From the NCBI RefSeq assembly GCF_037126435.1, contig NZ_CP147020.1:2097293-2161292 (forward strand): a DNA stretch of 64,000 nucleotides. Direction: 5' to 3'. Origin of the DNA: Bernardetia sp. ABR2-2B. Lineage in GTDB: Bacteria; Bacteroidota; Bacteroidia; Cytophagales; Bernardetiaceae. This document shows, in pieces, positions 1 to 64,000 of the stretch (its first letter is position 1; each line of letters begins with the position of its first letter). The translations under genes were made by a program, and so were the position numbers. Below the pieces are notes generated by a model. The model had not been told where the DNA came from, did no database searches, and worked only from the letters and a program-made list of their open reading frames with translations.

Positions 1-619
1 CTATTTCTGCTATTTTTTGAGCAATATCATCAGATAAAAGTTCTTTATCTGTAATTGATTTTTCTACAATAAAATGTTTAAATCTAAGTAGTTCGATGTT
101 TGGGTGGTCTTTTGGATAACCACGAGGAGCAGTTTTCAAAACTCCGTTTTCCATTTCTGAAAATCCATCAAAGTATTTTTTGAATTCTTTTTTATTGAAA
201 ATTGCTTTTAGTTCGTCTGCATTATAATCAATTTCTTCTCTAATTTTTTTGATATAATTTTTGTTGGGTTGATAAACACCAATGGCTAGAAATGAATTAT
301 CATTTGGGGCAATGTGAAGATAAAAAATAGGTTTTTCCGTTTTTCTTCCGTCTGGATGCAAAACAGCACTAAAATAAGTTTTGTAAGGTGTTTTGTCTTT
401 ACTAAAACGAATATCTCTATTCAATCTAAATATGCAATCTTTTGCTGTTATACTAGAAAAAGCAGGGTCAATTTTATGTATAAAATATTCTAAAAGAGCC
501 GTAACTAAGACAGAAAACTCTTCTCTTGCAGCTTCATATTCTTTTTTGTGTTCTTTAAACCAATCTCTATCGTTATTTTTATGTAATTTTTTGAGGAAAG
601 CTAATGTTAAAGGGAGCAT
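1..619 (-). CDS. DUF2461 (TIGR02453) family protein, C-terminus cut by window edge
   Basis: I translated this by hand from ATG 619; it runs off the left edge after 206 residues without a stop. The N-terminus carries RDWFKEHKKEYEAAREEF and then FRLNRDIRFSKDKTPYKT, followed by a motif near GVYQPNKNYIKKIREEID. This is the pattern of the DUF2461/TIGR02453 family, small cytoplasmic proteins of unknown biochemical role common in Bacteroidota. The family is usually about 220 residues, so only a short tail is missing. An in-frame TGA lies 13 codons upstream and no other ATG intervenes, so the start is well fixed. No function can be given beyond the family name. Confidence 0.85.
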   Translation of the reverse strand, partial: MLPLTLAFLKKLHKNNDRDWFKEHKKEYEAAREEFSVLVTALLEYFIHKIDPAFSSITAKDCIFRLNRDIRFSKDKTPYKTYFSAVLHPDGRKTEKPIFYLHIAPNDNSFLAIGVYQPNKNYIKKIREEIDYNADELKAIFNKKEFKKYFDGFSEMENGVLKTAPRGYPKDHPNIELLRFKHFIVEKSITDKELLSDDIAQKIAEI

Positions 620-834
620 TTTTAATGGGGAGTTCTGAATTAAAATTATGAAAAGTCATATTATATTTCGCTACTTCGATAAAACAGTATTGAAACAATT
701 AGGTTTGAGATAAAATGCTTTTTTTAGATTAATTTGTATAAATCAATACAAAATCAAAATTCTATTCTCAAAAAACAAAAAATTGTGTATCTTACCATTG
801 CGAATATTTTTTAGACAATTATACTACTTTTTGA

Positions 835-2964
835 ATGGCAACTTATCATACAGTACAGAGTGGCGACACACTTTGGGGAATTTCTAGGCAATATCAAATT
901 TCAGTAGATGAAATTCGAAGACTTAATAATATGTCAGATGCTAGTCTTTCGTTAGGACAACGTTTGCAAGTTAGCCAATCTACTCCTACGTATGGAGGTG
1001 GAAATACTGCCGTTGCATCTTCCCCAACAACCAGTTTTTACACCGTACAGGCTGGAGATTCACTTTGGAGAATTGCTACAAAACTGAATCTTTCTGTAAA
1101 TGAAATAAAAGCTTTAAATAACCTCACATCGAATGCACTTTCACTAGGACAACAGCTTCGTATAAGTGGTGGAGGTTCAGATGCTACGTCAGCTAGTATT
1201 TCTAATAGTACACCAACTATTCAAACCAATTCGCCAACAGTTGTAAAAGCTCCTGTTTTTACTCCTCGCCCAAGTTATGTAGTACAGGCTGGTGATAGTA
1301 TGTGGCGAGTTTCTCAAAAAGTCGGTGTTTCGGTAAATGAAATCAAAAGTATTAATAATCTGACAAGTAATATTTTGCGTATTGGTCAGATGCTTTATTT
1401 AGAAGAAAAGCCTGAAGTTGCCTCTCAAGCTGCACCTGTTCAAAACCCACAACCTACACAAGCTGCTCCAAAAATTATTTATCATACTGTTGTTTCAGGA
1501 GATTCTTTGTACAGAATTGCAATGGCATATAATGTTGGTGTTCAAGATATTAAAGAAAGTAATGGACTTAGCTCAAACGCACTTTCGTTAGGACAGCGTT
1601 TGATGATTACGAAAAAAGCAAAGACAACGAGTTATAGTTCTTCATCTAGCTCAAATAGTAGTGTAAGTACGAATATGGGAAGTGGAGCTTCGAAAGGAAA
1701 TTCTTCTTCTTCTGTGTCAGAGACAGGAAATATTTCGAAATACGAACAAAATAAAAAAGAAGTAATAAATCTTGATGCAATAAATGGAGTTCAGATTTTT
1801 GGAAGTGGAGGACTTTCTGCAAGTGTTGGGCGTGGTGGTGCAAACCGTCAGGTTGATGTAGAAAAAGTACAACAGCGTTTCGTACAGTTAGATTATATGA
1901 ATGCTGTCGGTGGTCTTTCACAAATTCAAGCTACTATTTCAGCAATAGATAATTTTCAACGAAGGAATAAAATTGACTGGTGGGCAGGAAAATCATCACT
2001 CATTGGAGCTTCTGGTTATTCTAATGGACTCATCAAGCCAAATGATGTAACTTATAAATTACTTAGAGAGCATACGACCTATAATATCACTTACAAAGAC
2101 CATAGAGGAAACTTAGAAAAAGTTCGCTTCTCTAATTTTGTAAGAAGTAATTATAGTGTTTATCCGTATGGGATTTCGTATTCTGGAACTGTAATTCACG
2201 ATATTCCAGCATCGTATTATGAAAGTGTTGGACTTTCACGCCAACTTGCCGAAGCCTTAGAGTTTGTGTCTAAAAACGAAGGAAAATTTGATGCAATAAA
2301 TAGCTATGATAAAGCTGCTTTTTCTTTTGGTTTTATTCAGTTTGCAGGACAAACAGGAGGAGGAACTTTCCCTCATATGATGGCACTCATAAAAGACCGA
2401 AACCCATCTTTATTTGAAGAAGCCTTTGGAAGATTTGGACTTGATGTAGAATACACATACAGAAATGACAAATACAATGCTGCAAAAATGGTCGTCTTTA
2501 CGCCAAATGGAAAGCGTTATGAAGGAACAGATGCAGAGAAATATATCCGTTCAGATAAAGTTCTTCATGGCGTATTCATAAGGGCAGGACAAAATGTTGA
2601 AGTAGCTAAACTACAAGTTTTGGCAGCCGTACAAGAATATGTAAAACCTGCACTTAGAGCCAAAATTTCACTTAATGCAAATGGAGTAGATGTAAACCGT
2701 GAGCCTGTTACAGATTTTATAAATTCAGCAGGAGGAATAACTGTCTTGATAGATTTAGCTGTAAATCAAGGACTTACAGGTGCATTGCGTATTTTTGCTC
2801 CAGCTATGGAACAAGTGATGAAACAAACAGGTATTCGTTCGGTAGCAGCACTCAAAAATATAGATGAAAAACGAGTAATTCAGACCATTGTAGCCAATGC
2901 GACTGATGCAAGAGTGCGTACTCGTCCTCAAAAAGTGCTTGATGCTGGGATTAGTTTTAGCTAA
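835..2964 (+). CDS. Four-LysM protein with C-terminal lysozyme-like region, no signal peptide
   Basis: The 709-residue protein opens directly with a LysM repeat. LysM copies lie near residues 3-46, 68-111, 148-190 and 215-259, each with a SGDTLW/AGDSLW-type start and an LSLGQ-type end; LysM binds peptidoglycan or chitin glycans. A Ser-rich linker (263-300) follows, then a peptidoglycan-binding-like helix (VEKVQQRFVQLDYM). Around residue 482 a Glu precedes a segment ending SFGFIQFAG that resembles lysozyme-fold hydrolases; the catalytic assignment is inference. The codon just before ATG 835 is an in-frame TGA, so no upstream signal peptide can exist in this frame. The protein is either cytoplasmic or exported by a route that needs no Sec signal. 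The next gene starts 14 bases downstream, suggesting co-transcription. Confidence 0.8.
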   Translation: MATYHTVQSGDTLWGISRQYQISVDEIRRLNNMSDASLSLGQRLQVSQSTPTYGGGNTAVASSPTTSFYTVQAGDSLWRIATKLNLSVNEIKALNNLTSNALSLGQQLRISGGGSDATSASISNSTPTIQTNSPTVVKAPVFTPRPSYVVQAGDSMWRVSQKVGVSVNEIKSINNLTSNILRIGQMLYLEEKPEVASQAAPVQNPQPTQAAPKIIYHTVVSGDSLYRIAMAYNVGVQDIKESNGLSSNALSLGQRLMITKKAKTTSYSSSSSSNSSVSTNMGSGASKGNSSSSVSETGNISKYEQNKKEVINLDAINGVQIFGSGGLSASVGRGGANRQVDVEKVQQRFVQLDYMNAVGGLSQIQATISAIDNFQRRNKIDWWAGKSSLIGASGYSNGLIKPNDVTYKLLREHTTYNITYKDHRGNLEKVRFSNFVRSNYSVYPYGISYSGTVIHDIPASYYESVGLSRQLAEALEFVSKNEGKFDAINSYDKAAFSFGFIQFAGQTGGGTFPHMMALIKDRNPSLFEEAFGRFGLDVEYTYRNDKYNAAKMVVFTPNGKRYEGTDAEKYIRSDKVLHGVFIRAGQNVEVAKLQVLAAVQEYVKPALRAKISLNANGVDVNREPVTDFINSAGGITVLIDLAVNQGLTGALRIFAPAMEQVMKQTGIRSVAALKNIDEKRVIQTIVANATDARVRTRPQKVLDAGISFS

Positions 2965-2978
2965 ATATACTTAGATTT

Positions 2979-3320
2979 ATGAAAACTACCTTTCAAGAAG
3001 ACGTAATAGACCTAGTTTTACAAATTCCAAAAGGACGAGTAACTTCTTATGGAGCGATTGCTAAATTTTTAGGACACAATAGAGGTGCAAGAATGGTAGG
3101 TTGGGTTATGAATAACTGTCAAGTTATCAATCAAACTAGAAATATAAAAATTCCTGCTCACAGAGTAGTAAATAGAAACGGACTTTTGAGTGGCAGACAC
3201 CACTTCGAAACTCCTACCAAAATGCAAGAGCTTTTAGAAGCTGAAGATATAAAAGTAGAAGAGCATCAAATACAAGATTTCGAAAAAGTATTTTGGAATC
3301 CTCAAACAGAACTTTTATAA
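2979..3320 (+). CDS. Alkyltransferase-like (ATL) protein of the MGMT family
   Basis: The 113-residue protein matches the DNA-binding domain of O6-alkylguanine-DNA alkyltransferases: IPKGRVTSYGAIAKFLG (winged helix with the Arg-finger region), then GWVMNNC, then IPAHRVVNRNG. Active enzymes have PCHRV; here Ala60 replaces the acceptor Cys, as in ATL proteins, which carry Trp or Ala. ATL proteins bind O6-alkylguanine without removing the alkyl group and hand the lesion to nucleotide excision repair. That role is family knowledge, not shown here. The gene follows the LysM gene by 14 bases and converges on the lipoprotein gene, with only one base between the two stops. Confidence 0.88.
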   Translation: MKTTFQEDVIDLVLQIPKGRVTSYGAIAKFLGHNRGARMVGWVMNNCQVINQTRNIKIPAHRVVNRNGLLSGRHHFETPTKMQELLEAEDIKVEEHQIQDFEKVFWNPQTELL

Positions 3321-3321
3321 A

Positions 3322-3660
3322 TTACTTCTTTCCCTTCTTCCAACCGTGGTTTCTGTGTCTTCCTTGTCCGTATTTGGATTCTTTGGGTGTGAAAAGGCGT
3401 ATGAAAAAATTACCTCTTTTTCCTTTAAATTCTTGCCCTTCATGATAATGCGACATTCTTACTTTACAACCCTCATCTTTACATTTTTTTGGTCTTTTTT
3501 TCTTCTTTTTTCCTGCTTCTTGTTCACTCGCTTGGTCTGATGGTTTGTTTCCTCTACAAGAAGTTAATGTTCCACTAAAAACAAATAATGCACAAATAAG
3601 TAATAGAAACGAAATATTTTTTCTCAAATAATGAGATAGAAATTGAGATTGGATTTTCAT
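3322..3660 (-). CDS. Small basic lipoprotein, unknown function
   Basis: This 112-residue protein has a hydrophobic segment at residues 16-33 followed by a lipobox ending TLTSC, so it is probably a lipoprotein. The mature part is very Lys-rich (KKKKKRPKKCKDEGCK), with a CxxxxC pair and a His/Lys/Gly-rich tail (GRHRNHGWKKGKK). I recognise no domain. The strongly positive charge would suit contact with lipopolysaccharide, nucleic acid or peptidoglycan, but that is a guess. The stop is one base from the stop of the convergent ATL gene. Confidence 0.65.
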   Translation of the reverse strand: MKIQSQFLSHYLRKNISFLLLICALFVFSGTLTSCRGNKPSDQASEQEAGKKKKKRPKKCKDEGCKVRMSHYHEGQEFKGKRGNFFIRLFTPKESKYGQGRHRNHGWKKGKK

Positions 3661-3802
3661 AAATTTTTTTAGTCAAAAAAAATTATCAGATACTTCAAAG
3701 CATAAGACAATTAAAGTGATAAACTTAATTTTATTATAATTTATAGCTCAAAAATCATACAAGCAAAATAAAAAAGACAATTTATTGAGAGATATCAATA
3801 AA

Positions 3803-3858
3803 AAAACAAACCTTAGTTTAATTTAGGATATCCTAAAATTTAAACTAAGGTTTGTTTT
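3803..3858 (-). terminator. Long hairpin terminator with nested palindrome
   Basis: An 18-bp perfect stem pairs 3803-3820 with 3841-3858. Inside it lies a second perfect 16-bp palindrome at 3822-3837. The A-run at 3801-3806 becomes a U-run for minus-strand transcription, so it should end the transcript of the gene at 3904-4314. The T-rich right flank may make it work in both directions. Confidence 0.8.
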
Positions 3859-3903
3859 GATTTAGTAAGAATCAGAGTGAAGTTTTAATAAAACATTGTT
3901 TGC

Positions 3904-4314
3904 TTATTCTGTAAGCCATTTTTCAACCTCTTCTAGATTACCAAATGTACGCAATTGAAAATCACCTTCTACCGTCTTACTATTATCTTCCATAAACTCC
4001 GCAGAAAGTTGAGAAAACAAATCACTTGATAAAATATGAGCAAACTTGGTCATCCCTGCTCCTATTGCTCTAGGCATCCATTCGTTTGCAATCCAATCAT
4101 TTACTTCATCCCAAACTCCTGTTATCTCTCTGTTATCATTTATGACAAACGATGTCTGGTTTTCTGTAAGTTCTTCTAGTATTGCCATAGCACCTTCTTT
4201 TATTTCATCAACGCTCAAGTCAGCACCCATCCAGTTTGCATAAGTAGTATTCTTTTCTTTCCAATGTTCTATTCGAACAAATACATGTTGGCTTTCATCT
4301 TTTACTTCTTTCAT
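3904..4314 (-). CDS. STAS/SEC14-like (SpoIIAA-like) domain protein
   Basis: The 136-residue soluble protein has no signal peptide or membrane segment. The middle carries a beta-strand/helix pattern (FVINDNREITGVWDEVNDW, then EWMPRAIGAGMTKFAHILS) typical of short Bacteroidota proteins annotated as STAS/SEC14-like or SpoIIAA-like. These are small alpha/beta domains of unclear ligand, and the assignment comes from pattern memory only. The gene is monocistronic: a 425-base gap lies upstream and the 3803-3858 hairpin downstream. Its role is unknown. Confidence 0.6.
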   Translation of the reverse strand: MKEVKDESQHVFVRIEHWKEKNTTYANWMGADLSVDEIKEGAMAILEELTENQTSFVINDNREITGVWDEVNDWIANEWMPRAIGAGMTKFAHILSSDLFSQLSAEFMEDNSKTVEGDFQLRTFGNLEEVEKWLTE

Positions 4315-4739
4315 AATAGTTTAGGGGAGTAAGGGGGAAATGGGAAATAAAAATAAATAAATATCTAAATTGATAATTATAGAACACTTAATTACACTAA
4401 GCATAATAAAAATCTTCAATATTAGACTATTAAATACTTTGTTTGTTTTTTATTTCTGTAAATCAAAAATCATGCAGTTTATGATAGTTTTTCACAAAAA
4501 AACAAGTTTGTAAAAAATAAAATTTGGAATAACTCAATTTTATATGTATTAAATTCTGCACAAGTGATTTAAATACACAAAATACTCCTATTTTTTTTTA
4601 CTTATAAAAACCCCAGCAAATAAACCTAATTACAGAATTTATTAAGAAACATAGATAAAAAATGAACCTTAGTGTATTTTTAACGTTATCATAAATAAAC
4701 ATATTTTAACTCCTACAAATAATACTAACTTTCAAAAAA
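4315..4739. other. 425-base AT-rich gap between divergent genes
   Basis: This stretch separates the STAS-like gene (minus) from the nicotinamidase-like gene (plus) and should hold both promoters. I see only A/T-rich sequence, no ORF worth calling, no RNA gene and no convincing -33/-7 pair. A weak TAACTTTC near 4726-4733 lies too close to the ATG to be a normal promoter. Confidence 0.5.
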
Positions 4740-5552
4740 ATGAAAAACGAAAACGCACTTCTGATAATCGATGCTCAATATGATTTCTGTAACCCTGCTG
4801 GTGCTTTGTATGTTCAAGATGCAGAAAATGATATTCAACGCCTTTCAGATTTTATCACAAGAAATGCAAAGCAATTAAACCATATTTGCGTAACACTTGA
4901 CAATCATCCAGTAAATGATATTTCGCACCCTTCTTTTTGGAAAGATGAAAAAGGAAATCAGCCAAATCCTTTTACTCAAATTACACTAAAAGAAGTAGAA
5001 GAAGAAAAATGGATTCCTAATTTTTACCCAAAGGAAACCAAAGAATATTTAAAAAACTTAGAAGCACAAGGCGAGTTTCCTCATTTTATTTGGACGCATC
5101 ACTGTCTCATTGGTTCAAAAGGAGCTGCCCTTGATGAAACACTTTCGAAAGCCTTAGAAGATTGGATAAAAATCAATAAAGAAAACGGTCAGTATAAACA
5201 ATATCAAGCCGTAACAAAAGGAACGTATCCACTTACCGAACATTTTGGTATTTTTGAAGCTCAAATTCCTGTTTCAGACCGACCAGAGACGCAGCTCAAT
5301 CAATCACTTTTGGATTCTTTAAATGAGTATGAAAATGTTTACTTAGCAGGACAAGCAAAGTCGCACTGTGTAGCAACGAGTTTGAAACAAATTTTAGATA
5401 ATGCGCCTACTCTTGTAAAAAAGGTAATTATTTTGGAAGATTGTATGTCTGATATTCCGAATATGGGGCATTTGGGAGAACCTATTTATAAAAGAGCCAA
5501 AGAGTTGGGAATTCAGTTTGTAAAGAGTGATAATCATAAAGTTATTATTTAA
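4740..5552 (+). CDS. Nicotinamidase / isochorismatase-family cysteine hydrolase
   Basis: The 270-residue cytoplasmic protein has the isochorismatase-like fold. The catalytic triad is visible as Asp11 in LLIIDAQYDF, Lys160 in AVTKGTYPL and Cys210 in AKSHCVATSL. DNHPVND (residues 54-60) supplies the metal-site Asp/His typical of nicotinamidases (PncA), which deamidate nicotinamide to nicotinate in NAD salvage. The length and the DNH motif favour nicotinamidase over isochorismatase, but another amide substrate is possible. It stands alone; the next element downstream is the GG-leader peptide gene. Confidence 0.85.
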   Translation: MKNENALLIIDAQYDFCNPAGALYVQDAENDIQRLSDFITRNAKQLNHICVTLDNHPVNDISHPSFWKDEKGNQPNPFTQITLKEVEEEKWIPNFYPKETKEYLKNLEAQGEFPHFIWTHHCLIGSKGAALDETLSKALEDWIKINKENGQYKQYQAVTKGTYPLTEHFGIFEAQIPVSDRPETQLNQSLLDSLNEYENVYLAGQAKSHCVATSLKQILDNAPTLVKKVIILEDCMSDIPNMGHLGEPIYKRAKELGIQFVKSDNHKVII

Positions 5553-5712
5553 ATATCAAAAGTCAATATGGAATAGTTAATATTTTATCTAGATAAAGAG
5601 AGGAAGAAATATTACAACGAATTCTATTTTTATATCAACACTTCTATTGTCATAACATACGAATACTAAACTGATATAGTTATAAGAAGATTTTTTTTTA
5701 TTTTTACAAAGT

Positions 5713-5728
5713 CATATTTGAATCAAAT
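5713..5728 (+). promoter_or_regulatory. Candidate -7 box overlapping a 13-bp palindrome, upstream of the GG-leader peptide
   Basis: CATATTTG at 5713-5720 matches the Bacteroidetes -7 consensus TAnnTTTG at seven of eight positions. It overlaps ATTTGA-A-TCAAAT (5716-5728), a perfect inverted repeat with a one-base centre. No clear -33 TTG is seen. The arrangement would suit a repressor site over the promoter of the peptide gene starting at 5765, but this is inference. Confidence 0.3.
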
Positions 5729-5764
5729 AGTGACTTAATTCTTTTTCTAAAAAAAAAATACATT

Positions 5765-5929
5765 ATGAAAAATTTAAAAATGAAATTCGGGAAATTTGCT
5801 ATATCTGCAAAACAAGTAAAAAAAATCAAAGGAGGTAATCCTAATTGTTATTACTATGTATGTAAGCGTACTAGTGCATTCGAATACTTGCAACCAGTTG
5901 GCTTAGATGCTGAATGTTGTCAAGATTAA
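5765..5929 (+). CDS. GG-leader (RiPP/bacteriocin-like) precursor peptide
   Basis: This 54-residue ORF was found by hand. The first 24 residues form a leader, KFAISAKQVKKIKGG near its end, that matches the GG-type leader of Bacteroidetes natural-product precursors (TIGR04149-like: hydrophobic/basic helix, then ...IKGG). Cleavage after Gly24 by a peptidase-containing ABC exporter would release a 30-residue core, NPNCYYYVCKRTSAFEYLQP followed by VGLDAECCQD, with four Cys and an aromatic YYY patch. The start ATG lies 44 bases after a candidate -7 box, and a terminator follows 17 bases after the stop, so it is a single-gene unit. No modification enzyme, C39 peptidase or exporter lies within this window. 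Whether the core is modified, disulfide-bonded or antimicrobial cannot be told from sequence. Confidence 0.75.
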   Translation: MKNLKMKFGKFAISAKQVKKIKGGNPNCYYYVCKRTSAFEYLQPVGLDAECCQD

Positions 5930-5945
5930 TCTTTTTTTTTAATTT

Positions 5946-5980
5946 AAAAGCCATTGTTTTGCTAAAGCAGTGGCTTTTTT
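5946..5980 (+). terminator. Rho-independent terminator of the GG-leader gene
   Basis: AAAAGCCA (5946-5953) pairs with TGGCTTTT (5971-5978). The stem is extended inward by a T-G wobble and two further pairs, and it ends in a T-run. It lies directly after the 5765-5929 peptide gene. Confidence 0.8.
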
Positions 5981-6059
5981 ATCATGTCTTTAATTGGTTC
6001 TTTAAAATCTAAAATCAATCTATACGTGCAAAAAAATTCCTATGTTCTTAAAATCTTAG

Positions 6060-6067
6060 TACCTTTG
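6060..6067 (+). promoter_or_regulatory. Candidate -7 box for leuS
   Basis: TACCTTTG at 6060-6067 is an exact TAnnTTTG -7 match, 68 bases before the leuS ATG. No good TTG is found 19-21 bases upstream, so only half of the promoter is supported. Confidence 0.45.
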
Positions 6068-6134
6068 AACTATTGTTCGTCAAAATGACTTTGACAGAAA
6101 AAGAAATAGAAACAAAAAGAAAAAATACGACAAA

Positions 6135-9029
6135 ATGGAATACAATCCACGTCTTATCGAACCCAAATGGCAATTAGCTTGGGAAGAAAAAGAGGTTTAT
6201 AAAGTTGAAAATGATACTACAAAACCGAAATATTATGTATTAGATATGTTTCCTTACCCTTCGGGTTCTGGGCTTCATGTCGGTCATCCACTTGGTTATA
6301 TTGCTTCAGATATTTTGAGTAGGTTTAAGCGTTTGAAGGGATTTAATGTTCTTCATCCGATGGGGTTTGATTCTTTTGGTCTTCCTGCCGAGCAGTACGC
6401 TATCGAAACAGGTCAGCATCCAGCCATAACAACAGCGCAAAATATTCAGACCTTCAAAGCACAATTTGATAAGATTGGTTTTTCATTTGATTGGTCAAGA
6501 GAAGTCAGAACTTCAAACCCAGATTATTACCGTTGGACACAATGGATTTTCAAACAGCTTTTCGAATCATTTTATAATAATGAAACAGAAAGAGCTGAAG
6601 AAATTCAAAAATTAATTACAACTTTCGAAACAGAAGGAAATCAAAAAGTAGATGCAGCTTGTGATGATGATACGCCTTCTTTTTCAGCAGAGGAATGGAA
6701 AAACTTTACAGAAAAAGAAAAATCAGATGTTTTATTAAAATATCGTTTGGCATATAAATCAGAAGCAATTGTAAACTGGTGTGCCGAATTAGGTTCTGTG
6801 TTGGCACATGATGAAATAAAAGATGGTCTTTCAGAGCGTGGTGGTTATCCTGTCGAAAGAAAAAAAATGCCTCAATGGATGATGCGTACAACAGCTTATT
6901 CAGACCGTCTTTTGAGTGGTTTGGAAGAGGTAGAATGGTCAGATGCACTCAAAGAAATGCAAAAAAATTGGATTGGAAAATCCTACGGTGCAGAACTTAG
7001 TTTTCAAATTGAAGAAAATAAGGATAATCGGAAAAGCGAAGAATTAAAAGAACTTATTGCCTTCACTACTCGCCCAGATACAATTTATGGAGTAACTTAT
7101 ATTGCCCTTGCCCCAGAGCTTGAAATAATTGATGAGCTTACTACGAAAGAGCAACGAGCAGCCGTAGAGAATTATGTCAAAGTTGCTAAAAACCGTTCGG
7201 AGAGAGAGCGTCAGACAGAAGTAAAAACTGTTTCGGGTGTCTTTACAGGAAGTTATGTAATTAATCCAATTTCTGGAAAAAGAACTCCTATTTGGGTCGC
7301 TGATTATGTTCTTTCTGGGTATGGAACAGGTGTTGTGATGGGCGTACCGTCGTCTGATGAGCGAGATTTTCGTTTTGCTACTCATTTTGGTTTGGATATT
7401 ATAAAAGTAATCAAAGAAACCAAAACCGATTCAACTGGAAATGTTTTGGAAGCCTACACAGAAAAAACAGGCGAAATAATGAATTCTGATTTTCTTGATG
7501 GAATGTCTGTAAAAGATGCCATTCAAGCAGCTATCAAAAAGCTAGAAGAGAAAAAAGCAGGTACAGGAAAAATAAACTTTAGGCTTAGAGATGCTGCTTT
7601 TGGTCGCCAAAGATATTGGGGAGAGCCGATTCCGATTTACTATAAAGATGATATTCCTCATTCTTTACCTGACTTAGACTTACCACTGATGCTTCCAGAA
7701 GTAGATAGTTACAAGCCAACGGCAGAAGGCGAACCACCTCTAGGACGTGCAGAAGGCTTTGTTTATCAAGGAAAATATCCTTATGAGCTTACCACAATGC
7801 CGGGGTGGGCAGGTTCTTCTTGGTATTTCTTGCGTTATACTGACCCTCAAAATATGCGTGTTTTTGCCTCAAAAGAAGCTGTAGATTATTGGAATCAAGT
7901 TGATGTTTATATCGGTGGCGCAGAACACGCCGTAGGTCATTTGTTGTATTCTCGTTTCTTTACTAAGTTTTTACACGATAAAGGATTTTTGAATTTTGAT
8001 GAGCCATTCAAAAAACTAGTAAATCAAGGAATGATTCAAGGAAAATCTAGTTTGATTTATCGTATTAGTGGTTTCCAAGTTTATTTGAGTGAAGGAATTT
8101 ATCAGCAAGTAGAAAGTCTAACCTCTGATGCAGAAAAAATAGAAGGAATAAACGAAGTAGCAGGACATGAAGCTATTCCAGCAAATACAAAAATTAGTAT
8201 TACTCCTCTTCACGTTCCTGTAAGTATGGTAAAAGATGATGTTTTAGATATTGAAAAGTATCAAAAATTCAGACCAGAGACAGAAAACGCAGAATTTATC
8301 AAAGAAGAAAATGGCAGTTTTGTTTGTGGTTCGCAAGTAGAAAAAATGTCTAAACGTCTTCATAATGTTGTCAATCCTGATGATGTAGTTTCAGAATATA
8401 GTGCTGATGCGCTTCGTTTGTACGAAATGTTTTTAGGTCCTTTAGAGTATTCAAAGCCTTGGGATACAAGTGGAATTGATGGCGTTCAGAAATTTTTGAG
8501 AAAAGTATGGCGTTTGTTCTATGACAATAATGGCGATTTGGTTTTGACAAATGAAAAGCCAACAAAAGAAGAGTTTAAGACACTTCACAAAACCATCAAA
8601 AAAATAGAAGATGATATTGAGCGTTTGTCTTTAAATACTTCTGTAAGTGCTTTTATGATTTGTGTAAACGAGCTTACTTCGATGAAATGCCACAAGAGAG
8701 AGATTTTAGAGCCGTTTTTGGTTATTCTTTCTTCTTTTGCACCTCATATTACCGAAGAGCTTTGGCATATTGCTTTAGAAAAAGACACTTCTATTATTAA
8801 GGCAGAATTTCCAGTTTATAATGAAGAATATTTGAAAGAAAATGAATTTGAATATCCAGTTTCGATAAATGGAAAAGTACGTGCTAAAATGTCTTTTGCC
8901 TTAGAAACGCCAAAAGAAGATATTGAAAAGCACGTTTTGGGAGATGAAACTATTCAGAAATGGCTAGAAGGAAAAACTCCAAAGCGTTTTATCTTAGTAC
9001 CTAAGAAGATTGTTAATATTGTGATTTAA
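6135..9029 (+). CDS. leuS: Leucyl-tRNA synthetase
   Basis: The 964-residue class I synthetase charges tRNA-Leu. The HIGH motif appears as HVGH at residues 48-51 (PYPSGSGLHVGHPLG) and the KMSKS motif as KMSKR at 737-741 (EKMSKRLHNVVNPDD). The CP1 editing region follows with TTRPDTIYGVTY and YGTGVVMGVPSSDERD (residues about 310-420). The C-terminus has the anticodon-binding helices and ends FPVYNEEYLKENEFEYPVSI onward. The protein is about 100 residues longer than the E. coli enzyme because of an insert after WTQWIFKQLFESF (about 55 residues) and another of roughly 85 before KMSKR, both usual in Bacteroidota. It is monocistronic, with a strong terminator at 9039-9075. Confidence 0.98.
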   Translation: MEYNPRLIEPKWQLAWEEKEVYKVENDTTKPKYYVLDMFPYPSGSGLHVGHPLGYIASDILSRFKRLKGFNVLHPMGFDSFGLPAEQYAIETGQHPAITTAQNIQTFKAQFDKIGFSFDWSREVRTSNPDYYRWTQWIFKQLFESFYNNETERAEEIQKLITTFETEGNQKVDAACDDDTPSFSAEEWKNFTEKEKSDVLLKYRLAYKSEAIVNWCAELGSVLAHDEIKDGLSERGGYPVERKKMPQWMMRTTAYSDRLLSGLEEVEWSDALKEMQKNWIGKSYGAELSFQIEENKDNRKSEELKELIAFTTRPDTIYGVTYIALAPELEIIDELTTKEQRAAVENYVKVAKNRSERERQTEVKTVSGVFTGSYVINPISGKRTPIWVADYVLSGYGTGVVMGVPSSDERDFRFATHFGLDIIKVIKETKTDSTGNVLEAYTEKTGEIMNSDFLDGMSVKDAIQAAIKKLEEKKAGTGKINFRLRDAAFGRQRYWGEPIPIYYKDDIPHSLPDLDLPLMLPEVDSYKPTAEGEPPLGRAEGFVYQGKYPYELTTMPGWAGSSWYFLRYTDPQNMRVFASKEAVDYWNQVDVYIGGAEHAVGHLLYSRFFTKFLHDKGFLNFDEPFKKLVNQGMIQGKSSLIYRISGFQVYLSEGIYQQVESLTSDAEKIEGINEVAGHEAIPANTKISITPLHVPVSMVKDDVLDIEKYQKFRPETENAEFIKEENGSFVCGSQVEKMSKRLHNVVNPDDVVSEYSADALRLYEMFLGPLEYSKPWDTSGIDGVQKFLRKVWRLFYDNNGDLVLTNEKPTKEEFKTLHKTIKKIEDDIERLSLNTSVSAFMICVNELTSMKCHKREILEPFLVILSSFAPHITEELWHIALEKDTSIIKAEFPVYNEEYLKENEFEYPVSINGKVRAKMSFALETPKEDIEKHVLGDETIQKWLEGKTPKRFILVPKKIVNIVI

Positions 9030-9038
9030 TATTTTTAT

Positions 9039-9075
9039 CGAACGGTTCACTTTGAGTGAACCGTTCGTTTTTTTT
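9039..9075 (+). terminator. Rho-independent terminator of leuS
   Basis: A perfect 13-bp GC-containing stem (9039-9051 with 9055-9067) encloses a TTG loop and is followed by eight T residues. It is a textbook terminator ten bases after the leuS stop. Confidence 0.93.
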
Positions 9076-9083
9076 ATAATTTT

Positions 9084-9561
9084 ATGTTAGAATTTGATAA
9101 TAAAGGCTTTTTGATTCCTAATGATGTAATTCCTTCTAGTTTACAAGAGCTAGAACAATTTTTTGTGCTAGAAATGCCAACAGGACAGAGGAAACATCAT
9201 TTTGATTCTTATCTAAATTACTCTAAAGAATTAAAAAAACTTTGTAAAGATATTGAATTAACACAATGGATTGATGGTTCTTTTGTTACAAAAAAAGAAA
9301 ATCCAAATGATATAGATTTAGTTACTTTTTTGGATTTTGAGAGTACAAAATCTATCCACCATCTTTTAGAAAGTTTTGGAAAAGGTTCATCAAAAACTAT
9401 CTATGAAGTAGATGCGTATATAGTTTATACCTATTCTATTGATGATAAAAGGTATTTTCTTTATCAAAGTGATAGCACGTTGGATACATAAGTTTACTAA
9501 GACTAGACCAAATAAAAGAGGTCGTTCAATGAAGAAAGGATTTTTAGAAATTAAATTTTAA
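9084..9561 (+). pseudogene. DUF6932-like nucleotidyltransferase-fold protein, frameshifted near its C-terminus
   Basis: The intact frame from ATG 9084 gives 135 residues, stopping at 9491. It contains WIDGSFVTKKENPNDIDLV, the GS...DxD signature of the nucleotidyltransferase fold as found in DUF6932 proteins. If the reading is shifted by +1 between about 9472 and 9478, it continues as RWIHKFTKTRPNKRGRSMKK then GFLEIKF to a TAA at 9559-9561. That is the kind of basic W..F..TR..R.G...KGFLEI tail I expect for this family. A one-base insertion or two-base deletion explains this. The shorter form may still be made. Family members often precede a small partner gene; here 9573-9872 follows 11 bases later. 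Confidence applies to the frameshift reading. Confidence 0.65.
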
Positions 9562-9572
9562 ACATATAAATT

Positions 9573-9872
9573 ATGGACAAATATAAAATATACAAATTAT
9601 TAGACCTTATTGAGCAGATAAATGAAGTAAATAAAATGATAAAACTTCATAGTGAAAATGATTCTGAATTTATGGCTTCTCAATATAGAGTAGAAAAGTC
9701 TGAATACATTGCAGAACTAATAAAAACACTAAACTCTTCTAAAGTTCAGACAGAAGAAAATTATTTATTACTCAGCCGTCTGCTTAATGAATTTTATCCA
9801 AATAATAACTTGATGCAAAAAGAAAACATCAATTATGAAGAGGAGTTTGCTAGGTTAGGTAATGCTTCATAA
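9573..9872 (+). CDS. Small helical protein, possible partner of the upstream nucleotidyltransferase-like gene
   Basis: The 99-residue soluble protein has no signal or membrane segment. It is Glu/Lys/Asn-rich with heptad-like Leu/Ile spacing (LLDLIEQINEVNKMIKLHS, then EYIAELIKTLN), so a short coiled coil or helical hairpin is likely. I recognise no family. Its position 11 bases after the DUF6932-like gene resembles two-gene toxin-antitoxin-like pairs in which a small helical protein accompanies a nucleotidyltransferase; that comparison is inference. The downstream membrane-protein gene starts 15 bases after its stop, so all may share a transcript. Confidence 0.6.
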   Translation: MDKYKIYKLLDLIEQINEVNKMIKLHSENDSEFMASQYRVEKSEYIAELIKTLNSSKVQTEENYLLLSRLLNEFYPNNNLMQKENINYEEEFARLGNAS

Positions 9873-9887
9873 AACAAATTGAAACCT

Positions 9888-10460
9888 ATGAAAACCAAAC
9901 TCATCAAATTTCACTTCATCATTCTACTTATTTTAGTGGTAAATTTCATAATTACACTAAGTTTTGATATTGGACTGAATAATTATATCAAAATTGGATT
10001 GAAGATTCTTCTTTATGGAAGTGCTTTAGTTGGTTCTGTTGCATTCTTCAAACCTTTTAAATTTGTAACAGCTTATTTTTCTCTATATGTAATTTCTCCA
10101 CTACTGATTTTTTTGGCTTGGTTAGCTGATGGAATTTTTGGTGCTATCTTAGCAAGTGTTTTTGTAGGAATATTTTATACTTCCACACCTGTTTATAAAC
10201 AAGATAATTATGAAATTCATAGTGCATTTAAAGGTTTTATGGGAAACTGTTGTAGATATGAAGTATATAAAAATAACTTTCTATTCTCAAAGAATACATC
10301 AACATTTGCTTATACAGAATACACAACCATAAATGGTGAAAAAGTAGAAGAATTAGCTCCTTTTTTAGATGGTTCGAAAATTAAAAACATCAAAATTGAA
10401 AACGATAGTATTTTTATAGAATTTAAAGATAATTCTAGTAGAAGTTTTGAGCTTGATTAA
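9888..10460 (+). CDS. Membrane protein, tandem paralogue A
   Basis: The protein (190 residues from ATG 9888) begins MKTKLIKFHFIILLILVVN. It has about four hydrophobic segments in the first 110 residues, then a soluble C-terminal domain containing TPVYKQDNYEIHS and ending in beta-rich sequence (NDSIFIEFKDNSSRSFELD). I chose ATG 9888 over the TTG at 9879 because the next gene begins with the same residues and nearly the same bases at its ATG. It is paralogous to 10478-11107, with VPVYKQ.DYE and NDSIFI.F shared near matching positions. No known family is recognised. It is likely an inner-membrane protein with a C-terminal domain of unknown orientation. Confidence 0.65.
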   Translation: MKTKLIKFHFIILLILVVNFIITLSFDIGLNNYIKIGLKILLYGSALVGSVAFFKPFKFVTAYFSLYVISPLLIFLAWLADGIFGAILASVFVGIFYTSTPVYKQDNYEIHSAFKGFMGNCCRYEVYKNNFLFSKNTSTFAYTEYTTINGEKVEELAPFLDGSKIKNIKIENDSIFIEFKDNSSRSFELD

Positions 10461-10477
10461 ATACTGAATATACAACT

Positions 10478-11107
10478 ATGAAAACCAAACTAATCAAATT
10501 TCACTTCATCATTCTACTTATTTTAGTGGTTAATTTATTTATCATTGATGGATATAATTTCGGACTAAATAGCTACGCAAAAATGGCTTTAATAGCTCTT
10601 CTTTTTGGAAGTGGCATTTCAATGTTTGCTCTCAATGTCAAGCCAGTATTTAAACTTTTAGTAAGATTATATTCTACCTTTTATATTGCTGTTGCTTTAT
10701 GGATTTCCTCTATTATTTTCACTACTGATAAACATCTTACTCTTGTATTTCCGTATGATTTTTATGAGCCATTACGAATACATGTGCCTGTATATAAACA
10801 GTCTGATTATGAAGTTTACAATTATGACAAAAAAGGTGTTTTAAGTTTTCTTAGTTGTGGTGGTGGTATTGAATCTGGTTATTACTTTTTAGACAAAAAT
10901 TATTTTATTTTTAAAACTAGAATTGGATATTTTTATTCTGGTCATTCTGTAAAGGTTATAAGTGAAGGAAATGATGTGGAATTTACTAAACGTGATGCAT
11001 ACAAATACTTAATGGGAAAGGATATACAAAATATTAATGTATCAAATGATAGTATTTTTATAAACTTCTATGAAAGTGATAATATGGTTTTTGAAATTGA
11101 AAACTAA
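10478..11107 (+). CDS. Membrane protein, tandem paralogue B
   Basis: This 209-residue protein shares its first 19 residues with the gene just upstream; over the first 53 bases the two genes differ at one position. After that the sequences diverge strongly. It keeps several membrane segments up to about residue 90, then VPVYKQSDYEVYN and a beta-rich end (NDSIFINFYESDNMVFEIEN) aligned with the first copy. There is a Gly-rich CGGGIESGYYF segment that the other copy lacks. The function is unknown. The pair looks like an old duplication whose 5' ends were later made uniform, or are held uniform by selection. Confidence 0.65.
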   Translation: MKTKLIKFHFIILLILVVNLFIIDGYNFGLNSYAKMALIALLFGSGISMFALNVKPVFKLLVRLYSTFYIAVALWISSIIFTTDKHLTLVFPYDFYEPLRIHVPVYKQSDYEVYNYDKKGVLSFLSCGGGIESGYYFLDKNYFIFKTRIGYFYSGHSVKVISEGNDVEFTKRDAYKYLMGKDIQNINVSNDSIFINFYESDNMVFEIEN

Positions 11108-11116
11108 AATAACACT

Positions 11117-11716
11117 ATGAAATACAAGAAAGTTACTTTAGAAAATATTGAAGAATTTGCTATTCCTCTTTCTACTCATATTTTGAAATGGAAATTTGAA
11201 TTAGAAAATGAACAAGAATTATATAAAGAATTCGAAGACCAAATTATTCCATTAAATCCAGAGGCTTCAAAATTCTTATATCAATTTCAAAATTCTCAAA
11301 AAATATTGGATTTAGAGGTTAGTCAATATTTTGAAAAAGAAGAAAGTATAATAGTGAAGGAAGATTCAGACAAGGAAGTGAAAAAATGGCTTTATAAGCG
11401 AGGAATTAAATTTGATACAAAAGTATTTTGGTTAGAATCTGAAACACATGCATTTGTTTTAACTTGGAAAATGGTAATTAAATTTTGGGAAAGTATATTT
11501 TTTGCTTCTGATGAAATAATTTGGGATAAGACTTTAAATTGGGTTCTTGGGTATCATCATGAAAGAGCTTTTTATTTTTCAAAAGATAGAATTTATGATA
11601 CAAATACAGAAAGTAAAGAAATAGCTAAAACGAATGAGATTCTAAAAGACTTTAAAAGTAAAGTTTCACAGATAAATTCAAATTCCAAATATACTTCAAA
11701 TCCTTTTCGTTCTTGA
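11117..11716 (+). CDS. Hypothetical soluble protein (possibly DUF2947-like)
   Basis: The 199-residue cytoplasmic protein has no signal peptide. The region about residues 98-160 (KVFWLESETHAFVLTWKM, then IKFWESIFFASDEIIW and WVLGYHHERAFYFSKD) is rich in aromatic residues and resembles, weakly, the DUF2947 pattern of a TW..f..FW..F segment followed by WVL..H.E..FYF. I would not rely on that family name. It lies 9 bases after the tandem membrane proteins and is the last gene of the accessory island, with the minus-strand hibernation factor converging on it. Confidence 0.55.
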   Translation: MKYKKVTLENIEEFAIPLSTHILKWKFELENEQELYKEFEDQIIPLNPEASKFLYQFQNSQKILDLEVSQYFEKEESIIVKEDSDKEVKKWLYKRGIKFDTKVFWLESETHAFVLTWKMVIKFWESIFFASDEIIWDKTLNWVLGYHHERAFYFSKDRIYDTNTESKEIAKTNEILKDFKSKVSQINSNSKYTSNPFRS

Positions 11717-11723
11717 TATTTAC

Positions 11724-11758
11724 CAAAAAAATAAGGCTTAGTCATAGACTAAACCTTA
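11724..11758 (-). terminator. Terminator of the ribosome hibernation gene
   Basis: A 12-bp stem with one mismatch pairs 11732-11743 with 11747-11758 around an ATA loop. The A-run at 11724-11731 reads as U-run on the minus strand, downstream of the gene at 11796-12110. Confidence 0.7.
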
Positions 11759-11795
11759 CATAAAAATCGCTTCTGAATTAGAAGAACTTCTTTTC

Positions 11796-12110
11796 TTAAC
11801 GATTCTGTATTTTTCCTAAGAAACTATCCAAAGCAGCTTTTGCTTTATCAATCGCCGATGAAACAGCTTTTTCAATTGTGTCTTCTTGTGCCGAAACAGT
11901 AATAGGTTGTCTTCCTTCAAATCTTGATTCTAATACACATTTTATGTCATCAGGACCTCCTTTTTTTCCATTTTCATCAGAAATATGGACTTCTACTCTA
12001 GTAACATGCTCATCATATCTATCTAGTTTTTTTGATATTAAGTCAGAAAAAAATTCTTGAGTTCTTGCGTCTCCATCAATAGTGTTGTCTGTGTTAAATT
12101 GAACTTTCAT
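11796..12110 (-). CDS. raiA: Ribosome hibernation-promoting factor, HPF/RaiA family
   Basis: The 104-residue protein has the short-form HPF/YfiA beta-alpha-beta-beta-beta-alpha fold: strand MKVQFNTDNTI, helix FSDLISKKLDRYD, strands VTRVEVHISDENGKKGG and KCVLESRFEGRQPITVSA, then the long basic helix AVSSAIDKAKAALDSFLG. Members bind the decoding centre of the 30S subunit in stationary phase and block tRNA and mRNA binding. It lacks the C-terminal dimerisation domain of long HPF. It is monocistronic with its own terminator. Confidence 0.9.
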   Translation of the reverse strand: MKVQFNTDNTIDGDARTQEFFSDLISKKLDRYDEHVTRVEVHISDENGKKGGPDDIKCVLESRFEGRQPITVSAQEDTIEKAVSSAIDKAKAALDSFLGKIQNR

Positions 12111-12251
12111 TAAGTGTTTTTTTAGGTTAAAAAATATAAGTTTATAAAAAAGAACGAGCCTTTGATAACTAACACCAATTTTTGATAGAAGGTTTGTAAT
12201 TAATCAGAATAATTCAGAGAAATGAGAATCGTAGAAGCTAATGCAACAAAA

Positions 12252-12944
12252 TTATCTCTTTCCAAAAATAGCACTTCCTACACGTACAAGCGTTGCACCT
12301 TCTTCAATAGCAATTGGATAATCTCCACTCATTCCCATAGATAACTCTTTAAAATCTATGTTCTTTTTTGTCATATTTTCATTGAATGAATCTTGATTTT
12401 CCTTTATTTTATCAAAAAGACTTTTTAGTTTCTTAAACTCTGAACGAACTTGATTTTCATTATCTGTAAAGGTTGCCATTCCCATCAGACCGACAAGTTT
12501 TATGTTTTCAAAGGTTTTTAATTCTTCATTTTCTAAGATTTCATAGAGTTCCTTTTCATCTAAGCCAAACTTCGTATCTTCTTCTGCAATGTGCATTTGT
12601 AACAAACACTCAATTACTCTTTCGTTTTGTGCAGCTCTTTTATTTATTTCTTTGAGTAACTTAAAACTCTCAACAGAATGAATCATCGAAACAAAAGGTG
12701 CAATATATTTCGTTTTTTTGGTTTGAAGAGTTCCTATTAAATGCCATTCTATATCTTTTGGTAGCTTTTCATACTTTTCTGTAAGTTCTTGTACTCGGTT
12801 TTCTCCAAAGGCTTTGAAGCCCAAATCATATAATGTTTGTAATTTTTCTAAAGGATGAGTTTTGGTAACAGCAATTAATTTTGCCTCTGAGTTTTCTAGT
12901 TTTGATAAAATTTCATCTAAATTTTCTTTGATAGACTCTTTCAT
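12252..12944 (-). CDS. PLP homeostasis protein, YggS/PLPBP family
   Basis: The protein (230 residues from ATG 12944) has the alanine-racemase-like TIM barrel of YggS. The PLP lysine is Lys28 in KLIAVTKTHPLEKL, followed by FGENRVQEL, IEWHLIGTLQTKK and the C-terminal SMGMSGDYPIAIEEGATLVR, all family hallmarks. YggS proteins bind pyridoxal phosphate and affect vitamin B6 and amino-acid balance without a known reaction. An ATG at 12989 would add 15 residues and overlap the upstream gene. The shorter start fits homologues, and the skipped stretch lies over a 12-bp direct repeat. The gene probably shares a transcript with 12979-13557. Confidence 0.9.
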   Translation of the reverse strand: MKESIKENLDEILSKLENSEAKLIAVTKTHPLEKLQTLYDLGFKAFGENRVQELTEKYEKLPKDIEWHLIGTLQTKKTKYIAPFVSMIHSVESFKLLKEINKRAAQNERVIECLLQMHIAEEDTKFGLDEKELYEILENEELKTFENIKLVGLMGMATFTDNENQVRSEFKKLKSLFDKIKENQDSFNENMTKKNIDFKELSMGMSGDYPIAIEEGATLVRVGSAIFGKR

Positions 12945-12947
12945 TTC

Positions 12948-12973
12948 TAATTCGTAATTTTTAATTCGTAATT
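12948..12973. repeat. Two copies of a 12-bp direct repeat at the yggS start
   Basis: TAATTCGTAATT occurs at 12948-12959 and again at 12962-12973, two bases apart, just upstream of the preferred yggS start. Each copy is nearly self-complementary (AATTACGAATTA). It may be a simple slippage product. Confidence 0.6.
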
Positions 12974-12978
12974 GACTT

Positions 12979-13557
12979 TTATTTACCATATTTTTCTAAA
13001 AAACCTTCCCAATCTTTGGGAATATCTTGTATGACGGCATCACCTTTTGTTGCTAGATTAGTATGCAGAAAAGTAAGTATAAATTCTACTTCATTTTTAT
13101 AATCAAATTGTAAATCAGGGTGTAATTTGATAAGTTTTTTCAAAGCAAAATCCATTCGCTTACAAACATAAGCTCCAAATTTATCAGCACGATAAGCATA
13201 TTTTTTCAGAAAACTTTCTTGTTTTTTGAAGGTTTGGGAGAGTAAATACAAAGTTAATTCTATTTCTCCCTTTTTGTCTTTTGTGATTTTGACATGGCGA
13301 GTAATTGCTCCGTTTTCTGTTCGCATTGCCATCATCAACCAACCAGGTGTTCCGTGATTGTAACTTGCCATAGTATCAACTTCTTCTTTTATCTCTTCAG
13401 CTAATGCTTTTGTTTCGTTTTCGTCTCCAAAAAGCTCATGTTCTAGTCTTGCAATGAGTAGTTCATCTTTTGCAATCAGACGAAGTAGTATTTTATCTTT
13501 CTCTTTTTGTGGCATTTGACAAATTGCCTCCTTTAACTCTTTTGCTATTTTTGCCAT
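12979..13557 (-). CDS. Conserved-looking hypothetical protein upstream of yggS
   Basis: The 192-residue cytoplasmic protein has no signal or membrane helices. The N-terminal part (AICQMPQKEKDKILLRLIAK) and middle (LLSQTFKKQESFLKKYAYRA, FGAYVCKRMDFALKKLIKL) are mostly helical, and it ends DIPKDWEGFLEKYGK. I do not recognise a domain. Its stop lies 35 bases from the chosen yggS start and its own start is 20 bases from the 7TM/SpoIIE gene end, so the three minus-strand genes probably form one operon. Confidence 0.7.
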   Translation of the reverse strand: MAKIAKELKEAICQMPQKEKDKILLRLIAKDELLIARLEHELFGDENETKALAEEIKEEVDTMASYNHGTPGWLMMAMRTENGAITRHVKITKDKKGEIELTLYLLSQTFKKQESFLKKYAYRADKFGAYVCKRMDFALKKLIKLHPDLQFDYKNEVEFILTFLHTNLATKGDAVIQDIPKDWEGFLEKYGK

Positions 13558-13577
13558 AGATTAAATTAATTTCTGAT

Positions 13578-15794
13578 TTACATTCTTATTCCTGCCAAAA
13601 TCACATCATCAGTCTGCGATTGTGTTCCTTTCCATTCTACAAATTCTTTATCCAAAATTTCTTTTTGTGTCTCCATAGGAAAGTCAGAGATTTCTATTAA
13701 TTTCTGTCTAAATATTTTACTCATATATTTCATTCCTTTTTCTCCTCCAAACTGGTCTTGAAAACCATCAGAGTAAAGATAAAATATATCTCCTTTTTGA
13801 TACGTAATTTCGTGCATAGAAAATGATTTTGCCTTTCTAGTTGAGCCTCCAATAGCAGAAGTAGAACCTTTTGTAAGTAAGTGTTCATTTCCTCGTATAT
13901 GAAAAAGTGGGTTTTTTGCACCTGCAAAATAGGCTTTATTTGTTCCTTCCTCAAAGACCAAAATCACAATATCCATTCCATCACGAATTTGTCTTCCTTC
14001 AGTTTTGCGCTGTGTGGTGGCTGCCGTAATTCGTTTATCTAATTTGTAAAGAATTTCATGAGGTTGCCATGTTTTTTCGTGTCCAACTATTTCTTCCAAA
14101 GAATCTACTCCCATAACTGTCATAAAAGCCCCTGGAACTCCGTGTCCTGTACAGTCTGCCACTACAAATATTTTATATGTCTTTTCTTCTACCTTGATTC
14201 TTTTGAGCCAATAAAAATCTCCACTTACAATATCACGAGGACGAAAGAGTATAAAGGCATTTCCTAATTCTTCTTCTAGAAGCTTTATATCTCCCAAAAT
14301 AGCTCCTTGTATTCGTGCAGCATACGTAATGCTGTCTGTCATTTTTTTGTTTGTTTCTTCTAGCTGATGATTTTTCTTATTGATTTGTTCTTTTTGTTGT
14401 TCTATTTCTTGTGTTCGTTCTATTACTTTTTCTTCCAATTCTTGATTTAGTGTTCTTTGTAATGATTCATTTTCTTGAAGTTGAACAATTAGTTTTTCTT
14501 GAGCTTCTTGTTTTTCTCTTTCATTGAGTTTCATTCTATACCCCAAACCCATCGAAAAAAGCAATATTTCGGCTACAATCCCTACTTGTACGAACGCTCC
14601 TCCAACAGCTCTCGGTACAAGATCTAAGAAGTTCATTATATTTCCAGAAGCTGCACCTAGAATTAGGGCAAACGAACCAGCAATAAAGAAATACGTTAAT
14701 TTTTTATTTACTTTTTTACTTGCTTTTTTGCTATTCAGAATGAACAACAACCAAACTAAAAGAACCAAAATCAGTAAGGCTTGTAATCCGATAGAAAGAA
14801 AATAAAGAATAGCTATTAGCTTTATATCTTTCGTCAAATGATAAAGCATAACAAAAGCAACCACCACAAACTGAACGTAAATAGCAACTTTTATTACCTT
14901 GTCCATCTGTGGAAATAACTCATCTGTTCTTAAAAAAGAACGCATAAACAGAAAATAAAAAGCTACACACAATCCTGCAAAATACCATATATAATGAAAC
15001 AGCTCTCCATTTATTCCATCTAAGGCAAGACTGCTCATTACCATCAAAAACAATCCTGTTCCTAACAGATAAAGAGAGTAGTATAAATAAACTTTTTCTC
15101 TATTAAGAATAAAAATCAGAAAATTATAAAATACCATTATCCAAATAAGCCCCTGAAAGATTCCTTGAGAAAGATTACGATACTTTACATCTTGCTCAAA
15201 TTTATCTTTCTTTATCAACTTCAAATCTGCCTTTATTGGGCGATTATTGATATTTTGATAGCGAATAAATAATGTCTTTCTTGATTTGGGTAGAAAGTTT
15301 ACCCTTACTTTAGTTTGGGAAACTATTTCATCGATATTTCTTTCGGAAGGAGAAACAAAAATGCCATTTCGTTTGTGAGCATATTCATTTAGAGCATCTA
15401 AAGGGTCAAATACATCTACTAGATTCAAATCCTTTCCTAGATTCAAAACCCACTCGTGTTCGTGAGGAAGTGTATTATTGATAGTTATTTTTACCCAGTA
15501 AATACAATTAGAATTCCAGCTTACTGTATCTGAATAAGGTATAAAATCATTTTGTAGATTTACAATCTCTTGAAAGGTCTTTTTTTTGCTACAATCTACA
15601 TACACAAAAGCATAGTTGAGTAAACTATCATGAATGATTCTTTCATTTTTTATATCAAAAACAGCCTTCGGATTTGTATCGAAAGAAGGGTTAATAGTTA
15701 CTTTCTCTACTTTTTCTCTTTGTCCTATCTGGCAAAAAGCATGGTTGAGAGTAAAAATTAGAATACAAGAAAGAAGTAATCTAAAAAATTTCAT
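13578..15794 (-). CDS. 7TMR-DISM receptor with SpoIIE-type PP2C phosphatase
   Basis: This 738-residue sensor has a signal peptide (residues 1-21) and a periplasmic 7TMR-DISM extracellular domain (about 35-200, with the DISMED2-like DTVSWNSNCIYWVKITINN). A seven-helix membrane domain follows (about 210-425), then a coiled coil (425-485) and a C-terminal SpoIIE phosphatase (about 500-738). The phosphatase motifs are visible: FRPRDIVSGDFYWLKR, VADCTGHGVPGAFMTVMG and YLYSDGFQDQFGG. Such proteins relay an outside signal to a partner-switching or anti-sigma system by Ser/Thr dephosphorylation, but no partner STAS protein lies next to it. A good promoter lies at 15832-15853. Confidence 0.92.
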   Translation of the reverse strand: MKFFRLLLSCILIFTLNHAFCQIGQREKVEKVTINPSFDTNPKAVFDIKNERIIHDSLLNYAFVYVDCSKKKTFQEIVNLQNDFIPYSDTVSWNSNCIYWVKITINNTLPHEHEWVLNLGKDLNLVDVFDPLDALNEYAHKRNGIFVSPSERNIDEIVSQTKVRVNFLPKSRKTLFIRYQNINNRPIKADLKLIKKDKFEQDVKYRNLSQGIFQGLIWIMVFYNFLIFILNREKVYLYYSLYLLGTGLFLMVMSSLALDGINGELFHYIWYFAGLCVAFYFLFMRSFLRTDELFPQMDKVIKVAIYVQFVVVAFVMLYHLTKDIKLIAILYFLSIGLQALLILVLLVWLLFILNSKKASKKVNKKLTYFFIAGSFALILGAASGNIMNFLDLVPRAVGGAFVQVGIVAEILLFSMGLGYRMKLNEREKQEAQEKLIVQLQENESLQRTLNQELEEKVIERTQEIEQQKEQINKKNHQLEETNKKMTDSITYAARIQGAILGDIKLLEEELGNAFILFRPRDIVSGDFYWLKRIKVEEKTYKIFVVADCTGHGVPGAFMTVMGVDSLEEIVGHEKTWQPHEILYKLDKRITAATTQRKTEGRQIRDGMDIVILVFEEGTNKAYFAGAKNPLFHIRGNEHLLTKGSTSAIGGSTRKAKSFSMHEITYQKGDIFYLYSDGFQDQFGGEKGMKYMSKIFRQKLIEISDFPMETQKEILDKEFVEWKGTQSQTDDVILAGIRM

Positions 15795-15831
15795 TAAAAG
15801 GGGAAATAATTCTTGATACTAGAAAGATACG

Positions 15832-15853
15832 AATACTTATTTATTACTGCAAA
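15832..15853 (-). promoter_or_regulatory. Promoter of the 7TMR/SpoIIE gene
   Basis: On the minus strand TTTG (15850-15853) is separated by about 10-20 bases of AT-rich sequence from TATCTTTC (15832-15839), where the -7 consensus is TAnnTTTG. The longer TTTTTG run upstream gives alternative -33 placements. The site lies about 40 bases before the ATG at 15794. Confidence 0.4.
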
Positions 15854-15948
15854 AACGAAAAAAATTTATAATTTTGTACTTATCTTATAATCTAGCACTA
15901 TTGTTTTTTATTTTTACTCACTTTATTGGGTTTTGATAATCTTATTCT

Positions 15949-16803
15949 ATGTCTCATTTTTCATTTATTATTCTTACTTTCAATGAGGAAGTACATCTGC
16001 CTCGCTTATTGGAATCAATTAAAGATTTGAATGCCCCTCTTTTTATATTGGATTCGGGCAGTACGGACAAAACCTTAGCAATTGCAGAAGAATATAAAGC
16101 AAAAGTAATTTATAATAAATTTGAAAACCACCCCAAACAATGGGATTTTGCTTTGCATAATTTTGATATTCAGACAGAATGGATTATTGGGCTTGATGCA
16201 GACCAAATTGTTGCTCCAGAACTAAAACAAAAATTAGTAATATTCGATGAACATACAGTAGCTAAAGATATAAATGGAATTTATTTTAATAGAAAAAATT
16301 ATTTTAGAGGACGTTGGATAAAACATGGTGGCTACTTTCCAAAATATTTGCTCAAAATGTTTCGAAAGGGATATGGACACTCCGACCTAAATGAAAATAT
16401 GGATCATCGTTTCGTCGTTGAGGGTAAAACAAAAGTTTGGAAAAAAGGTTTTTTAATAGAAGAAAATACAAAAGAAAACGATATTTCTTTTTGGCTTTCC
16501 AAACATAACAAATATAGCAATCTTGTAGCACAAGAAGAAGTGGAGCGAATCCAAAAACTGCGTTCTCAACATAACACACGCAAGTTTTCAGGAAATCCTG
16601 ATGAAAGAATTGCATTTTTGAAGAATATTTGGTGGAAACTACCTCTTTACTGGAGACCCTGCATTTATTTCGTATATCGTTTCTTTTTTCAGTTAGGTTT
16701 TTTAGATGGAAAGGAAGGACGTATTTTTCACTTCCTACAAGGTTTTTGGTTTAGAATTGTTATAGATATTAAAATTGAAGAATTATTAAAAAATAAAAAA
16801 TAA
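15949..16803 (+). CDS. Family 2 glycosyltransferase (LPS-core WaaE-like)
   Basis: The 284-residue GT-A enzyme starts HFSFIILTFNEEVHLPRLLE and carries LFILDSGSTDKT (nucleotide-sugar binding) and the DxD-like IIGLDADQI. The long C-terminal region (YFPKYLLKMFRKGYGHSDLN) resembles WaaE/KdtX-type lipopolysaccharide-core glycosyltransferases. It would act at the inner face of the cytoplasmic membrane; donor and acceptor are unknown. The next gene (asnB) starts 14 bases downstream, so this begins a three-gene surface-glycan operon. Confidence 0.9.
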   Translation: MSHFSFIILTFNEEVHLPRLLESIKDLNAPLFILDSGSTDKTLAIAEEYKAKVIYNKFENHPKQWDFALHNFDIQTEWIIGLDADQIVAPELKQKLVIFDEHTVAKDINGIYFNRKNYFRGRWIKHGGYFPKYLLKMFRKGYGHSDLNENMDHRFVVEGKTKVWKKGFLIEENTKENDISFWLSKHNKYSNLVAQEEVERIQKLRSQHNTRKFSGNPDERIAFLKNIWWKLPLYWRPCIYFVYRFFFQLGFLDGKEGRIFHFLQGFWFRIVIDIKIEELLKNKK

Positions 16804-16817
16804 TTACGACTTGAATT

Positions 16818-18749
16818 ATGTGTGGAATAAATGGAATTATAGACTTTTCGCTACAAAACAACGTGCATAGAGTAGCTGCTATGAATAAAGCAATGGCACA
16901 CCGAGGGCGTAATGATGAAGGTATTTGGAAAGATGAAACTACAAATAGTGTAACATTAGGACATAGAAGATTATCTATTATTGACCTTTCTAATGCAGGG
17001 CATCAACCTATGCACTCACATGATGGTCGTTATGTGATGGTTTTTAATGGAGAAATTTATAATTACAAATCACTCAAAAAACAACTTAATTATCCTTTCA
17101 AATCAGATTCGGATTCAGAGGTTATTTTGGCAGCTTTTGCAGAGTGGGGAGTAGAATGTATCAAAAAGTTTGAAGGTATGTTTGCCTTTGCAATTTGGGA
17201 TAATTTAGAGAAAAAAATCTTTTTAGTAAGAGATAGATTAGGAATAAAGCCGTTATATTATTACAGAGATGAGAACAAATATGTTTTTTCATCTGAAATG
17301 CGTTCACTTTTGGCTTCTGGGTTTGTCCCGAAAAATTTAGACCATCATAGCTTAGAAGATTTTCTGCGTTATCAGACGGTACATGCCCCTCGCACCATGA
17401 TTGAGAATGTTTGTATGTTGTTACCTGCTCATTATGTAGAAATTTCTGAAACCGAATGGATAGAAAAATGCTACTGGCAAGCTCATCATACTGAGCAAAA
17501 AATAGCTACAAACTACAAGCAAATCAAAAAAGATATTTATGAAAGACTGAATGAAGCTGTCGAAAAACGTTTGGTGGCTGATGTTCCCTTTGGTGCTTTT
17601 CTTTCTGGAGGAATAGATTCTAGTATTATTGTAGGGCTGATGAGCCAGATGTCTAATCAAAAAGTAAAGACTTTTTGTGTTTCTTTTGATGAAGAAGAGT
17701 TTAGTGAAGCTAAATATGCCCATTTAGTAGCTAATAAATTTGGAACAGAACACCATGATATTCGCTTGAAACCGAATGACTTTTTAGATATTATTCCAAA
17801 GGCTCTTTCTGCTATGGATCATCCTAGTGGTGATGGAATAAATACCTATATTGTTTCGAAAGTAACTAAAGAAAAAGGAATTGATATGGCTCTTTCAGGT
17901 TTAGGAGGAGACGAACTTTTTGCTGGTTATGACCTTTTTATGATGCTTAATAAGCTAAACAACAACAAATGGATAGGAAAACTACCTGTTTTTTTGAAAT
18001 CTCATGTAGGAAAGTTGAGACAAAAATATCGTCCTTCTGTTGCCTCTGACAAGCTATTTGGATTACTTTCTCAAAAAGACTGGAAATTAGATTACACTTA
18101 TCCTTTAATACGACAAGTATTTTTGGATGAACGCATTAAGTCATTTTTAAGAAAAGATGAGCTGACTGAAAACAGAGTACGTTCGGCTTTCAAAAGTTTA
18201 GCAAGACAAAAAGACTTTAAAAACCTTCCTTTTTTATCCAAAATTTCGGTAGCCGAACTCTTTACCTATCTACAAAATATTCTTTTGCGTGATGCCGACC
18301 AAATGAGTATGGTACATACATTAGAAATTCGTGTTCCATTTTTAGACCATAAATTGATTGAATATGTCCTTCAAGTTCCAGATTCTTTCAAATATCCTCA
18401 CTCTCCCAAAAAATTATTAACGGATTCGGTAGGCGACTTGCTTCCTTCTGAAGTTATCAATCGTCAGAAGATGGGATTTACTCTTCCTTGGCAAATTTGG
18501 CTTAAAAATGAACTTTTTGGTTTTTGTGATGAACGCATTGAATCTCTAGCAAGTCGTCCTGAATTTAATGAAGAAGGAATTATGAAAGTTTGGAGACAAT
18601 TTTTGGATAATGACCCTAGAGTTTCGTGGGCAAGGGTTTGGAATTTGGTCGTGCTAGAAAACTGGTTGCAAGAACATCAGATTTCAGCTTCTCCGACTTC
18701 TATTATTTCTAATTTGGATTCTAGTTTAATCAAAATAAAAGAAATTTGA
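16818..18749 (+). CDS. asnB: Asparagine synthase (glutamine-hydrolysing) family protein
   Basis: The 643-residue two-domain enzyme has an N-terminal Ntn glutaminase with nucleophile Cys2 (MCGINGIIDF) and SDSDSEVILAAF, then a synthetase domain with the ATP pyrophosphatase loop SGGIDSS (263-269) and SGLGGDELFAGYD. The family makes Asn from Asp, but members inside glycan clusters often amidate uronic acids or other sugar carboxylates. The position between two glycosyltransferases, overlapping the second by four bases, favours a glycan-modifying role. That is inference from context. Confidence 0.92.
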   Translation: MCGINGIIDFSLQNNVHRVAAMNKAMAHRGRNDEGIWKDETTNSVTLGHRRLSIIDLSNAGHQPMHSHDGRYVMVFNGEIYNYKSLKKQLNYPFKSDSDSEVILAAFAEWGVECIKKFEGMFAFAIWDNLEKKIFLVRDRLGIKPLYYYRDENKYVFSSEMRSLLASGFVPKNLDHHSLEDFLRYQTVHAPRTMIENVCMLLPAHYVEISETEWIEKCYWQAHHTEQKIATNYKQIKKDIYERLNEAVEKRLVADVPFGAFLSGGIDSSIIVGLMSQMSNQKVKTFCVSFDEEEFSEAKYAHLVANKFGTEHHDIRLKPNDFLDIIPKALSAMDHPSGDGINTYIVSKVTKEKGIDMALSGLGGDELFAGYDLFMMLNKLNNNKWIGKLPVFLKSHVGKLRQKYRPSVASDKLFGLLSQKDWKLDYTYPLIRQVFLDERIKSFLRKDELTENRVRSAFKSLARQKDFKNLPFLSKISVAELFTYLQNILLRDADQMSMVHTLEIRVPFLDHKLIEYVLQVPDSFKYPHSPKKLLTDSVGDLLPSEVINRQKMGFTLPWQIWLKNELFGFCDERIESLASRPEFNEEGIMKVWRQFLDNDPRVSWARVWNLVVLENWLQEHQISASPTSIISNLDSSLIKIKEI

Positions 18750-19795
18750 AAGTCGTTTATTTACATCGAAAGCCTCGCCAGTTTGGAAACTTTAGTATTG
18801 AATCTTATTTTGAAGATATTCGTTCTTACTTGCCTTCCATTTCAAACAAAGTAGAACCAATTGTTTATCAATCACCTTTTTTTAGTGATGGAATTTTGCC
18901 ACGTATCAAAAATATTCTTGATGCAAAAAAACAAACTCAACAACTCAAGAGTGACATCAATCATATAACAGGCGATGTCCATTTTCTGACAATGGGATTG
19001 AATCCTAAAAAAACAATTCTTACTATTCACGATTGTGCTTTTTTAGAGCAAAACGTTGATTCTATAAAAGGCAAACTAAAACGAAAATTCCTTAAAATCT
19101 TTTGGTTGGATATTCCTGTCAAACAAGCTCGTTTCATAACGGCTGTTTCGGAAGCTACAAAAAATGAAATTATAAAACATACAAATTGTAACCCTAATAA
19201 AATAATTGTCATTCCGACAACCATTTCTCCTAAGTTTATAGAAGCTGCTCAAGATTATACTCCTAAAAAATTTAATTCAGAAAAACCCGTTATTCTTCAA
19301 TTAGGCGCAGCTTTCAATAAAAATTTAGAACGGCTTTTTGAATCTTTAGGAGGCATTAATTGTAAACTTCACATCATTGCACCACTTTCAGAGCATCATT
19401 TCGATCTGCTCAGAAAATTCAATATTGACTACAAACACGAAGATAAGGTAAGTTTTGAAGAATTAATTTTGACTTATAAAAATTGTGATTTGGTTTCCTT
19501 TGTCTCTACGATTGAGGGTTTTGGAATGCCAATCATTGAAGCTCAAACTCTATCAAAACCTATCATTACAAGTAATATTTCTTCTATGCCTTGGGTAGCT
19601 GGTAATGCAGCACATTTAGTAAACCCTTACTCTGTAAAAGAAATAAAAGAAGGAATTTTGAAGATTATAAATGAAGAAGATTACAGAAATAATCTGATAG
19701 AAAAAGGCAAAGAAAATATCAAAAGGTTCAACTCTAAAACTGTTACTAGACAATATGTAGAATTGTATGATAGAATAATGAAAAATGGGGATTAG
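18746..19795 (+). CDS. Family 1 (GT-B) glycosyltransferase
   Basis: The 349-residue protein lacks a signal peptide. It shows the GT4/GT1 pattern: ITGDVHFLTMGLNPKKTILT, then FITAVSEATKNEI, ILQLGAAFNKNLERLFES and the donor-binding STIEGFGMPIIEAQ with Glu residues at the expected spacing. It starts at a TTG that overlaps the asnB stop (TTGA), so translation is probably coupled. It transfers an unknown sugar during surface-polysaccharide assembly. A minus-strand sigma-factor gene converges 20 bases after its stop. Confidence 0.9.
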   Translation: MKVVYLHRKPRQFGNFSIESYFEDIRSYLPSISNKVEPIVYQSPFFSDGILPRIKNILDAKKQTQQLKSDINHITGDVHFLTMGLNPKKTILTIHDCAFLEQNVDSIKGKLKRKFLKIFWLDIPVKQARFITAVSEATKNEIIKHTNCNPNKIIVIPTTISPKFIEAAQDYTPKKFNSEKPVILQLGAAFNKNLERLFESLGGINCKLHIIAPLSEHHFDLLRKFNIDYKHEDKVSFEELILTYKNCDLVSFVSTIEGFGMPIIEAQTLSKPIITSNISSMPWVAGNAAHLVNPYSVKEIKEGILKIINEEDYRNNLIEKGKENIKRFNSKTVTRQYVELYDRIMKNGD

Positions 19796-19815
19796 GGTCA
19801 AGGGATTGAGAATAT

Positions 19816-20400
19816 CTATGCAACATCGTTTTTGAGCTGGTTATATAAATATGCCTTTGCTACATTCCAGTCTCTTTTGACGGTTGCAGACGAAATTTGT
19901 AGTGCATCAGCAGTTTCTTCAATAGAAAGTCCTGCAAAAAAACGACATTCTACTACTTTTCCTTGTCTTTCATTTAGATTTTCTAAAGTAATTAAGGCTT
20001 CATGTAGGCTTAAAATATGTTCCCCTACTTTTTCATCAGCAATTATATGTTCTACTTTCTGAATATCTACATCAATATCTTTTCCACCTCGTTTTTCGGC
20101 CGTTTTCATCTTGGCATAATTTACCAAAATATGGCGCATTGCCTTAGCAGCTACAGCAAAAAAATGCCCTCTGCTTGAGTAATCACTCCCATGTTTGTTC
20201 TCTTGGTCAGATAATTTTATATAAGCTTCATGTACGAGTGCTGTCGTATTGAGTGTATAATTTGATTGCCAACGTACTCTCAGACTATGTGCAACTTTTA
20301 CAAGCTCGTCATAGACAAGAGGAAAAAGCTTTTCCATAGCTTGTGTATCGCCAGATTGTGCAGCCGAAAGAAGTCTCGTTATGGGAGGAATATTTTCCAT
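19816..20400 (-). CDS. ECF RNA polymerase sigma factor, TIGR02999-like
   Basis: The 194-residue protein carries sigma region 2 (LVYDELVKVAHSLRVR, then NTTALVHEAYIKLSD) and region 4 (RQGKVVECRFFAGLSIEETA, ISSATVKRDWNVAKAYL). The LNTTALVHEAYIKL and FFAVAAKAMRHILV stretches mark the ECF subgroup TIGR02999, common in Bacteroidota and Planctomycetes, which usually lacks an adjacent anti-sigma factor. None is seen here: the nearest upstream gene on the strand is a TPR-like lipoprotein behind a terminator. Target genes are unknown. Confidence 0.92.
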   Translation of the reverse strand: MENIPPITRLLSAAQSGDTQAMEKLFPLVYDELVKVAHSLRVRWQSNYTLNTTALVHEAYIKLSDQENKHGSDYSSRGHFFAVAAKAMRHILVNYAKMKTAEKRGGKDIDVDIQKVEHIIADEKVGEHILSLHEALITLENLNERQGKVVECRFFAGLSIEETADALQISSATVKRDWNVAKAYLYNQLKNDVA

Positions 20401-20444
20401 AATTCTAAATGATACTGTTTTTTGTGTAAATTATCTCTTTAAGA

Positions 20445-20481
20445 AAAACCTTTATTGAAAATAAAATTCAACAAAGGTTTT
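20445..20481 (-). terminator. Terminator of the lipoprotein gene at 20548-21732
   Basis: A 15-bp stem with one mismatch pairs 20445-20459 with 20467-20481. Minus-strand transcription reaches it 66 bases after the stop and then reads U-rich sequence. Its arms share the TATTGAA/TTCAACA core with the hairpin at 29157-29195. Confidence 0.65.
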
Positions 20482-20547
20482 CTCCATAAAAGATACAAGT
20501 AATTGTAAGGTCTTTTTGTTGGTTATCAAATAAATAACGTTTTTATT

Positions 20548-21732
20548 TTAATATCTACTATAAAAACGTCTCATATTTCCTGTAAGTTGGTCATAAATAG
20601 GCTTAAACAACTCTACAAACAAATCTTGTGGAGGTGGAGGAGATACAGGACGCACCTTAATTGCTGCTGTTTGTTCATTATCCAATGCACGTTTGTCTCC
20701 TTGATATGTTCCCCATTCATTTCTCCAAACAAATTCCCCAGGGTATTTATCTTGCATCAATATTCTATTTGTTTTTGCATCTATTACTCTGACATCTAAA
20801 AGACCATTCGAAACTACATACTGCTCGTGATGCGTATAATCTGCCTTTACAGCATCTGTAATTGTTTTTGTAACCCCATCATCAAGACGAACCGTACGCC
20901 TAACACTATCTACTGCCGTTGTTGTTTTTTCTTTCATAAATACTTGCCCAACCGTAAACTCATCAAAACTCATCATCAAGAGTTGGTCTGCACAGCAATA
21001 ATTAGGTGTTTCCCAAGACAGATAAAAGGTTACAAAATCATTCATTCTACGATTTGTATTCAAATATTCCATTACTTGACTTTGCACGAAATCTCTACCC
21101 AAACCAAATGAATTCGGAACTTGAATCGGCTGTACCAAAACTTTTAGAGTAGCTGCATCTTTCGCAGTCGGAATTTGAAGCGCAACATCTTTATAATTTT
21201 TTACCCATTGATTTGCTCTTACAAAATGATAATAGGCTTTCTTTGCATCTTCTCTAGTATTCAAAGACATCAATCTTACTGCTTCATTATAGTTTGCTTC
21301 GGCAGCCTTATCTTTTGCTTTTATTTCTTCAGCTAAATAACTCTTAGGATTTTTGACAATGCGTAGGGCAGCAGGGCTTCTGCGAATTTCATTTCCCATT
21401 TCATTAATTCTTCCATAGCTTTCAGCTATTTTTTCCCAGTTGAGAGGATTTACTTTTGTATCTAGCGTACGTGTTGTTCTCAAATTTTCTTCAACAGCTC
21501 TATAATAGGCTTCTCCTAGCGTATGGCGTGCTTTTTTGTTGTTCGGACTTTGGCGCAACCTATCGACAGCCTTTAGTGTAGCATCATAATAGTTTCCTTT
21601 CTGTAAAGCCTTTTTTCCAGAAGAACAAGCAGAGATTACAAAGAGTAAGACAAGAAAAGCAGATAAAGAAGCAAGAAAAGAGTTAGGATAAAATAAAAAC
21701 CTTGCTGATTTTTTAGGTAGATAAGTTTTCAT
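20548..21732 (-). CDS. Secreted lipoprotein with TPR-like N-terminal half
   Basis: The 394-residue protein has a membrane segment (residues 20-34) and a lipobox ending VISAC. After the lipid Cys come helical repeats of tetratricopeptide type (ALQKGNYYDATLKAVDRLRQ, HTLGEAYYRAVEENL, YNEAVRLMSLNTREDAKKAY). A beta-rich second half follows, with CCADQLLMMSFDEFTVGQ and LLDVRVIDAKTNRILMQDKY. I know no specific family for it. An envelope assembly or binding role is plausible but unproven. It is upstream of the ECF sigma gene on the same strand, separated from it by a terminator. Confidence 0.75.
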   Translation of the reverse strand: MKTYLPKKSARFLFYPNSFLASLSAFLVLLFVISACSSGKKALQKGNYYDATLKAVDRLRQSPNNKKARHTLGEAYYRAVEENLRTTRTLDTKVNPLNWEKIAESYGRINEMGNEIRRSPAALRIVKNPKSYLAEEIKAKDKAAEANYNEAVRLMSLNTREDAKKAYYHFVRANQWVKNYKDVALQIPTAKDAATLKVLVQPIQVPNSFGLGRDFVQSQVMEYLNTNRRMNDFVTFYLSWETPNYCCADQLLMMSFDEFTVGQVFMKEKTTTAVDSVRRTVRLDDGVTKTITDAVKADYTHHEQYVVSNGLLDVRVIDAKTNRILMQDKYPGEFVWRNEWGTYQGDKRALDNEQTAAIKVRPVSPPPPQDLFVELFKPIYDQLTGNMRRFYSRY

Positions 21733-21871
21733 GATTTCTAATAAGTTAGGTAATAGTTAAATTTAGTGATAAAAATCTGTAAAAGTATATTCAAAAATCT
21801 ATGCCAAAATACATTTTTGCATTAAACTAATATTTATCATTAACTAAAACAACAATGAAACCATTTTGGAT

Positions 21872-23008
21872 TTATTTCTTCATCAAAGATTTAACTGATG
21901 AGTCTGCTTTGACTACGCCTTTCAACTCTTCCCAAGTGAATAAAAAACTTGGCATTCCTGCTGCATAAGGAGCAATTTCGTACGGTTGATAAACAAATGT
22001 TATTCCCTTTGCACTTAAAGAAAAATTATCAGTAACTTCTATTTTATCAACTAAATAACCTGCATCTTGAAGCGAAACAGGATTTTCAAAACCTGTATAT
22101 AGATAGGCTTTTTTTATCATTTTCTTCTCTAAGATAGCCAAACCTTTACTATCAAAAATATCTTTCAGTTTAATCTCTTTTCCATTTTTCACATCAATAA
22201 CAAGATAGGTTTTGTTAGAAATTCCATGTGCGCCCCCCATATACATATAATTAGAGAAAGCAATAGTGGCAAAATATTCATCATTAAAAACTATTTCTGC
22301 ATTGCTCTGACTTACCCAGTTTGCAGCATACAAATATTCTTCATCTTGCTCTTTATTTACTTCTAAATATTCTTTGAAGAATGATTTTTTTGAATTTTCA
22401 ATTGTTTCTTTGGCTGTTTGTGATATTTCTTCTGTCTTTACAGATTGATAGTTTTTCAGTAGCTCTTTTATTTTAGCTAGATTACTTCCCTGTGGAACTT
22501 GCTTTGCTTCTACAATTACATCTGAAAAAGTAGCTTGAGGAGTATCTTTTCTGTCTTTGAATAATTTTGTACTATCTTTTGTAGAAATAAATTCGAAACT
22601 AACACTCTCCGAATAATTCTCCACTAAAGAAACAGGAAATACTTTGGTTTTATCTTTATTTTTCCAAGTACCAACAAATGTATTTTGATTTATTTTTCCT
22701 ATAATAATTTCATCTTTATAACCTTCATCATCCAAGGAATATAACTCTATTTCGCCTTGAGTATTCACTTTGCCATTCAAATTTATTGGTAAGTTATACT
22801 TTTTATAATAATAACTCCCAAAGTATTCTTTTCCATCTTGAATCAAATCCATTACGATAGGCAAATTTCCATTTATTGTTCCTGTAAAATGACAATAATC
22901 CGTATGTTTTTGTGGTTGTTGAGCAAGAAGTACAAAAGAATAAAAAACAAATAAAAAAATAAGTAAAAAACGTACAGACAATAGGAAAGTTAATTTCTTT
23001 TTTCTCAT
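21872..23008 (-). CDS. Secreted DUF3298 (RsiV-like) domain protein
   Basis: The protein (378 residues from ATG 23008) starts with a signal peptide (KKKLTFLLSVRFLLIFLFVF...LAQQ). A beta-rich middle follows, then a C-terminal DUF3298 domain visible in GGAHGISNKTYLVIDVKNGK, IKLKDIFDSKG and ITFVYQPYEIAPYAAGMPSF. The DUF3298/DUF4163 pair also occurs in RsiV, where it binds lysozyme; here binding is unknown. I trimmed 24 residues from the longest frame, because the ATG at 23080 puts a non-hydrophobic tail ahead of the signal peptide. It is downstream of the acyl-CoA reductase gene on the same strand. Confidence 0.82.
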   Translation of the reverse strand: MRKKKLTFLLSVRFLLIFLFVFYSFVLLAQQPQKHTDYCHFTGTINGNLPIVMDLIQDGKEYFGSYYYKKYNLPINLNGKVNTQGEIELYSLDDEGYKDEIIIGKINQNTFVGTWKNKDKTKVFPVSLVENYSESVSFEFISTKDSTKLFKDRKDTPQATFSDVIVEAKQVPQGSNLAKIKELLKNYQSVKTEEISQTAKETIENSKKSFFKEYLEVNKEQDEEYLYAANWVSQSNAEIVFNDEYFATIAFSNYMYMGGAHGISNKTYLVIDVKNGKEIKLKDIFDSKGLAILEKKMIKKAYLYTGFENPVSLQDAGYLVDKIEVTDNFSLSAKGITFVYQPYEIAPYAAGMPSFLFTWEELKGVVKADSSVKSLMKK

Positions 23009-23126
23009 AAAAGTAAAATAATAGGTGTTAGATTTGTATATTAGATTGTTAGTGTAGTAGTTTTTAATAAAAAAATTCAACTATTTTTTTAGAAAAAGAA
23101 ACGAATAATTTTAATTATGTTTAGAG

Positions 23127-24161
23127 TTATAGCTCTATCAAAAAAGCTATTGTATCAACACCATCAGCATAGTCTGATACTTTAGGGTGTTGTGCTTGTC
23201 CAAATTCAATACTATTTTCAAACCACGCATCTGTAGAAACTATTACTTGTATCTGTTCTTCTTTTTCTTTTAAAGTCTGTTTTACTTCCTCTATATTTTG
23301 ATAAATTTCATAATATAAAACTCCAGTAGGGGAAGAAATAGAAGTATCTTTCGTAAGTAAAAGATTAAAAGCATCAAAGTGATGAATCTGTTCCATTAAA
23401 TAAATAGCTTTATAATAATCGTAATTATTTGCATATTTATTATGATTTTTCATAGAATTCCATTGCAAATAGACAGTATCTAATAACTTTCCAAAATCAT
23501 ACCCTTTTGGTACGTAAAGCTTTGAAACATTACGACACCCCAAACCAAAATACTGAAAAATATCTATTGACAGACGTTCTAAATCCTCTTGTGTTTCATC
23601 TCCTCTTATTATAGCAACTGACGAACGGTTTTTACGAATAATACTTGGATATTTTCCAAAGTAATACTCAAAATAACGAGCTGTATTATTACTTCCCGTT
23701 GCGATATAAGCATCAGCACCTTTTAGGTTAGGACGAAGCGAAATATAGTTTTTAAATGCTGGTTCTACTTCAAAAGCCCATTCTATTAACTTTTCTATTA
23801 GAATTGTATCTTTTTGGCTTGGCTTTATCCAAACTGTATGCCCACTCAAAAGCACAGAAAGAATATCATGAAAGCCAACAAAAGGAATGTTTCCTGCTAG
23901 AATTAACCCCACATTTTTTGTAGGAAAATCTACTCCTATTTTATCTAATTTTTCTAAATCATAGTTTTTGAGCCAATTATCTAAACTTTCTTTTGTTAGC
24001 ATACTACGAATAGATGCTAAAGCAAATTCTGTATTTTCGGGTGTAAACCAATTATTATGGATATAGGCTTGATGAAAAATAGGCTGTTTTTCTTCTTTTG
24101 AGAGAGCATCTATAAAATTACCTAGTGCAACTAAAGCAGCTTTACGGTGAGAAAGTGTCAT
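23127..24161 (-). CDS. Acyl-CoA reductase (LuxC-like)
   Basis: The protein (344 residues from ATG 24161) belongs to the LuxC-like acyl-CoA reductase group of the aldehyde dehydrogenase superfamily. Seen are VGLILAGNIPFVGFHDIL (nucleotide-binding loop), YIATGSNNTARYFEYYF and the catalytic-Cys region FQYFGLGCRNVSKLYVPKG. In Bacteroidota this enzyme often accompanies ferredoxin or lipid genes; here it stands alone. An ATG at 24206 would lie inside the -7 promoter box at 24204-24211, so the shorter start is preferred. It reduces acyl-CoA or acyl thioesters to aldehyde with NADPH; the chain length is unknown. Confidence 0.85.
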   Translation of the reverse strand: MTLSHRKAALVALGNFIDALSKEEKQPIFHQAYIHNNWFTPENTEFALASIRSMLTKESLDNWLKNYDLEKLDKIGVDFPTKNVGLILAGNIPFVGFHDILSVLLSGHTVWIKPSQKDTILIEKLIEWAFEVEPAFKNYISLRPNLKGADAYIATGSNNTARYFEYYFGKYPSIIRKNRSSVAIIRGDETQEDLERLSIDIFQYFGLGCRNVSKLYVPKGYDFGKLLDTVYLQWNSMKNHNKYANNYDYYKAIYLMEQIHHFDAFNLLLTKDTSISSPTGVLYYEIYQNIEEVKQTLKEKEEQIQVIVSTDAWFENSIEFGQAQHPKVSDYADGVDTIAFLIEL

Positions 24162-24203
24162 TACTAATACAGAGAATAAGTTATACAAATTTGAAATAGT
24201 CTG

Positions 24204-24211
24204 CAAAGATA
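24204..24211 (-). promoter_or_regulatory. -7 box for the acyl-CoA reductase gene
   Basis: On the minus strand 24211-24204 reads TATCTTTG, an exact TAnnTTTG match. Transcription would start around 24198, which excludes the ATG at 24206 and supports the ATG at 24161. No clear -33 TTG is seen. Confidence 0.5.
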
Positions 24212-24270
24212 TAAAAATTATATAGCATATATTTTAGTATAAAGTTTCTTTAACTCATTTTGATAAACAC

Positions 24271-24305
24271 AAAAAATCCTGTCTGATTACTCAAACAGGA
24301 TTTTT
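24271..24305. terminator. Bidirectional terminator downstream of the barrel gene
   Basis: A perfect 11-bp stem pairs 24272-24282 with 24295-24305, with A/T runs on both sides. It lies 44 bases after the stop of the minus-strand gene 24349-25080. Confidence 0.82.
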
Positions 24306-24348
24306 ATAAATTCTTATTGGTTTATATCAATTGATATAAATGGTTAGA

Positions 24349-25080
24349 TTATAGACTGAAACCTAAACCTACCATGAAAGCAACATCACTAAAACTTGCT
24401 TTATTGATTTGCTGACTAGCAGCAGTAACATCACCTGCTCTACGAATAGATCTTGAGAATCCGTGACGGTAACGAGTATCTACTAACAAAGTAGCAAATT
24501 TTACATCAAACTGTAAACCTAAACCTACTATTGCTCCAATGTCATGAGGCTCAAAGCTATTTGTTACATCATAAGTACGGTCATAAGGAAAACCTCCAAC
24601 AGTAGCTACTTCACGGCTATACGTGTAAGCATTGTAGTTATAAGAAGGTCCAACGTAAATACGTGGGTGATATACAGAAAGAACAGGAATACGTACATTC
24701 AATAAAGCATTTGCTTGAAAGTTATTTGCACGGTAAGTAGTTGTTCTGTCATAGAAAGTAGTGAAGGCATTTTGAGTCCAGCCTAATTCTAATTCTGCAC
24801 CTACCCATTTGGTAAAGTTATAACGACCGAATACGTGAATTTGAGGAGCAAAGTTTTTACCAGCTCCATCTTGGTATCTGAAATATTCTGTATCGGCACC
24901 AACACGAATATCAGCAAGGTTAAAGCCTGACTTAAAGCCGACCATAAGTTTAGATTCAGTTTCGCCAGCTCCGTCTTGAGCAAAGGCAGCACCTGAAGTT
25001 AATACGACTGCACATACTGCAGTAGCGATAGCACGGATTGAACGTTTCAAAGAGAATTCAATGTTAAAGGGTACTTTCAT
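24349..25080 (-). CDS. PorT-like outer-membrane beta-barrel protein
   Basis: The 243-residue protein has a signal peptide ending TSGAAFAQ (cleavage after about residue 34), then amphipathic strands. Examples are LMVGFKSGFNLADIRVGAD, FGRYNFTKWVGAELELGW and the last strand VAFMVGLGFSL, ending in an aromatic-aliphatic pattern as barrels do. It matches the Bacteroidota PorT/outer_membrane-beta-brl family of 8-stranded barrels. The N-terminal n-region is unusually long and basic (SLKRSIRAIATAV). It sits alone, flanked by a terminator and an 898-base gap. Confidence 0.88.
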   Translation of the reverse strand: MKVPFNIEFSLKRSIRAIATAVCAVVLTSGAAFAQDGAGETESKLMVGFKSGFNLADIRVGADTEYFRYQDGAGKNFAPQIHVFGRYNFTKWVGAELELGWTQNAFTTFYDRTTTYRANNFQANALLNVRIPVLSVYHPRIYVGPSYNYNAYTYSREVATVGGFPYDRTYDVTNSFEPHDIGAIVGLGLQFDVKFATLLVDTRYRHGFSRSIRRAGDVTAASQQINKASFSDVAFMVGLGFSL

Positions 25081-25978
25081 AATTTAAAAGGTTGTTGTTG
25101 TAAGATAACGGATTTTGTTCGAAAAAAGTAAATTTTCTCCAAAATAGAAAACTTTGCTGCAAAGGAAAGCATTTTTTTTTGATTTCTTGCAAATTTTATT
25201 CACTTATTTTTCTGAATAAAGCTATTGAATTCTATTTTATCTCTATATCTATTTTCGTTCAACTTAAATAATACTACTTGATTATAGTCTAATAAGCCAA
25301 ATTAAGTAAGAAATACAGTTAGATTAATAGGTTAATTTACATAAAAAAATAAAGTAATAAAAATTTGATGTAAATAAAAAAAAGTTGCTGTTTTATACTT
25401 TGTTTTACTCTTAAAAAGATTTTTCAAGAAAATGTCATCATAATACAAGACCGTTTATGTTTAGTAATTCGTTTTTGTATCAGAATGATTTTCCCAAAAC
25501 ATTTTATTTCTTTTTGGAATTTTTATTAAAAATTGGTCAAAAATAAATTTGAACCCAAAAATACTAAAAATTATAGACAAAACTAATTCTGTTCTACAAG
25601 AAAATTATTTTTATTGACAAAAATGAGAAAAAATGAGATAAGAGTTACTTTGTTTCAAAATTTGTATAGCTATTACCATTTATCATCATTAAAGATTAGA
25701 TTAAGGAACAATTAAAAAAAAGTTCTATTCAAAAAAGATTAACAAGTTCCTATACGTATATAATACCTTTCTAGTTACTTTGTTTAATTTTTTTTCTTCT
25801 GATAAGCTAGTAAAGTCAAATTCATTTCCACAACTTATTACTATTTCTAATCAACCTTTGTATATTTGCAATCTACTTTTGAGATACTATTAGTTTAATA
25901 AACTTTGCTCTCTCTTAATATACTCTAACTTTTGAAAAGAGTCTATCATATATTAACTATTTATACCTTTATATTTTT
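25081..25978. other. 898-base AT-rich gap between the barrel gene and the Wzm gene
   Basis: This is the longest gene-free stretch. I find no ORF or RNA gene. It holds CTTTGC-TG-CAAAG (25152-25164) before the barrel gene and a 13-bp direct repeat, AGTTACTTTGTTT, at 25643-25655 and 25773-25785. An exact TAnnTTTG (TATATTTG) lies at 25861-25868, about 110 bases before the wzm start. The last is the best promoter candidate for the exporter. No decayed gene is visible. Confidence 0.5.
25861..25868 (+). promoter_or_regulatory. Candidate -7 box for the wzm-wzt genes
   Basis: TATATTTG at 25861-25868 matches TAnnTTTG exactly. It lies about 110 bases before the GTG start of the permease gene, which would give a transcript leader of roughly 105 bases. 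A -33 element is not clear. Confidence 0.35.
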
Positions 25979-26866
25979 GTGAAAGAAAACGATTCATCAG
26001 ATTACGATTTATTTATCAAAGCAGGTCAGACAGAGAGCAACTATTGGAAAGACCTTTGGCGATATAGAGAGCTTTTTTATATTCTGACTTGGAGAGACTT
26101 GAAAGTCCGTTATAAACAAACTGTTTTGGGTATTGCTTGGAGTGTGATTCGTCCACTTCTTACCATGATAATATTTACAGTTGTTTTTAGTGGCGTCGCA
26201 GGGCTTCCTTCTGAAGGAAATGCTCCTTATGCTGTTATGGTTTATGTAGGACTTTTGCCTTGGCAGTTTTTTGCAAATGCACTTTCAGAAAGCAGTAATA
26301 GTTTGGTTGGCAGTGCTAATCTGATTTCTAAAGTTTATTTTCCTCGTTTGATTATTCCAACAGCTTCCATTATTACAGCCTGTGTAGATTTTCTGATTTC
26401 TTTCGTTCTTCTACTTATCCTAATGGCTGTTTATCAGTATGTTCCGAGTTGGAAAATAATCTTTCTACCTTTCTTTCTACTTGTTGCATTTTTGGCTGCT
26501 TTTGGTGTGGGACTTCTACTGACAGCTATGAACGTAAAATACAGAGATTTTAAATATATTATCCCTTTTATTATTCAGTTTGGTGTTTATATTTCTCCTG
26601 TTGGTTTTAGTAGCAATATTGTTTATGAAAAATTAGGTAAAAAAATGATAGAGATGAATATGGATTGGCTAACAGATTATTTAGTAGCTCTATATGCTCT
26701 CAATCCAATGGTAGGAGTTATTGATGGTTTTCGTTGGTCTATTATTGGTAATGCTCAAATGAACTGGAGCATGTTTAGTGTCTCTATTATTATGTGCTTA
26801 CTTATTTTGGGGTATGCTGTGTATTATTTCCGAAAGACAGAAAAAACATTCGCAGATGTAATATAA
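25979..26866 (+). CDS. Polysaccharide ABC exporter permease (Wzm type)
   Basis: The 295-residue membrane protein starts at a GTG. It has an N-terminal amphipathic helix with the RELFYILTWRDLKVRYKQT motif of ABC-2 polysaccharide exporters, then six membrane segments (for example IRPLLTMIIFTVVFSGVAG and KIIFLPFFLLVAFLAAFGV). With the ATPase encoded downstream it moves undecaprenyl-linked O-polysaccharide or teichoic-acid-like glycans across the inner membrane. The pair is separate from the glycan operon at 15949-19795. Confidence 0.93.
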   Translation: MKENDSSDYDLFIKAGQTESNYWKDLWRYRELFYILTWRDLKVRYKQTVLGIAWSVIRPLLTMIIFTVVFSGVAGLPSEGNAPYAVMVYVGLLPWQFFANALSESSNSLVGSANLISKVYFPRLIIPTASIITACVDFLISFVLLLILMAVYQYVPSWKIIFLPFFLLVAFLAAFGVGLLLTAMNVKYRDFKYIIPFIIQFGVYISPVGFSSNIVYEKLGKKMIEMNMDWLTDYLVALYALNPMVGVIDGFRWSIIGNAQMNWSMFSVSIIMCLLILGYAVYYFRKTEKTFADVI

Positions 26867-26941
26867 TCTAAGTTAGATTTTAATAATCAGAATTATATTA
26901 TTCGGTTTATTAAATTTGTATTGTTATAATTTAAAAATAAA

Positions 26942-28219
26942 ATGAGTCAAAGCCAAAGTGTCATTCGTGTTGAAGATTTAGGAAAAAAATATGTTATAGG
27001 ACAAGACCAACAAGGAAACTATCAGTCTTTACGAGATGTAATTACTGACAAGGTAAAATCTGTTTTTTCTAAAAAAAAGGAAACCAATGACTTTAAAGAT
27101 TTTTGGGCATTAAAGGATGTTAGTTTTGATATACAACAAGGCGACAGAGTAGGAATTATTGGTCGTAATGGAGCTGGGAAATCTACGCTCTTGAAAGTAT
27201 TGAGCCGTATTACAGAACCCACAACAGGTAGTATTTCTATCAAAGGACGTGTAGCAAGTCTTTTAGAAGTAGGAACAGGTTTTCATCCCGAGCTATCAGG
27301 TAGAGAAAATATTTTTCTTAATGGAGCTATTTTGGGAATGGGAAGAAAAGAAATTAAATCTAAATTTGATGAAATTGTTGATTTTTCTGAAATAGAAAAG
27401 TTTTTGGATACTCCTGTAAAACGCTACTCTTCAGGTATGTATGTACGTCTAGCCTTTGCTGTGGCTGCACATTTAGAACCTGAAATCCTGATTGTAGATG
27501 AAGTATTGGCTGTTGGAGATAGCAAATTTCAGAAAAAATGCTTGGGAAAAATGGGAGAAGTTTCTAGCCAAGGTAGAACTATTTTGTTTGTTAGTCATAA
27601 CACTACTTTTGTCAGAAGTCTTTGTAATAAGGGAATTTGGTTAGATAAAGGACAAGTTAGACAGACAGGAACAACAAGTGAAGTAATTAATAACTACTTA
27701 TCTTCTATGCACGACCAAGTATTTGATGAAAATAGTGAAATTCATAATAGCTTGAACAGAAGAGGAAGAGGAGATGCTCGTTTTAGTAAAATCGTAATTA
27801 CTGATACAAATGATATAGAGCTTCCTAATTTTTTGAGTGGTCAGAATATCAAATTTAATTTTGAAACAAAAATTAACGAACCTCTATCTTCGCTTTTTAT
27901 ATCTTTTCTATTCAAATCCTCTACTGGAGAAATTATAACCAATACAAAAAAACAAGATATTTCTATCTTTCTTCGTCCAAATGAAAAAAATTACACTATT
28001 TCTTTTTCTATTATACTAGAAAATACTCCTTTTCGTGCAGGAGAGTATGATATGTATTTTTGGCTAGGGCAATCTGTCGAAACCTTTTTTGATATTGTAG
28101 ATTCTGTTTTACCTCCTCTTCAAATTACTACAGATAAAAATGAAGATGAGTTGGCATATAACCCAGCAGCTCCTCATGGTTTTTTTGATATAAATACGCA
28201 TGTTGTTGCAGCAAAATAA
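26942..28219 (+). CDS. Polysaccharide ABC exporter ATPase (Wzt type)
   Basis: The 425-residue protein has an ABC domain with Walker A GRNGAGKS (74-81), signature YSSGM (162-166) and Walker B ILIVDE (182-187). After residue 255 comes a beta-rich C-terminal domain as in carbohydrate-binding Wzt proteins (SLFISFLFKSSTGEI, RAGEYDMYFWLGQ), which recognise the glycan to be exported. It follows the permease by 75 bases and should form the exporter with it. CysD follows 27 bases later. Confidence 0.94.
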   Translation: MSQSQSVIRVEDLGKKYVIGQDQQGNYQSLRDVITDKVKSVFSKKKETNDFKDFWALKDVSFDIQQGDRVGIIGRNGAGKSTLLKVLSRITEPTTGSISIKGRVASLLEVGTGFHPELSGRENIFLNGAILGMGRKEIKSKFDEIVDFSEIEKFLDTPVKRYSSGMYVRLAFAVAAHLEPEILIVDEVLAVGDSKFQKKCLGKMGEVSSQGRTILFVSHNTTFVRSLCNKGIWLDKGQVRQTGTTSEVINNYLSSMHDQVFDENSEIHNSLNRRGRGDARFSKIVITDTNDIELPNFLSGQNIKFNFETKINEPLSSLFISFLFKSSTGEIITNTKKQDISIFLRPNEKNYTISFSIILENTPFRAGEYDMYFWLGQSVETFFDIVDSVLPPLQITTDKNEDELAYNPAAPHGFFDINTHVVAAK

Positions 28220-28246
28220 TTTAATTTCTTTTTTAATTTAATTACA

Positions 28247-29149
28247 ATGAAGTATAATTTTTCTCATCTTGACCAACTTGAAGCAGAAGCAATTTATATA
28301 ATGCGTGAAACAGTTGCTCAATTTGAAAATATAGCATTACTTTTTTCAGGAGGAAAAGACTCAATCACACTTCTTCATTTAGCTCGTAAGGCATTTTACC
28401 CTGCCCAAATTCCATTTCCATTATTGCATATTGATACAGGGCATAATTTTACAGAAGCTATTGAATTTAGAGATTATTTAGTAGAAAAAACAAATACGGA
28501 GCTTCTTGTTCGTTATGTTCAAGACACTATTAATCAAGGGAAAGCAAAGGAAGAGACAGGTTATACAGCAAGTAGAAATAAATTACAGAGTATTACACTT
28601 TTAGATGCCATTGAAGAACTAAAACTTGATGCTTGTTTTGGAGGAGGAAGAAGAGATGAAGAAAAAGCACGAGCAAAAGAACGCTTTTTTTCTCATAGAG
28701 ATAGTTTTGGAGAATGGAGTCCAAAAAATCAGCGTCCAGAAGTATGGAATTTGTTTAATGGAAAGAAACAACACGATGAAAATTTTAGAATCTTTCCTCT
28801 TTCCAACTGGACAGAACTAGATGTTTGGCAATATGTAGAACGAGAAAAATTAGAATTACCTTCACTTTACTTTACTCATCAAAGAGAATGTTTTGTTAGA
28901 GATGGTGTAATTATGGGGGTTACAGATTTTATGCAACTTCGCCCAGAAGAAGAAAAAAAAATAATGCAAGTGCGTTTTCGTACCTTAGGTGATGCTACCT
29001 GTACGGGTGCGATAGAATCTCCAGCTTCTAGTGTTTCTGAAATCGTAAATGAAGTAGCAGCTATGCGTCTGACTGAAAGAGCAGGAAGAGCAGATGATTT
29101 GCGTTCGGAAGCTGCTATGGAAGACCGTAAGAAAGAAGGGTATTTTTAA
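28247..29149 (+). CDS. cysD: Sulfate adenylyltransferase subunit 2
   Basis: The 300-residue protein has the PP-loop SGGKDS (34-39), LHIDTGHNFTEAIEFRDYL, DACFGGGRRDEEKARAKER and the CysD-type tail TERAGRADDLRSEAAMEDRK ending GYF. It makes APS from ATP and sulfate with the GTPase CysN, for sulfate assimilation or sulfation. No cysN follows; instead a terminator lies at 29157-29195. It is placed after the glycan exporter, so a role in sulfated glycan is possible, but the position could be chance. Confidence 0.95.
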   Translation: MKYNFSHLDQLEAEAIYIMRETVAQFENIALLFSGGKDSITLLHLARKAFYPAQIPFPLLHIDTGHNFTEAIEFRDYLVEKTNTELLVRYVQDTINQGKAKEETGYTASRNKLQSITLLDAIEELKLDACFGGGRRDEEKARAKERFFSHRDSFGEWSPKNQRPEVWNLFNGKKQHDENFRIFPLSNWTELDVWQYVEREKLELPSLYFTHQRECFVRDGVIMGVTDFMQLRPEEEKKIMQVRFRTLGDATCTGAIESPASSVSEIVNEVAAMRLTERAGRADDLRSEAAMEDRKKEGYF

Positions 29150-29156
29150 AATAACA

Positions 29157-29195
29157 AAAGCTCTTTTATTGAAACAACTTCAACAAAAGAGCTTT
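29157..29195. terminator. Terminator between convergent cysD and Sel1 genes
   Basis: A 17-bp stem with one mismatch pairs 29157-29173 with 29179-29195 around an ACAAC loop. It lies eight bases after the cysD stop, and its A/T flanks let it serve the minus-strand gene at 29227-30453 as well. Confidence 0.82.
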
Positions 29196-29226
29196 ATCTT
29201 ATATGATTTTTAAATAAATATTATTC

Positions 29227-30453
29227 CTAATCTAGTGAAGCCCAAACCTCTTTTGTTATCTTAATTCCTTTTTTTTCTGCTTGTTCAAAATAATATTTAG
29301 CTTCTGACTTTTGTTTTTTGGCTAGGTAAATTTCACCTAAAAGCTTGTAACCTTCTGCATCTTCTGTATAAATTTTTATATAATCATTTAGATACAAAAT
29401 TGCTTCTGATAGATTTGATGATGCAATCAAATTATCTTTGTGCATAATGGCTAAATATTTTAAAACTTGAGGATTCTTTTTAGAAGACACTTTTTGAAAA
29501 TGAGCATAAGCAACTTCATTATTTTTCATATTCCAAGCTTTTACACCTTCTTCAAAGTGATTAACTGTTACAACTTCATTTTTAGCGACATTATTCGTAT
29601 TTTTTGTAAGCCTAATACTTTCAAGGTTTTCTTGAAGTTGTTGATTTTCTAGCCATAATAAAGCTATCTCACTGTTTTGTCTTGCAGCTTGATTGTAATA
29701 ATTAGTAGCTAAATCATTATTTTTTTCTATAACTTCTCCCTCTTCATACGTTTTTGCCAAAAGAAGTTGAGCCTCTACAGAATTATTTTTTGCTGCTTTT
29801 TGCAACCAAAATTTAGCTTTTACCCAATTTGGTCTTACATTTGATTTTGTATCTAAATACGTTTTTCCTAGCTGATACTGTGCATTCTTATCATTATTCA
29901 TAGCTAAATAAAAACGATAAGTAGGCAAATCTGAAGACAACCAACGCTTTGCATCTATACGCTCTAAAGCTTCCGAAGCACGAGGATATTTACCTCCCCA
30001 CGCTTGTAAGTAGCAAAGAGCTGCCTGTTCCATATTTTGCTCTACGCCGTTTCCTTTTTCATACAAATTTCCTAAACGAAAAGCAGCTTGTGCATTTCCT
30101 TGCTCTAAAGCACGTTGATACAAATCAGCGGCCTTCAAAAAATTTGTTTTTGTTCCTATTCCTAACTCATAAAACTGTGCAAGAGCAACTTGTGCAGAAT
30201 CATAGCCCAAATAAGCTGATTTCTCATACAACTGAAATGCTTTTTCATAATGGGCTGTTGTTGAAGCATTTTTCTCTTGCTGTTTGCCTTGTTGGTATGC
30301 AACAGTTGCATCATTTGCTTGTAGGTTTTGAGCAAAAGAAGAAAATGTAATAAGAATAGTTGTAAGTAAGGTAGTTATCATTGTAGTAATAAGTGCTATA
30401 TATTTTTTGTAAAATCGTTTTTCCTGTATTTGATATTTTTTATAACTCATCAA
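29227..30453 (-). CDS. Exported Sel1-like repeat (TPR) protein
   Basis: The 408-residue protein begins with a basic n-region and a hydrophobic segment (YIALITTMITTLLTTILITF, then SSFAQN), a signal peptide. At least five Sel1-like repeats follow (KSAYLGYDSAQVALAQFYEL, GNAQAAFRLGNLYEKGNG, KNAQYQLGKTYL, NSVEAQLLLAKTYEEG), then two ordinary TPR motifs near the end. Such repeats are protein-interaction scaffolds in the envelope. The partner is unknown. It is monocistronic, and an ATG one codon later is an equal start choice. Confidence 0.82.
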   Translation of the reverse strand: MMSYKKYQIQEKRFYKKYIALITTMITTLLTTILITFSSFAQNLQANDATVAYQQGKQQEKNASTTAHYEKAFQLYEKSAYLGYDSAQVALAQFYELGIGTKTNFLKAADLYQRALEQGNAQAAFRLGNLYEKGNGVEQNMEQAALCYLQAWGGKYPRASEALERIDAKRWLSSDLPTYRFYLAMNNDKNAQYQLGKTYLDTKSNVRPNWVKAKFWLQKAAKNNSVEAQLLLAKTYEEGEVIEKNNDLATNYYNQAARQNSEIALLWLENQQLQENLESIRLTKNTNNVAKNEVVTVNHFEEGVKAWNMKNNEVAYAHFQKVSSKKNPQVLKYLAIMHKDNLIASSNLSEAILYLNDYIKIYTEDAEGYKLLGEIYLAKKQKSEAKYYFEQAEKKGIKITKEVWASLD

Positions 30454-30947
30454 AATCTATTTTTGATTAAAAGCTTATTTTTTATTTATTTTTTAGTATA
30501 AATAATAAAATTTATGCTAATTAACTTAAATAAGTAATAGCCAAAATTAATGCCTTGATTTACTTTAAATACGTAGAATTATATAGGAGGTTGTATTTTT
30601 CCGATTAAGTTATTGCTTGTATCGGTTAGTGATGGTTTAATTCAGATAAAAATTTCGCTTATTTTTAGAGCGACTGAGTTATAAATAAATAATTACTTTT
30701 TGGGCATTTTGTTTAACTTTTTTAGATAAAAACAGCTTAATATCACGAATCTCTTAAAAAAAAGAGAGAAAATACTATTTTCAAATACAAATATAGAACT
30801 ATTTTAGTTATTATTCTATTAATTGGTAGCAATACTATTTTATTTTGTATCTAAAAAAGCCTACCTTTGCACTCTTTTTGTGCTGTGGAGTTTGCATACC
30901 TTCGCCGTATTCTATTTCATTTTATTATCCTAAATTACGAAATCAAA
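30454..30947. other. 494-base gap before queE
   Basis: This AT-rich stretch lies between the divergent Sel1 gene and queE. It contains a short inverted repeat, CCGAT...ATCGG, near 30601-30626 and a promoter box at 30862-30869. No RNA fold of preQ1 type could be recognised by eye, and no ORF seems real. Confidence 0.45.
30862..30869 (+). promoter_or_regulatory. -7 box for queE
   Basis: TACCTTTG at 30862-30869 matches TAnnTTTG exactly and is followed by GCAC, a frequent context in this phylum. It overlaps the longest possible start (TTG 30867), so transcription from here supports the ATG at 30948. Confidence 0.5.
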
Positions 30948-31670
30948 ATGCGTACTATATCTTCATCAAAACAATCAAAGTCAATTTCGAATTTAAAATC
31001 AGCTAGACAGATTAAGAAAGATTTTGAATCCTCATCTACACCGAAAAAAAAATCATCAATAAACTCGTCTGATACTTTTCTTCCAGTGATGGAAGCTTTT
31101 TATACCCTTCAAGGGGAAGGCGTTTTTATGGGACATGCAGCTTATTTTATCCGACTGGGAGGTTGTGATGTAGGTTGTTTTTGGTGCGATGTAAAAGAAT
31201 CGTGGGATAAAGAAGCACATCCAAAGCAATCTATTTCTCAAATTGTAAAAGAAGCAAGTTCTTTTCCTGCTCGTTTGGTCGTCATTACGGGAGGAGAGCC
31301 ATTGATGCACGATTTGGAAGAGCTTACGACGGCATTAAAAAAAGAAGGTTTTAGTGTTCATATCGAAACTTCAGGGGCGCATCCACTTTCAGGAACTTTA
31401 GACTGGATTACGCTTTCTCCAAAAAGATTTAAAAAGCCACTACCAGCTATTTACGAGAAAGCTCACGAGCTAAAAATGGTCGTTTATACACTTAGTGATT
31501 TGGAGTGGGCGCAAAAAGAAGCCAAAAAAGTTTCGGATTCTTGCAAACTACTTATTCAACCAGAATGGAGCAAGAGCAGCAAAAACTTACCTATTTTGAT
31601 AGAGTTTGTAAAAGAGAATCCTAGATGGCAAGTTTCTTTACAGACACACAAGTTTATGGATATTCCTTAA
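30948..31670 (+). CDS. queE: 7-carboxy-7-deazaguanine synthase
   Basis: The protein (240 residues from ATG 30948) is a radical-SAM enzyme with the QueE cluster motif Cys73-x3-Cys77-x2-Cys80 (GGCDVGCFWCDVKESW), MEAFYTLQGEGVFMG and VVITGGEPLMHD. It converts 6-carboxy-tetrahydropterin to 7-carboxy-7-deazaguanine in queuosine synthesis. About 44 Ser/Lys-rich residues precede the usual start of the fold, which is odd; a later start at the Met of VMEAFYTLQ is possible but would leave little room. It stands alone; queC and queD are not in the window. Confidence 0.92.
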   Translation: MRTISSSKQSKSISNLKSARQIKKDFESSSTPKKKSSINSSDTFLPVMEAFYTLQGEGVFMGHAAYFIRLGGCDVGCFWCDVKESWDKEAHPKQSISQIVKEASSFPARLVVITGGEPLMHDLEELTTALKKEGFSVHIETSGAHPLSGTLDWITLSPKRFKKPLPAIYEKAHELKMVVYTLSDLEWAQKEAKKVSDSCKLLIQPEWSKSSKNLPILIEFVKENPRWQVSLQTHKFMDIP

Positions 31671-31804
31671 TTTTAATTAGTGAATATCCAGCAAAATCAA
31701 TATTATTTTTGAAAAAGTAGGGAACACAAAACATAATTATACGTTCTAATAAAAAAATAGAATTATTTTTTTGTTAGTTTACTAAAAACATAAACCTCTA
31801 CTCT

Positions 31805-32857
31805 ATGCCTATTCCTTCCTATCTAATTGGTTTGCTTTTTTCTCTTGCCTTCTTCTTTACCTCTACTTTTGTAAAGGCTCAACTTCTTTGGGAAATAAGT
31901 GGAAATAACATCCAACAAAAATCATATCTTTTCGGAACTGTTCACGTAGGAGATGAACGTGTGATTGATTATGCTTCAAATATTTATCCGTATATGGATA
32001 ATTCATTGACAGTAGCTGGAGAACTAGATTTGAACTTTATGACTTCTATTTTAGCTATTGGTTATATTATGTCTCCATCAGATTCAACGCTTTCAAAGTT
32101 ATTAACCAAAGAAGAATACCAAGAAATCAAGCCTTACTTGACAGAAAATATAGGGGCATTAGCTCCCTTTTTGGATATGGTTCGTCCTATTTTTATTATG
32201 GCAATGTTACAAGAAAAGGAACAAGAAGAACTTGCAAAATCAATCAGCACATCTAAGGAAGAAGAAGCTGCAAACGTCGAAAAATTTCCTGCCTTAGATA
32301 TGTATTTACAAAACAGAGCGAGAAAAAACGACCAAAAAGTAATTGGTTTGGAAACTGTAAAAGAGCAAATGACTGCATTAAACTCTACGCCAATAGACAA
32401 ACAAGCAAAAGAATTATATAATTATATTATAGAAAAAAACACAAAAGAAGAAGAAGTTGAAGATTCTGCAAAAGTAGAAATCGACATTGCTGTTGTGGAA
32501 AAAAATGATACAACTTTAGTAGAAATAGAAGATGCAACCAGTCCAATAGAAACTCTTATTTCACTTTATTTGAGTGAAAATATAGAACTATTACACGAAC
32601 AAATTTCTAGTGAGTTTGAAAAAGAATCTTATCAATCGCTGATTGTAAGGCGAAACATTCAGATGACAAAACGAATGGACGAGCAAATAAAAAAAGAACT
32701 AACCAAAGAAGACAAAAAAAGTAAGAAAAATATTATTTTTGCAGCCGTAGGCGCTGGTCATTTGGGTGGCGAAAAAGGAATGGTAAATTTATTAAAAGAA
32801 GCAGGTTATACACTCACACCTATTTTTTTTAATAAAGAAAAAGAAGTTGAAAAATAA
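31805..32857 (+). CDS. TraB/GumN family protein, exported
   Basis: The 350-residue protein has a signal peptide (LIGLLFSLAFFFTSTFVKAQ) and then LLWEISGNNIQQKSYLFGTV with a following His (GTVHVGDERV), the N-terminal hallmark of TraB/GumN. The C-terminal IIFAAVGAGHLGGEKGMVNL with GYTLTPI completes it. The family is distantly related to erythromycin-esterase/Tiki-type hydrolases with conserved GxxH motifs; its substrate here is unknown. An acidic insert (residues about 215-255) separates the halves. A terminator follows at 32884-32929. Confidence 0.9.
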   Translation: MPIPSYLIGLLFSLAFFFTSTFVKAQLLWEISGNNIQQKSYLFGTVHVGDERVIDYASNIYPYMDNSLTVAGELDLNFMTSILAIGYIMSPSDSTLSKLLTKEEYQEIKPYLTENIGALAPFLDMVRPIFIMAMLQEKEQEELAKSISTSKEEEAANVEKFPALDMYLQNRARKNDQKVIGLETVKEQMTALNSTPIDKQAKELYNYIIEKNTKEEEVEDSAKVEIDIAVVEKNDTTLVEIEDATSPIETLISLYLSENIELLHEQISSEFEKESYQSLIVRRNIQMTKRMDEQIKKELTKEDKKSKKNIIFAAVGAGHLGGEKGMVNLLKEAGYTLTPIFFNKEKEVEK

Positions 32858-32883
32858 AAATGAGTCGTTAATCTACTACATAA

Positions 32884-32929
32884 AAAAGCCTTCATTTTTC
32901 AAGAATACTCTTAAAAGATGAAGGCTTTT
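32884..32929. terminator. Terminator between the TraB/GumN and Hsp20-like genes
   Basis: A perfect 12-bp stem pairs 32884-32895 with 32918-32929 and has A/T runs on both flanks. It lies between converging genes and probably serves both. Confidence 0.8.
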
Positions 32930-32969
32930 CTATATCTATCATTTTTGACCTCTGAAACAAATTTTAAGT

Positions 32970-33350
32970 TCAGAAATCTATATTTATTTTTCTATTATCA
33001 CCTGTTTGGTTGTCTTCAGTAAAGGGAGCAAAAACTTGAAGTTCTCCATTTATGTAACGAGCTTCAATTCCATTCGAATCTACATGAGGTAGGATAGGAA
33101 AAGCTTGCATAAAACGTGGAACACCTTCAAATTCACTAATTTTGACCAAAGACATAATGATTAAATGCCCTTGACGAACTTCTATTTTATATGAGTTTGG
33201 CTTTACAGATGCTGCTGTTAGGCGAAGTAAATATCCATTTTCTTCTTCTGAAAGAAACATTTTTGTAGGAACTGTTCCTCCACTAGCTATATTTTCAGCT
33301 TGTGATTGTAAAGCAAGTTTTTTGGTTAAGGTTTTATCTATCGTCATCAT
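32970..33350 (-). CDS. Hsp20/alpha-crystallin-like protein
   Basis: The 126-residue protein has an alpha-crystallin-like beta-sandwich: GYLLRLTAASVKPNSYKIEV, GHLIIMSLV, FMQAFPILPHVDSNGI and YINGELQVFAPF, the last being the A-x-x-x-NGEL-x-v pattern of small heat-shock proteins. The usual C-terminal I-x-I is represented only loosely by INIDF. It is short and divergent, so a chaperone role is likely but not certain. An imperfect ACTAG...CTAGT repeat lies upstream near 33386. Confidence 0.75.
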   Translation of the reverse strand: MMTIDKTLTKKLALQSQAENIASGGTVPTKMFLSEEENGYLLRLTAASVKPNSYKIEVRQGHLIIMSLVKISEFEGVPRFMQAFPILPHVDSNGIEARYINGELQVFAPFTEDNQTGDNRKINIDF

Positions 33351-33628
33351 AATTGTATATATTTTAATGTCTGTATTGATTCAGACTAGCTGTTGTCTAG
33401 TATTGGTTGATTTACTAGAATATAATCAAAACTCAAACCAACTTTTTATTTATTTTTCAGCAATTAAAAGAAGTAAATAATAAACGCTTTTTAGATAAAA
33501 AATAATCTAAAAGTAAAATAACATAAAACAAACAACTTTCAAAAAAATGACAAAAAGTCAGTTTTAATTTAATAATTAGATACAATCTGCCTTTTTAACA
33601 GTAAAACATCTAAATAGCTTTTTTCAAG

Positions 33629-35467
33629 CTATTGAACGACTATTTTACGAATAGCAATAGGTTTTTGATGATACAAAAGAGTAACAAAATAAGTTCCTTT
33701 TGCCCATTTTGAAGTAGGAATAGACTTATCAATTGATTCATTTTCAATCATTTTTCTACCCAAAACATCCGTAATATCTACTTTATAATTTTTAAAGTTT
33801 TGATTTTCTAGTTGATAAACGAAACGCAAATTATCTGAAATAGGGTTTGATGCAACTTTGAAATAATTATTTTCTCCCAAATTATCTTCTATTCCTAATG
33901 GCTCATCAATACTTGCGATTCTCAAACGATACTGTTTAGAAGTAAAGTCATCGCTTAACTTTCCTAATCTATATACAATCAAGTACATTTTATCTGTTGA
34001 GTTTATATTTTCTACTTCAATTTTTGCATCTTCTCCTACATTTGGATAATTTTTCACAACTTCTACTTCTCCGTTTGCTTTCAGCGCAACAAACTGCACT
34101 CCTATTTCACTTCCTGTGCCTTCGGTAGTTGTTATGGTTGCTTTAAATTCTTGTTGTTGTGTGGTAAGCTCTATATAATCAGCCGAAAGTCGCATCAAAC
34201 GCCTATTTCCTTGTTGTTTGCTATCCCATACTTTGCTTTGTCCTGAATAATCTAATTGCCCTTCTACTCTCACTCTTTCTGAATCCGTATTTTCTCTCAG
34301 ATAATTGATATAATCAGCAGCTCTAACGTACGTAAAAGGCTGTGAGACTGAACTAGCAGACAAAACAATATTTGCAATGAAATAATCTTCAGAAGCTGTT
34401 TTGAGAGTTGTTCCTTTTGTAATAAGTGCTGCATCAAGAGCTTCTAATTCTGATTGAGAGCGCAAATTTTCCCAAAACGTCTTGATAACTTCTTTACCAT
34501 AATTTTCTCCTATGTATTGAAAATAAATCCATGAACCGTACCAATTTATACGAAAATCAAAATAATCAGGGTCATCTTCATCGTTTTCATTATAGTTTAT
34601 CGCTACATCAGGCGCATCAAATATACCATCTAAATACTGAAAATTATCATCTACACGTGGGTAAATCTCTTCTTCCATCCAAGAAGCAGAGCCTTCAAAA
34701 GCAAAAAAAGAAATTTCATCACTACTAGTATATCCATATTGAATAGCATGAAAAAACTCATGAGCTGCTGTTACTCTAAGCGCATCGTTCTGTAAACCAA
34801 AACCATCGTAATTATTACGTACTACCATCCAACTTGTAGCTGCTTGTGTTTCTATTACAGAGGAGTTTGGGTTATCTCCAACAACAATATCTTCCTGTAC
34901 ATATCCATAAAACCCTGCTTGTAAATTTTCAATATAAACATCATATAAATCTTCTCCACCTCCCTCACTGCCATCACTTGGAGGAGCTACGTAACCAAGC
35001 TCTTCTATTTCCTTATTATAGACATTTTCAAATTCGACAATCATCAAATCTATATAATCTGGAATGCCATTATCATTATCATCTGTGGAAGAAACAGCAT
35101 CATTTCCTGTTTTATCATAATGAAAACGAAAATGAGGAGAATCTTCTGAAAAGTCAAGTTCTGGGCGTATAGCATGTGTTCTCAAAACCTTTTGAAGTCT
35201 TTCAGTCAGTTTGTGTTCATTTTGCTTTCCTTCCAAAAGAACCATAGAAAGGCAAGAACGATGTGTTTTATTGTCTCTATGCGTATGAGAGTCATTAGGA
35301 GAAAGAGCTTGATTAAGCTGTGCTTCCCATCGCTTAGAAAATTCTATATCTTCTTGTAAATTATTTTGAGAAAAAGAAGGTGCTGGAATACTATACAGTC
35401 CAATAAAACCTAAAATAAATAGGTAAATAGGCAGCTTTGAAATTTTAAAAGTAGAGTAAAACATCAT
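33629..35467 (-). CDS. T9SS-secreted MXAN_6640-family metalloprotease
   Basis: The 612-residue protein has a signal peptide (residues 10-34), a metalloprotease domain with zinc motif HEFFH (236-240) and a downstream Glu in FEGSASWMEEE, the pattern of the MXAN_6640 family. Before it sits an Asp-rich DDNDNGIPDYIDLM, which looks like a calcium loop. The last 80 residues are a type IX secretion sorting domain (FKVASNPISDNLRFVYQLEN, ITDVLGRKM, GTYFVTLLYHQKPIAIRKI). The enzyme would be exported through the outer membrane and anchored or released. The substrate is unknown. It is monocistronic; a short hairpin overlaps its stop at 33613-33633. Confidence 0.88.
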   Translation of the reverse strand: MMFYSTFKISKLPIYLFILGFIGLYSIPAPSFSQNNLQEDIEFSKRWEAQLNQALSPNDSHTHRDNKTHRSCLSMVLLEGKQNEHKLTERLQKVLRTHAIRPELDFSEDSPHFRFHYDKTGNDAVSSTDDNDNGIPDYIDLMIVEFENVYNKEIEELGYVAPPSDGSEGGGEDLYDVYIENLQAGFYGYVQEDIVVGDNPNSSVIETQAATSWMVVRNNYDGFGLQNDALRVTAAHEFFHAIQYGYTSSDEISFFAFEGSASWMEEEIYPRVDDNFQYLDGIFDAPDVAINYNENDEDDPDYFDFRINWYGSWIYFQYIGENYGKEVIKTFWENLRSQSELEALDAALITKGTTLKTASEDYFIANIVLSASSVSQPFTYVRAADYINYLRENTDSERVRVEGQLDYSGQSKVWDSKQQGNRRLMRLSADYIELTTQQQEFKATITTTEGTGSEIGVQFVALKANGEVEVVKNYPNVGEDAKIEVENINSTDKMYLIVYRLGKLSDDFTSKQYRLRIASIDEPLGIEDNLGENNYFKVASNPISDNLRFVYQLENQNFKNYKVDITDVLGRKMIENESIDKSIPTSKWAKGTYFVTLLYHQKPIAIRKIVVQ

Positions 35468-35545
35468 TTTTTGGATAGTTTGAAGGAAACAACAGATTAT
35501 ATACGGATACTCTAAGATATAAAAATCTAAGCTATTTTACATGAA

Positions 35546-35580
35546 AAAAGTCCACGAAAAGATGCTTTTCGTAGACTTTT
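35546..35580 (-). terminator. Terminator of the barrel gene at 35597-36322
   Basis: A 16-bp stem with one mismatch pairs 35546-35561 with 35565-35580, with an ATG loop. It lies 17 bases after the minus-strand stop and is flanked by A/T runs. Confidence 0.85.
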
Positions 35581-35596
35581 CTATTTCATTTTTTTA

Positions 35597-36322
35597 CTAT
35601 TCCCCAAAGAAGTAGCTTACTGAAAGACTGATTACACGATTCTGAATTTTATTATCTTTTCTAAAATCATCATTTCCTTCTGTTCTAGCGAACCAGTTTC
35701 CTAATCCATAGGAATAGCCAACATTAAAAAGAAGATTGTTTAATTTATAGCCAACTCCAGCATTCAAACCATAATCAAAGCCATTGTATGGAGTTTCATC
35801 GTCTTCAAGATCATCATCTTGAGTAACCTCTCGGTAGTAAGGTGTATAGGTAGCTTCATCTGTTGTAGTTTCTTCTGAAACTAAACCACCAAAGTTAAGT
35901 TTTGTAGTTGTTTCTGATTTACCTCTTCCTCCTATTCCGAAAGCTGTATAAGGTCCTGCATATATTTGAAAGTTATTAATTTTATATGCTAAATTAATAG
36001 GAACTTCTAAATAATAAAGACTAGCATAACCTTTCTGTGTGAACTCTGAAAATTCATCTTTTTCAGATTCATTGAGACTAAAACCCTTTATACTAAATAA
36101 TAAACTAGGTTGTAAACTCAAAGCCTCATTTATATCATAGTTAGTAGTAGCACCCACATGATAACGAAATAACATTTTTGTATCTGATTCATCATCTTCA
36201 GAAATAATACCAATATTATTGATATTCAAACCTGCTTTAACTCCAAACTGAACTTGAGCTTCTATGTGAGTAAACACAAATAAAAATAAAATAGCAAAAA
36301 CAGCACTTTTGATAACATTCAT
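35597..36322 (-). CDS. PorT-family outer-membrane beta-barrel
   Basis: The 241-residue protein has a signal peptide (AVFAILFLFVFTHIEAQ) and barrel strands VQFGVKAGLNINNIGI, LSLQPSLLFSIKGFSL, FQIYAGPYTAFGIGG and the last strand RVISLSVSYFFGE, matching the PorT-like/outer_membrane-beta-brl domain. Acidic loops (DDDLEDDETPYNGFD) face outward. The role is unknown; such barrels are numerous in Bacteroidota. It is not in an operon: the neighbouring NupC gene is upstream with an 85-base gap and no terminator. Confidence 0.88.
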   Translation of the reverse strand: MNVIKSAVFAILFLFVFTHIEAQVQFGVKAGLNINNIGIISEDDESDTKMLFRYHVGATTNYDINEALSLQPSLLFSIKGFSLNESEKDEFSEFTQKGYASLYYLEVPINLAYKINNFQIYAGPYTAFGIGGRGKSETTTKLNFGGLVSEETTTDEATYTPYYREVTQDDDLEDDETPYNGFDYGLNAGVGYKLNNLLFNVGYSYGLGNWFARTEGNDDFRKDNKIQNRVISLSVSYFFGE

Positions 36323-36407
36323 AACTAATGAATTTTGTATAAAAAATTACAAATAATAATTAAAATGATTAGTAAGGGGATATTTTTTTTTGTAAAGATA
36401 AAAAAAC

Positions 36408-37694
36408 TTACGACAATAAAGCACCTGCAATAGTAGCCGTCATCATACAAGCAAGTGTCGCAGCAAGTAAGGCTTTCAACCCAAGACGAGAAAGATTAGC
36501 TTGTTGATTAGGTGCCATTGCTCCAATTCCTCCAATCTGAATAGCAATAGAGCTAAAATTAGAAAAACCACAGAGCGCAAAAGTAGCAATTGTGATTGAT
36601 TTAGCTGAAATCAATCCTTTTTCTTGAAGGTCTGCCAAGCTTACATAGGCTACAAATTCATTAATAACTGTTTTTTGTCCTAAAAGACTTCCTACTTGAA
36701 GTGTATCAGCCCATTCTACACCAATGACAAAGGCTGCCACACGAAATACTTGTCCTAAAATATACTCCATTGAAAGTTTATTGAAAACTCCATTAGTACT
36801 TTCTGCAATAATTGCATTTAGGGTTGTCCAATCCCCAACAACTTCAAGCATATAATTTAGAAGTGCGATAACGGCAATAAAAGCCAAAAGCATTGCACCA
36901 ATATTTAGGGCTAGTTTTAATCCTTCTCCTGCTCCAATTGCCAAAGCATCGATAACATTTGCCCCTAATGTTTCTTTATTTACCTTTAATTCTGAATCAA
37001 TGAGTTCTGGTTTTGTTTCTGGAATGAGCATTTTAGCAAATACAATTCCTGCTGGTGCATTCATAATCGATGCACTAAGAAGTTGAGCAGCTACTTCAGC
37101 TTGTTTTACTAAATCTGCTCCACCAAGGAAAGCAACATAACTTCCCAAAACACTTCCTGCAATCGTTGCCATTCCTCCAGTCATCAAACACATAAGTTCG
37201 GAAGTAGTCATTTTGGCAATAAAAGGACGCACTAAAAGAGGAGCTTCTGTTTGTCCTAGGAAAATATTTCCTGCTGCTGAAAGACTTTCTGCACCAGATA
37301 AACCCATTGTCTTTGCCATCAGCCAAGCAATTCCGTAAGATAGTTTTTGTAAAATTCCTAAATAATATAACCCTGTGGTTACGGCAGAAAAGAAAATAAC
37401 TGTAGGCAAGACTTGAAAAGCGAAAATAAAACCACTTTTGGGAACATCAGCCAAATCACTAAAGAGAAATTTTGCTCCGTCATTAGCAAAGCTCAAAAAC
37501 TTTACGAAGCCTTCACTTACAGAACGGAATATCTGTGCTACTTGAGGAACTTGAGTAATTAATATTCCAAAAATTACTTGTAAGAGAAGTCCGATTCCGA
37601 CTAGTTTCCAGTTTATAGCCTTTCGATTACTAGAAAACGCATACGCCACACTTAGTAAAACTAACATTCCTAACAATCCTCTCAAATAATCCAT
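36408..37694 (-). CDS. nupC: NupC-type concentrative nucleoside transporter
   Basis: The 428-residue membrane protein shows the CNT pattern: a gate region, then GNIFLGQTEAPLLVRPFIAK with the conserved Q-x-E-P motif, MTGGMATIAGSVLGSYVAFL and TFALCGFSNFSSIAIQIGG near the C-terminus. About nine to ten membrane segments are visible. It takes up nucleosides coupled to Na+ or H+. It has no clear partner gene in the window. Confidence 0.93.
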   Translation of the reverse strand: MDYLRGLLGMLVLLSVAYAFSSNRKAINWKLVGIGLLLQVIFGILITQVPQVAQIFRSVSEGFVKFLSFANDGAKFLFSDLADVPKSGFIFAFQVLPTVIFFSAVTTGLYYLGILQKLSYGIAWLMAKTMGLSGAESLSAAGNIFLGQTEAPLLVRPFIAKMTTSELMCLMTGGMATIAGSVLGSYVAFLGGADLVKQAEVAAQLLSASIMNAPAGIVFAKMLIPETKPELIDSELKVNKETLGANVIDALAIGAGEGLKLALNIGAMLLAFIAVIALLNYMLEVVGDWTTLNAIIAESTNGVFNKLSMEYILGQVFRVAAFVIGVEWADTLQVGSLLGQKTVINEFVAYVSLADLQEKGLISAKSITIATFALCGFSNFSSIAIQIGGIGAMAPNQQANLSRLGLKALLAATLACMMTATIAGALLS

Positions 37695-37806
37695 AATTTT
37701 GTAAAAATCTTAAATACTTGACTTTAAAAACAATTAAACAGCGAAAGTAGAGTAAATTATTCAGATTTAGAAATTAGAAGCCAAATTTGATTGTTTTTTG
37801 ATTGAA

Positions 37807-37844
37807 ATCTGATACAAGATTACAGACATAACCTTGTATCAGAT
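37807..37844 (-). terminator. Hairpin downstream of the serine hydrolase gene
   Basis: A perfect 12-bp stem pairs 37807-37818 with 37833-37844. It lies 11 bases after the minus-strand stop at 37855. There is no strong U-run after it, so termination is likely but weaker than elsewhere. Confidence 0.6.
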
Positions 37845-37854
37845 ATTTTAGATC

Positions 37855-39495
37855 CTATTGCTTTTTAAACACTACACTTTTAAAATTTTGTCCTGATATT
37901 TTAAATGTTATTATTTTATCATTCTCATCATAGACAAAATCTAGTTTTCCTAATTGTGGGGAATAAAAACTATTTATTGCAAAAGGCTTCAATTCAATAC
38001 TATCAAAGGCTCTTCTTACAACTAAATGATTGTTTTCTACAACTAATTTAAAATCAATAGCATATTCTTCATTTCTAAATATTCCAGTAAAGTCTTCTAA
38101 CTTTACATCTTTTGCATCAAAAGTAGGAATAGTTATTTTCTTGCATTCATAAGTAAAATCTGCAATATGAAAATCAAATCTATCTTCATAGAAAGTAAAC
38201 TTAGAATGAGGTAGATAGGGAAACTCAAACGTGTTTTTATTTATTGAAGGAAGAGGATTTTGTTCTTTAGTTCCATACGATTGAAAAAATAATGTATCAT
38301 TTTGAGCTAGGATAGTAAAATATATACTAGGGTAAAACTCATATGTTCCTTCATATTTTTCTAGTTGTTCATTAGTAATTATTGTTTTTGAGGTTTTGTC
38401 TTCTTGTATTTCATCTTTTAATAAAATGTCAAGTGTTTGATGAACCATATCTAAAGGCGAAAAATCATTAGTATTTGCCAAAATTACAATAGATAACTTA
38501 TGTTTTGGAACATGCAAAATATAAGAACGGTAGGCTACATCTCCTCCTCCATGAAAGACAATATCTAATCCTTTATACTTTCCAAATTGCAGTCCCAGTC
38601 CGTAATTAATTTTCTTTCCAGACTTTAAATAAGTAGCTTGTTCCATTTTATTATAAAACTCTCTGCTTCCCACCTTAGGAGATTGATAATTTTTTGCCCA
38701 TAAAATCAAATCATTGATTGTAGTATTAATTCCAGACGAACCTATTGTTCCAAGATGTAAAGGATGTTTTTCGTAACTATTACCTACAAATCTATAAGAA
38801 TTTGCTTTATTTTTTATCAAAATATTAACATCATCAATCGCTTTAGAAGCATTCATTCCGAGAGGTAAAAATATTTTTTCTTCTAACTGCTCTTTGAAAG
38901 GCTTTTGACCCACTCTTTCTATAATTTCAGCTAATAAAATGTAGCCTGTGTTATTGTATTCGTATTTTTCCTTCGGTTCAAAATTAGTTTGTTTAGTCTT
39001 TAATAAAAACTTCACAACTTCTTTATGCGTCATCTGACCTTCTGGATATGCGCCTTTCAAATTCATCAGTTCGTGTATGTTGGGCAGACCATGCGTATGA
39101 TTTGTTAGCTCTTTTATAGTAATTTTATTGGGTAAGTGTTTCAATTCTGGCAAGTGAGTTCTGATGTCGTCTGCGAAAGATAATTTACCTTCTTTTTCTA
39201 ATAAGAGAGCCAAAAAAGTAGTAAACTGTTTAGAAACAGAGGCAATATGAAACATTGTAGAATCAGTAATAGAAATTTGATGTTCTATATTGGATAATCC
39301 TTTGGCGTTTTTGTAGGTTGTCTGTCCGTTTTCGATGATGGCAAAAGCAGCACCTGTTTTATTGGATGGATAAAGAGAATTAAATAAAGAATCAATTTTT
39401 TGATAGGGTTTTTCTATAAAATTATTTTGTCCTAAAACATAGAGAGACTGAAAAAATAAAAATACGAAAGCGATAATACAGGTTTGAGATTTCAT
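37855..39495 (-). CDS. Exported class C beta-lactamase-like serine hydrolase
   Basis: The protein (546 residues from ATG 39495) has a signal peptide (CIIAFVFLFFQSLYVLGQ) and the class C/DD-peptidase-like motifs SVSK (86-89), YNN (180-182) and HGG (315-317). The beta-lactamase domain ends near residue 350; a beta-rich C-terminal domain (about 370-546) follows, as in many Bacteroidota hydrolases of this kind. The substrate could be a peptide, ester or peptidoglycan. The longer frame from 39558 adds 21 residues before the signal peptide and was rejected. It follows the membrane AraC regulator on the same strand. Confidence 0.9.
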   Translation of the reverse strand: MKSQTCIIAFVFLFFQSLYVLGQNNFIEKPYQKIDSLFNSLYPSNKTGAAFAIIENGQTTYKNAKGLSNIEHQISITDSTMFHIASVSKQFTTFLALLLEKEGKLSFADDIRTHLPELKHLPNKITIKELTNHTHGLPNIHELMNLKGAYPEGQMTHKEVVKFLLKTKQTNFEPKEKYEYNNTGYILLAEIIERVGQKPFKEQLEEKIFLPLGMNASKAIDDVNILIKNKANSYRFVGNSYEKHPLHLGTIGSSGINTTINDLILWAKNYQSPKVGSREFYNKMEQATYLKSGKKINYGLGLQFGKYKGLDIVFHGGGDVAYRSYILHVPKHKLSIVILANTNDFSPLDMVHQTLDILLKDEIQEDKTSKTIITNEQLEKYEGTYEFYPSIYFTILAQNDTLFFQSYGTKEQNPLPSINKNTFEFPYLPHSKFTFYEDRFDFHIADFTYECKKITIPTFDAKDVKLEDFTGIFRNEEYAIDFKLVVENNHLVVRRAFDSIELKPFAINSFYSPQLGKLDFVYDENDKIITFKISGQNFKSVVFKKQ

Positions 39496-39627
39496 TATTA
39501 AATGGTTTTTGTTTGAGATATTTGATTTCCAACAAAAGTGAAAAATATCCCTACACAAATCGTCCGACTACCGAAAAACGAACTCATTTCTCTCAAAAAA
39601 AGTGTCCGTTTTAAAGTCAGACTACAC

Positions 39628-40689
39628 TTAACTTACTGATTTTCTGTATTTTGTGGGTGTTTGGTTGGTTTCTTTTTTAAAGGCTGTATAGAAAGAAGAC
39701 TTTGAATTAAAACCTACTTCATAAAGTATTTCTAAGACGGTTAGGTTGGGTTGCTGCTTCAATAATCGTTTGGCATCGTTGATTCTAAACTCATTGATGT
39801 AATCAAAAAAATGCTTTCCGATGTGTTGATTGATAAGTCCAGAAAGTTGTTTTTCAGAAAGATTTATTGCTATTGCCAGTTTTTGTAAACTAAGTTCAGG
39901 ATCTAAATACGGTTTCTCATTCTTCATATAATCGGTAAGCTGTTGGAGGCTTGACTGAGTTTGAGCATCTATTTGTTGTTTAGATTGAATAGAAGAGGCA
40001 GATAAGTTTTTATCCACGCCAACAAACAAACTTGGATTGTAAAGAGCCTTCAAAACAAACCAACAGATAATAAATAAAGCAAAAAGACTACTCAATAAAA
40101 TTAGGCTTGTAAGTACGATTTTATTTTGTTCGGAGGATACAAAATTCCGAAGCTGGACAAAACTATTTCCAATCAGAAACAAAATAGTTACTTGCAAAAG
40201 CCATTTGTAGGTGTTTTGATGATTAGTAGAATAATTTTCTTGATATAATTTCTTAAAGCGATACAAAGTAAAAAACACAGCAATAATATAACTATAATAC
40301 TGAATTTGAGCAGTAATTTTATAAATTATATAACTCATTTCTGAAATAGAAGTGGCTATCAAAAATATAGAAAAAACAAAAAATGGAAGCGTATGTAGAA
40401 AGTGCTTTGATTCTAGTTTAAAATTGAAATAACAGACTGATTGCACATAAAAATAGTAAAAAGGCATCTGGAGCAAAACAGAAGCAACTCTACTACTTTG
40501 CAGTATTGGATTTGAAATGGACAGAAATAGACCCGATAAATCAAGAGTAGTAACGAGCAGAAAGGCTGCAAATAAATAATTTGAAGTTTTCTTCTTTGAC
40601 TTTGCAGTAATCAGAAAAACGGAGAGTAAGAGCATCAGAAAAACGACAATTTTTCCAATGTCGTTTATTAGTTCGATGAGGAGTATCAA
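39628..40689 (-). CDS. Membrane-anchored AraC-family transcription regulator
   Basis: The 353-residue protein has about seven hydrophobic segments in residues 1-215, then a cytoplasmic AraC HTH domain (LSLQKLAIAINLSEKQLSGL, INEFRINDAKRLL, LTVLEILYEVGFNSKSSFYT, KETNQTPTKYR). Such membrane AraC proteins are common in Bacteroidota and probably sense lipid or envelope signals directly. The serine hydrolase gene starts 132 bases downstream in the same direction and may be its target or partner. A good promoter lies at 40715-40747. Confidence 0.9.
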   Translation of the reverse strand: MILLIELINDIGKIVVFLMLLLSVFLITAKSKKKTSNYLFAAFLLVTTLDLSGLFLSISNPILQSSRVASVLLQMPFYYFYVQSVCYFNFKLESKHFLHTLPFFVFSIFLIATSISEMSYIIYKITAQIQYYSYIIAVFFTLYRFKKLYQENYSTNHQNTYKWLLQVTILFLIGNSFVQLRNFVSSEQNKIVLTSLILLSSLFALFIICWFVLKALYNPSLFVGVDKNLSASSIQSKQQIDAQTQSSLQQLTDYMKNEKPYLDPELSLQKLAIAINLSEKQLSGLINQHIGKHFFDYINEFRINDAKRLLKQQPNLTVLEILYEVGFNSKSSFYTAFKKETNQTPTKYRKSVS

Positions 40690-40714
40690 AGGTTAAAAGA
40701 TAAAATTTGAGAAA

Positions 40715-40747
40715 CAAATATAAATTTACTCACAAGAGAATCACAAA
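40715..40747 (-). promoter_or_regulatory. Promoter of the AraC-family gene
   Basis: On the minus strand TTTG (40744-40747) is followed after 21 bases by TATATTTG (40715-40722), an exact TAnnTTTG. Transcription would start about 20 bases before the ATG at 40689. Confidence 0.55.
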
Positions 40748-40755
40748 AATAGCAA

Positions 40756-41205
40756 TTATGGTATATACAATTCGTCTTGTTCCTTCTTCTTACGAATTTT
40801 CTCTTCAGCATTTATTTTACGAGCTTTTATAGCTCCTACAATAGCAAAAATAGTGAATAAAAAAAACAAGAAGGCATATGTTTCATCAGCATATTTTTCT
40901 GAAATATCATTTAGTCTTCCTTCCTGTGGTTCTTGCTTATTATATGCAACTTCTACCTTATCGCCTTTTCTGAAACTTGGAATATTAATATTGCTTTGTA
41001 CTACATTATCTATCACAAATCTCTCTCCTTCTGCATCTAGAAACTCTATTGAATAACTAGCCTTACCACCTACTGATTTTTCAAAGGTTTTAACTACACC
41101 TTGTGTTATTGTATTTCTAGGTTGTGTACTTACTACTTTGAATGATAAGTATATTGTAACGCAACTGAACATCAAAATAAAAAAATAGCGTAAAATCATA
41201 AACAT
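40756..41205 (-). CDS. DUF3592 membrane protein
   Basis: The 149-residue protein has a membrane helix at each end (LRYFFILMFSCVTIYLSFKV and YAFLFFLFTIFAIVGAIKAR) enclosing a periplasmic or luminal beta domain with SYSIEFLDAEGERFVIDNVV and FRKGDKVEVAYNKQEPQEGR, the DUF3592 pattern. The function of the family is unknown. A second, frameshifted copy of the same family lies upstream on the strand at 41354-41757, so this is a small tandem cluster. Confidence 0.88.
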   Translation of the reverse strand: MFMILRYFFILMFSCVTIYLSFKVVSTQPRNTITQGVVKTFEKSVGGKASYSIEFLDAEGERFVIDNVVQSNINIPSFRKGDKVEVAYNKQEPQEGRLNDISEKYADETYAFLFFLFTIFAIVGAIKARKINAEEKIRKKKEQDELYIP

Positions 41206-41353
41206 AATTTGTTACTCTGAAAAAGCATCAATATTTGACTAATGAAAAAAATTTATTTATAATAATTAGTACGCTGATTTTTTAGTTTCAGTTACGATTC
41301 TGATAAAATTATAGATACAAGGTAGAAACTTTATAATATATTGGTAAGAATTT

Positions 41354-41757
41354 TTATTTTCTCCAAAATACTTTTTTTAAGATATAAAGAAGCCAAATAA
41401 CTCCAAGTGATAGACAGATTATTCCCACAATAATTCCAATTATATATTTTTCTATTTTACTACTGCCATTCACATTCTCAAAATGATTACGTTTTTCATT
41501 GTATAAAACTTCTATAGAATCTGAAGGCGAAAAATTACTGTATTCTGTACTTCCTACATGAACACTATATTTCTCTTCATTGTGATAGAAGTTAAAGCAT
41601 TAAAACCATTAGTAACATATTTAGAATACAATTCAACTTTTATTATTTTACCAGACTCTAATGTATCTTGAGTTGCTAAGTATTCACTGTAAGTTACCTT
41701 TAGTAAAATAGAATGAATGAGTAACCAAATAAAGCAAACTATTAAATTTTTTGTCAT
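41354..41757 (-). pseudogene. DUF3592-like membrane protein, frameshifted
   Basis: ATG 41757 opens MTKNLIVCFIWLLIHSILLK and runs to an early stop. At the TTT run opposite 41594-41596, adding one T restores a frame reading FYHNEEKYSVHVGSTEYSNF, SPSDSIEVLYNEKRNHFEN and a second membrane helix (YIIGIIVGIICLSLGVIWL), ending at 41354. Together these give the two-helix DUF3592 architecture of the neighbour at 40756-41205. The 404-base length fits exactly one lost base. A sequencing error in a homopolymer would give the same picture. The terminator at 41781-41813 lies upstream and ends the next gene. Confidence 0.75.
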
Positions 41758-41780
41758 AATTATGAAATGTATTGAAATAA

Positions 41781-41813
41781 AAAAACTCGTAAAGCACAAT
41801 ACCTTACGAGTTT
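41781..41813 (-). terminator. Terminator of the cysteine desulfurase gene
   Basis: A perfect 10-bp stem pairs 41783-41792 with 41804-41813. It lies 36 bases after the minus-strand stop, and the left A-run reads as U-run on that strand. Confidence 0.75.
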
Positions 41814-41848
41814 CAAAATTAAATTAAAATCAAAAGTTCTACCTCATC

Positions 41849-43015
41849 CTACTTCGCCAAAACAGGGGCATAAATTTCATTTACTTTTTCTACAACATAA
41901 TCAATTTCTTCAATCGTGTTGTATTTGCTAAATGAAAAACGAACTGAAGGACGAGATGGGTCATTTTGAAGAGCCGTCAAAACGTGTGAACCAATTTCTG
42001 AACCACTAGAACACGCACTTCCACCCGATGCCGAAATTCCTTGAATATCCAAATTGAATAAAAGCATATCGCCCATATCTGATTTTGGAAACTGAACACT
42101 CAATACTTTTGGAAGTCCTGTTTCAAGGTTTCCAGATTCTCCATTAAAATTAACATCTTCGCCAAAAATACCTCTTAATTTCTCTATCATTCTGCTTTTT
42201 AGAGAAAGAATATGTTTTGTGTGAGCTTCTCTTTCTGAAAAAGAAATTTCTAATGCTTTTGCCAGTCCTACAATTCCAGCTACATTTTCTGTTCCTCCTC
42301 TCATGTTGCGTTCTTGCGCTCCTCCTGTTTGAAATGGACAAAAACCTGCATCGTGGCGAATATATAAAAATCCAATTCCCTTTGCTCCGTGAAACTTATG
42401 TGCCGAACCGACTAGATAATGAATAGGCAATTCTTGCAAATCCATTGGATAATATCCCATCGTCTGAACGGTATCAGAATGAAACATAGCATTGTGTTTT
42501 TCACAAATTTCTCCAGTTTGCTTCAAGTCTAGGATTGTTCCTATTTCGTTGTTTCCGTGCATGAGTGAAACTAAAGAGCGTTCGTTTTTGCTCAAAAGCT
42601 CTTCTAAATGATTCAAATCAACATTTCCTTTTCTATCAATATTTACTAGGCTTACCTTTACTTCTCCTCGTTTTTCCAATTCCTCAATCGTATGCAAAAC
42701 AGCATGATGCTCCAGAGGCGAAGTAATAATGTGCTTTAAATTATGCGAACGAACAGCACAACGGATAGTAGTATTATCAGCTTCCGTTCCTCCAGAAGTA
42801 AAAAATATTTCGGCTGGCGAAGTATTCAAAAGACTAGCAACAGTCTTTCGTGCTTTTTCAACAGCAGATTTTACAATTCTACCAGTAGAGTGCGTAGAAG
42901 AAGGATTGCCAAAGTGTTCTGTCAAAAATGGCATCATTTCATCTAAAACAGCTTTATCTAACTGTGTAGTGGCTGCATTGTCTAAATAAATACGAGAGGA
43001 AGAAGAATTTGACAT
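41849..43015 (-). CDS. Cysteine desulfurase (NifS/IscS family)
   Basis: The 388-residue PLP enzyme shows YLDNAATTQLD, PLP lysine Lys207 in GSAHKFHGAKGIGFLYIR and the catalytic loop Cys334 in SGGSACSSGSEIGSHVL. It removes sulfur from cysteine for Fe-S clusters or thio-modified tRNA. No iscU, iscR or sufB genes are nearby, so it could serve tRNA thiolation as well as Fe-S assembly. The promoter lies at 43171-43201, inside the end of the DoxX gene. Confidence 0.95.
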   Translation of the reverse strand: MSNSSSSRIYLDNAATTQLDKAVLDEMMPFLTEHFGNPSSTHSTGRIVKSAVEKARKTVASLLNTSPAEIFFTSGGTEADNTTIRCAVRSHNLKHIITSPLEHHAVLHTIEELEKRGEVKVSLVNIDRKGNVDLNHLEELLSKNERSLVSLMHGNNEIGTILDLKQTGEICEKHNAMFHSDTVQTMGYYPMDLQELPIHYLVGSAHKFHGAKGIGFLYIRHDAGFCPFQTGGAQERNMRGGTENVAGIVGLAKALEISFSEREAHTKHILSLKSRMIEKLRGIFGEDVNFNGESGNLETGLPKVLSVQFPKSDMGDMLLFNLDIQGISASGGSACSSGSEIGSHVLTALQNDPSRPSVRFSFSKYNTIEEIDYVVEKVNEIYAPVLAK

Positions 43016-43170
43016 AAATGGTATATGGATTTAGTATGAACAGCATTGTTTTCCAAACTATAAGGGTTTTAATTTAAGAATATCTTTCCCAGCTGTTCAA
43101 TATATTAAATGTGTTTTTGGTAAATGTTAAGTTGTTGATTATGAATTATTTAACCAACAATTAAAGTTTA

Positions 43171-43201
43171 CAAAGGTACATAGATTTTATAAAAAACTCA
43201 A
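43171..43201 (-). promoter_or_regulatory. Promoter of the cysteine desulfurase gene
   Basis: On the minus strand TTG (43199-43201) is followed after 20 bases by TACCTTTG (43171-43178), an exact TAnnTTTG with good spacing. The -33 part overlaps the last codons of the DoxX gene. It is the best-formed promoter in the window. Confidence 0.65.
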
Positions 43202-43848
43202 TTTTGAAATTCTTTTTTTGTAGCAATAGTTCTTTTATTACTCTTTGTTAGCCAAACCAAAAATGTAATCAAGCCAATCAAAAAACACGTTCCAAACCAA
43301 AAAAAGAGATTATATCTATCTGTATAAATTCGGTAAGAAGCTGTAAAAACAAATAAAATCAGTCCTGTTATTTGCCAAATAGTATCATACTCTAACCTTT
43401 CTGAGTTATCTTGAATTACTGGCTGATTGAAAAATATTCTAAGACTATTCCACTCCCAAAGAATAAGCATTGTATTTGCTAAAAGCATAAGTCCAGTAAT
43501 AAAAGGTGTTCCTCCAAACTCATACGAAAGAGTAATTATAAAAACATTGAGAATAATTGGATAAAAAAGAGCTGCACCCAACTTAGAATAGCGTTGAGTC
43601 ATCAAGAAAAAACCTGCTAAAAGCTGACCAAAACCCAAAAATTGCCAATACAAACCAGATTGATACATCGTTTCAAAAAAATGCCAAGCCGAATCAATCG
43701 GCATATCTGCACCACTATTTCTAACAAATCGATGTCCTTTTATTTTTACCAGACTAGCAAAAACAAACGCTCCTCCTATGAAATAACGAGTATAAATAAT
43801 GAAGATTTGTAGCCATTTTAATTCTTTAATTTTTAGAAGGAAATCCAC
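43198..43848 (-). CDS. DoxX-like membrane protein
   Basis: The 216-residue protein has about five membrane helices. The N-terminal RYFIGGAFVFASLVKIKGHR and LYWQFLGFGQLLAGFFLMTQ match the DoxX family, which includes quinol-oxidase subunits and proteins linked to sulfur or oxidative stress. The role here is unknown. It begins 12 bases after the SAM hydrolase gene ends, so the two are probably co-transcribed. Confidence 0.85.
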   Translation of the reverse strand: MDFLLKIKELKWLQIFIIYTRYFIGGAFVFASLVKIKGHRFVRNSGADMPIDSAWHFFETMYQSGLYWQFLGFGQLLAGFFLMTQRYSKLGAALFYPIILNVFIITLSYEFGGTPFITGLMLLANTMLILWEWNSLRIFFNQPVIQDNSERLEYDTIWQITGLILFVFTASYRIYTDRYNLFFWFGTCFLIGLITFLVWLTKSNKRTIATKKEFQN

Positions 43849-43860
43849 TTTTTTGGGTTT

Positions 43861-44625
43861 TTATTGTAAATATAAAATCACCTCATCTCCTTTTCTAAGA
43901 CGCAATTGTTTTTCTGCATTTTGTTCGGGCATAAAAATTTCTACTCTTCCAAAAGAACCATTGATAAGATTAGGCAATCTGTCGTTTCCTTCTAAGAAAT
44001 AATTACAAAACTTTGCATTTTGTTCTAACACTCGCCCATATTTTATGCCTTTTCTAGCTCTAAGATTGGTAAGTGCATTTCCGTATTTATCAAAAGAGAG
44101 TATTTCTCCTGTTACTGTTTTTTCTTCCTCGTTGTAGGTACTGAATGGATAATTGAGATACCAATCGTACTGAATTTCTTCTCCCATATTTTCCATCGAA
44201 ATTCCATTGGCAAGATGTGCAGCTATGGGCGCAAAAATATCTCTTCCGTGAAAACTATTGGCATCACTTTCAAGCATATAAGTTTTATTTGTAATCTCCA
44301 CACATTGTTCTATATCTTCAATGGCTGTAATCAAATCTAAAACACCATTATGAGGAGCAACAAAATAATAACCTCCACTTTTGACGATAATCGGCTGCCT
44401 ATCACTTCCCACCCCAGGGTCAATGACACACAAAAAAATTGTTCCTTTTGGAAAATAACTATAATGTGCTTCTAATAGCAATGCACCACGCAAAATATCA
44501 TAATCTGGAACAGAATGCGCTAAATCTATTAAATTTACATGAGGAGAAAGCGATTTTATAACGCCCTTCATAACGCCAACAAAACCATCTTGATAACCAA
44601 AATCAGTAAGTAAAACAATATTCAT
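43861..44625 (-). CDS. SAM hydroxide adenosyltransferase (DUF62, fluorinase-like)
   Basis: The protein (254 residues from ATG 44625) has the fluorinase/chlorinase superfamily pattern: NIVLLTDFGYQDGFVGVMKG, CVIDPGVGSDRQPI, FVAPHNGVLDLITA and SFHGRDIFAPIAAHLANG. Most bacterial members hydrolyse S-adenosylmethionine to adenosine and methionine. I see no reason to expect halogenation. Seven residues of the longer frame were dropped because homologues begin at MNIVLLTDFG. Confidence 0.9.
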   Translation of the reverse strand: MNIVLLTDFGYQDGFVGVMKGVIKSLSPHVNLIDLAHSVPDYDILRGALLLEAHYSYFPKGTIFLCVIDPGVGSDRQPIIVKSGGYYFVAPHNGVLDLITAIEDIEQCVEITNKTYMLESDANSFHGRDIFAPIAAHLANGISMENMGEEIQYDWYLNYPFSTYNEEEKTVTGEILSFDKYGNALTNLRARKGIKYGRVLEQNAKFCNYFLEGNDRLPNLINGSFGRVEIFMPEQNAEKQLRLRKGDEVILYLQ

Positions 44626-44883
44626 ATTTAATCCTTTTGCTTGCATTTTATTTTTGTGATTTTTACTGCAAAATGAAAAAGCAATATACGTAAAGATTAT
44701 GTTTTATGTCTTGCACTATCTCAAATTTATTTCTTATTTTAATAAGCACAAAAACCTTTTTATAGATTAAAATCTTTTTAGAAATTTGATTATCAATGTT
44801 TTATTCCTAATTTTCTATTCTAACAATCAAATACGTAAAAAATAACTTATCTCACTTACCTTACTCAAGAACTTAGCATCAGA

Positions 44884-46161
44884 ATGGAAAATACAGTTCA
44901 AGCTTTCTTGAAAAATGAACACCTTCAACGCAGCAAAAATATTACTTATCTAGTATATTTTTTATTTATCTCCATGACATTGAGCTTTCTACCTGATATT
45001 TATTTGGGATTATGGGATAACTTATGGTATTGGTTTATAATTGTCTTTTATTTGTCTAGTGTTATTATCATTAAAAAATACTTTGGTACAGAATATTCTG
45101 CCCATTGGTTTTTAATCGGCTTCAATTTGACAGTATTTTACTTTTCTAGTGCTATTGGAAGAAATAGTAATCTACATTTATTATTTTTCGTTATTATCCT
45201 TCTAATTCCTTCCGTTCTCAATGTTCGTTCTAAGCGATATGTTATTTTTCATACCATCTTACCTTTATTGCTTGTATTGATTCTGGTCTTGCTTGATTTT
45301 AACATTTTTCCTCGTTATGCTCAAATCAATCCGTATTATGAAAATATCTTTGGAAAAGTGAATATGATTTTACTTTTCATTGTCCTCCCTGTTGTCGTCT
45401 GGATTTTGGTAAGGTCATATCAAAATATATTCAATCAGCTTTTAGAATCAGAGAAAGTATTGATTAATAAGAATACAGAACTCTCCAAAACCAATAAAGA
45501 ATTAGATAACTTTGTGTATAGTGTCAGCCACGATTTACGTGCGCCTATTTCCTCTGTCTTGGGATTGATTGCTATTTCCAAATTAGAAAAAGACCCTCAA
45601 CAGCTTATTCATTACGAAAACCTAAAAGAAAAAAGTCTTTTAAAACTAGATTCTTTCATCAAAGATATTTTAGACTTTTCTCGTAATTCTCGTATCGAAA
45701 TAAAGCCTCAAAAAATAAACTGGCAAGACTACCTGACCGAGCTAACAAAAGAGTTTGAATATTTGCCAGAAGCAAAGGATATCGAAGTAGAAATAAATAT
45801 AAAACAAGAAGTAGATTTTTATGCAGATAAATATCGTACAGGAATTGTTTTTAACAATATAATCTCCAATGCTTTTCGCTACTCTGACAAGCAAAAAGAA
45901 TTTCGCTTTATCAAAATCTTTGGAAATACATATAAAGAAAAAGTTTGTATTACTATTCAAGATAATGGAATAGGAATAAAAGAAGAACATCAAAAGAAAA
46001 TATTTGATATGTTTTATAGAGCCAGCGAAGATAGCAAAGGCTCTGGATTGGGACTTTATATCTTGAAAGAAACATTAGAAAAGATAAATGGATGGGTCAA
46101 GGTAGAGTCAGAAGTAGGTAAAGGTTCTCTTTTTTATATAGAAATTCCGAATCTGAAATAA
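44884..46161 (+). CDS. Membrane sensor histidine kinase
   Basis: The 425-residue protein has six hydrophobic segments (residues about 22-190), no large extracellular domain, then a short coiled coil and the HisKA phospho-acceptor (FVYSVSHDLRAPISSVLGL). The ATPase follows: N box IVFNNIISNAFRYSD, G1 IQDNGIGIKEEHQKK, F box FDMFYRASEDS, G2 GSGLGLYILKETL. It resembles Bacteroidota bacteriophytochrome-type kinases without the chromophore domain. No response regulator is adjacent, so the partner is unknown. Confidence 0.93.
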   Translation: MENTVQAFLKNEHLQRSKNITYLVYFLFISMTLSFLPDIYLGLWDNLWYWFIIVFYLSSVIIIKKYFGTEYSAHWFLIGFNLTVFYFSSAIGRNSNLHLLFFVIILLIPSVLNVRSKRYVIFHTILPLLLVLILVLLDFNIFPRYAQINPYYENIFGKVNMILLFIVLPVVVWILVRSYQNIFNQLLESEKVLINKNTELSKTNKELDNFVYSVSHDLRAPISSVLGLIAISKLEKDPQQLIHYENLKEKSLLKLDSFIKDILDFSRNSRIEIKPQKINWQDYLTELTKEFEYLPEAKDIEVEINIKQEVDFYADKYRTGIVFNNIISNAFRYSDKQKEFRFIKIFGNTYKEKVCITIQDNGIGIKEEHQKKIFDMFYRASEDSKGSGLGLYILKETLEKINGWVKVESEVGKGSLFYIEIPNLK

Positions 46162-46241
46162 ATCAATTTTAAATTATTAAATAATTTATCGACTTTTGTA
46201 ATACTAGAAATTTACAACACAAAAAAACACCTCAAAACCTC

Positions 46242-47762
46242 ATGAGCATTACCAAAATCACAAAAGTTCTCATCGCCAATCGTGGAGAAATTACGCTTCG
46301 CATTATTCGTTCTTGTAAAGAAATGGGTATCAAAACGGTAGCTGTTTTTAGTGAAGCTGATAGATTAGCTCCTCATGTTCGTGCTGCTGATGAGGCTATT
46401 TGTGTAGGTGCGCCACCTTCGGCTGAGTCGTATTTGCGTGGAGACAAAATTATTGAAGCAGCCAAAACAACAGGCGCACAGGCTATTCATCCAGGTTATG
46501 GATTTTTGTCAGAAAATGCAGACTTTGCTCGTAAAGTAAAAGAAGCAGGACTTATTTTTATTGCCCCTTCGCCAGAAGCGATTGAGGTAATGGGAAGTAA
46601 ATTGGCCGCCAAAAACGCTGTTTCAGAATATGATATTCCAATGGTACCAGGAATTAATCATGCTGTTGAGGATATTGCAGAAGCCAAAAAAGAAGCTGCC
46701 CAAATTGGCTATCCAATTTTGGTAAAAGCAAGTGCTGGAGGTGGAGGAAAAGGAATGCGTGTAGTAGAAAAAGAAGAAGAGTTTGAAGAGCAAATGAAAC
46801 GTGCTGTTAGTGAAGCGCAATCAGCTTTTGGAGATGGTGCTGTTTTTATTGAAAAATATATTGGTTCGCCACGTCATATCGAAATTCAGATTTTGGGAGA
46901 TACTCACGGAAATATCTTGTATCTTTTCGAAAGAGAATGTTCAGTTCAGCGTCGTCATCAAAAAGTAGTAGAAGAAGCTCCTTCGGCTGTCGTGGATGAC
47001 AAAATGCGTAAGGCAATGGGAGAGGCTGCCGTAAATGTAGCTAGAGCTTGTAATTACTACGGCGCAGGAACGGTAGAGTTTATTGTAGATGAAGAGTTGA
47101 ATTTTTATTTCTTAGAAATGAATACTCGTTTGCAGGTAGAACACCCAATTACAGAACAGATTACAGGAATCGATTTAGTAAAAGAACAAATCAAAATTGC
47201 AGAAGGACGAGAAATTTCTTTCAAACAAGAAGATTTAAAAATTAATGGTCATTCTATCGAAGTTCGTGTCTATGCTGAAGACCCAGTAAATAACTTTTTA
47301 CCAAATGTGGGAAAAGTAGTGGAGTATGACACTCCAAAAGGCTTGGGAGTACGTGTAGATGATGGTTTTGAGCAGGGAATGGAAGTGCCTATTTTTTATG
47401 ATTCAATGATTGCCAAACTCATTACTTTTGGAAAAGATAGAGAAGAAGCGATGGACAGAATGATAAGAGCAATAGACGAATACAAAATTTCTGGAATACA
47501 AACGACTTTACCTTTCTGTAAGTTTGTAATGAAACATGAGGCTTTCAGAAGTGGTAATTTTAGTACAAAATTCGTAGAAAATCATTTCAAGCCTGAATAT
47601 TTAGAAGCAGAGACTTCAAAAGAAGAAGAAGAAATTGCTGTGGCAATCGTAAGTCAGCTTTTGGAAAATGGAAAAAAGAAAAGTATAGCTGTTTCTGATT
47701 CTACTGAAAAAAACAATTCTAGTGGAATGAGTGATTGGAGAAAAAAACGTAGTATTTCCTAA
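46242..47762 (+). CDS. accC: Biotin carboxylase (acetyl/propionyl-CoA carboxylase subunit)
   Basis: The 506-residue protein has the biotin-carboxylase fold: KVLIANRGEITLRIIRSCKE, HPGYGFLSENADFARKV, the Gly-rich ATP loop ILVKASAGGGGKGMRVV, FIEKYIGSPRHIEIQILGD and NTRLQVEHPITEQITGIDLV. It carboxylates the biotin on the carrier protein using ATP and bicarbonate. About 45 residues beyond the usual end form an acidic, then Ser-rich tail (DWRKKRSIS). No accB or carboxyltransferase gene is next to it. A bidirectional terminator follows. Confidence 0.95.
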   Translation: MSITKITKVLIANRGEITLRIIRSCKEMGIKTVAVFSEADRLAPHVRAADEAICVGAPPSAESYLRGDKIIEAAKTTGAQAIHPGYGFLSENADFARKVKEAGLIFIAPSPEAIEVMGSKLAAKNAVSEYDIPMVPGINHAVEDIAEAKKEAAQIGYPILVKASAGGGGKGMRVVEKEEEFEEQMKRAVSEAQSAFGDGAVFIEKYIGSPRHIEIQILGDTHGNILYLFERECSVQRRHQKVVEEAPSAVVDDKMRKAMGEAAVNVARACNYYGAGTVEFIVDEELNFYFLEMNTRLQVEHPITEQITGIDLVKEQIKIAEGREISFKQEDLKINGHSIEVRVYAEDPVNNFLPNVGKVVEYDTPKGLGVRVDDGFEQGMEVPIFYDSMIAKLITFGKDREEAMDRMIRAIDEYKISGIQTTLPFCKFVMKHEAFRSGNFSTKFVENHFKPEYLEAETSKEEEEIAVAIVSQLLENGKKKSIAVSDSTEKNNSSGMSDWRKKRSIS

Positions 47763-47797
47763 GATAAAGGATTAAATTCAGAGACTTTTTTTATAGC

Positions 47798-47848
47798 AAA
47801 AAACCATTTCTAAACTAAGAAAATTAGTTTGGAAATGGTTTTTTTTTA
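47798..47848. terminator. Bidirectional terminator after accC
   Basis: A 21-bp stem with a single T-G wobble pairs 47798-47818 with 47824-47844, with an A-run on the left and a T-run to 47848 on the right. It serves accC and the converging lipoprotein gene. Confidence 0.92.
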
Positions 47849-47868
47849 AGCAATTAATTCTAAGATTA

Positions 47869-48663
47869 TTAAGACTCATCACATTCTTCTGTAACATCCT
47901 CAAATAAAGATTCAAATTGATTATAAAACTTTTCATTCTCATCATTTTGAATGACTGAATTGACACAATTCCACCAACCATAAGTTAAGAGTTGCGTAGT
48001 TGCATATTCTATAGCTTGAGGTGTTTTAGCATCTTGTTCAAAATTATCTAATGAAGACTGTGGATAAGACCCACTTCTTACTCTTTCTTCTATCATTTCT
48101 CTACATACTTGTACTGTATTTTCATTTTGTGCTATAATAGCATCAGCATATTTTTGACAATCCAATGGAGAATATTCCAATACTTTTGGATTTTGATAAG
48201 CCTCAATAGCTCTCTTCTTGAAACGATATTCTATTTCTAGCTCTTCTATTTTTCTCCTCTGTATAGTCATATATTTAATTGGAATTTTTACTGACCAAAG
48301 ATATGCTGTTTTTTCATTGTGTTCTTTATCTAAATCTCCTAAACTCAAAGTATTAATTTTTTCATAATCAGAAACTGTAACAGGAGTTTGTAAAATTACT
48401 CCCATTGTACTAATATCAAACAAGTTTTTAATTTCCTCTCTTTTGTATTTTGTAGTATCATAAGTTCCCTTGTAATCACACAACCCATAATGCCAACTAA
48501 AAACACCTTTTGGGTCTGTATTAATATCTGTTTCAACAACTGTACTTTTTGTAGTATCAATATTAGAAACTTTTTCTGAAGTAACAGTTTGATTAGTACA
48601 AGAAAAAATTAGTGATAAAAGAAATAATGAAACACTAAATTTTAGAGTAAAATACTTTTTCAT
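47869..48663 (-). CDS. Lipoprotein of unknown function
   Basis: The 264-residue protein has a lipoprotein signal (KFSVSLFLLSLIFSC). The rest is hydrophilic, with LCDYKGTYDTTKYKREEIKN and a helical C-terminal half (IEERVRSGSYPQSSLDNFEQ) that ends acidic (FEDVTEECDES). I recognise no domain. It lies 27 bases downstream of the GH3-type fusion gene, so the two are probably co-transcribed and both act in the envelope. Confidence 0.7.
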   Translation of the reverse strand: MKKYFTLKFSVSLFLLSLIFSCTNQTVTSEKVSNIDTTKSTVVETDINTDPKGVFSWHYGLCDYKGTYDTTKYKREEIKNLFDISTMGVILQTPVTVSDYEKINTLSLGDLDKEHNEKTAYLWSVKIPIKYMTIQRRKIEELEIEYRFKKRAIEAYQNPKVLEYSPLDCQKYADAIIAQNENTVQVCREMIEERVRSGSYPQSSLDNFEQDAKTPQAIEYATTQLLTYGWWNCVNSVIQNDENEKFYNQFESLFEDVTEECDES

Positions 48664-48690
48664 GATATATACTTTTTTGATAGAAAACTA

Positions 48691-51600
48691 CTATTCGATA
48701 ACTGACTGAAAAACAACCTCTAACATACGTGTACGAGTTCCTTTTCTTATTAATTTCTTGTTGGTCTCATCTGGATAAGTTCGGTTAGATAAAAATATAA
48801 AAACGATTCCTTTGTCTGCGTCTGCCCAAGCAGCCGTTCCTGTAAAACCTGTATGTCCAAAAGTATTTTCAGAAGCATAAATAGTAGCAGGGATTTTCTT
48901 GCCTTTTACTGATTTATCAAAGCCTAAACCTCTTCTTCCTCCGTTTATTTGCCTTTTAGTAAACTCATCAACTACTTTTTTATCAAAGTATTGAACACCT
49001 CCATAATTTCCACCTTGAAGGAAAGTTTGCATCAAAATAGCTACATCATTAGCATTAGCAAATATTCCTGCGTGTCCACTCACTCCTCCCAAAATAGCTG
49101 TTGAATAATCATGAACAATACCACGTACCTCATCTTTGCGAAAGAGATTATCTACTGAGCTAGGTACAATCTGACTTGGGTTATGCTTATAAAGTGGATG
49201 ATAACTTGCTGTTGAGAGACCTAATGGATTATAAAAACTATTTTCTACCAAGTAATCCAATGAAGTACCTGAAACCCTTGCTACTAACTGATTGAGTATA
49301 TAAAAACCTCTATCACTATATCTATAACTGTACGAACCGTCGGCACGTTTGTTTCTCATAGGAGAATCTACTACCCAATGCCACATACTATCCTTTATAC
49401 CAGCTTTTGCATATAAATTTGATGTGATTTCTTCGCAATATTCTTCATCACAATGGTTGTTATAAAATTTTGCATAATTCTCTTCTTCTGAAAAAGTTTC
49501 AAACCAACCAGGCATGTTGCTTGTATATCCTCCTCTGTGCATCAGAATCTGACGAGCCGTAACCCTTCCCTGCTCCGTACTGTCTAATTCAGTCAGATAA
49601 GTAGAAATAGGAACATCTAAATCAATTTTCTTTTCATTTACAAGCTTTATCATCGCAGGAGCAGTCGCTAATATTTTCGTCAGAGAAGCCAAATCATAAA
49701 TAGATTCATTTTCTACTTTTTGCTTTTTATCATACTTAAAATGTCCATACGATTTTTGAAAAACAACCGTTGAATCTTTTATAACAACAACCTGACAACC
49801 AGGGGTTGCTTTATATTTTATTGCTTCATTTGCTAACCAATCAATTCTATGATTCATGTATTCAGAGTTCATTCCACTTCCTTCTGGATAATCTGAATAC
49901 CTTAACCTTTCTAGCTCTTTGGTTGTAAATCCATCACCTTCTTTTATCTTTTCTCCTGCCGAAACTGGAACACGAGCTTGTGTCTTAACTGCACCAAACA
50001 AAACTTGTGGAACAGCTTTTTGCATAGTTTCATTTTCTACATAAGCAGCTACAAGGTGCTTTTGGTCTTCAAATTTTTCTAAACTATAAGCGTGACCAAA
50101 ATCTACAACAACAACATTTTTACCTACATCTTGTAATTCTTTGACAAATTTTTGCGTTGCTGCCGAAATCCCAAAGGTCTTACTAACAGAAAACTGATTG
50201 ACACCAAAAACACCTACAATAATCGTATTTTTGTTAGATAATTTTGCTTTTGCAGATGATAAGGCAGAAGTAGAAACAGAAGGAATAATAACATGCTCAA
50301 AAGATGCATAATTAGAAAGCATTTTTTGAAAGGCATTTCCCTCTTTTTCATTTATTACAACACAGCCAAAAGAAAGCGTATCTAACTTTTGAAAAGGAAT
50401 TAAGTTGTTTTCATTTCTGACAATTGTAACGGCTTTTTGATGTAGTTTTTCATTCAAAACATTTGCCTTTGCATTATTCAAATCTTCATCCAGTCCTTTT
50501 AATTCTATTGGTTTGAAATCGTTTAAGCCTACAAAATATTTTGCTCTCAATACTTTTTTTACTCGTTCTTCAATTTCTGCCTCTGATATTTTTCCTTCTT
50601 CTACTGCCTTTTTAATAAGTGCAATTCCTTTTGGAATACTTGCAGGATAAAGTAATACATCATTTCCTGCTAAAATAGCTTGTACGTTTCCTTCATCTGG
50701 TGTAAAATTAGCTGATAAACCTTTCATATTCATAGCATCAGTAAAAATCAAACCATCAAAACCTAATTCTTCTTTGAGTAAATCTGTAACTACATTTTTT
50801 GAAAGCGTTGTGGGAATATTTTCTGTACTATCATACGCAGGAACATTCAGATGTGCCACCATTACTGACAAAACAGAATCAGCAAAAAGACGTTTGAAAG
50901 GATATAATTCAAGTTCAGAAAGGCGTTTTTTGTCGTGCGTAAGTTGTGGAAGTGTATAATGTGAATCTGAATCTGTGTCACCATGACCGGGGAAATGTTT
51001 GGCAGTTGCTATGATTCCTCCGTCTTGCATTCCGTTGGTATAAGCGATTCCATTTTTGGCAACTCTATATTTATTTTCTCCAAAAGAGCGAGTACCGATA
51101 ACAGGGTTTTTTGGGTTGCTATTAACATCAATAACTGGCGCAAAATTGACATGAACACCTAAGCGCAAACACTGACGAGCCACTTCTTTTCCCAAATCAT
51201 AAACGGCAAGTGAATCATTCATTGCTCCCAAAACCATCTGACGAGGATAACTGATTGTATTTTTTAGGCGCATTCCTAATCCCCATTCGGCATCCATTGC
51301 AATCAAGAGAGGAATATTTGCTTTTGCTTGATAACGGTTGGTAAGTTCAGCTTGTTTTTGTGGCGTTCCTTGAAAAAATATCAGTCCACCAATCTTGTAT
51401 TTTGTGATAAAATTATCAATTTCCTTATAATGACTTTCATTTCTATTAGAGTAAGCAGCAATCATAAAAAGCTGTGCTATTTTCTGTTCTAAATCCAACT
51501 TAGAGAGTTCTTGATTAACCCATTTTTCTTGTTTTTGCCATTTTATTTGGTCTATTCGCTGCTTTTCTTCTGCTACTGCTTTGGCAATTGTTTGTGTGCT

Positions 51601-51693
51601 TGTGGTGTTTTGTGCAACAAGAGGAACTATAAAAAAAGAAACTAAAAACCCTGTAAGAATAGAAACTTTGACTTTAAAATTATTTTTTATCAT
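48691..51693 (-). CDS. Exported GH3 beta-N-acetylglucosaminidase / beta-lactamase-like fusion
   Basis: The 1000-residue protein has a signal peptide (ILTGFLVSFFIVPLVAQN), an N-terminal GH3 domain with the NagZ motif KHFPGHGDTDSDSH (232-245) and the nucleophile region GFDGLIFTDAMNMKGL. A GH3 C-terminal linker domain follows (about 410-580), then a class C beta-lactamase domain with SLTK (670-673), YSD (792-794, where YxN is usual) and HTG (947-949). The fusion is well known in Bacteroidota. It presumably trims GlcNAc and peptide parts of peptidoglycan in the periplasm. Confidence 0.95.
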   Translation of the reverse strand: MIKNNFKVKVSILTGFLVSFFIVPLVAQNTTSTQTIAKAVAEEKQRIDQIKWQKQEKWVNQELSKLDLEQKIAQLFMIAAYSNRNESHYKEIDNFITKYKIGGLIFFQGTPQKQAELTNRYQAKANIPLLIAMDAEWGLGMRLKNTISYPRQMVLGAMNDSLAVYDLGKEVARQCLRLGVHVNFAPVIDVNSNPKNPVIGTRSFGENKYRVAKNGIAYTNGMQDGGIIATAKHFPGHGDTDSDSHYTLPQLTHDKKRLSELELYPFKRLFADSVLSVMVAHLNVPAYDSTENIPTTLSKNVVTDLLKEELGFDGLIFTDAMNMKGLSANFTPDEGNVQAILAGNDVLLYPASIPKGIALIKKAVEEGKISEAEIEERVKKVLRAKYFVGLNDFKPIELKGLDEDLNNAKANVLNEKLHQKAVTIVRNENNLIPFQKLDTLSFGCVVINEKEGNAFQKMLSNYASFEHVIIPSVSTSALSSAKAKLSNKNTIIVGVFGVNQFSVSKTFGISAATQKFVKELQDVGKNVVVVDFGHAYSLEKFEDQKHLVAAYVENETMQKAVPQVLFGAVKTQARVPVSAGEKIKEGDGFTTKELERLRYSDYPEGSGMNSEYMNHRIDWLANEAIKYKATPGCQVVVIKDSTVVFQKSYGHFKYDKKQKVENESIYDLASLTKILATAPAMIKLVNEKKIDLDVPISTYLTELDSTEQGRVTARQILMHRGGYTSNMPGWFETFSEEENYAKFYNNHCDEEYCEEITSNLYAKAGIKDSMWHWVVDSPMRNKRADGSYSYRYSDRGFYILNQLVARVSGTSLDYLVENSFYNPLGLSTASYHPLYKHNPSQIVPSSVDNLFRKDEVRGIVHDYSTAILGGVSGHAGIFANANDVAILMQTFLQGGNYGGVQYFDKKVVDEFTKRQINGGRRGLGFDKSVKGKKIPATIYASENTFGHTGFTGTAAWADADKGIVFIFLSNRTYPDETNKKLIRKGTRTRMLEVVFQSVIE

Positions 51694-52047
51694 TATTATT
51701 TTTGAATGGTTTTATCACTTATAATTTTCACTAAAAGACAAAAGAAATAAGTAATTGCTGGTTGAAAATAGAGAGGAAATAAAGGAAATTAATTAAGTAA
51801 AAATAATTCAATAATTATTCCGAAATAAAAGTAGATAAATCTATTAGAACTTGAAAGAAAAATTGTAAGTAACTATAAATTATTGGTTAGTTAATGAGGA
51901 TTTTGTTTTTTCAGAAAGTTACTTTTTTTCAAACACTAAGACAATTTGTTTGTTAATAAATTAGAATTACAGACGTTTATTGGTAATAACTATAAACAGT
52001 TATATCAATAATAAACTATTTTTTAACCTTAATTTTTTTAACTTAAT
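51694..52047. other. 354-base gap with an inverted repeat before the secreted-protein gene
   Basis: This is AT-rich sequence between the divergent GH3 fusion and the gene at 52048. An imperfect inverted repeat, TTATTG...CAATAA with an inner ATAACT...AGTTAT, lies at 51977-52011, 37 bases before the ATG. It may be a leader hairpin or an operator. No ORF or RNA gene is seen. Confidence 0.45.
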
Positions 52048-52767
52048 ATGAAAACTTCAATTTTCTCTTCATTAGCCGTTGCCTCTATTTTATTTTGTGG
52101 AATCTCCTTAGATGCAAATGCACAACGTAATGAAAACCCATATAAAGATGTAGATGCTGTTGTGACAGTAGATGCTGATAACGTATATGATCCTGCACTA
52201 GATACAAGAGGTGATATGCTCTATACATATGGTCGTCCGTCGTATGATTTTAATTATTTTGTAAATAATAAAGTAACTAAAATAAGCTCTCCTCTGCGTA
52301 TTGAGAACGCAGAAAAGATGACTCCAATGGAAGTATCTGTAGATATGTTTAATAAATACTTTGATATTATAAATCAGAATGGAGAGCACATTTTTATAAC
52401 ACCAGAAGAGCCAAATGCAGAGCTTCATTTGATTGGTAAATTAGGAGGAACGCCTAAAGGTGTTCACGCTCTAGTATTTTATGCAAAAGATGGAAACATT
52501 TATGAATATGCCAAAATAGTTACTTTTGATGAGTATGGAAACCCAATTGATCACCAAAATGTATATTATGATATTACTGCTGGAAATAATGGAAAACAGC
52601 AGGCTCGTAAACAAGTGTGTGAACTAAATGAAGAAAATAAATTTACTTGTTTGGAATATGAAGATAAAGACGGAGAACTTGTACAATCCAAAACAGAAGG
52701 TAGAATGTACGAAATTATGGCAGATGGAAACATCGAAACTACCTTTAAAGTAGATGCTAATGAGTAA
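52048..52767 (+). CDS. Secreted protein of unknown function
   Basis: The 239-residue protein has a signal peptide (LAVASILFCGISLDANAQ), then an acidic, beta-rich mature part: VVTVDADNVYDPALDTRGD, TPEEPNAELHLIGKLGG and VHALVFYAKDGNIYEYAKIV. There is a CELNEENKFTC segment with two Cys that might form a disulfide. I recognise no family. It is monocistronic with a good terminator and a long upstream gap. Confidence 0.75.
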   Translation: MKTSIFSSLAVASILFCGISLDANAQRNENPYKDVDAVVTVDADNVYDPALDTRGDMLYTYGRPSYDFNYFVNNKVTKISSPLRIENAEKMTPMEVSVDMFNKYFDIINQNGEHIFITPEEPNAELHLIGKLGGTPKGVHALVFYAKDGNIYEYAKIVTFDEYGNPIDHQNVYYDITAGNNGKQQARKQVCELNEENKFTCLEYEDKDGELVQSKTEGRMYEIMADGNIETTFKVDANE

Positions 52768-52791
52768 TTTTTTTAATCACTAAAGAAATAC

Positions 52792-52829
52792 AAAACGTCA
52801 TTTTATTAAAAATAGAATGACGTTTTTTT
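52792..52829 (+). terminator. Terminator of the secreted-protein gene
   Basis: An 11-bp perfect stem pairs 52792-52802 with 52816-52826, extended inward by a wobble pair and followed by T residues. It also faces the converging DUF1015 gene. Confidence 0.85.
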
Positions 52830-52849
52830 ATTGCCTTATTTTTTACAAC

Positions 52850-54124
52850 TTAGTCTTCTACGTTTGCAAAGCAAAACCCACAAATTGCCTTTGGATAAAA
52901 GTAAGTAGATTTTTGTGGCATTGTAAAGCCAGATTTACACACTTCTTTTACTTCTGGCATCGTAACAGCATTAGTAATGAGAGCTAAAGAAGCTTCTCCT
53001 TTTATAACTTTGGTTACGCATTCTGTAAAATTTCTTTCAAACTGAATCGCTGTGCTTTTGCGCTGGTCTCTTCCTTTTATTCCTATTATTTTCTCAATGA
53101 AAAAATAATGAAGAACAGTAAGGTCAAGATTCTTGACAGCATCAGGAAATTTCCAAGCTAGACTTTCCCACTTTTCAGGTTTTAAACGAATTTTGTAAGC
53201 TGTTTCTGAAAAAATAAGTCCAAAAACCCATTTTTTACCCCAAATCATTTCATTCAAATCAGAAGCATTTTCTACCTGCTTCACTTCAAAATCTTCTTCT
53301 AATTTTTTCAAAACTTGTTCTTCATCAATTTCTAAATCTGTCAGAAGCCTGTGTGTAGGCAAAATACGTAAGTCATTGGAGTTTGAATTAGTCAAATACA
53401 TCAAATGAAAATTATAAAGTTCATCTCCTGTATGATTTGGGTTATTTTCTTTACACCTCTGACGATATACCATAGAACTCTCATATCTATGATGACCATC
53501 TGCTAAAATAATTGTCTTGTCTTCTAAATTTTGTATAAATTTTTCTACTATTTTAGGTTCATCTATTTTAGCAAAAACTTCTCTTACACCTTGATAATCT
53601 TCTGTTTCATAAATAGGATTTTTGATGGCTTCGTCCATATATTTTTCTAGCTCAAACTTATTATCTCCATATAATCCGTGGGTCGGACTAACATTTAAGC
53701 CTGTTTTTTCTAGCAATTCTATCCTATCATTTACAGCAGCAGGAATGGTATTTTCGTGTCTAAGAATAATATTTTCTTTCCAATCATATGCTTTTATGAG
53801 CGTAACAAAACCTTTTCGACAATATTCTCTTTTTTTAGAAATACGTGAGGGAAGCGAAAAGTATTGATAATAAACATAAATCGTTGGTTTTTCATCTTGC
53901 TGAATTATGCCATCTGCTATCCACTTTTCAAGTGTTTTTTTGGCATCATCTGCTGGTGTTTTTCCTAAAGGAACTGATAAATGAATACTATTAAGAGGGT
54001 TTTGATAGAGTTTGTCTCGCTGTTTTTGAGAAACTACATCAAAAAGAGGAGAAGTAAAATCTTGAATCTGATTAGTAAGAGAAGGGTTATATCTCCAAGC
54101 ACGAAAAGGATGAATTTCTGCCAT
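52850..54124 (-). CDS. DUF1015 family protein
   Basis: The 424-residue soluble protein matches DUF1015: it opens EIHPFRAWRYNPSLTNQIQD, then TSPLFDVVSQKQRDKLYQNP, IILADGHHRYESSMVYRQR and LMYLTNSNSNDLRILPTHRL. The GHHRYE motif is diagnostic. The family is found beside D-3-phosphoglycerate dehydrogenase or serine genes in many Bacteroidota, but its reaction is unknown. The DUF4286 gene ends 71 bases upstream on the same strand. Confidence 0.93.
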   Translation of the reverse strand: MAEIHPFRAWRYNPSLTNQIQDFTSPLFDVVSQKQRDKLYQNPLNSIHLSVPLGKTPADDAKKTLEKWIADGIIQQDEKPTIYVYYQYFSLPSRISKKREYCRKGFVTLIKAYDWKENIILRHENTIPAAVNDRIELLEKTGLNVSPTHGLYGDNKFELEKYMDEAIKNPIYETEDYQGVREVFAKIDEPKIVEKFIQNLEDKTIILADGHHRYESSMVYRQRCKENNPNHTGDELYNFHLMYLTNSNSNDLRILPTHRLLTDLEIDEEQVLKKLEEDFEVKQVENASDLNEMIWGKKWVFGLIFSETAYKIRLKPEKWESLAWKFPDAVKNLDLTVLHYFFIEKIIGIKGRDQRKSTAIQFERNFTECVTKVIKGEASLALITNAVTMPEVKEVCKSGFTMPQKSTYFYPKAICGFCFANVED

Positions 54125-54194
54125 AGGTTGAATTATGAAATTAGATTTCAGAAGTTGAGAATTAATGAAATATAGAAATAAATTAAAAATAGAA

Positions 54195-54500
54195 TTACAC
54201 CACTTCTAAAATAGTACGAAAAGCAATTACTTTATTTCCAAATTTCTTTAGGTGGTCTTGTTGTAATTTAGGTGCAAATTCTTGTTGATATTTTTCCAAA
54301 TCTTCTAACGACTGACAAAAATATTGAACAGCATACGTTGTTCCCTCTTCTTCTGGAAGCTTAGAAAGCAGTTTTAATATCTTGTTTTCACTAAACATTC
54401 CTGTCTTCATCACATCTGGAATATGTTCTTCTTTCATCCATTTAATCCAATTATCATGAATGGCATCTTCTACATTGACGGTAACATTGTATAAAATCAT
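54195..54500 (-). CDS. DUF4286 family protein
   Basis: The 101-residue protein opens ILYNVTVNVEDAIHDNWIKW, then EEHIPDVMKTGMFSENKILK and EGTTYAVQYFCQSLEDLEKY, a clear match to DUF4286 (a dimeric alpha/beta ferredoxin-like fold). The role is unknown. It likely begins an operon with the DUF1015 gene; the -7 box at 54542-54549 precedes it. Confidence 0.92.
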   Translation of the reverse strand: MILYNVTVNVEDAIHDNWIKWMKEEHIPDVMKTGMFSENKILKLLSKLPEEEGTTYAVQYFCQSLEDLEKYQQEFAPKLQQDHLKKFGNKVIAFRTILEVV

Positions 54501-54541
54501 CTCAAAAAGCTCGTTATAATGTTTGTACTTTTATAAAAAAA

Positions 54542-54549
54542 CAAAGGTA
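54542..54549 (-). promoter_or_regulatory. -7 box for the DUF4286 gene
   Basis: On the minus strand 54549-54542 reads TACCTTTG, an exact TAnnTTTG, 42 bases before the ATG at 54500. No good -33 element is seen. Confidence 0.45.
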
Positions 54550-54645
54550 CTCATTTCTGAACTTAATTATTGAATGAAAACAGTATTATAATTTTCATCA
54601 GTTATTGGTGTAACATTCGCTAAAATACCAAGTGATGAGAATAAA

Positions 54646-54682
54646 AAATATCCTTTCATTTCTATTCAATGAAAGGATATTT
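54646..54682 (-). terminator. Terminator of the K/E-rich envelope gene
   Basis: A perfect 15-bp stem pairs 54646-54660 with 54668-54682. It lies 27 bases after the minus-strand stop at 54709, and the A-run before it is a U-run in that transcript. Confidence 0.85.
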
Positions 54683-54708
54683 ACAGATTTAACTTCGCTA
54701 AAAAATCT

Positions 54709-55473
54709 TTATTTCTCTATTTTAATATTTACCTCATCTCCATTAGCTCTTTGAGATTTTTTCGTTTTGATAGCTTCTTCTTCTGCTCCAATAGAAAGTA
54801 AATAATTCTTAACCACTTCTAATTGTTTTTCACTTGTGCTTTCTAAAAAAATTGTATGTCCCAATCTTGAATATTTAGCAGCAATTTCTAATTCTTCTTT
54901 ATTTTTCTGAATTGCTATTTCATTTTTTTGACCAATTTTGATAGGAGATATTCTTGGAGTAGTTGGTTTTTCAGAAGAATACCAGCCTACAACCTCCGTT
55001 TTATCTTCTTCTTTTTCAACTTTTGTCTCTGTTTTTTCTGTATTACTTTTTGAGTTGGCTATTTCTTCTATATCATTTTTTGAGGAAGCAGAAAGCACTA
55101 CATCTTCTTCTTGTGTTTTTGCGTTGTTTTTTGCTTGTCTTTCCTCTTTCAATCTTTGTTGCTCTGCTTTTACCATACGCTCTTCTTCCCATCTACGCAA
55201 CTGTTTTTTTGATACTTTTATCTGTTTTACTTTTGTTTTTCCTATCTCATCACAACTGAAAGGTTTGCGCTGAAAAGCCGTACTGTTTTTAGACTTTCTT
55301 CGAAATTTATTTTTTCTTTTAAATCTTCTAGTAAAAAAATTTCCTGTCTTTGTTGTTTGTGCCTCCACCTTTGGTGTTTCGATAATAGGCATTGCCACCA
55401 AAAGAACAAGAAAAAATAACAGAAAGCGAACTATTTTCTTAGCGTAAAATGTATAAGTAAAAAATTGTTTCAT
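54709..55473 (-). CDS. K/E-rich envelope protein with OmpA-like tail
   Basis: The 254-residue protein has one N-terminal hydrophobic helix (KIVRFLLFFLVLLVAMP) and a very basic region (FFTRRFKRKNKFRRKSKN), then a Glu/Lys-rich coiled coil (residues about 85-165). The last 50 residues (LGHTIFLESTSEKQLEVVKN, YLLSIGAEEEAIKTKK, GDEVNIKIEK) resemble the end of an OmpA-like peptidoglycan-binding domain, though the usual Asp and Arg contact residues are not clear. It may be an envelope-spanning tether. This is inference. A strong terminator follows. Confidence 0.65.
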   Translation of the reverse strand: MKQFFTYTFYAKKIVRFLLFFLVLLVAMPIIETPKVEAQTTKTGNFFTRRFKRKNKFRRKSKNSTAFQRKPFSCDEIGKTKVKQIKVSKKQLRRWEEERMVKAEQQRLKEERQAKNNAKTQEEDVVLSASSKNDIEEIANSKSNTEKTETKVEKEEDKTEVVGWYSSEKPTTPRISPIKIGQKNEIAIQKNKEELEIAAKYSRLGHTIFLESTSEKQLEVVKNYLLSIGAEEEAIKTKKSQRANGDEVNIKIEK

Positions 55474-55749
55474 GATTAAAGGTCTTTTAAATATTCTTTT
55501 CAGAGTTTTTTAGTTTGAATAATTTTGATTTGTATTTTACCACATTCAAACCATTTATCTTACTAACGATATTACTTACCAAGTAGTATATCAAACTACT
55601 TAAAGATAACAAAAAATTTACATTTTACCGTAAAAAAGAATACGTTTATCGAAATAAACCAAAACTTTACCGAAATAAAATAGAATTTATCTCTCATAAC
55701 AACGTATTTACAAAAAAAATACTTGTGCTTATCTTTGTCTCTTTTTTAT

Positions 55750-56175
55750 CTAAAAATTACACTTCTCACACGTTCCACTTAATAAAAATTCGGCTTCTTC
55801 TACTTTATAACCCTGTGGTAAATGTAAATCAGGTAATTGAATTTGAGATAAGCAATATACATTTTCGCATTTCTGACACTTAAAATGAACGTGATTTTCT
55901 TTGTGTTGATGCTCCTCACAGTTGCTTTCACAGAGTGCATATTTTGTCTGCCCACTCATATCAGGAACTTTATGCAAAATTCCTTTTTCTTCAAAGGCTG
56001 TAAGCGTTCGGTAAATAGTAACTCTATCAAACTCTTCTCCTACAAACTCTTCAATATTTTGATGCGAAAGAGCTGTTTGAGTATTCAAAAATGATTCTAA
56101 GATAGCCATTCGACAAGGCGTTTTGCGAAGGTCATGCTTTTTCAGAAATTCAGTAGGTGGAGGGAAATTGTGCAT
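55750..56175 (-). CDS. Fur-family metal-dependent regulator (Zur-like)
   Basis: The 141-residue protein has the Fur winged-helix N-terminus (LKKHDLRKTPCRMAILESFL, RVTIYRTLTAFEEKGILHKV) and the metal site CEEHQHKENHVHFKCQKC, then NVYCLSQIQLPD and the C-terminal structural CEKCNF pair. The HQHKENHVHFKC pattern suits Zur or peroxide-type Fur proteins. It senses Zn or Fe/peroxide and represses metal-uptake genes. No target gene is adjacent; the ferric-type permease at 58826-60541 is 2.6 kb away. Confidence 0.92.
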   Translation of the reverse strand: MHNFPPPTEFLKKHDLRKTPCRMAILESFLNTQTALSHQNIEEFVGEEFDRVTIYRTLTAFEEKGILHKVPDMSGQTKYALCESNCEEHQHKENHVHFKCQKCENVYCLSQIQLPDLHLPQGYKVEEAEFLLSGTCEKCNF

Positions 56176-56305
56176 AAAGGTAAAGTTTGGAAGTCAGGAT
56201 TGAAGGACTAGAAACATATAATAATTAATAACAGAAATATCACAAAAATACATAAGGTCAAGTTATTTTCTTGCAATAAGAAAAGGCTTTTTGATAGAAA
56301 AAACG

Positions 56306-56313
56306 CATCTTTG
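56306..56313 (+). promoter_or_regulatory. Candidate -7 box for the aldolase gene
   Basis: CATCTTTG at 56306-56313 differs from TAnnTTTG at one position and lies about 115 bases before the ATG at 56429. No -33 TTG is at the right spacing, so support is weak. Confidence 0.3.
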
Positions 56314-56428
56314 TAGAATAAACAGGTTAAGCAATTCTGATTTTAATAAAACGAAATACATTAGATTTAGTTTTTGAATAAGAATTGCAATAAAAATCAA
56401 AAAACATTCACTTTTTTAATCAAGTAAC

Positions 56429-57085
56429 ATGAAATTTTTCGTAGATACAGCCAACCTTCAAGACATTAAAGAATGCCAAGATTTAGGAATTTTAGATGGT
56501 GTAACCACTAATCCTTCGCTTATGGCAAAGGTAGGAATTACAGGAAAAGATGCTATTTATAGTCATTACAAGGCTATTTGTGATATTGTAGATGATAATG
56601 TAAGTGCTGAAGTTATTGGTACAGACTACAAAGATATTATTAGAGAAGGCGAAGAACTTGCCGAGATTGACCCTAAAATTGTAGTGAAAGTTCCGATGAT
56701 AAAAGACGGTGTTCGTGCCATCAAATATTTTTCAGATAAGGGAATACGTACTAACTGTACGCTCATTTTTTCGGCTGGACAAGCTATTTTGGCAGCAAAA
56801 GCAGGTGCAACTTATGTTTCTCCTTTCATTGGTCGTTTAGATGATGTTGGTTCTGACGGAATGGAGCTTATCGAACAACTAGTAGATATTTTTGGAAATT
56901 ATGGATTTGATACAGAAATTTTAGCAGCTTCGGTTCGTCATACAATGCACCTTTTGCAATGTGCAGAAGTTGGTGCTGATGTAGTTACGTGTCCTTCAAA
57001 TGTAATTATGGGGCTTCTCAATCACCCACTTACAGACAAAGGATTAGCAAAATTCTTGGAAGATGCTAAGAGTTTGAATCTTTAA
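56429..57085 (+). CDS. Fructose-6-phosphate aldolase / small transaldolase
   Basis: The 218-residue TIM-barrel protein opens MKFFVDTANLQDIKECQDLG, then GVTTNPSLMAKVG. The Schiff-base lysine is Lys87 in KIVVKVPMIKDG, and the C-terminal SVRHTMHLLQCAEVGADVVT follows. This is the TalC/Fsa type. Members act either as fructose-6-phosphate aldolase or as transaldolase of the pentose phosphate pathway; sequence reading alone cannot decide. The gene precedes aroE by 91 bases containing a palindromic repeat. Confidence 0.93.
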   Translation: MKFFVDTANLQDIKECQDLGILDGVTTNPSLMAKVGITGKDAIYSHYKAICDIVDDNVSAEVIGTDYKDIIREGEELAEIDPKIVVKVPMIKDGVRAIKYFSDKGIRTNCTLIFSAGQAILAAKAGATYVSPFIGRLDDVGSDGMELIEQLVDIFGNYGFDTEILAASVRHTMHLLQCAEVGADVVTCPSNVIMGLLNHPLTDKGLAKFLEDAKSLNL

Positions 57086-57096
57086 AAAAGCAATTA

Positions 57097-57171
57097 TTAG
57101 TGATTAATGGTTAGTGATTAACTAGAAAATGACTTTCCATTAATCACTTATAACTAATCATTAATCACTAA
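57097..57171. repeat. Palindromic repeat spacer between the aldolase and aroE genes
   Basis: Motif TTAGTGATTAATGG and variants occur forward at 57097-57110 and 57111-57123, and in reverse complement at 57137-57150 and 57158-57171. The spacer is built almost wholly from one 13-14-base unit in both orientations. It could fold into alternative hairpins. Confidence 0.7.
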
Positions 57172-57176
57172 AATTT

Positions 57177-57956
57177 ATGTTTGGACTCATTGGCAAAAAA
57201 CTTTCTCATTCTTTTTCTAAAAAATATTTTACAGAGAAATTTCAAAGACTGAATCTTTCTGCAAAAGACGGTTATGTTTATGAGCTTTTTGAGCTAAAAA
57301 AAATAGAAGATTTTGAAATTTTAATCAAAGAAAACCCTAGTTTGAGGGGACTTAATGTAACCATTCCTTATAAAAAATCTATAATTCCGTTTTTGGATAA
57401 ACTTGCCCCAACAGCAGAGAAAATTGGTGCAGTAAATACTATCAAAATAGAAAAAGATGGAACAAAGACAGGCTACAATACAGATTATATTGGGTTTAAG
57501 AATAGCTTAGAAGCTTTTTTGAACTTAAAACCAAATGTTGGCTTCAAAGAAAAAGCCTTGATTTTGGGAACAGGTGGAGCAGCTCAAGCCGTAAAAGTTG
57601 CCTTAGATGATTTGAATATTACGTTTGATTTTGCCTCTTCTTCGATAAAAGAAATTCAAGATAATGCTCATTATAAAATTCTTCCTTATTCAGAAATTGA
57701 TGTTGCCAATTACAAATTAATTATCAATACAACACCTTTGGGAATGTATCCAAACATTGATACTTTTCCTCCTCTTTCTGATGAAAATTATTCAAAAATT
57801 GATGAGAGTTATTTTCTATACGATTTGGTTTATAATCCAAAAGAAACTGCTTTTTTGAAAAAAGGAAAAGAAAAAGGAGCAAAAATAATCCATGGTTTAG
57901 AAATGTTACACGGACAAGCTGAAGCTGCTGCTGACATTTGGGAGATTAGAAAATAG
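57177..57956 (+). CDS. aroE: Shikimate dehydrogenase
   Basis: The 259-residue protein shows the shikimate pocket (LIGKKLSHSFSKKYFTEK, LNVTIPYKKSIIPFLDKL), NTDYIGF with the catalytic Asp, the nucleotide loop ALILGTGGAAQAVKVAL and the C-terminal GLEMLHGQAEAAADIW. It reduces 3-dehydroshikimate with NADPH in aromatic amino-acid synthesis. No other aro genes are nearby. It converges on murQ with a 44-base gap and no clear terminator. Confidence 0.95.
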   Translation: MFGLIGKKLSHSFSKKYFTEKFQRLNLSAKDGYVYELFELKKIEDFEILIKENPSLRGLNVTIPYKKSIIPFLDKLAPTAEKIGAVNTIKIEKDGTKTGYNTDYIGFKNSLEAFLNLKPNVGFKEKALILGTGGAAQAVKVALDDLNITFDFASSSIKEIQDNAHYKILPYSEIDVANYKLIINTTPLGMYPNIDTFPPLSDENYSKIDESYFLYDLVYNPKETAFLKKGKEKGAKIIHGLEMLHGQAEAAADIWEIRK

Positions 57957-58000
57957 GGTTTGGGATTTGGGCAATAGCATTTAATTCTAATTTCTAAAAT

Positions 58001-58804
58001 CTAACTTCTAAATTTATTTAAAACCTCTCTCACACTTCCATACTTCAATAATAACTCTTTCGCTTTTTCTTCTGAAATTTCTAATTCTTCTCTAAGAAAG
58101 CGTGTCCCTCTTTCGATTAGTTTTTGGTTAGAAAGCTGCATATCCACCATTTTATTTCCTTTTACTCTGCCAAGCTGTATCATTACTGAAGTAGAAATCA
58201 TATTCAAAACTAATTTTTGGGCTGTTCCTGCCTTCATGCGTGTACTTCCTGTTACAAACTCTGCTCCCACAATTACTTCAATAGGAAGCTGACTTGCCTT
58301 TGCTACTTCTGAACCTGCATTACAGACAATACAGCCTGTCAAAAGTCCATTTTGATTTGCTTTTTCTAATCCTCCAATTACATAAGGCGTTCTGCCTGAA
58401 GCTGCGATTCCGATAAGTGTATCATTTTTGGTAGGGTTATATTCTGATAAATCTTTCCAAGCCTGTTTTTTATCATCTTCGGCAAACTCTACAGCTTTTC
58501 TAATGGCAGCGTCTCCACCAGCGATCAGCCCAACAACTAAATCGTGAGAAACCCCAAAAGTAGGAGGACATTCAGAAGCATCAACAATTCCTAACCGTCC
58601 ACTTGTACCTGCACCAATATAAAATAGCCTTCCTCCAGCTTTCATTCGTTTTACAATTTCTGTTACTAATTTTTCTATATCTTGAATTACTTTTTTAATA
58701 GCAAAGGCAACTTTTTGGTCTTCTGCATTGATATTAGTTAATAATTCTTTGACAGGCATTTTTTCTAAGTCGGAATATAGAGAATTAGATTCGGTAGTGG
58801 TCAT
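58001..58804 (-). CDS. murQ: N-acetylmuramic acid 6-phosphate etherase
   Basis: The 267-residue SIS-domain protein shows GGRLFYIGAGTSGRLGIVDA, SECPPTFGVSH, AASGRTPYVIGGLEKANQNG and GSTRMKAGTAQKLVLNMIST, the MurQ signature. It removes lactate from MurNAc-6-P to give GlcNAc-6-P in wall recycling. It lies 21 bases downstream of the ferric-type permease on the same strand; the pairing may simply be an operon. With the GH3 fusion at 48691-51693 it supports wall-sugar turnover. Confidence 0.95.
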   Translation of the reverse strand: MTTTESNSLYSDLEKMPVKELLTNINAEDQKVAFAIKKVIQDIEKLVTEIVKRMKAGGRLFYIGAGTSGRLGIVDASECPPTFGVSHDLVVGLIAGGDAAIRKAVEFAEDDKKQAWKDLSEYNPTKNDTLIGIAASGRTPYVIGGLEKANQNGLLTGCIVCNAGSEVAKASQLPIEVIVGAEFVTGSTRMKAGTAQKLVLNMISTSVMIQLGRVKGNKMVDMQLSNQKLIERGTRFLREELEISEEKAKELLLKYGSVREVLNKFRS

Positions 58805-58825
58805 ATTAGTTTTAAATTGAAGTGA

Positions 58826-60541
58826 TTATTTTTTGTATTCTTTACTTATTTGAGAAAGCAAAATAGCAGGTAAGACACTTATCAGAATAATTAGAAGTGC
58901 AGGTAGAGCAGACTGAGCTACAAATTCTTGGTCAGCAAGTTCATACGCTTTAGTTGCTAAAGTATCGTAATTAAAAGGGCGCAAAATAAGTGTCAGAGGT
59001 AATTCTTTACTCACATCCACAAAAACCAAAAGCAAAGCCGTTAGCATAGCTGGGCGAAGAAGTGGCAAAGTTATCTTAAAAAATGTCTGCGTAGAATTTT
59101 TGCCTAACATTCTTGAAGCAGATTCTAATGAGTTTCCAATCTTGATTAACTGACTTTCAATGGGTTGAGAACCAACAGCCAAAAAACGAACCGAATATGC
59201 ATAAATCAAAGAAACAACAGTTCCAGAAACAACTAAACCGATTTTTATATCAAAATTATCTAATAAAAAAGAATACAGTTTTTTATCAATCCAAAGAAAA
59301 ACACCTAGAACTCCCACGGCAATCACAGCCCCTGGAACGGCATAACCCATTGTAACTATTCGACTAATAGATTTTTGAAAGAGTAATGAAAACGGATAAT
59401 TTTTGATGGAATTAAATTTAAAACCTTTGTCATTTTTGGTATTCCCACCAACGACACTCAAACTATTAATTCGTTTTTGAGAAAGTCCTAATAAAATAGC
59501 AATAACTACCACCACAAAAGCACTCAAAAAAGCCAAAGTAACAGTATGAGAAGCTAAGTTATAAATCTCTTTATTCAGAACTTCGCCTGTTCCTTTGTCT
59601 TGAAACTCTTTTATTGTCCAAAAAATAAGTTGTAAAACAGGAAAAGCAAAAGCAAAGCAAAAAATCAGACCACAGAAACAAAAAGCTAAAATTTGCTGTA
59701 AAAAGCCAAGTTTTTTTCGTGGCATTTGAGCCGTATTTTTATCATCTGAAAAAGCCATTCTACCACGCTGATTTTTTTCCAAAATCACTAAAAAAATAAT
59801 TATCCCCAAAAGACACAATGCCAATCGTAAAGCAGCTTTTACATCACCAAATTTTGCCCAAGCACTAAAAATTCCTGTCGTAAAAGTCTGTATTCCATAA
59901 TATTTGAATGTTCCATATTCGTTCAAAACCTCCATCATTACAAGTAAAAGTCCACCAAAAATAAACGGACGTGCAAGTGGCAATACAATCTTAAAAAAAG
60001 TCTGAAAAGAAGATTTACCCAACATCTTAGAAGCCTCCCAAACACTTCCTAGTTGGTTTGAAAATGCCGTTCGGCTAACTGCATACACATACGGATACAA
60101 AGCCAAAGACAAAATAAAAATCCCTCCAAAATCTGACATAATTTGTACAGAAGGTAAATTGTTTTCTCTCAAAAAAATTCCTACTCCACCTGTATATGAA
60201 AGTGTGGCAGCATAAGTATAAGCCAAAATATAAGCAGGAATGGCAAGGGGTAAAACTAAAGACCACTCAAAAAATTTGCGTCCAAAAAAATCCGTTGTAG
60301 AAACGAGCCAAGCCGTCGGAACACCAAAAAAAAGAACTCCCAAACTCACACCAAAAAGCATTTTCAATGAACCCAAAGCATAATCTGCCAAAAGATTTTT
60401 AGCAATGTGATTCCAAGCTGTACTACTTTCTCCATCAAAGGCTGTAAAAAGATATAAAATCGGCATACTCCACACCAAAAGTAGCCCAATTACTAAAAAA
60501 TAAGACAAGAAAGAAGAAAAAATCGATTTTATTTTAGACAT
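58826..60541 (-). CDS. Fused two-domain ABC permease (ferric iron/thiamine type)
   Basis: The 571-residue membrane protein carries two BPD_transp_1 domains. Each has about six helices and an EAA-like loop (SVWEASKMLGKSSFQTFFKI and SLESASRMLGKNSTQTFFKI). A fused permease of this layout belongs to the FbpB/ThiP/AfuB group for ferric iron, thiamine or related ligands. Neither ATPase nor binding protein is in the window, so the substrate is open. Ferric iron is the most common choice in Bacteroidota. Confidence 0.9.
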   Translation of the reverse strand: MSKIKSIFSSFLSYFLVIGLLLVWSMPILYLFTAFDGESSTAWNHIAKNLLADYALGSLKMLFGVSLGVLFFGVPTAWLVSTTDFFGRKFFEWSLVLPLAIPAYILAYTYAATLSYTGGVGIFLRENNLPSVQIMSDFGGIFILSLALYPYVYAVSRTAFSNQLGSVWEASKMLGKSSFQTFFKIVLPLARPFIFGGLLLVMMEVLNEYGTFKYYGIQTFTTGIFSAWAKFGDVKAALRLALCLLGIIIFLVILEKNQRGRMAFSDDKNTAQMPRKKLGFLQQILAFCFCGLIFCFAFAFPVLQLIFWTIKEFQDKGTGEVLNKEIYNLASHTVTLAFLSAFVVVVIAILLGLSQKRINSLSVVGGNTKNDKGFKFNSIKNYPFSLLFQKSISRIVTMGYAVPGAVIAVGVLGVFLWIDKKLYSFLLDNFDIKIGLVVSGTVVSLIYAYSVRFLAVGSQPIESQLIKIGNSLESASRMLGKNSTQTFFKITLPLLRPAMLTALLLVFVDVSKELPLTLILRPFNYDTLATKAYELADQEFVAQSALPALLIILISVLPAILLSQISKEYKK

Positions 60542-60743
60542 TTAGATAAAATTCAATACTTTTTGCTAATTTTGTGAGCATAATAATTTACTTTGCAAAG
60601 ATAAAGAACTATTACGAAGCATTCTAAACTTCTTTATTTTGTTTGTCAAATTAAATTCAAAATTTTGTATTTTAGCAAAAAGAATCTTTCCAAAACTAGC
60701 TGTTGTTTGTACCCCACAAATGATAAGTTTAATAAAAAATACT

Positions 60744-62399
60744 ATGCTCAAACATTTGCTTATCGATAATTACGCATTGATAGAACATTTAGAAATTCAG
60801 CCTGACTTCAACCTAAATGTTATCACAGGCGAAACAGGTGCAGGAAAATCTATTTTGCGTGGTGCATTAGGACTTTTAGCAGGAAACCGAGCAGATACAA
60901 AAGTGCTTCTCAATCCAGACGGAAAATGTGTCATCGAAGGAACTTTTGATATTTCGAATTATAACCTTCAAAAAGTTTTTGAGAAAGAAGATATAGAATA
61001 CGATACTACTTGCATTATCCGTAGGCAAATTGCGCCAAATGGTCGTTCAAGGGCTTTTATTAATGATATGCCTGTGCCTTTGGATTCTTTGAAGAAAATT
61101 TCTGTTCGTTTGATGGATATTCACGCCCAGCATGATACGATGCAGCTTTTTTCGAATGATTATCAAAGAGATGTCTTGGATTTGTATGCCAACACAAAGA
61201 CACTTTTAGAAATTTATGGACAAGAATATCGTCAATATAGGAAAATCATTAAGAAATATGAAGAGCTAAAAAATGAAGAAATTCGTCTTCGAAAAGAGTA
61301 CGATTATAATATGCACCTTTTAGAAGAATTGGAAAAAGCAGATTTAGAAAAAATAAATAAAGAAGAATTAGAGCAAGAATTAGAACGATTAGAAAATGTA
61401 GATTTTATCCGAACTCAAATGTCTATTGCCTTCAATTCTTTATCAGATGAAGAATATTCGGCTGAAAACATTTTGAGAGAAGCTGTTCATGCACTTTCCA
61501 AAACGCAGTCTTTTTCAACTTCTTTTGAAGCACTTTATAATCGTCTGAATAGTGCAATGATAGAAATTCAAGACATTGCAAAGGAAATCGAAAGCGAATC
61601 AGAAGAACTTGTAACCGACGAAGAAACAGCAGGAGTTGTAAAACAGATTTTGAGTGCCTTATACCACTTAGAAACCAAACACAATGTACAAAGTAGCGAA
61701 GAATTGATAGTTATTCGTGATGAAATTTCTGATAAAGTACGAAAAGTAGAGAATTTTGATGATGATTTGAAAGACTTAAAAGAAGAAATTGCACGAAGCA
61801 AAGCCTATTTATCAGACTTAGCAAACCAACTTACAGAACAAAGAAAATCTGTTGTAGAAGAAACGCAAAATGAAATAAATTACCTTTTGGGTGAATTAGG
61901 AATGCCAAATGCTCGTTTTCAGATTGAAATCACGCCTATTCCTCTTAGTCCATCAGGTGCTGATTTGGTAGAATTTTGGTTTTCTGCAAATAAAGGAATT
62001 TCACCACAACCTCTAAAAGATGTTGCTTCTGGTGGAGAGTTTTCTCGTTTGATGTTGTGTATAAAGTACCGTTTGGCAAAACACATTTCGCTTCCTACAC
62101 TTGTTTTTGATGAAATTGATACTGGTATTTCTGGAGAAATTGCTCTTAAAATGGGTAAAATTATTCAAGATATGTCCAAGACACACCAAATTCTGATTAT
62201 TAGCCATTTGCCACAAGTTGCTTCTCAAGGAAGTTCTCATTATTTCATTTATAAAGACAATTCAGCAGAACGCACTGTCTCAAGAATCAAAAAACTTTCA
62301 AATGATGAAAGAGTAAAAGAAATTGCTCAAATGATTGGAGGTTCTACGCCAAGTACAAGTACGTATAATAGCGCAAAGGAGCTTTTGCAAGTGAAGTAA
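60744..62399 (+). CDS. recN: DNA repair protein RecN
   Basis: The protein (551 residues from ATG 60744) is an SMC-like ATPase. It begins LKHLLIDNYALIEHLEIQPD and has Walker A GETGAGKS (29-36), a long coiled coil (residues about 150-400), signature VASGGEFSRLMLCIKYRLAK and Walker B LPTLVFDEIDTGISGEIALK. It acts in double-strand break repair. The longest frame adds 35 residues before this start without homology and was rejected. The unknown gene at 62444 follows. Confidence 0.95.
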   Translation: MLKHLLIDNYALIEHLEIQPDFNLNVITGETGAGKSILRGALGLLAGNRADTKVLLNPDGKCVIEGTFDISNYNLQKVFEKEDIEYDTTCIIRRQIAPNGRSRAFINDMPVPLDSLKKISVRLMDIHAQHDTMQLFSNDYQRDVLDLYANTKTLLEIYGQEYRQYRKIIKKYEELKNEEIRLRKEYDYNMHLLEELEKADLEKINKEELEQELERLENVDFIRTQMSIAFNSLSDEEYSAENILREAVHALSKTQSFSTSFEALYNRLNSAMIEIQDIAKEIESESEELVTDEETAGVVKQILSALYHLETKHNVQSSEELIVIRDEISDKVRKVENFDDDLKDLKEEIARSKAYLSDLANQLTEQRKSVVEETQNEINYLLGELGMPNARFQIEITPIPLSPSGADLVEFWFSANKGISPQPLKDVASGGEFSRLMLCIKYRLAKHISLPTLVFDEIDTGISGEIALKMGKIIQDMSKTHQILIISHLPQVASQGSSHYFIYKDNSAERTVSRIKKLSNDERVKEIAQMIGGSTPSTSTYNSAKELLQVK

Positions 62400-62403
62400 A
62401 TGT

Positions 62404-62427
62404 ATAATAGACTTCCTAGTCTGTTAT
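62404..62427. repeat. Short inverted repeat after recN
   Basis: A 10-bp stem with one T-G wobble pairs 62404-62413 with 62418-62427 around a TCCT loop, five bases after the recN stop. It lacks a T-run, so it is not a standard terminator; it may slow or end some transcripts. Confidence 0.5.
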
Positions 62428-62443
62428 TAAAATCTAAGCTAAA

Positions 62444-62956
62444 ATGACCAAAAAAATATATACAAGAAACTTAAATCATTTACAATCTTTAATTGGGTTA
62501 AAAATTGAATCTGCTTTTCAAGAGCAATATTTTTTTGAAGGTAAATTAGATGAAGAATCATTAGGCACATTAAAACTTGAATTTAGTAATGGACAAGAAT
62601 TAACTTTTGACTGTAACCAAAATGCCAAGTCTTTACATATTCAATTGGGTGAGTTTATAGATAAAACAAATTTCAAAACTGATTTTGACAATCAATATGA
62701 GTGGAAGATAAAAGAGTATCTGAGTAGTAAACAATTGCTAGAATTAGGGAAAATTAAAAAATGTTTTATTGAATTACTTTCAACAGAATATGATAATGGA
62801 TTAATTCAAAGTGGTTGTAAATTAGAATTTGAAAATGGACACTATTTACAAATATGGATAATAGAATCTGATAATATATTTTATGGTCTAAATTCAAAGC
62901 CACCTTATTATGAGAATTTAAAAGTTGAATTGAAAGAAATCCCTATTTCTTTTTAA
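62444..62956 (+). CDS. Hypothetical cytoplasmic protein downstream of recN
   Basis: The 170-residue soluble protein has two beta-rich halves that look alike: LKLEFSNGQELTFDCNQNAK and CKLEFENGHYLQIWIIESDN, suggesting an internal duplication of one small domain. It ends YYENLKVELKEIPISF. It resembles short immunity-type or DUF proteins in general build, but I can name no family. It may be co-transcribed with recN. Confidence 0.6.
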   Translation: MTKKIYTRNLNHLQSLIGLKIESAFQEQYFFEGKLDEESLGTLKLEFSNGQELTFDCNQNAKSLHIQLGEFIDKTNFKTDFDNQYEWKIKEYLSSKQLLELGKIKKCFIELLSTEYDNGLIQSGCKLEFENGHYLQIWIIESDNIFYGLNSKPPYYENLKVELKEIPISF

Positions 62957-63001
62957 ACTATTTCAAATAAAACTAACTTTACAGAAAAAATAAAATCTAG
63001 C

Positions 63002-63036
63002 ATTGTCAGACGCTTTCATAGGTGTCAGACAATTTT
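63002..63036. terminator. Hairpin between the unknown gene and nspC
   Basis: ATTGTCAGAC (63002-63011) and GTCAGACAAT (63024-63033) pair with a single central A-A mismatch, followed by a short T-run (63033-63036). It lies 46 bases after the stop at 62956 and before nspC, so it is probably a terminator. Confidence 0.55.
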
Positions 63037-63053
63037 AAAATATATAAACTGTA

Positions 63054-64000
63054 ATGATAGATATTTCTCAAATTCCTTCGCCTTGTTTTGTTTTGGAAGA
63101 ACGTCTTCTTCGCCGAAACTTAGAAATTTTGGATAGTGTACAGAAACGCACAGGGGCGCATATTATTTGTGCTTTAAAAGGCTTTTCGATGTTTAGTACA
63201 TTTCCTTTGGTGCGCCAGTATTTACATGGCTGTACGTCTAGTTCACTTTATGAGGCTCGTTTGGCTTTTGAGGAATTTGGACAGGAAGTTCACGCCTATG
63301 CACCAGCTTATACCGAAAAAGAATTTGACGAAATTATGACGTATGTAAATCATATTAGTTTCAATTCGCTTTCACAATATGAGCGTTTTAAGAATAAATT
63401 AGCGCAAAATGAAGCCAAAACAGGTAAAAAAATATCAACAGGTCTGCGTATTAACCCAGAATATTCAGAAGTAGAAACCGATTTATACAATCCTTGTGTT
63501 CCAGGGTCTCGCTTCGGACTTACCTTTGATAAAATAGGCGAAAATCTTCCAGAAGGAATTGAAGGATTACATTTTCATACGCTTTGCGAACAAGGTTCGG
63601 ATACGTTGGAGCGCACACTTATTCATGTAGAAGAAAAATTTGGGCATCTTTTGCACCAAGCAAAATGGCTCAATATGGGAGGTGGACATCATATCACTAG
63701 AAAAGATTATGATGTAGAGCTTTTAATAAAACTACTCAATAGAATAAAAGAAAAATATAATGTTCAAGTTATCCTAGAACCAGGGGAAGCTGTCGGTTGG
63801 CAAACAGGTTATTTGGTGGCTTCGGTTCAAGATGTAATGGATAGCAGAGGAATTGATGTCGCTATTTTAGATGTTTCTTTTACGGCTCACATGCCAGACT
63901 GCCTAGAAATGCCATACAAGCCTAAAATTTGGAATTCAGAAGATGCTACAACGAGTTCGAAGAGTGAAGGAAAACACGTTTATCGTTTTGGAGGCTCTAC
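63054..64000 (+). CDS. nspC: Carboxynorspermidine decarboxylase, C-terminus cut by window edge
   Basis: The frame from ATG 63054 runs off the right edge after 315 residues; I translated it by hand. It is a PLP-dependent alanine-racemase-fold decarboxylase: PLP lysine Lys42 in HIICALKGFSMFST, then TGLRINPEYSEVETDLYNPC, GLHFHTLCEQGSDTLERTL, LNMGGGHHITRKDYD and EPGEAVGWQTGYLVASVQD. This matches NspC, which makes spermidine or norspermidine by decarboxylating the carboxy form produced by carboxyspermidine dehydrogenase. Only about 60-70 residues should be missing. Confidence 0.93.
   Translation, partial: MIDISQIPSPCFVLEERLLRRNLEILDSVQKRTGAHIICALKGFSMFSTFPLVRQYLHGCTSSSLYEARLAFEEFGQEVHAYAPAYTEKEFDEIMTYVNHISFNSLSQYERFKNKLAQNEAKTGKKISTGLRINPEYSEVETDLYNPCVPGSRFGLTFDKIGENLPEGIEGLHFHTLCEQGSDTLERTLIHVEEKFGHLLHQAKWLNMGGGHHITRKDYDVELLIKLLNRIKEKYNVQVILEPGEAVGWQTGYLVASVQDVMDSRGIDVAILDVSFTAHMPDCLEMPYKPKIWNSEDATTSSKSEGKHVYRFGGS

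Follow-up and report, generated by a model that had tools for sequence, protein, structure and literature searches.

The small gene at the centre of this analysis probably encodes a stand-alone substrate of a GG-leader secretion system that acts in trans, a peptide that would be cut and exported by a PCAT encoded elsewhere in the chromosome, held by disulfide bonds and, more likely, antagonistic in function. It lies in a stretch of 64 kb (hereafter the window; C1:2097293-2161292 of a Bernardetia genome of 5.38 Mb in four contigs), and positions given without a contig or locus name refer to that stretch. We regard the peptide as a novel form of the known GG-leader/PCAT peptides, and its interest lies less in the single gene than in the system behind it.

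The encoded peptide, MKNLKMKFGKFAISAKQVKKIKGG / NPNCYYYVCKRTSAFEYLQPVGLDAECCQD, is followed by a stop codon and was read from the ORFs listed for positions 1-16000; its parts and surroundings are collected in the table. The preliminary description had reported a 54-residue ORF with a basic leader ending in IKGG, a core with four Cys and a YYY patch, all of which are present as described. The leader had also been called helical, which was not confirmed by a single-sequence AF2 model with a pLDDT of about 50 over that region. The same modeling of the peptide alone placed a β-hairpin in the core (residues 29-35/40-47), at a mean pLDDT of 63 that is too weak for use. The core has a net charge of -2 and contains one Ser and one Thr beside its four Cys. 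A pattern scan of both strands found no other ORF in the 64 kb that combines a basic GG leader with a core of at least two Cys. Searches with the peptide returned no Pfam match at E 10, no meaningful relative among solved structures (one match at E 0.37) and no relative at E 0.01 among 72,556 plasmid records, and a search for repeats near the gene gave nothing telling.

Table. Features of the precursor gene and its flanks in the window, and the TlpA-like genes of the distant exporter cluster (locus coordinates).
Feature	Position	Strand	Evidence or remark
Isochorismatase-domain hydrolase, upstream neighbour, conserved flank	4740..5552	+	PF00857; nicotinamidase-like by eye
TATTTG, possible promoter, low confidence	5715..5720	+	relaxed -7 pattern only
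Precursor peptide gene, 54 aa	5765..5929	+	ORF; orthologs at same site in G004 and G005
Leader, 24 aa, K-rich, KGG at end	5765..5836	+	I at -4, V at -7, I at -12, F at -14 and -17
Core, 30 aa, predicted secreted peptide	5837..5926	+	Cys pattern C-x4-C-x17-CC
Intrinsic-terminator-like hairpin, 3′ side running into U tract	5946..5984	+	-16.9 kcal/mol; 0/200 shuffles as stable
TACCTTTG, upstream of leuS	6060..6067	+	pattern match
leuS, downstream neighbour, conserved flank	6135..9029	+	Pfam scan
TlpA-like proteins (four)	L007:9846-14129; L007:about 14785 to L008:1623; L008:1662-3509		AhpC-TSA in three scanned

The two flanking genes are an isochorismatase-type hydrolase, which is 85-89% identical in five congeners, and leuS. 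Neither an immunity gene nor a regulator or sensor gene directly adjoins the precursor. The neighborhood was checked from the ORFs listed for positions 1-16000 and by Pfam on the two direct neighbors; genome-wide matches to C39, SPASM, LanC and VKOR all fall outside the window, in agreement with the earlier statement that it holds no modification or export genes. The same description gave the gene its own terminator, and the stable hairpin that follows the stop codon bears this out. Hairpins of differing sequence also lie 3′ of the orthologs in G005 and G004, with 3/200 and 0/200 shuffles as stable, respectively. A simple consensus scan reported no terminator-like site and missed the hairpin of the window gene. 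On the 5′ side of the peptide, the full Bacteroidetes -7 pattern, TANNTTTG, is not matched, and TATTTG bears what we take to be a weak resemblance to that element. A simple sigma-70 scan gave 7 promoter-like sites against 3.6 expected, of which we make nothing, and the upstream regions of the three same-site orthologs show no convincing alignment that would reveal a shared promoter. Downstream of the hairpin, TACCTTTG is presumably a Bacteroidetes-type -7 element; identical letters precede leuS in G004, G005 and G006, and its location suggests a separate start for leuS after the terminator. Further along the window, at 9879-11107, are two tandem related ORFs with MKTKLIKFHFIILLILVVN near their starts that look by eye like membrane proteins.

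The conservation of the gene argues that it is more than a chance reading frame. A peptide match at E ≤ 0.01 occurs in five of the seven genomes of the genus, the source genome counted, and in G004 and G005 the ortholog occupies the same site between the hydrolase and leuS. In G006 the gap between those two genes is 109 bp and the peptide is absent. For the others, synteny could be read only in part: no leuS start falls in the flank read for G001, the G002 contig ends, and G003 gave no hydrolase match. The leaders of the three same-site orthologs are 79-88% identical with pN/pS of 0.18-0.26, and the cores are 26-47% identical with pN/pS of 0.34-0.72, rough values that rest on 24 to 30 codons per comparison. 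The four Cys columns are invariant in the five-row A2 alignment (C-x4-C ... CC), and the YYY patch is replaced by WHY and TYV in the orthologs. Because same-site orthologs exist in two other genomes and the leader is constrained, a chance ORF can be ruled out, and from its sequence the window ORF is a real, selected gene. Leader conservation, which the preliminary description had left to comparison with relatives, was found in congeners and in genomes of the family. Wider collections added little: an A2 scan of a contig collection confirmed 3 of 308 pattern stretches, all from Bernardetia sp. MAG-102, and a class-wide A2 search matched the source genome alone among 395. Because the congeners G001-G005 are missing from those matches, that sample evidently lacks them and says little about the genus.

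The leader places the peptide in a family whose members share an address and differ in payload. In the source genome, six matches to the window peptide were found at E ≤ 1, the peptide itself included. Four of these are same-leader precursors at C1:2299557-2308961, within 10 kb of the genome's sole PCAT, and the fifth further match (C1:2572604, E 0.3) is a related peptide with a shorter leader at an unrelated site. One sister (at L008:3797-3973) shares 47-48% identity with the window peptide along its whole length, core included. The name of orphan given to the peptide therefore holds locally, where it is alone in the window, and fails genome-wide, as its four relatives lie near a PCAT ~196 kb away. 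The search for exporters and leader-sharing peptides suggested at that stage has thus yielded one C39 exporter and four such peptides, and together they lend good support to the earlier proposal of a GG-leader precursor that uses machinery encoded elsewhere.

Across the 11 genomes of the family, the A2 profile gave 33 matches in 8 genomes. An ORF pattern collected 31 of these, and the remaining two (one in G001, one in G003) were inspected individually. The leader has 24 residues in 28 of the collected ORFs and is the shorter variant MNL.KFKKFALTT in the other 3/31. All 31 leaders are hydrophobic at -4 and -12 and carry F at both -14 and -17; position -7 is hydrophobic in 22/31, with Ala counted. 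In the C39 protease described in PMC6363468, leader residues -4, -7 and -12 sit in a groove of the enzyme. The cores are hypervariable, with a mean pairwise identity of 0.21 compared to 0.61 for the leaders (435 pairs), and a full core with 2, 4, 6 or 8 Cys is present in 29/33 matches. The exceptions are a 3-Cys core in the source genome; a precursor beside the PCAT of G003 (L041, G003:C31:172533-172616) that stops four residues past GG with one Cys and is probably a broken copy, a longer relative being present in the source genome; L053:1480-1647 of G001, with NGA replacing GG and a single Cys, which looks like a decayed copy; and L112:561-710 (G003:C32), whose GG leader precedes a short core without Cys and which either carries another sort of payload or does not belong to the family. 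Among the 30 full cores of the collected ORFs, 29 have an even number of Cys (naive binomial P of 3e-8), counts that are not independent because the cores are related. After clustering at 30% single linkage, 8/9 clusters are all-even (P of 0.02), a weak test in which the linkage chained 18 cores; the largest cluster includes the odd-Cys core. Read from sequence in this way, a shared leader followed by variable, mostly even-Cys cores is what one would expect of disulfide peptides that have a common address. Twenty-five of the 30 full cores are neutral or acidic when His is not counted, which speaks against a classical cationic bacteriocin.

The machinery to which this address would lead is encoded on the same contig as the window gene. 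The PCAT (L007:6971-9187, 738 aa) contains C39, ABC membrane and ATPase domains with the catalytic residues C15, H89 and D105 intact, and it is the only C39-peptidase ABC exporter in the genome. The nearest same-leader precursor starts 370 bp from its gene. Also in the cluster are a HlyD-like adaptor, which scores 61 bits with TIGR01843 (cut-off 209), and four TlpA-like proteins interleaved with the precursors. Three of the latter were scanned and gave AhpC-TSA and weak TPR matches, and the fourth, which spans the border between two loci, was recognized by eye; the first three, again by eye, resemble one another closely in their C-terminal redoxin parts and diverge in their N-terminal parts. 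They may be specialized for thiol exchange or for protection. In G001 the precursor remnant is followed by another redoxin-like ORF (L053:1709-2398), and a TTTTGATAA-like stretch, seen by eye, is common to the upstream regions of several cluster precursors.

The cluster also encodes a fusion protein of 544 aa (L008:4064-5698), ~206 kb away from the precursor in the window. It combines matches to C39, VKOR and a thioredoxin-like domain and is the sole VKOR match over cut-off in the source genome. Its redox motifs are kept, a CxxC in the VKOR part (CSLC) and CPPC in the thioredoxin part. None of the catalytic residues Cys, His and Asp is present in its C39 domain, and this holds for all six Bernardetia fusions. 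We aligned fusions from 30 loci, of which L093 was not extracted, L091 is a fragment and L081 is incomplete. The nucleophile column holds Cys in 0/30 rows, the Asp column holds D in 13/30 and the His column H in 1/30, all outside Bernardetia, and both CxxC motifs are present in 28/30 loci, with L081 and L093 as the exceptions. C39-like domains without a nucleophile are described in type I exporters, where they are thought to recruit substrate (PMC6363468). The literature search, confined to the words "peptidase C39," "vitamin K epoxide reductase" and "thioredoxin," found no paper combining them. In G002, the match to the fusion (L081, G002:C185:12120-13749) is split in two, with two TAG stops in the second part, so that the gene may be broken or misassembled; two precursor matches remain in that genome nonetheless.

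The peptide family tends to occur together with the fusion. Of the 11 family genomes, 8 match the A2 profile, 10 match PF03412 and 7 carry the fusion, and all seven fusion-bearing genomes carry peptides. All genomes that have both a precursor and a PCAT-sized C39 protein (6/6, G000-G005) contain a pair of them no more than ~1.1 kb apart, the ABC domains having been checked in G000. G003 contains a second such protein that is not beside a peptide match, and G006, G007 and G008 have a PCAT-sized C39 protein with neither fusion nor peptide match. G060 has the peptide and lacks the fusion, and in G010, an assembly in ~80 contigs, the peptide match is not accompanied by any C39 match. A distance of ~2.2 Mb separates the PCAT from the fusion in both G001 and G004, so the parts must act in trans, and such action is evidently usual. 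At the level of the order, the fusion occurs in 59/390 genomes (E 1e-20) and the peptide family in 10/390 (E 1e-4); 8/10 peptide-bearing genomes carry the fusion versus 51/380 other Cytophagales-level genomes, and the Fisher P value of 6e-6 is optimistic because the genomes are related.

The fusion also keeps similar company outside the genus. GG-leader ORFs with at least two Cys were found at 9/24 fusion loci outside Bernardetia (L084, L088, L089, L091, L094, L099, L100, L102 and L104), compared to 0.5 expected from two-base-block shuffles and 0/4 control loci, and were absent from flanks of ~1.5 kb at the other 15/24. The nine positive loci indicate that the fusion accompanies GG-leader Cys-rich peptides beyond Bernardetia. 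The leader type differs in 8/9 of them (MKKLSL.. with ..GG). Locus L100, from a different family of the order, has a pair of short Cys-rich ORFs with GG leaders (starting at 3005 and 3277) beside its VKOR fusion, and the ORF at 3277 scores just below the cut-off of NF047798 (leader_Chryseo).

We propose that the K-rich leader of the window peptide would dock through its hydrophobic residues at -4, -7 and -12 onto C39-type domains, and that it would bind both the C39 protease of the PCAT and the C39-like domain of the VKOR fusion, which may hold the precursor by this leader. The four Cys would then be joined into two disulfides; the fusion, as the sole VKOR of the genome, is the most likely enzyme for this step, with the TlpA-like proteins perhaps also handling thiols. 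The single PCAT would cut after GG and export the 30-residue core with the HlyD-like adaptor. The order of these steps and the place of oxidation we infer, and the final product would be a small disulfide-bonded secreted peptide, more likely with an antagonistic, bacteriocin-like role than with that of a signal. We tentatively entertain a more specific possibility, somewhat less probable than its opposite, that the parts form a leader-guided disulfide system in which one GG leader, hypervariable and mostly even-Cys cores scattered along the chromosome, a VKOR-thioredoxin membrane oxidase whose dead C39 domain would read the leader, and a single PCAT work together, disulfides being installed before or during PCAT cleavage and export. 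The same tentative reading would extend this system from Bernardetia to, in other forms, other Cytophagales.

Two other fates for the Cys-rich core can be set against disulfide formation. In the first, a radical SAM enzyme would modify the peptide, as a TIGR04149-type RiPP precursor, to give thioether or C-C cross-links. This would agree with the weak leader similarity to that family (E 0.098 for the window peptide, 0.0015 for its sister), and membership in that family had been suggested from the start. The scores of 12.6 and 18.4 bits, respectively, fall short of the curated cut-off of 25, as do those of all 8/8 scanned Bernardetia precursors. The genome's only SPASM radical SAM enzyme (C1:2079085) is not near the PCAT and has no precursor among the ORFs of 45 or more residues in its 1.5-kb flanks, and Pfam scans of genes that surround the clustered precursors identified an exporter, redoxins and a VKOR but no radical SAM enzyme. 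On the sub-cut-off scores and the lack of a precursor beside the SPASM enzyme we rejected this identity as very improbable. Lanthionine formation, the other modification raised earlier, is more improbable still. The genome does encode LanC-like and LanB N-terminal domain proteins (C1:4278332), and Cys, Ser and Thr all occur in the core. Against class I enzymes, the core offers its four Cys a single Ser and a single Thr, and the G005 ortholog has one Thr and no Ser. Moreover, the LanB/LanC locus, which has the genome's only LanC, is 2.2 Mb from the window gene and comes with its own two precursors, whose leader is of another type (MKTNKKLKLNTKKVVILSDEQQ..GG); one of them was scanned and reached 20.7 bits with lant_leader_L1a (cut-off 22). 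These precursors led us to reject the lanthipeptide identity. The locus itself (L110:640-3962, G000:C1 near 4278332) is a class I lanthipeptide-like arrangement of two precursors, a LanC-like protein and a LanB N-terminal domain protein, and the genome's only PCAT lies away from it.

The remaining alternatives concern what the gene is for. That the peptide is a secreted signal, or pheromone, without antagonistic function is unlikely, if not negligibly so. An acidic or neutral core, the lack of an adjoining immunity gene and a stable single site beside leuS in three genomes would suit a signal, whereas no regulator or sensor gene directly adjoins, and the hypervariability of the family's cores relative to their leaders fits antagonism better than a shared signal. 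We consider it quite improbable that the gene is a relic, copied away from the cluster and no longer expressed. Its distance from the cluster, the weak promoter resemblance, its absence from G006 and the decayed-looking copies of other precursors in the genus could be read in that way; against this, pN/pS in the leader is low, and the open frame, the four Cys and a 3′ hairpin are kept in three genomes. The reading that we prefer is an expressed substrate of a PCAT acting in trans, probably with an antagonistic role.

If this is right, the window peptide is one piece of a secreted disulfide peptide family in which tag and payload evolve separately. Precursors would then need not cluster with their machinery, and genome mining based on clusters would miss such orphans. 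The C39-like/VKOR/thioredoxin fusion would offer a candidate, open to testing, for an enzyme that forms disulfides under the guidance of a leader; were that tentative reading true, it would be a dedicated leader-guided disulfide synthase, with a logic comparable to that of a RiPP enzyme.

Parts of this arrangement are familiar. The TIGR04149 (GG_sam_targ_CFB) precursors share a Bacteroidetes GG leader of similar length, and differ in that the window leader is below the family cut-off and has no radical SAM neighbor. In prochlorosin/Nif11-type systems, one leader family precedes many dissimilar cores that are processed in trans by one machinery. The Bernardetia family resembles them in its shared leader, dissimilar cores and probable processing in trans, and departs from them in having another leader and, we presume, disulfides in place of lanthionines. 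The C39-like domain of type I exporters such as HlyB likewise lacks the catalytic Cys, but according to PMC6363468 it is part of an ABC exporter, whereas the dead domain in Bernardetia is fused to VKOR and thioredoxin. TMcin, a staphylococcal RiPP, is a small secreted peptide with a cluster-encoded disulfide-forming oxidoreductase, a DsbA-family enzyme whose product disulfide is needed for activity; it comes from a Gram-positive organism and has a transmembrane-helix precursor, and the available account names no C39-like or VKOR domain (PMC13252029). PCATs are given as the usual route for GG leaders in RiPP clusters of Bacteroidales (PMC10352776). The closest counterparts by description are the bacteroidetocins, class II-like peptides for which a class IIf has been proposed (PMC6671954), which have in common with the window peptide a Bacteroidetes host, a GG leader, a four-Cys core, a PCAT exporter and a thiol oxidoreductase presumed to make disulfides. 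As reported there, Bacteroides is said to lack general disulfide machinery, transposon insertions in a region including the PCAT gene abolish bacteroidetocin activity, deletion of the oxidoreductase gene attenuates it, and a four-gene region makes active toxin in E. coli. The bacteroidetocin leader has 15-16 residues and the mature peptide 42-48 in that source, compared to 24 and 30 here, and the first two members carry charges of +6 and +2, compared to -2. Their genes are grouped with a five-TM protein, a PCAT and mostly a thiol oxidoreductase, whereas the window precursor stands alone between an isochorismatase-domain protein and leuS, although its sister peptides do adjoin the PCAT and VKOR fusion. 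The Bernardetia oxidoreductase, a C39-like/VKOR/thioredoxin fusion, is also unlike that of the bacteroidetocin systems as described. Because leader length, core length, charge and gene order all differ, we do not claim membership in that class; by analogy with its published description, the window peptide may nevertheless work as a bacteroidetocin does.
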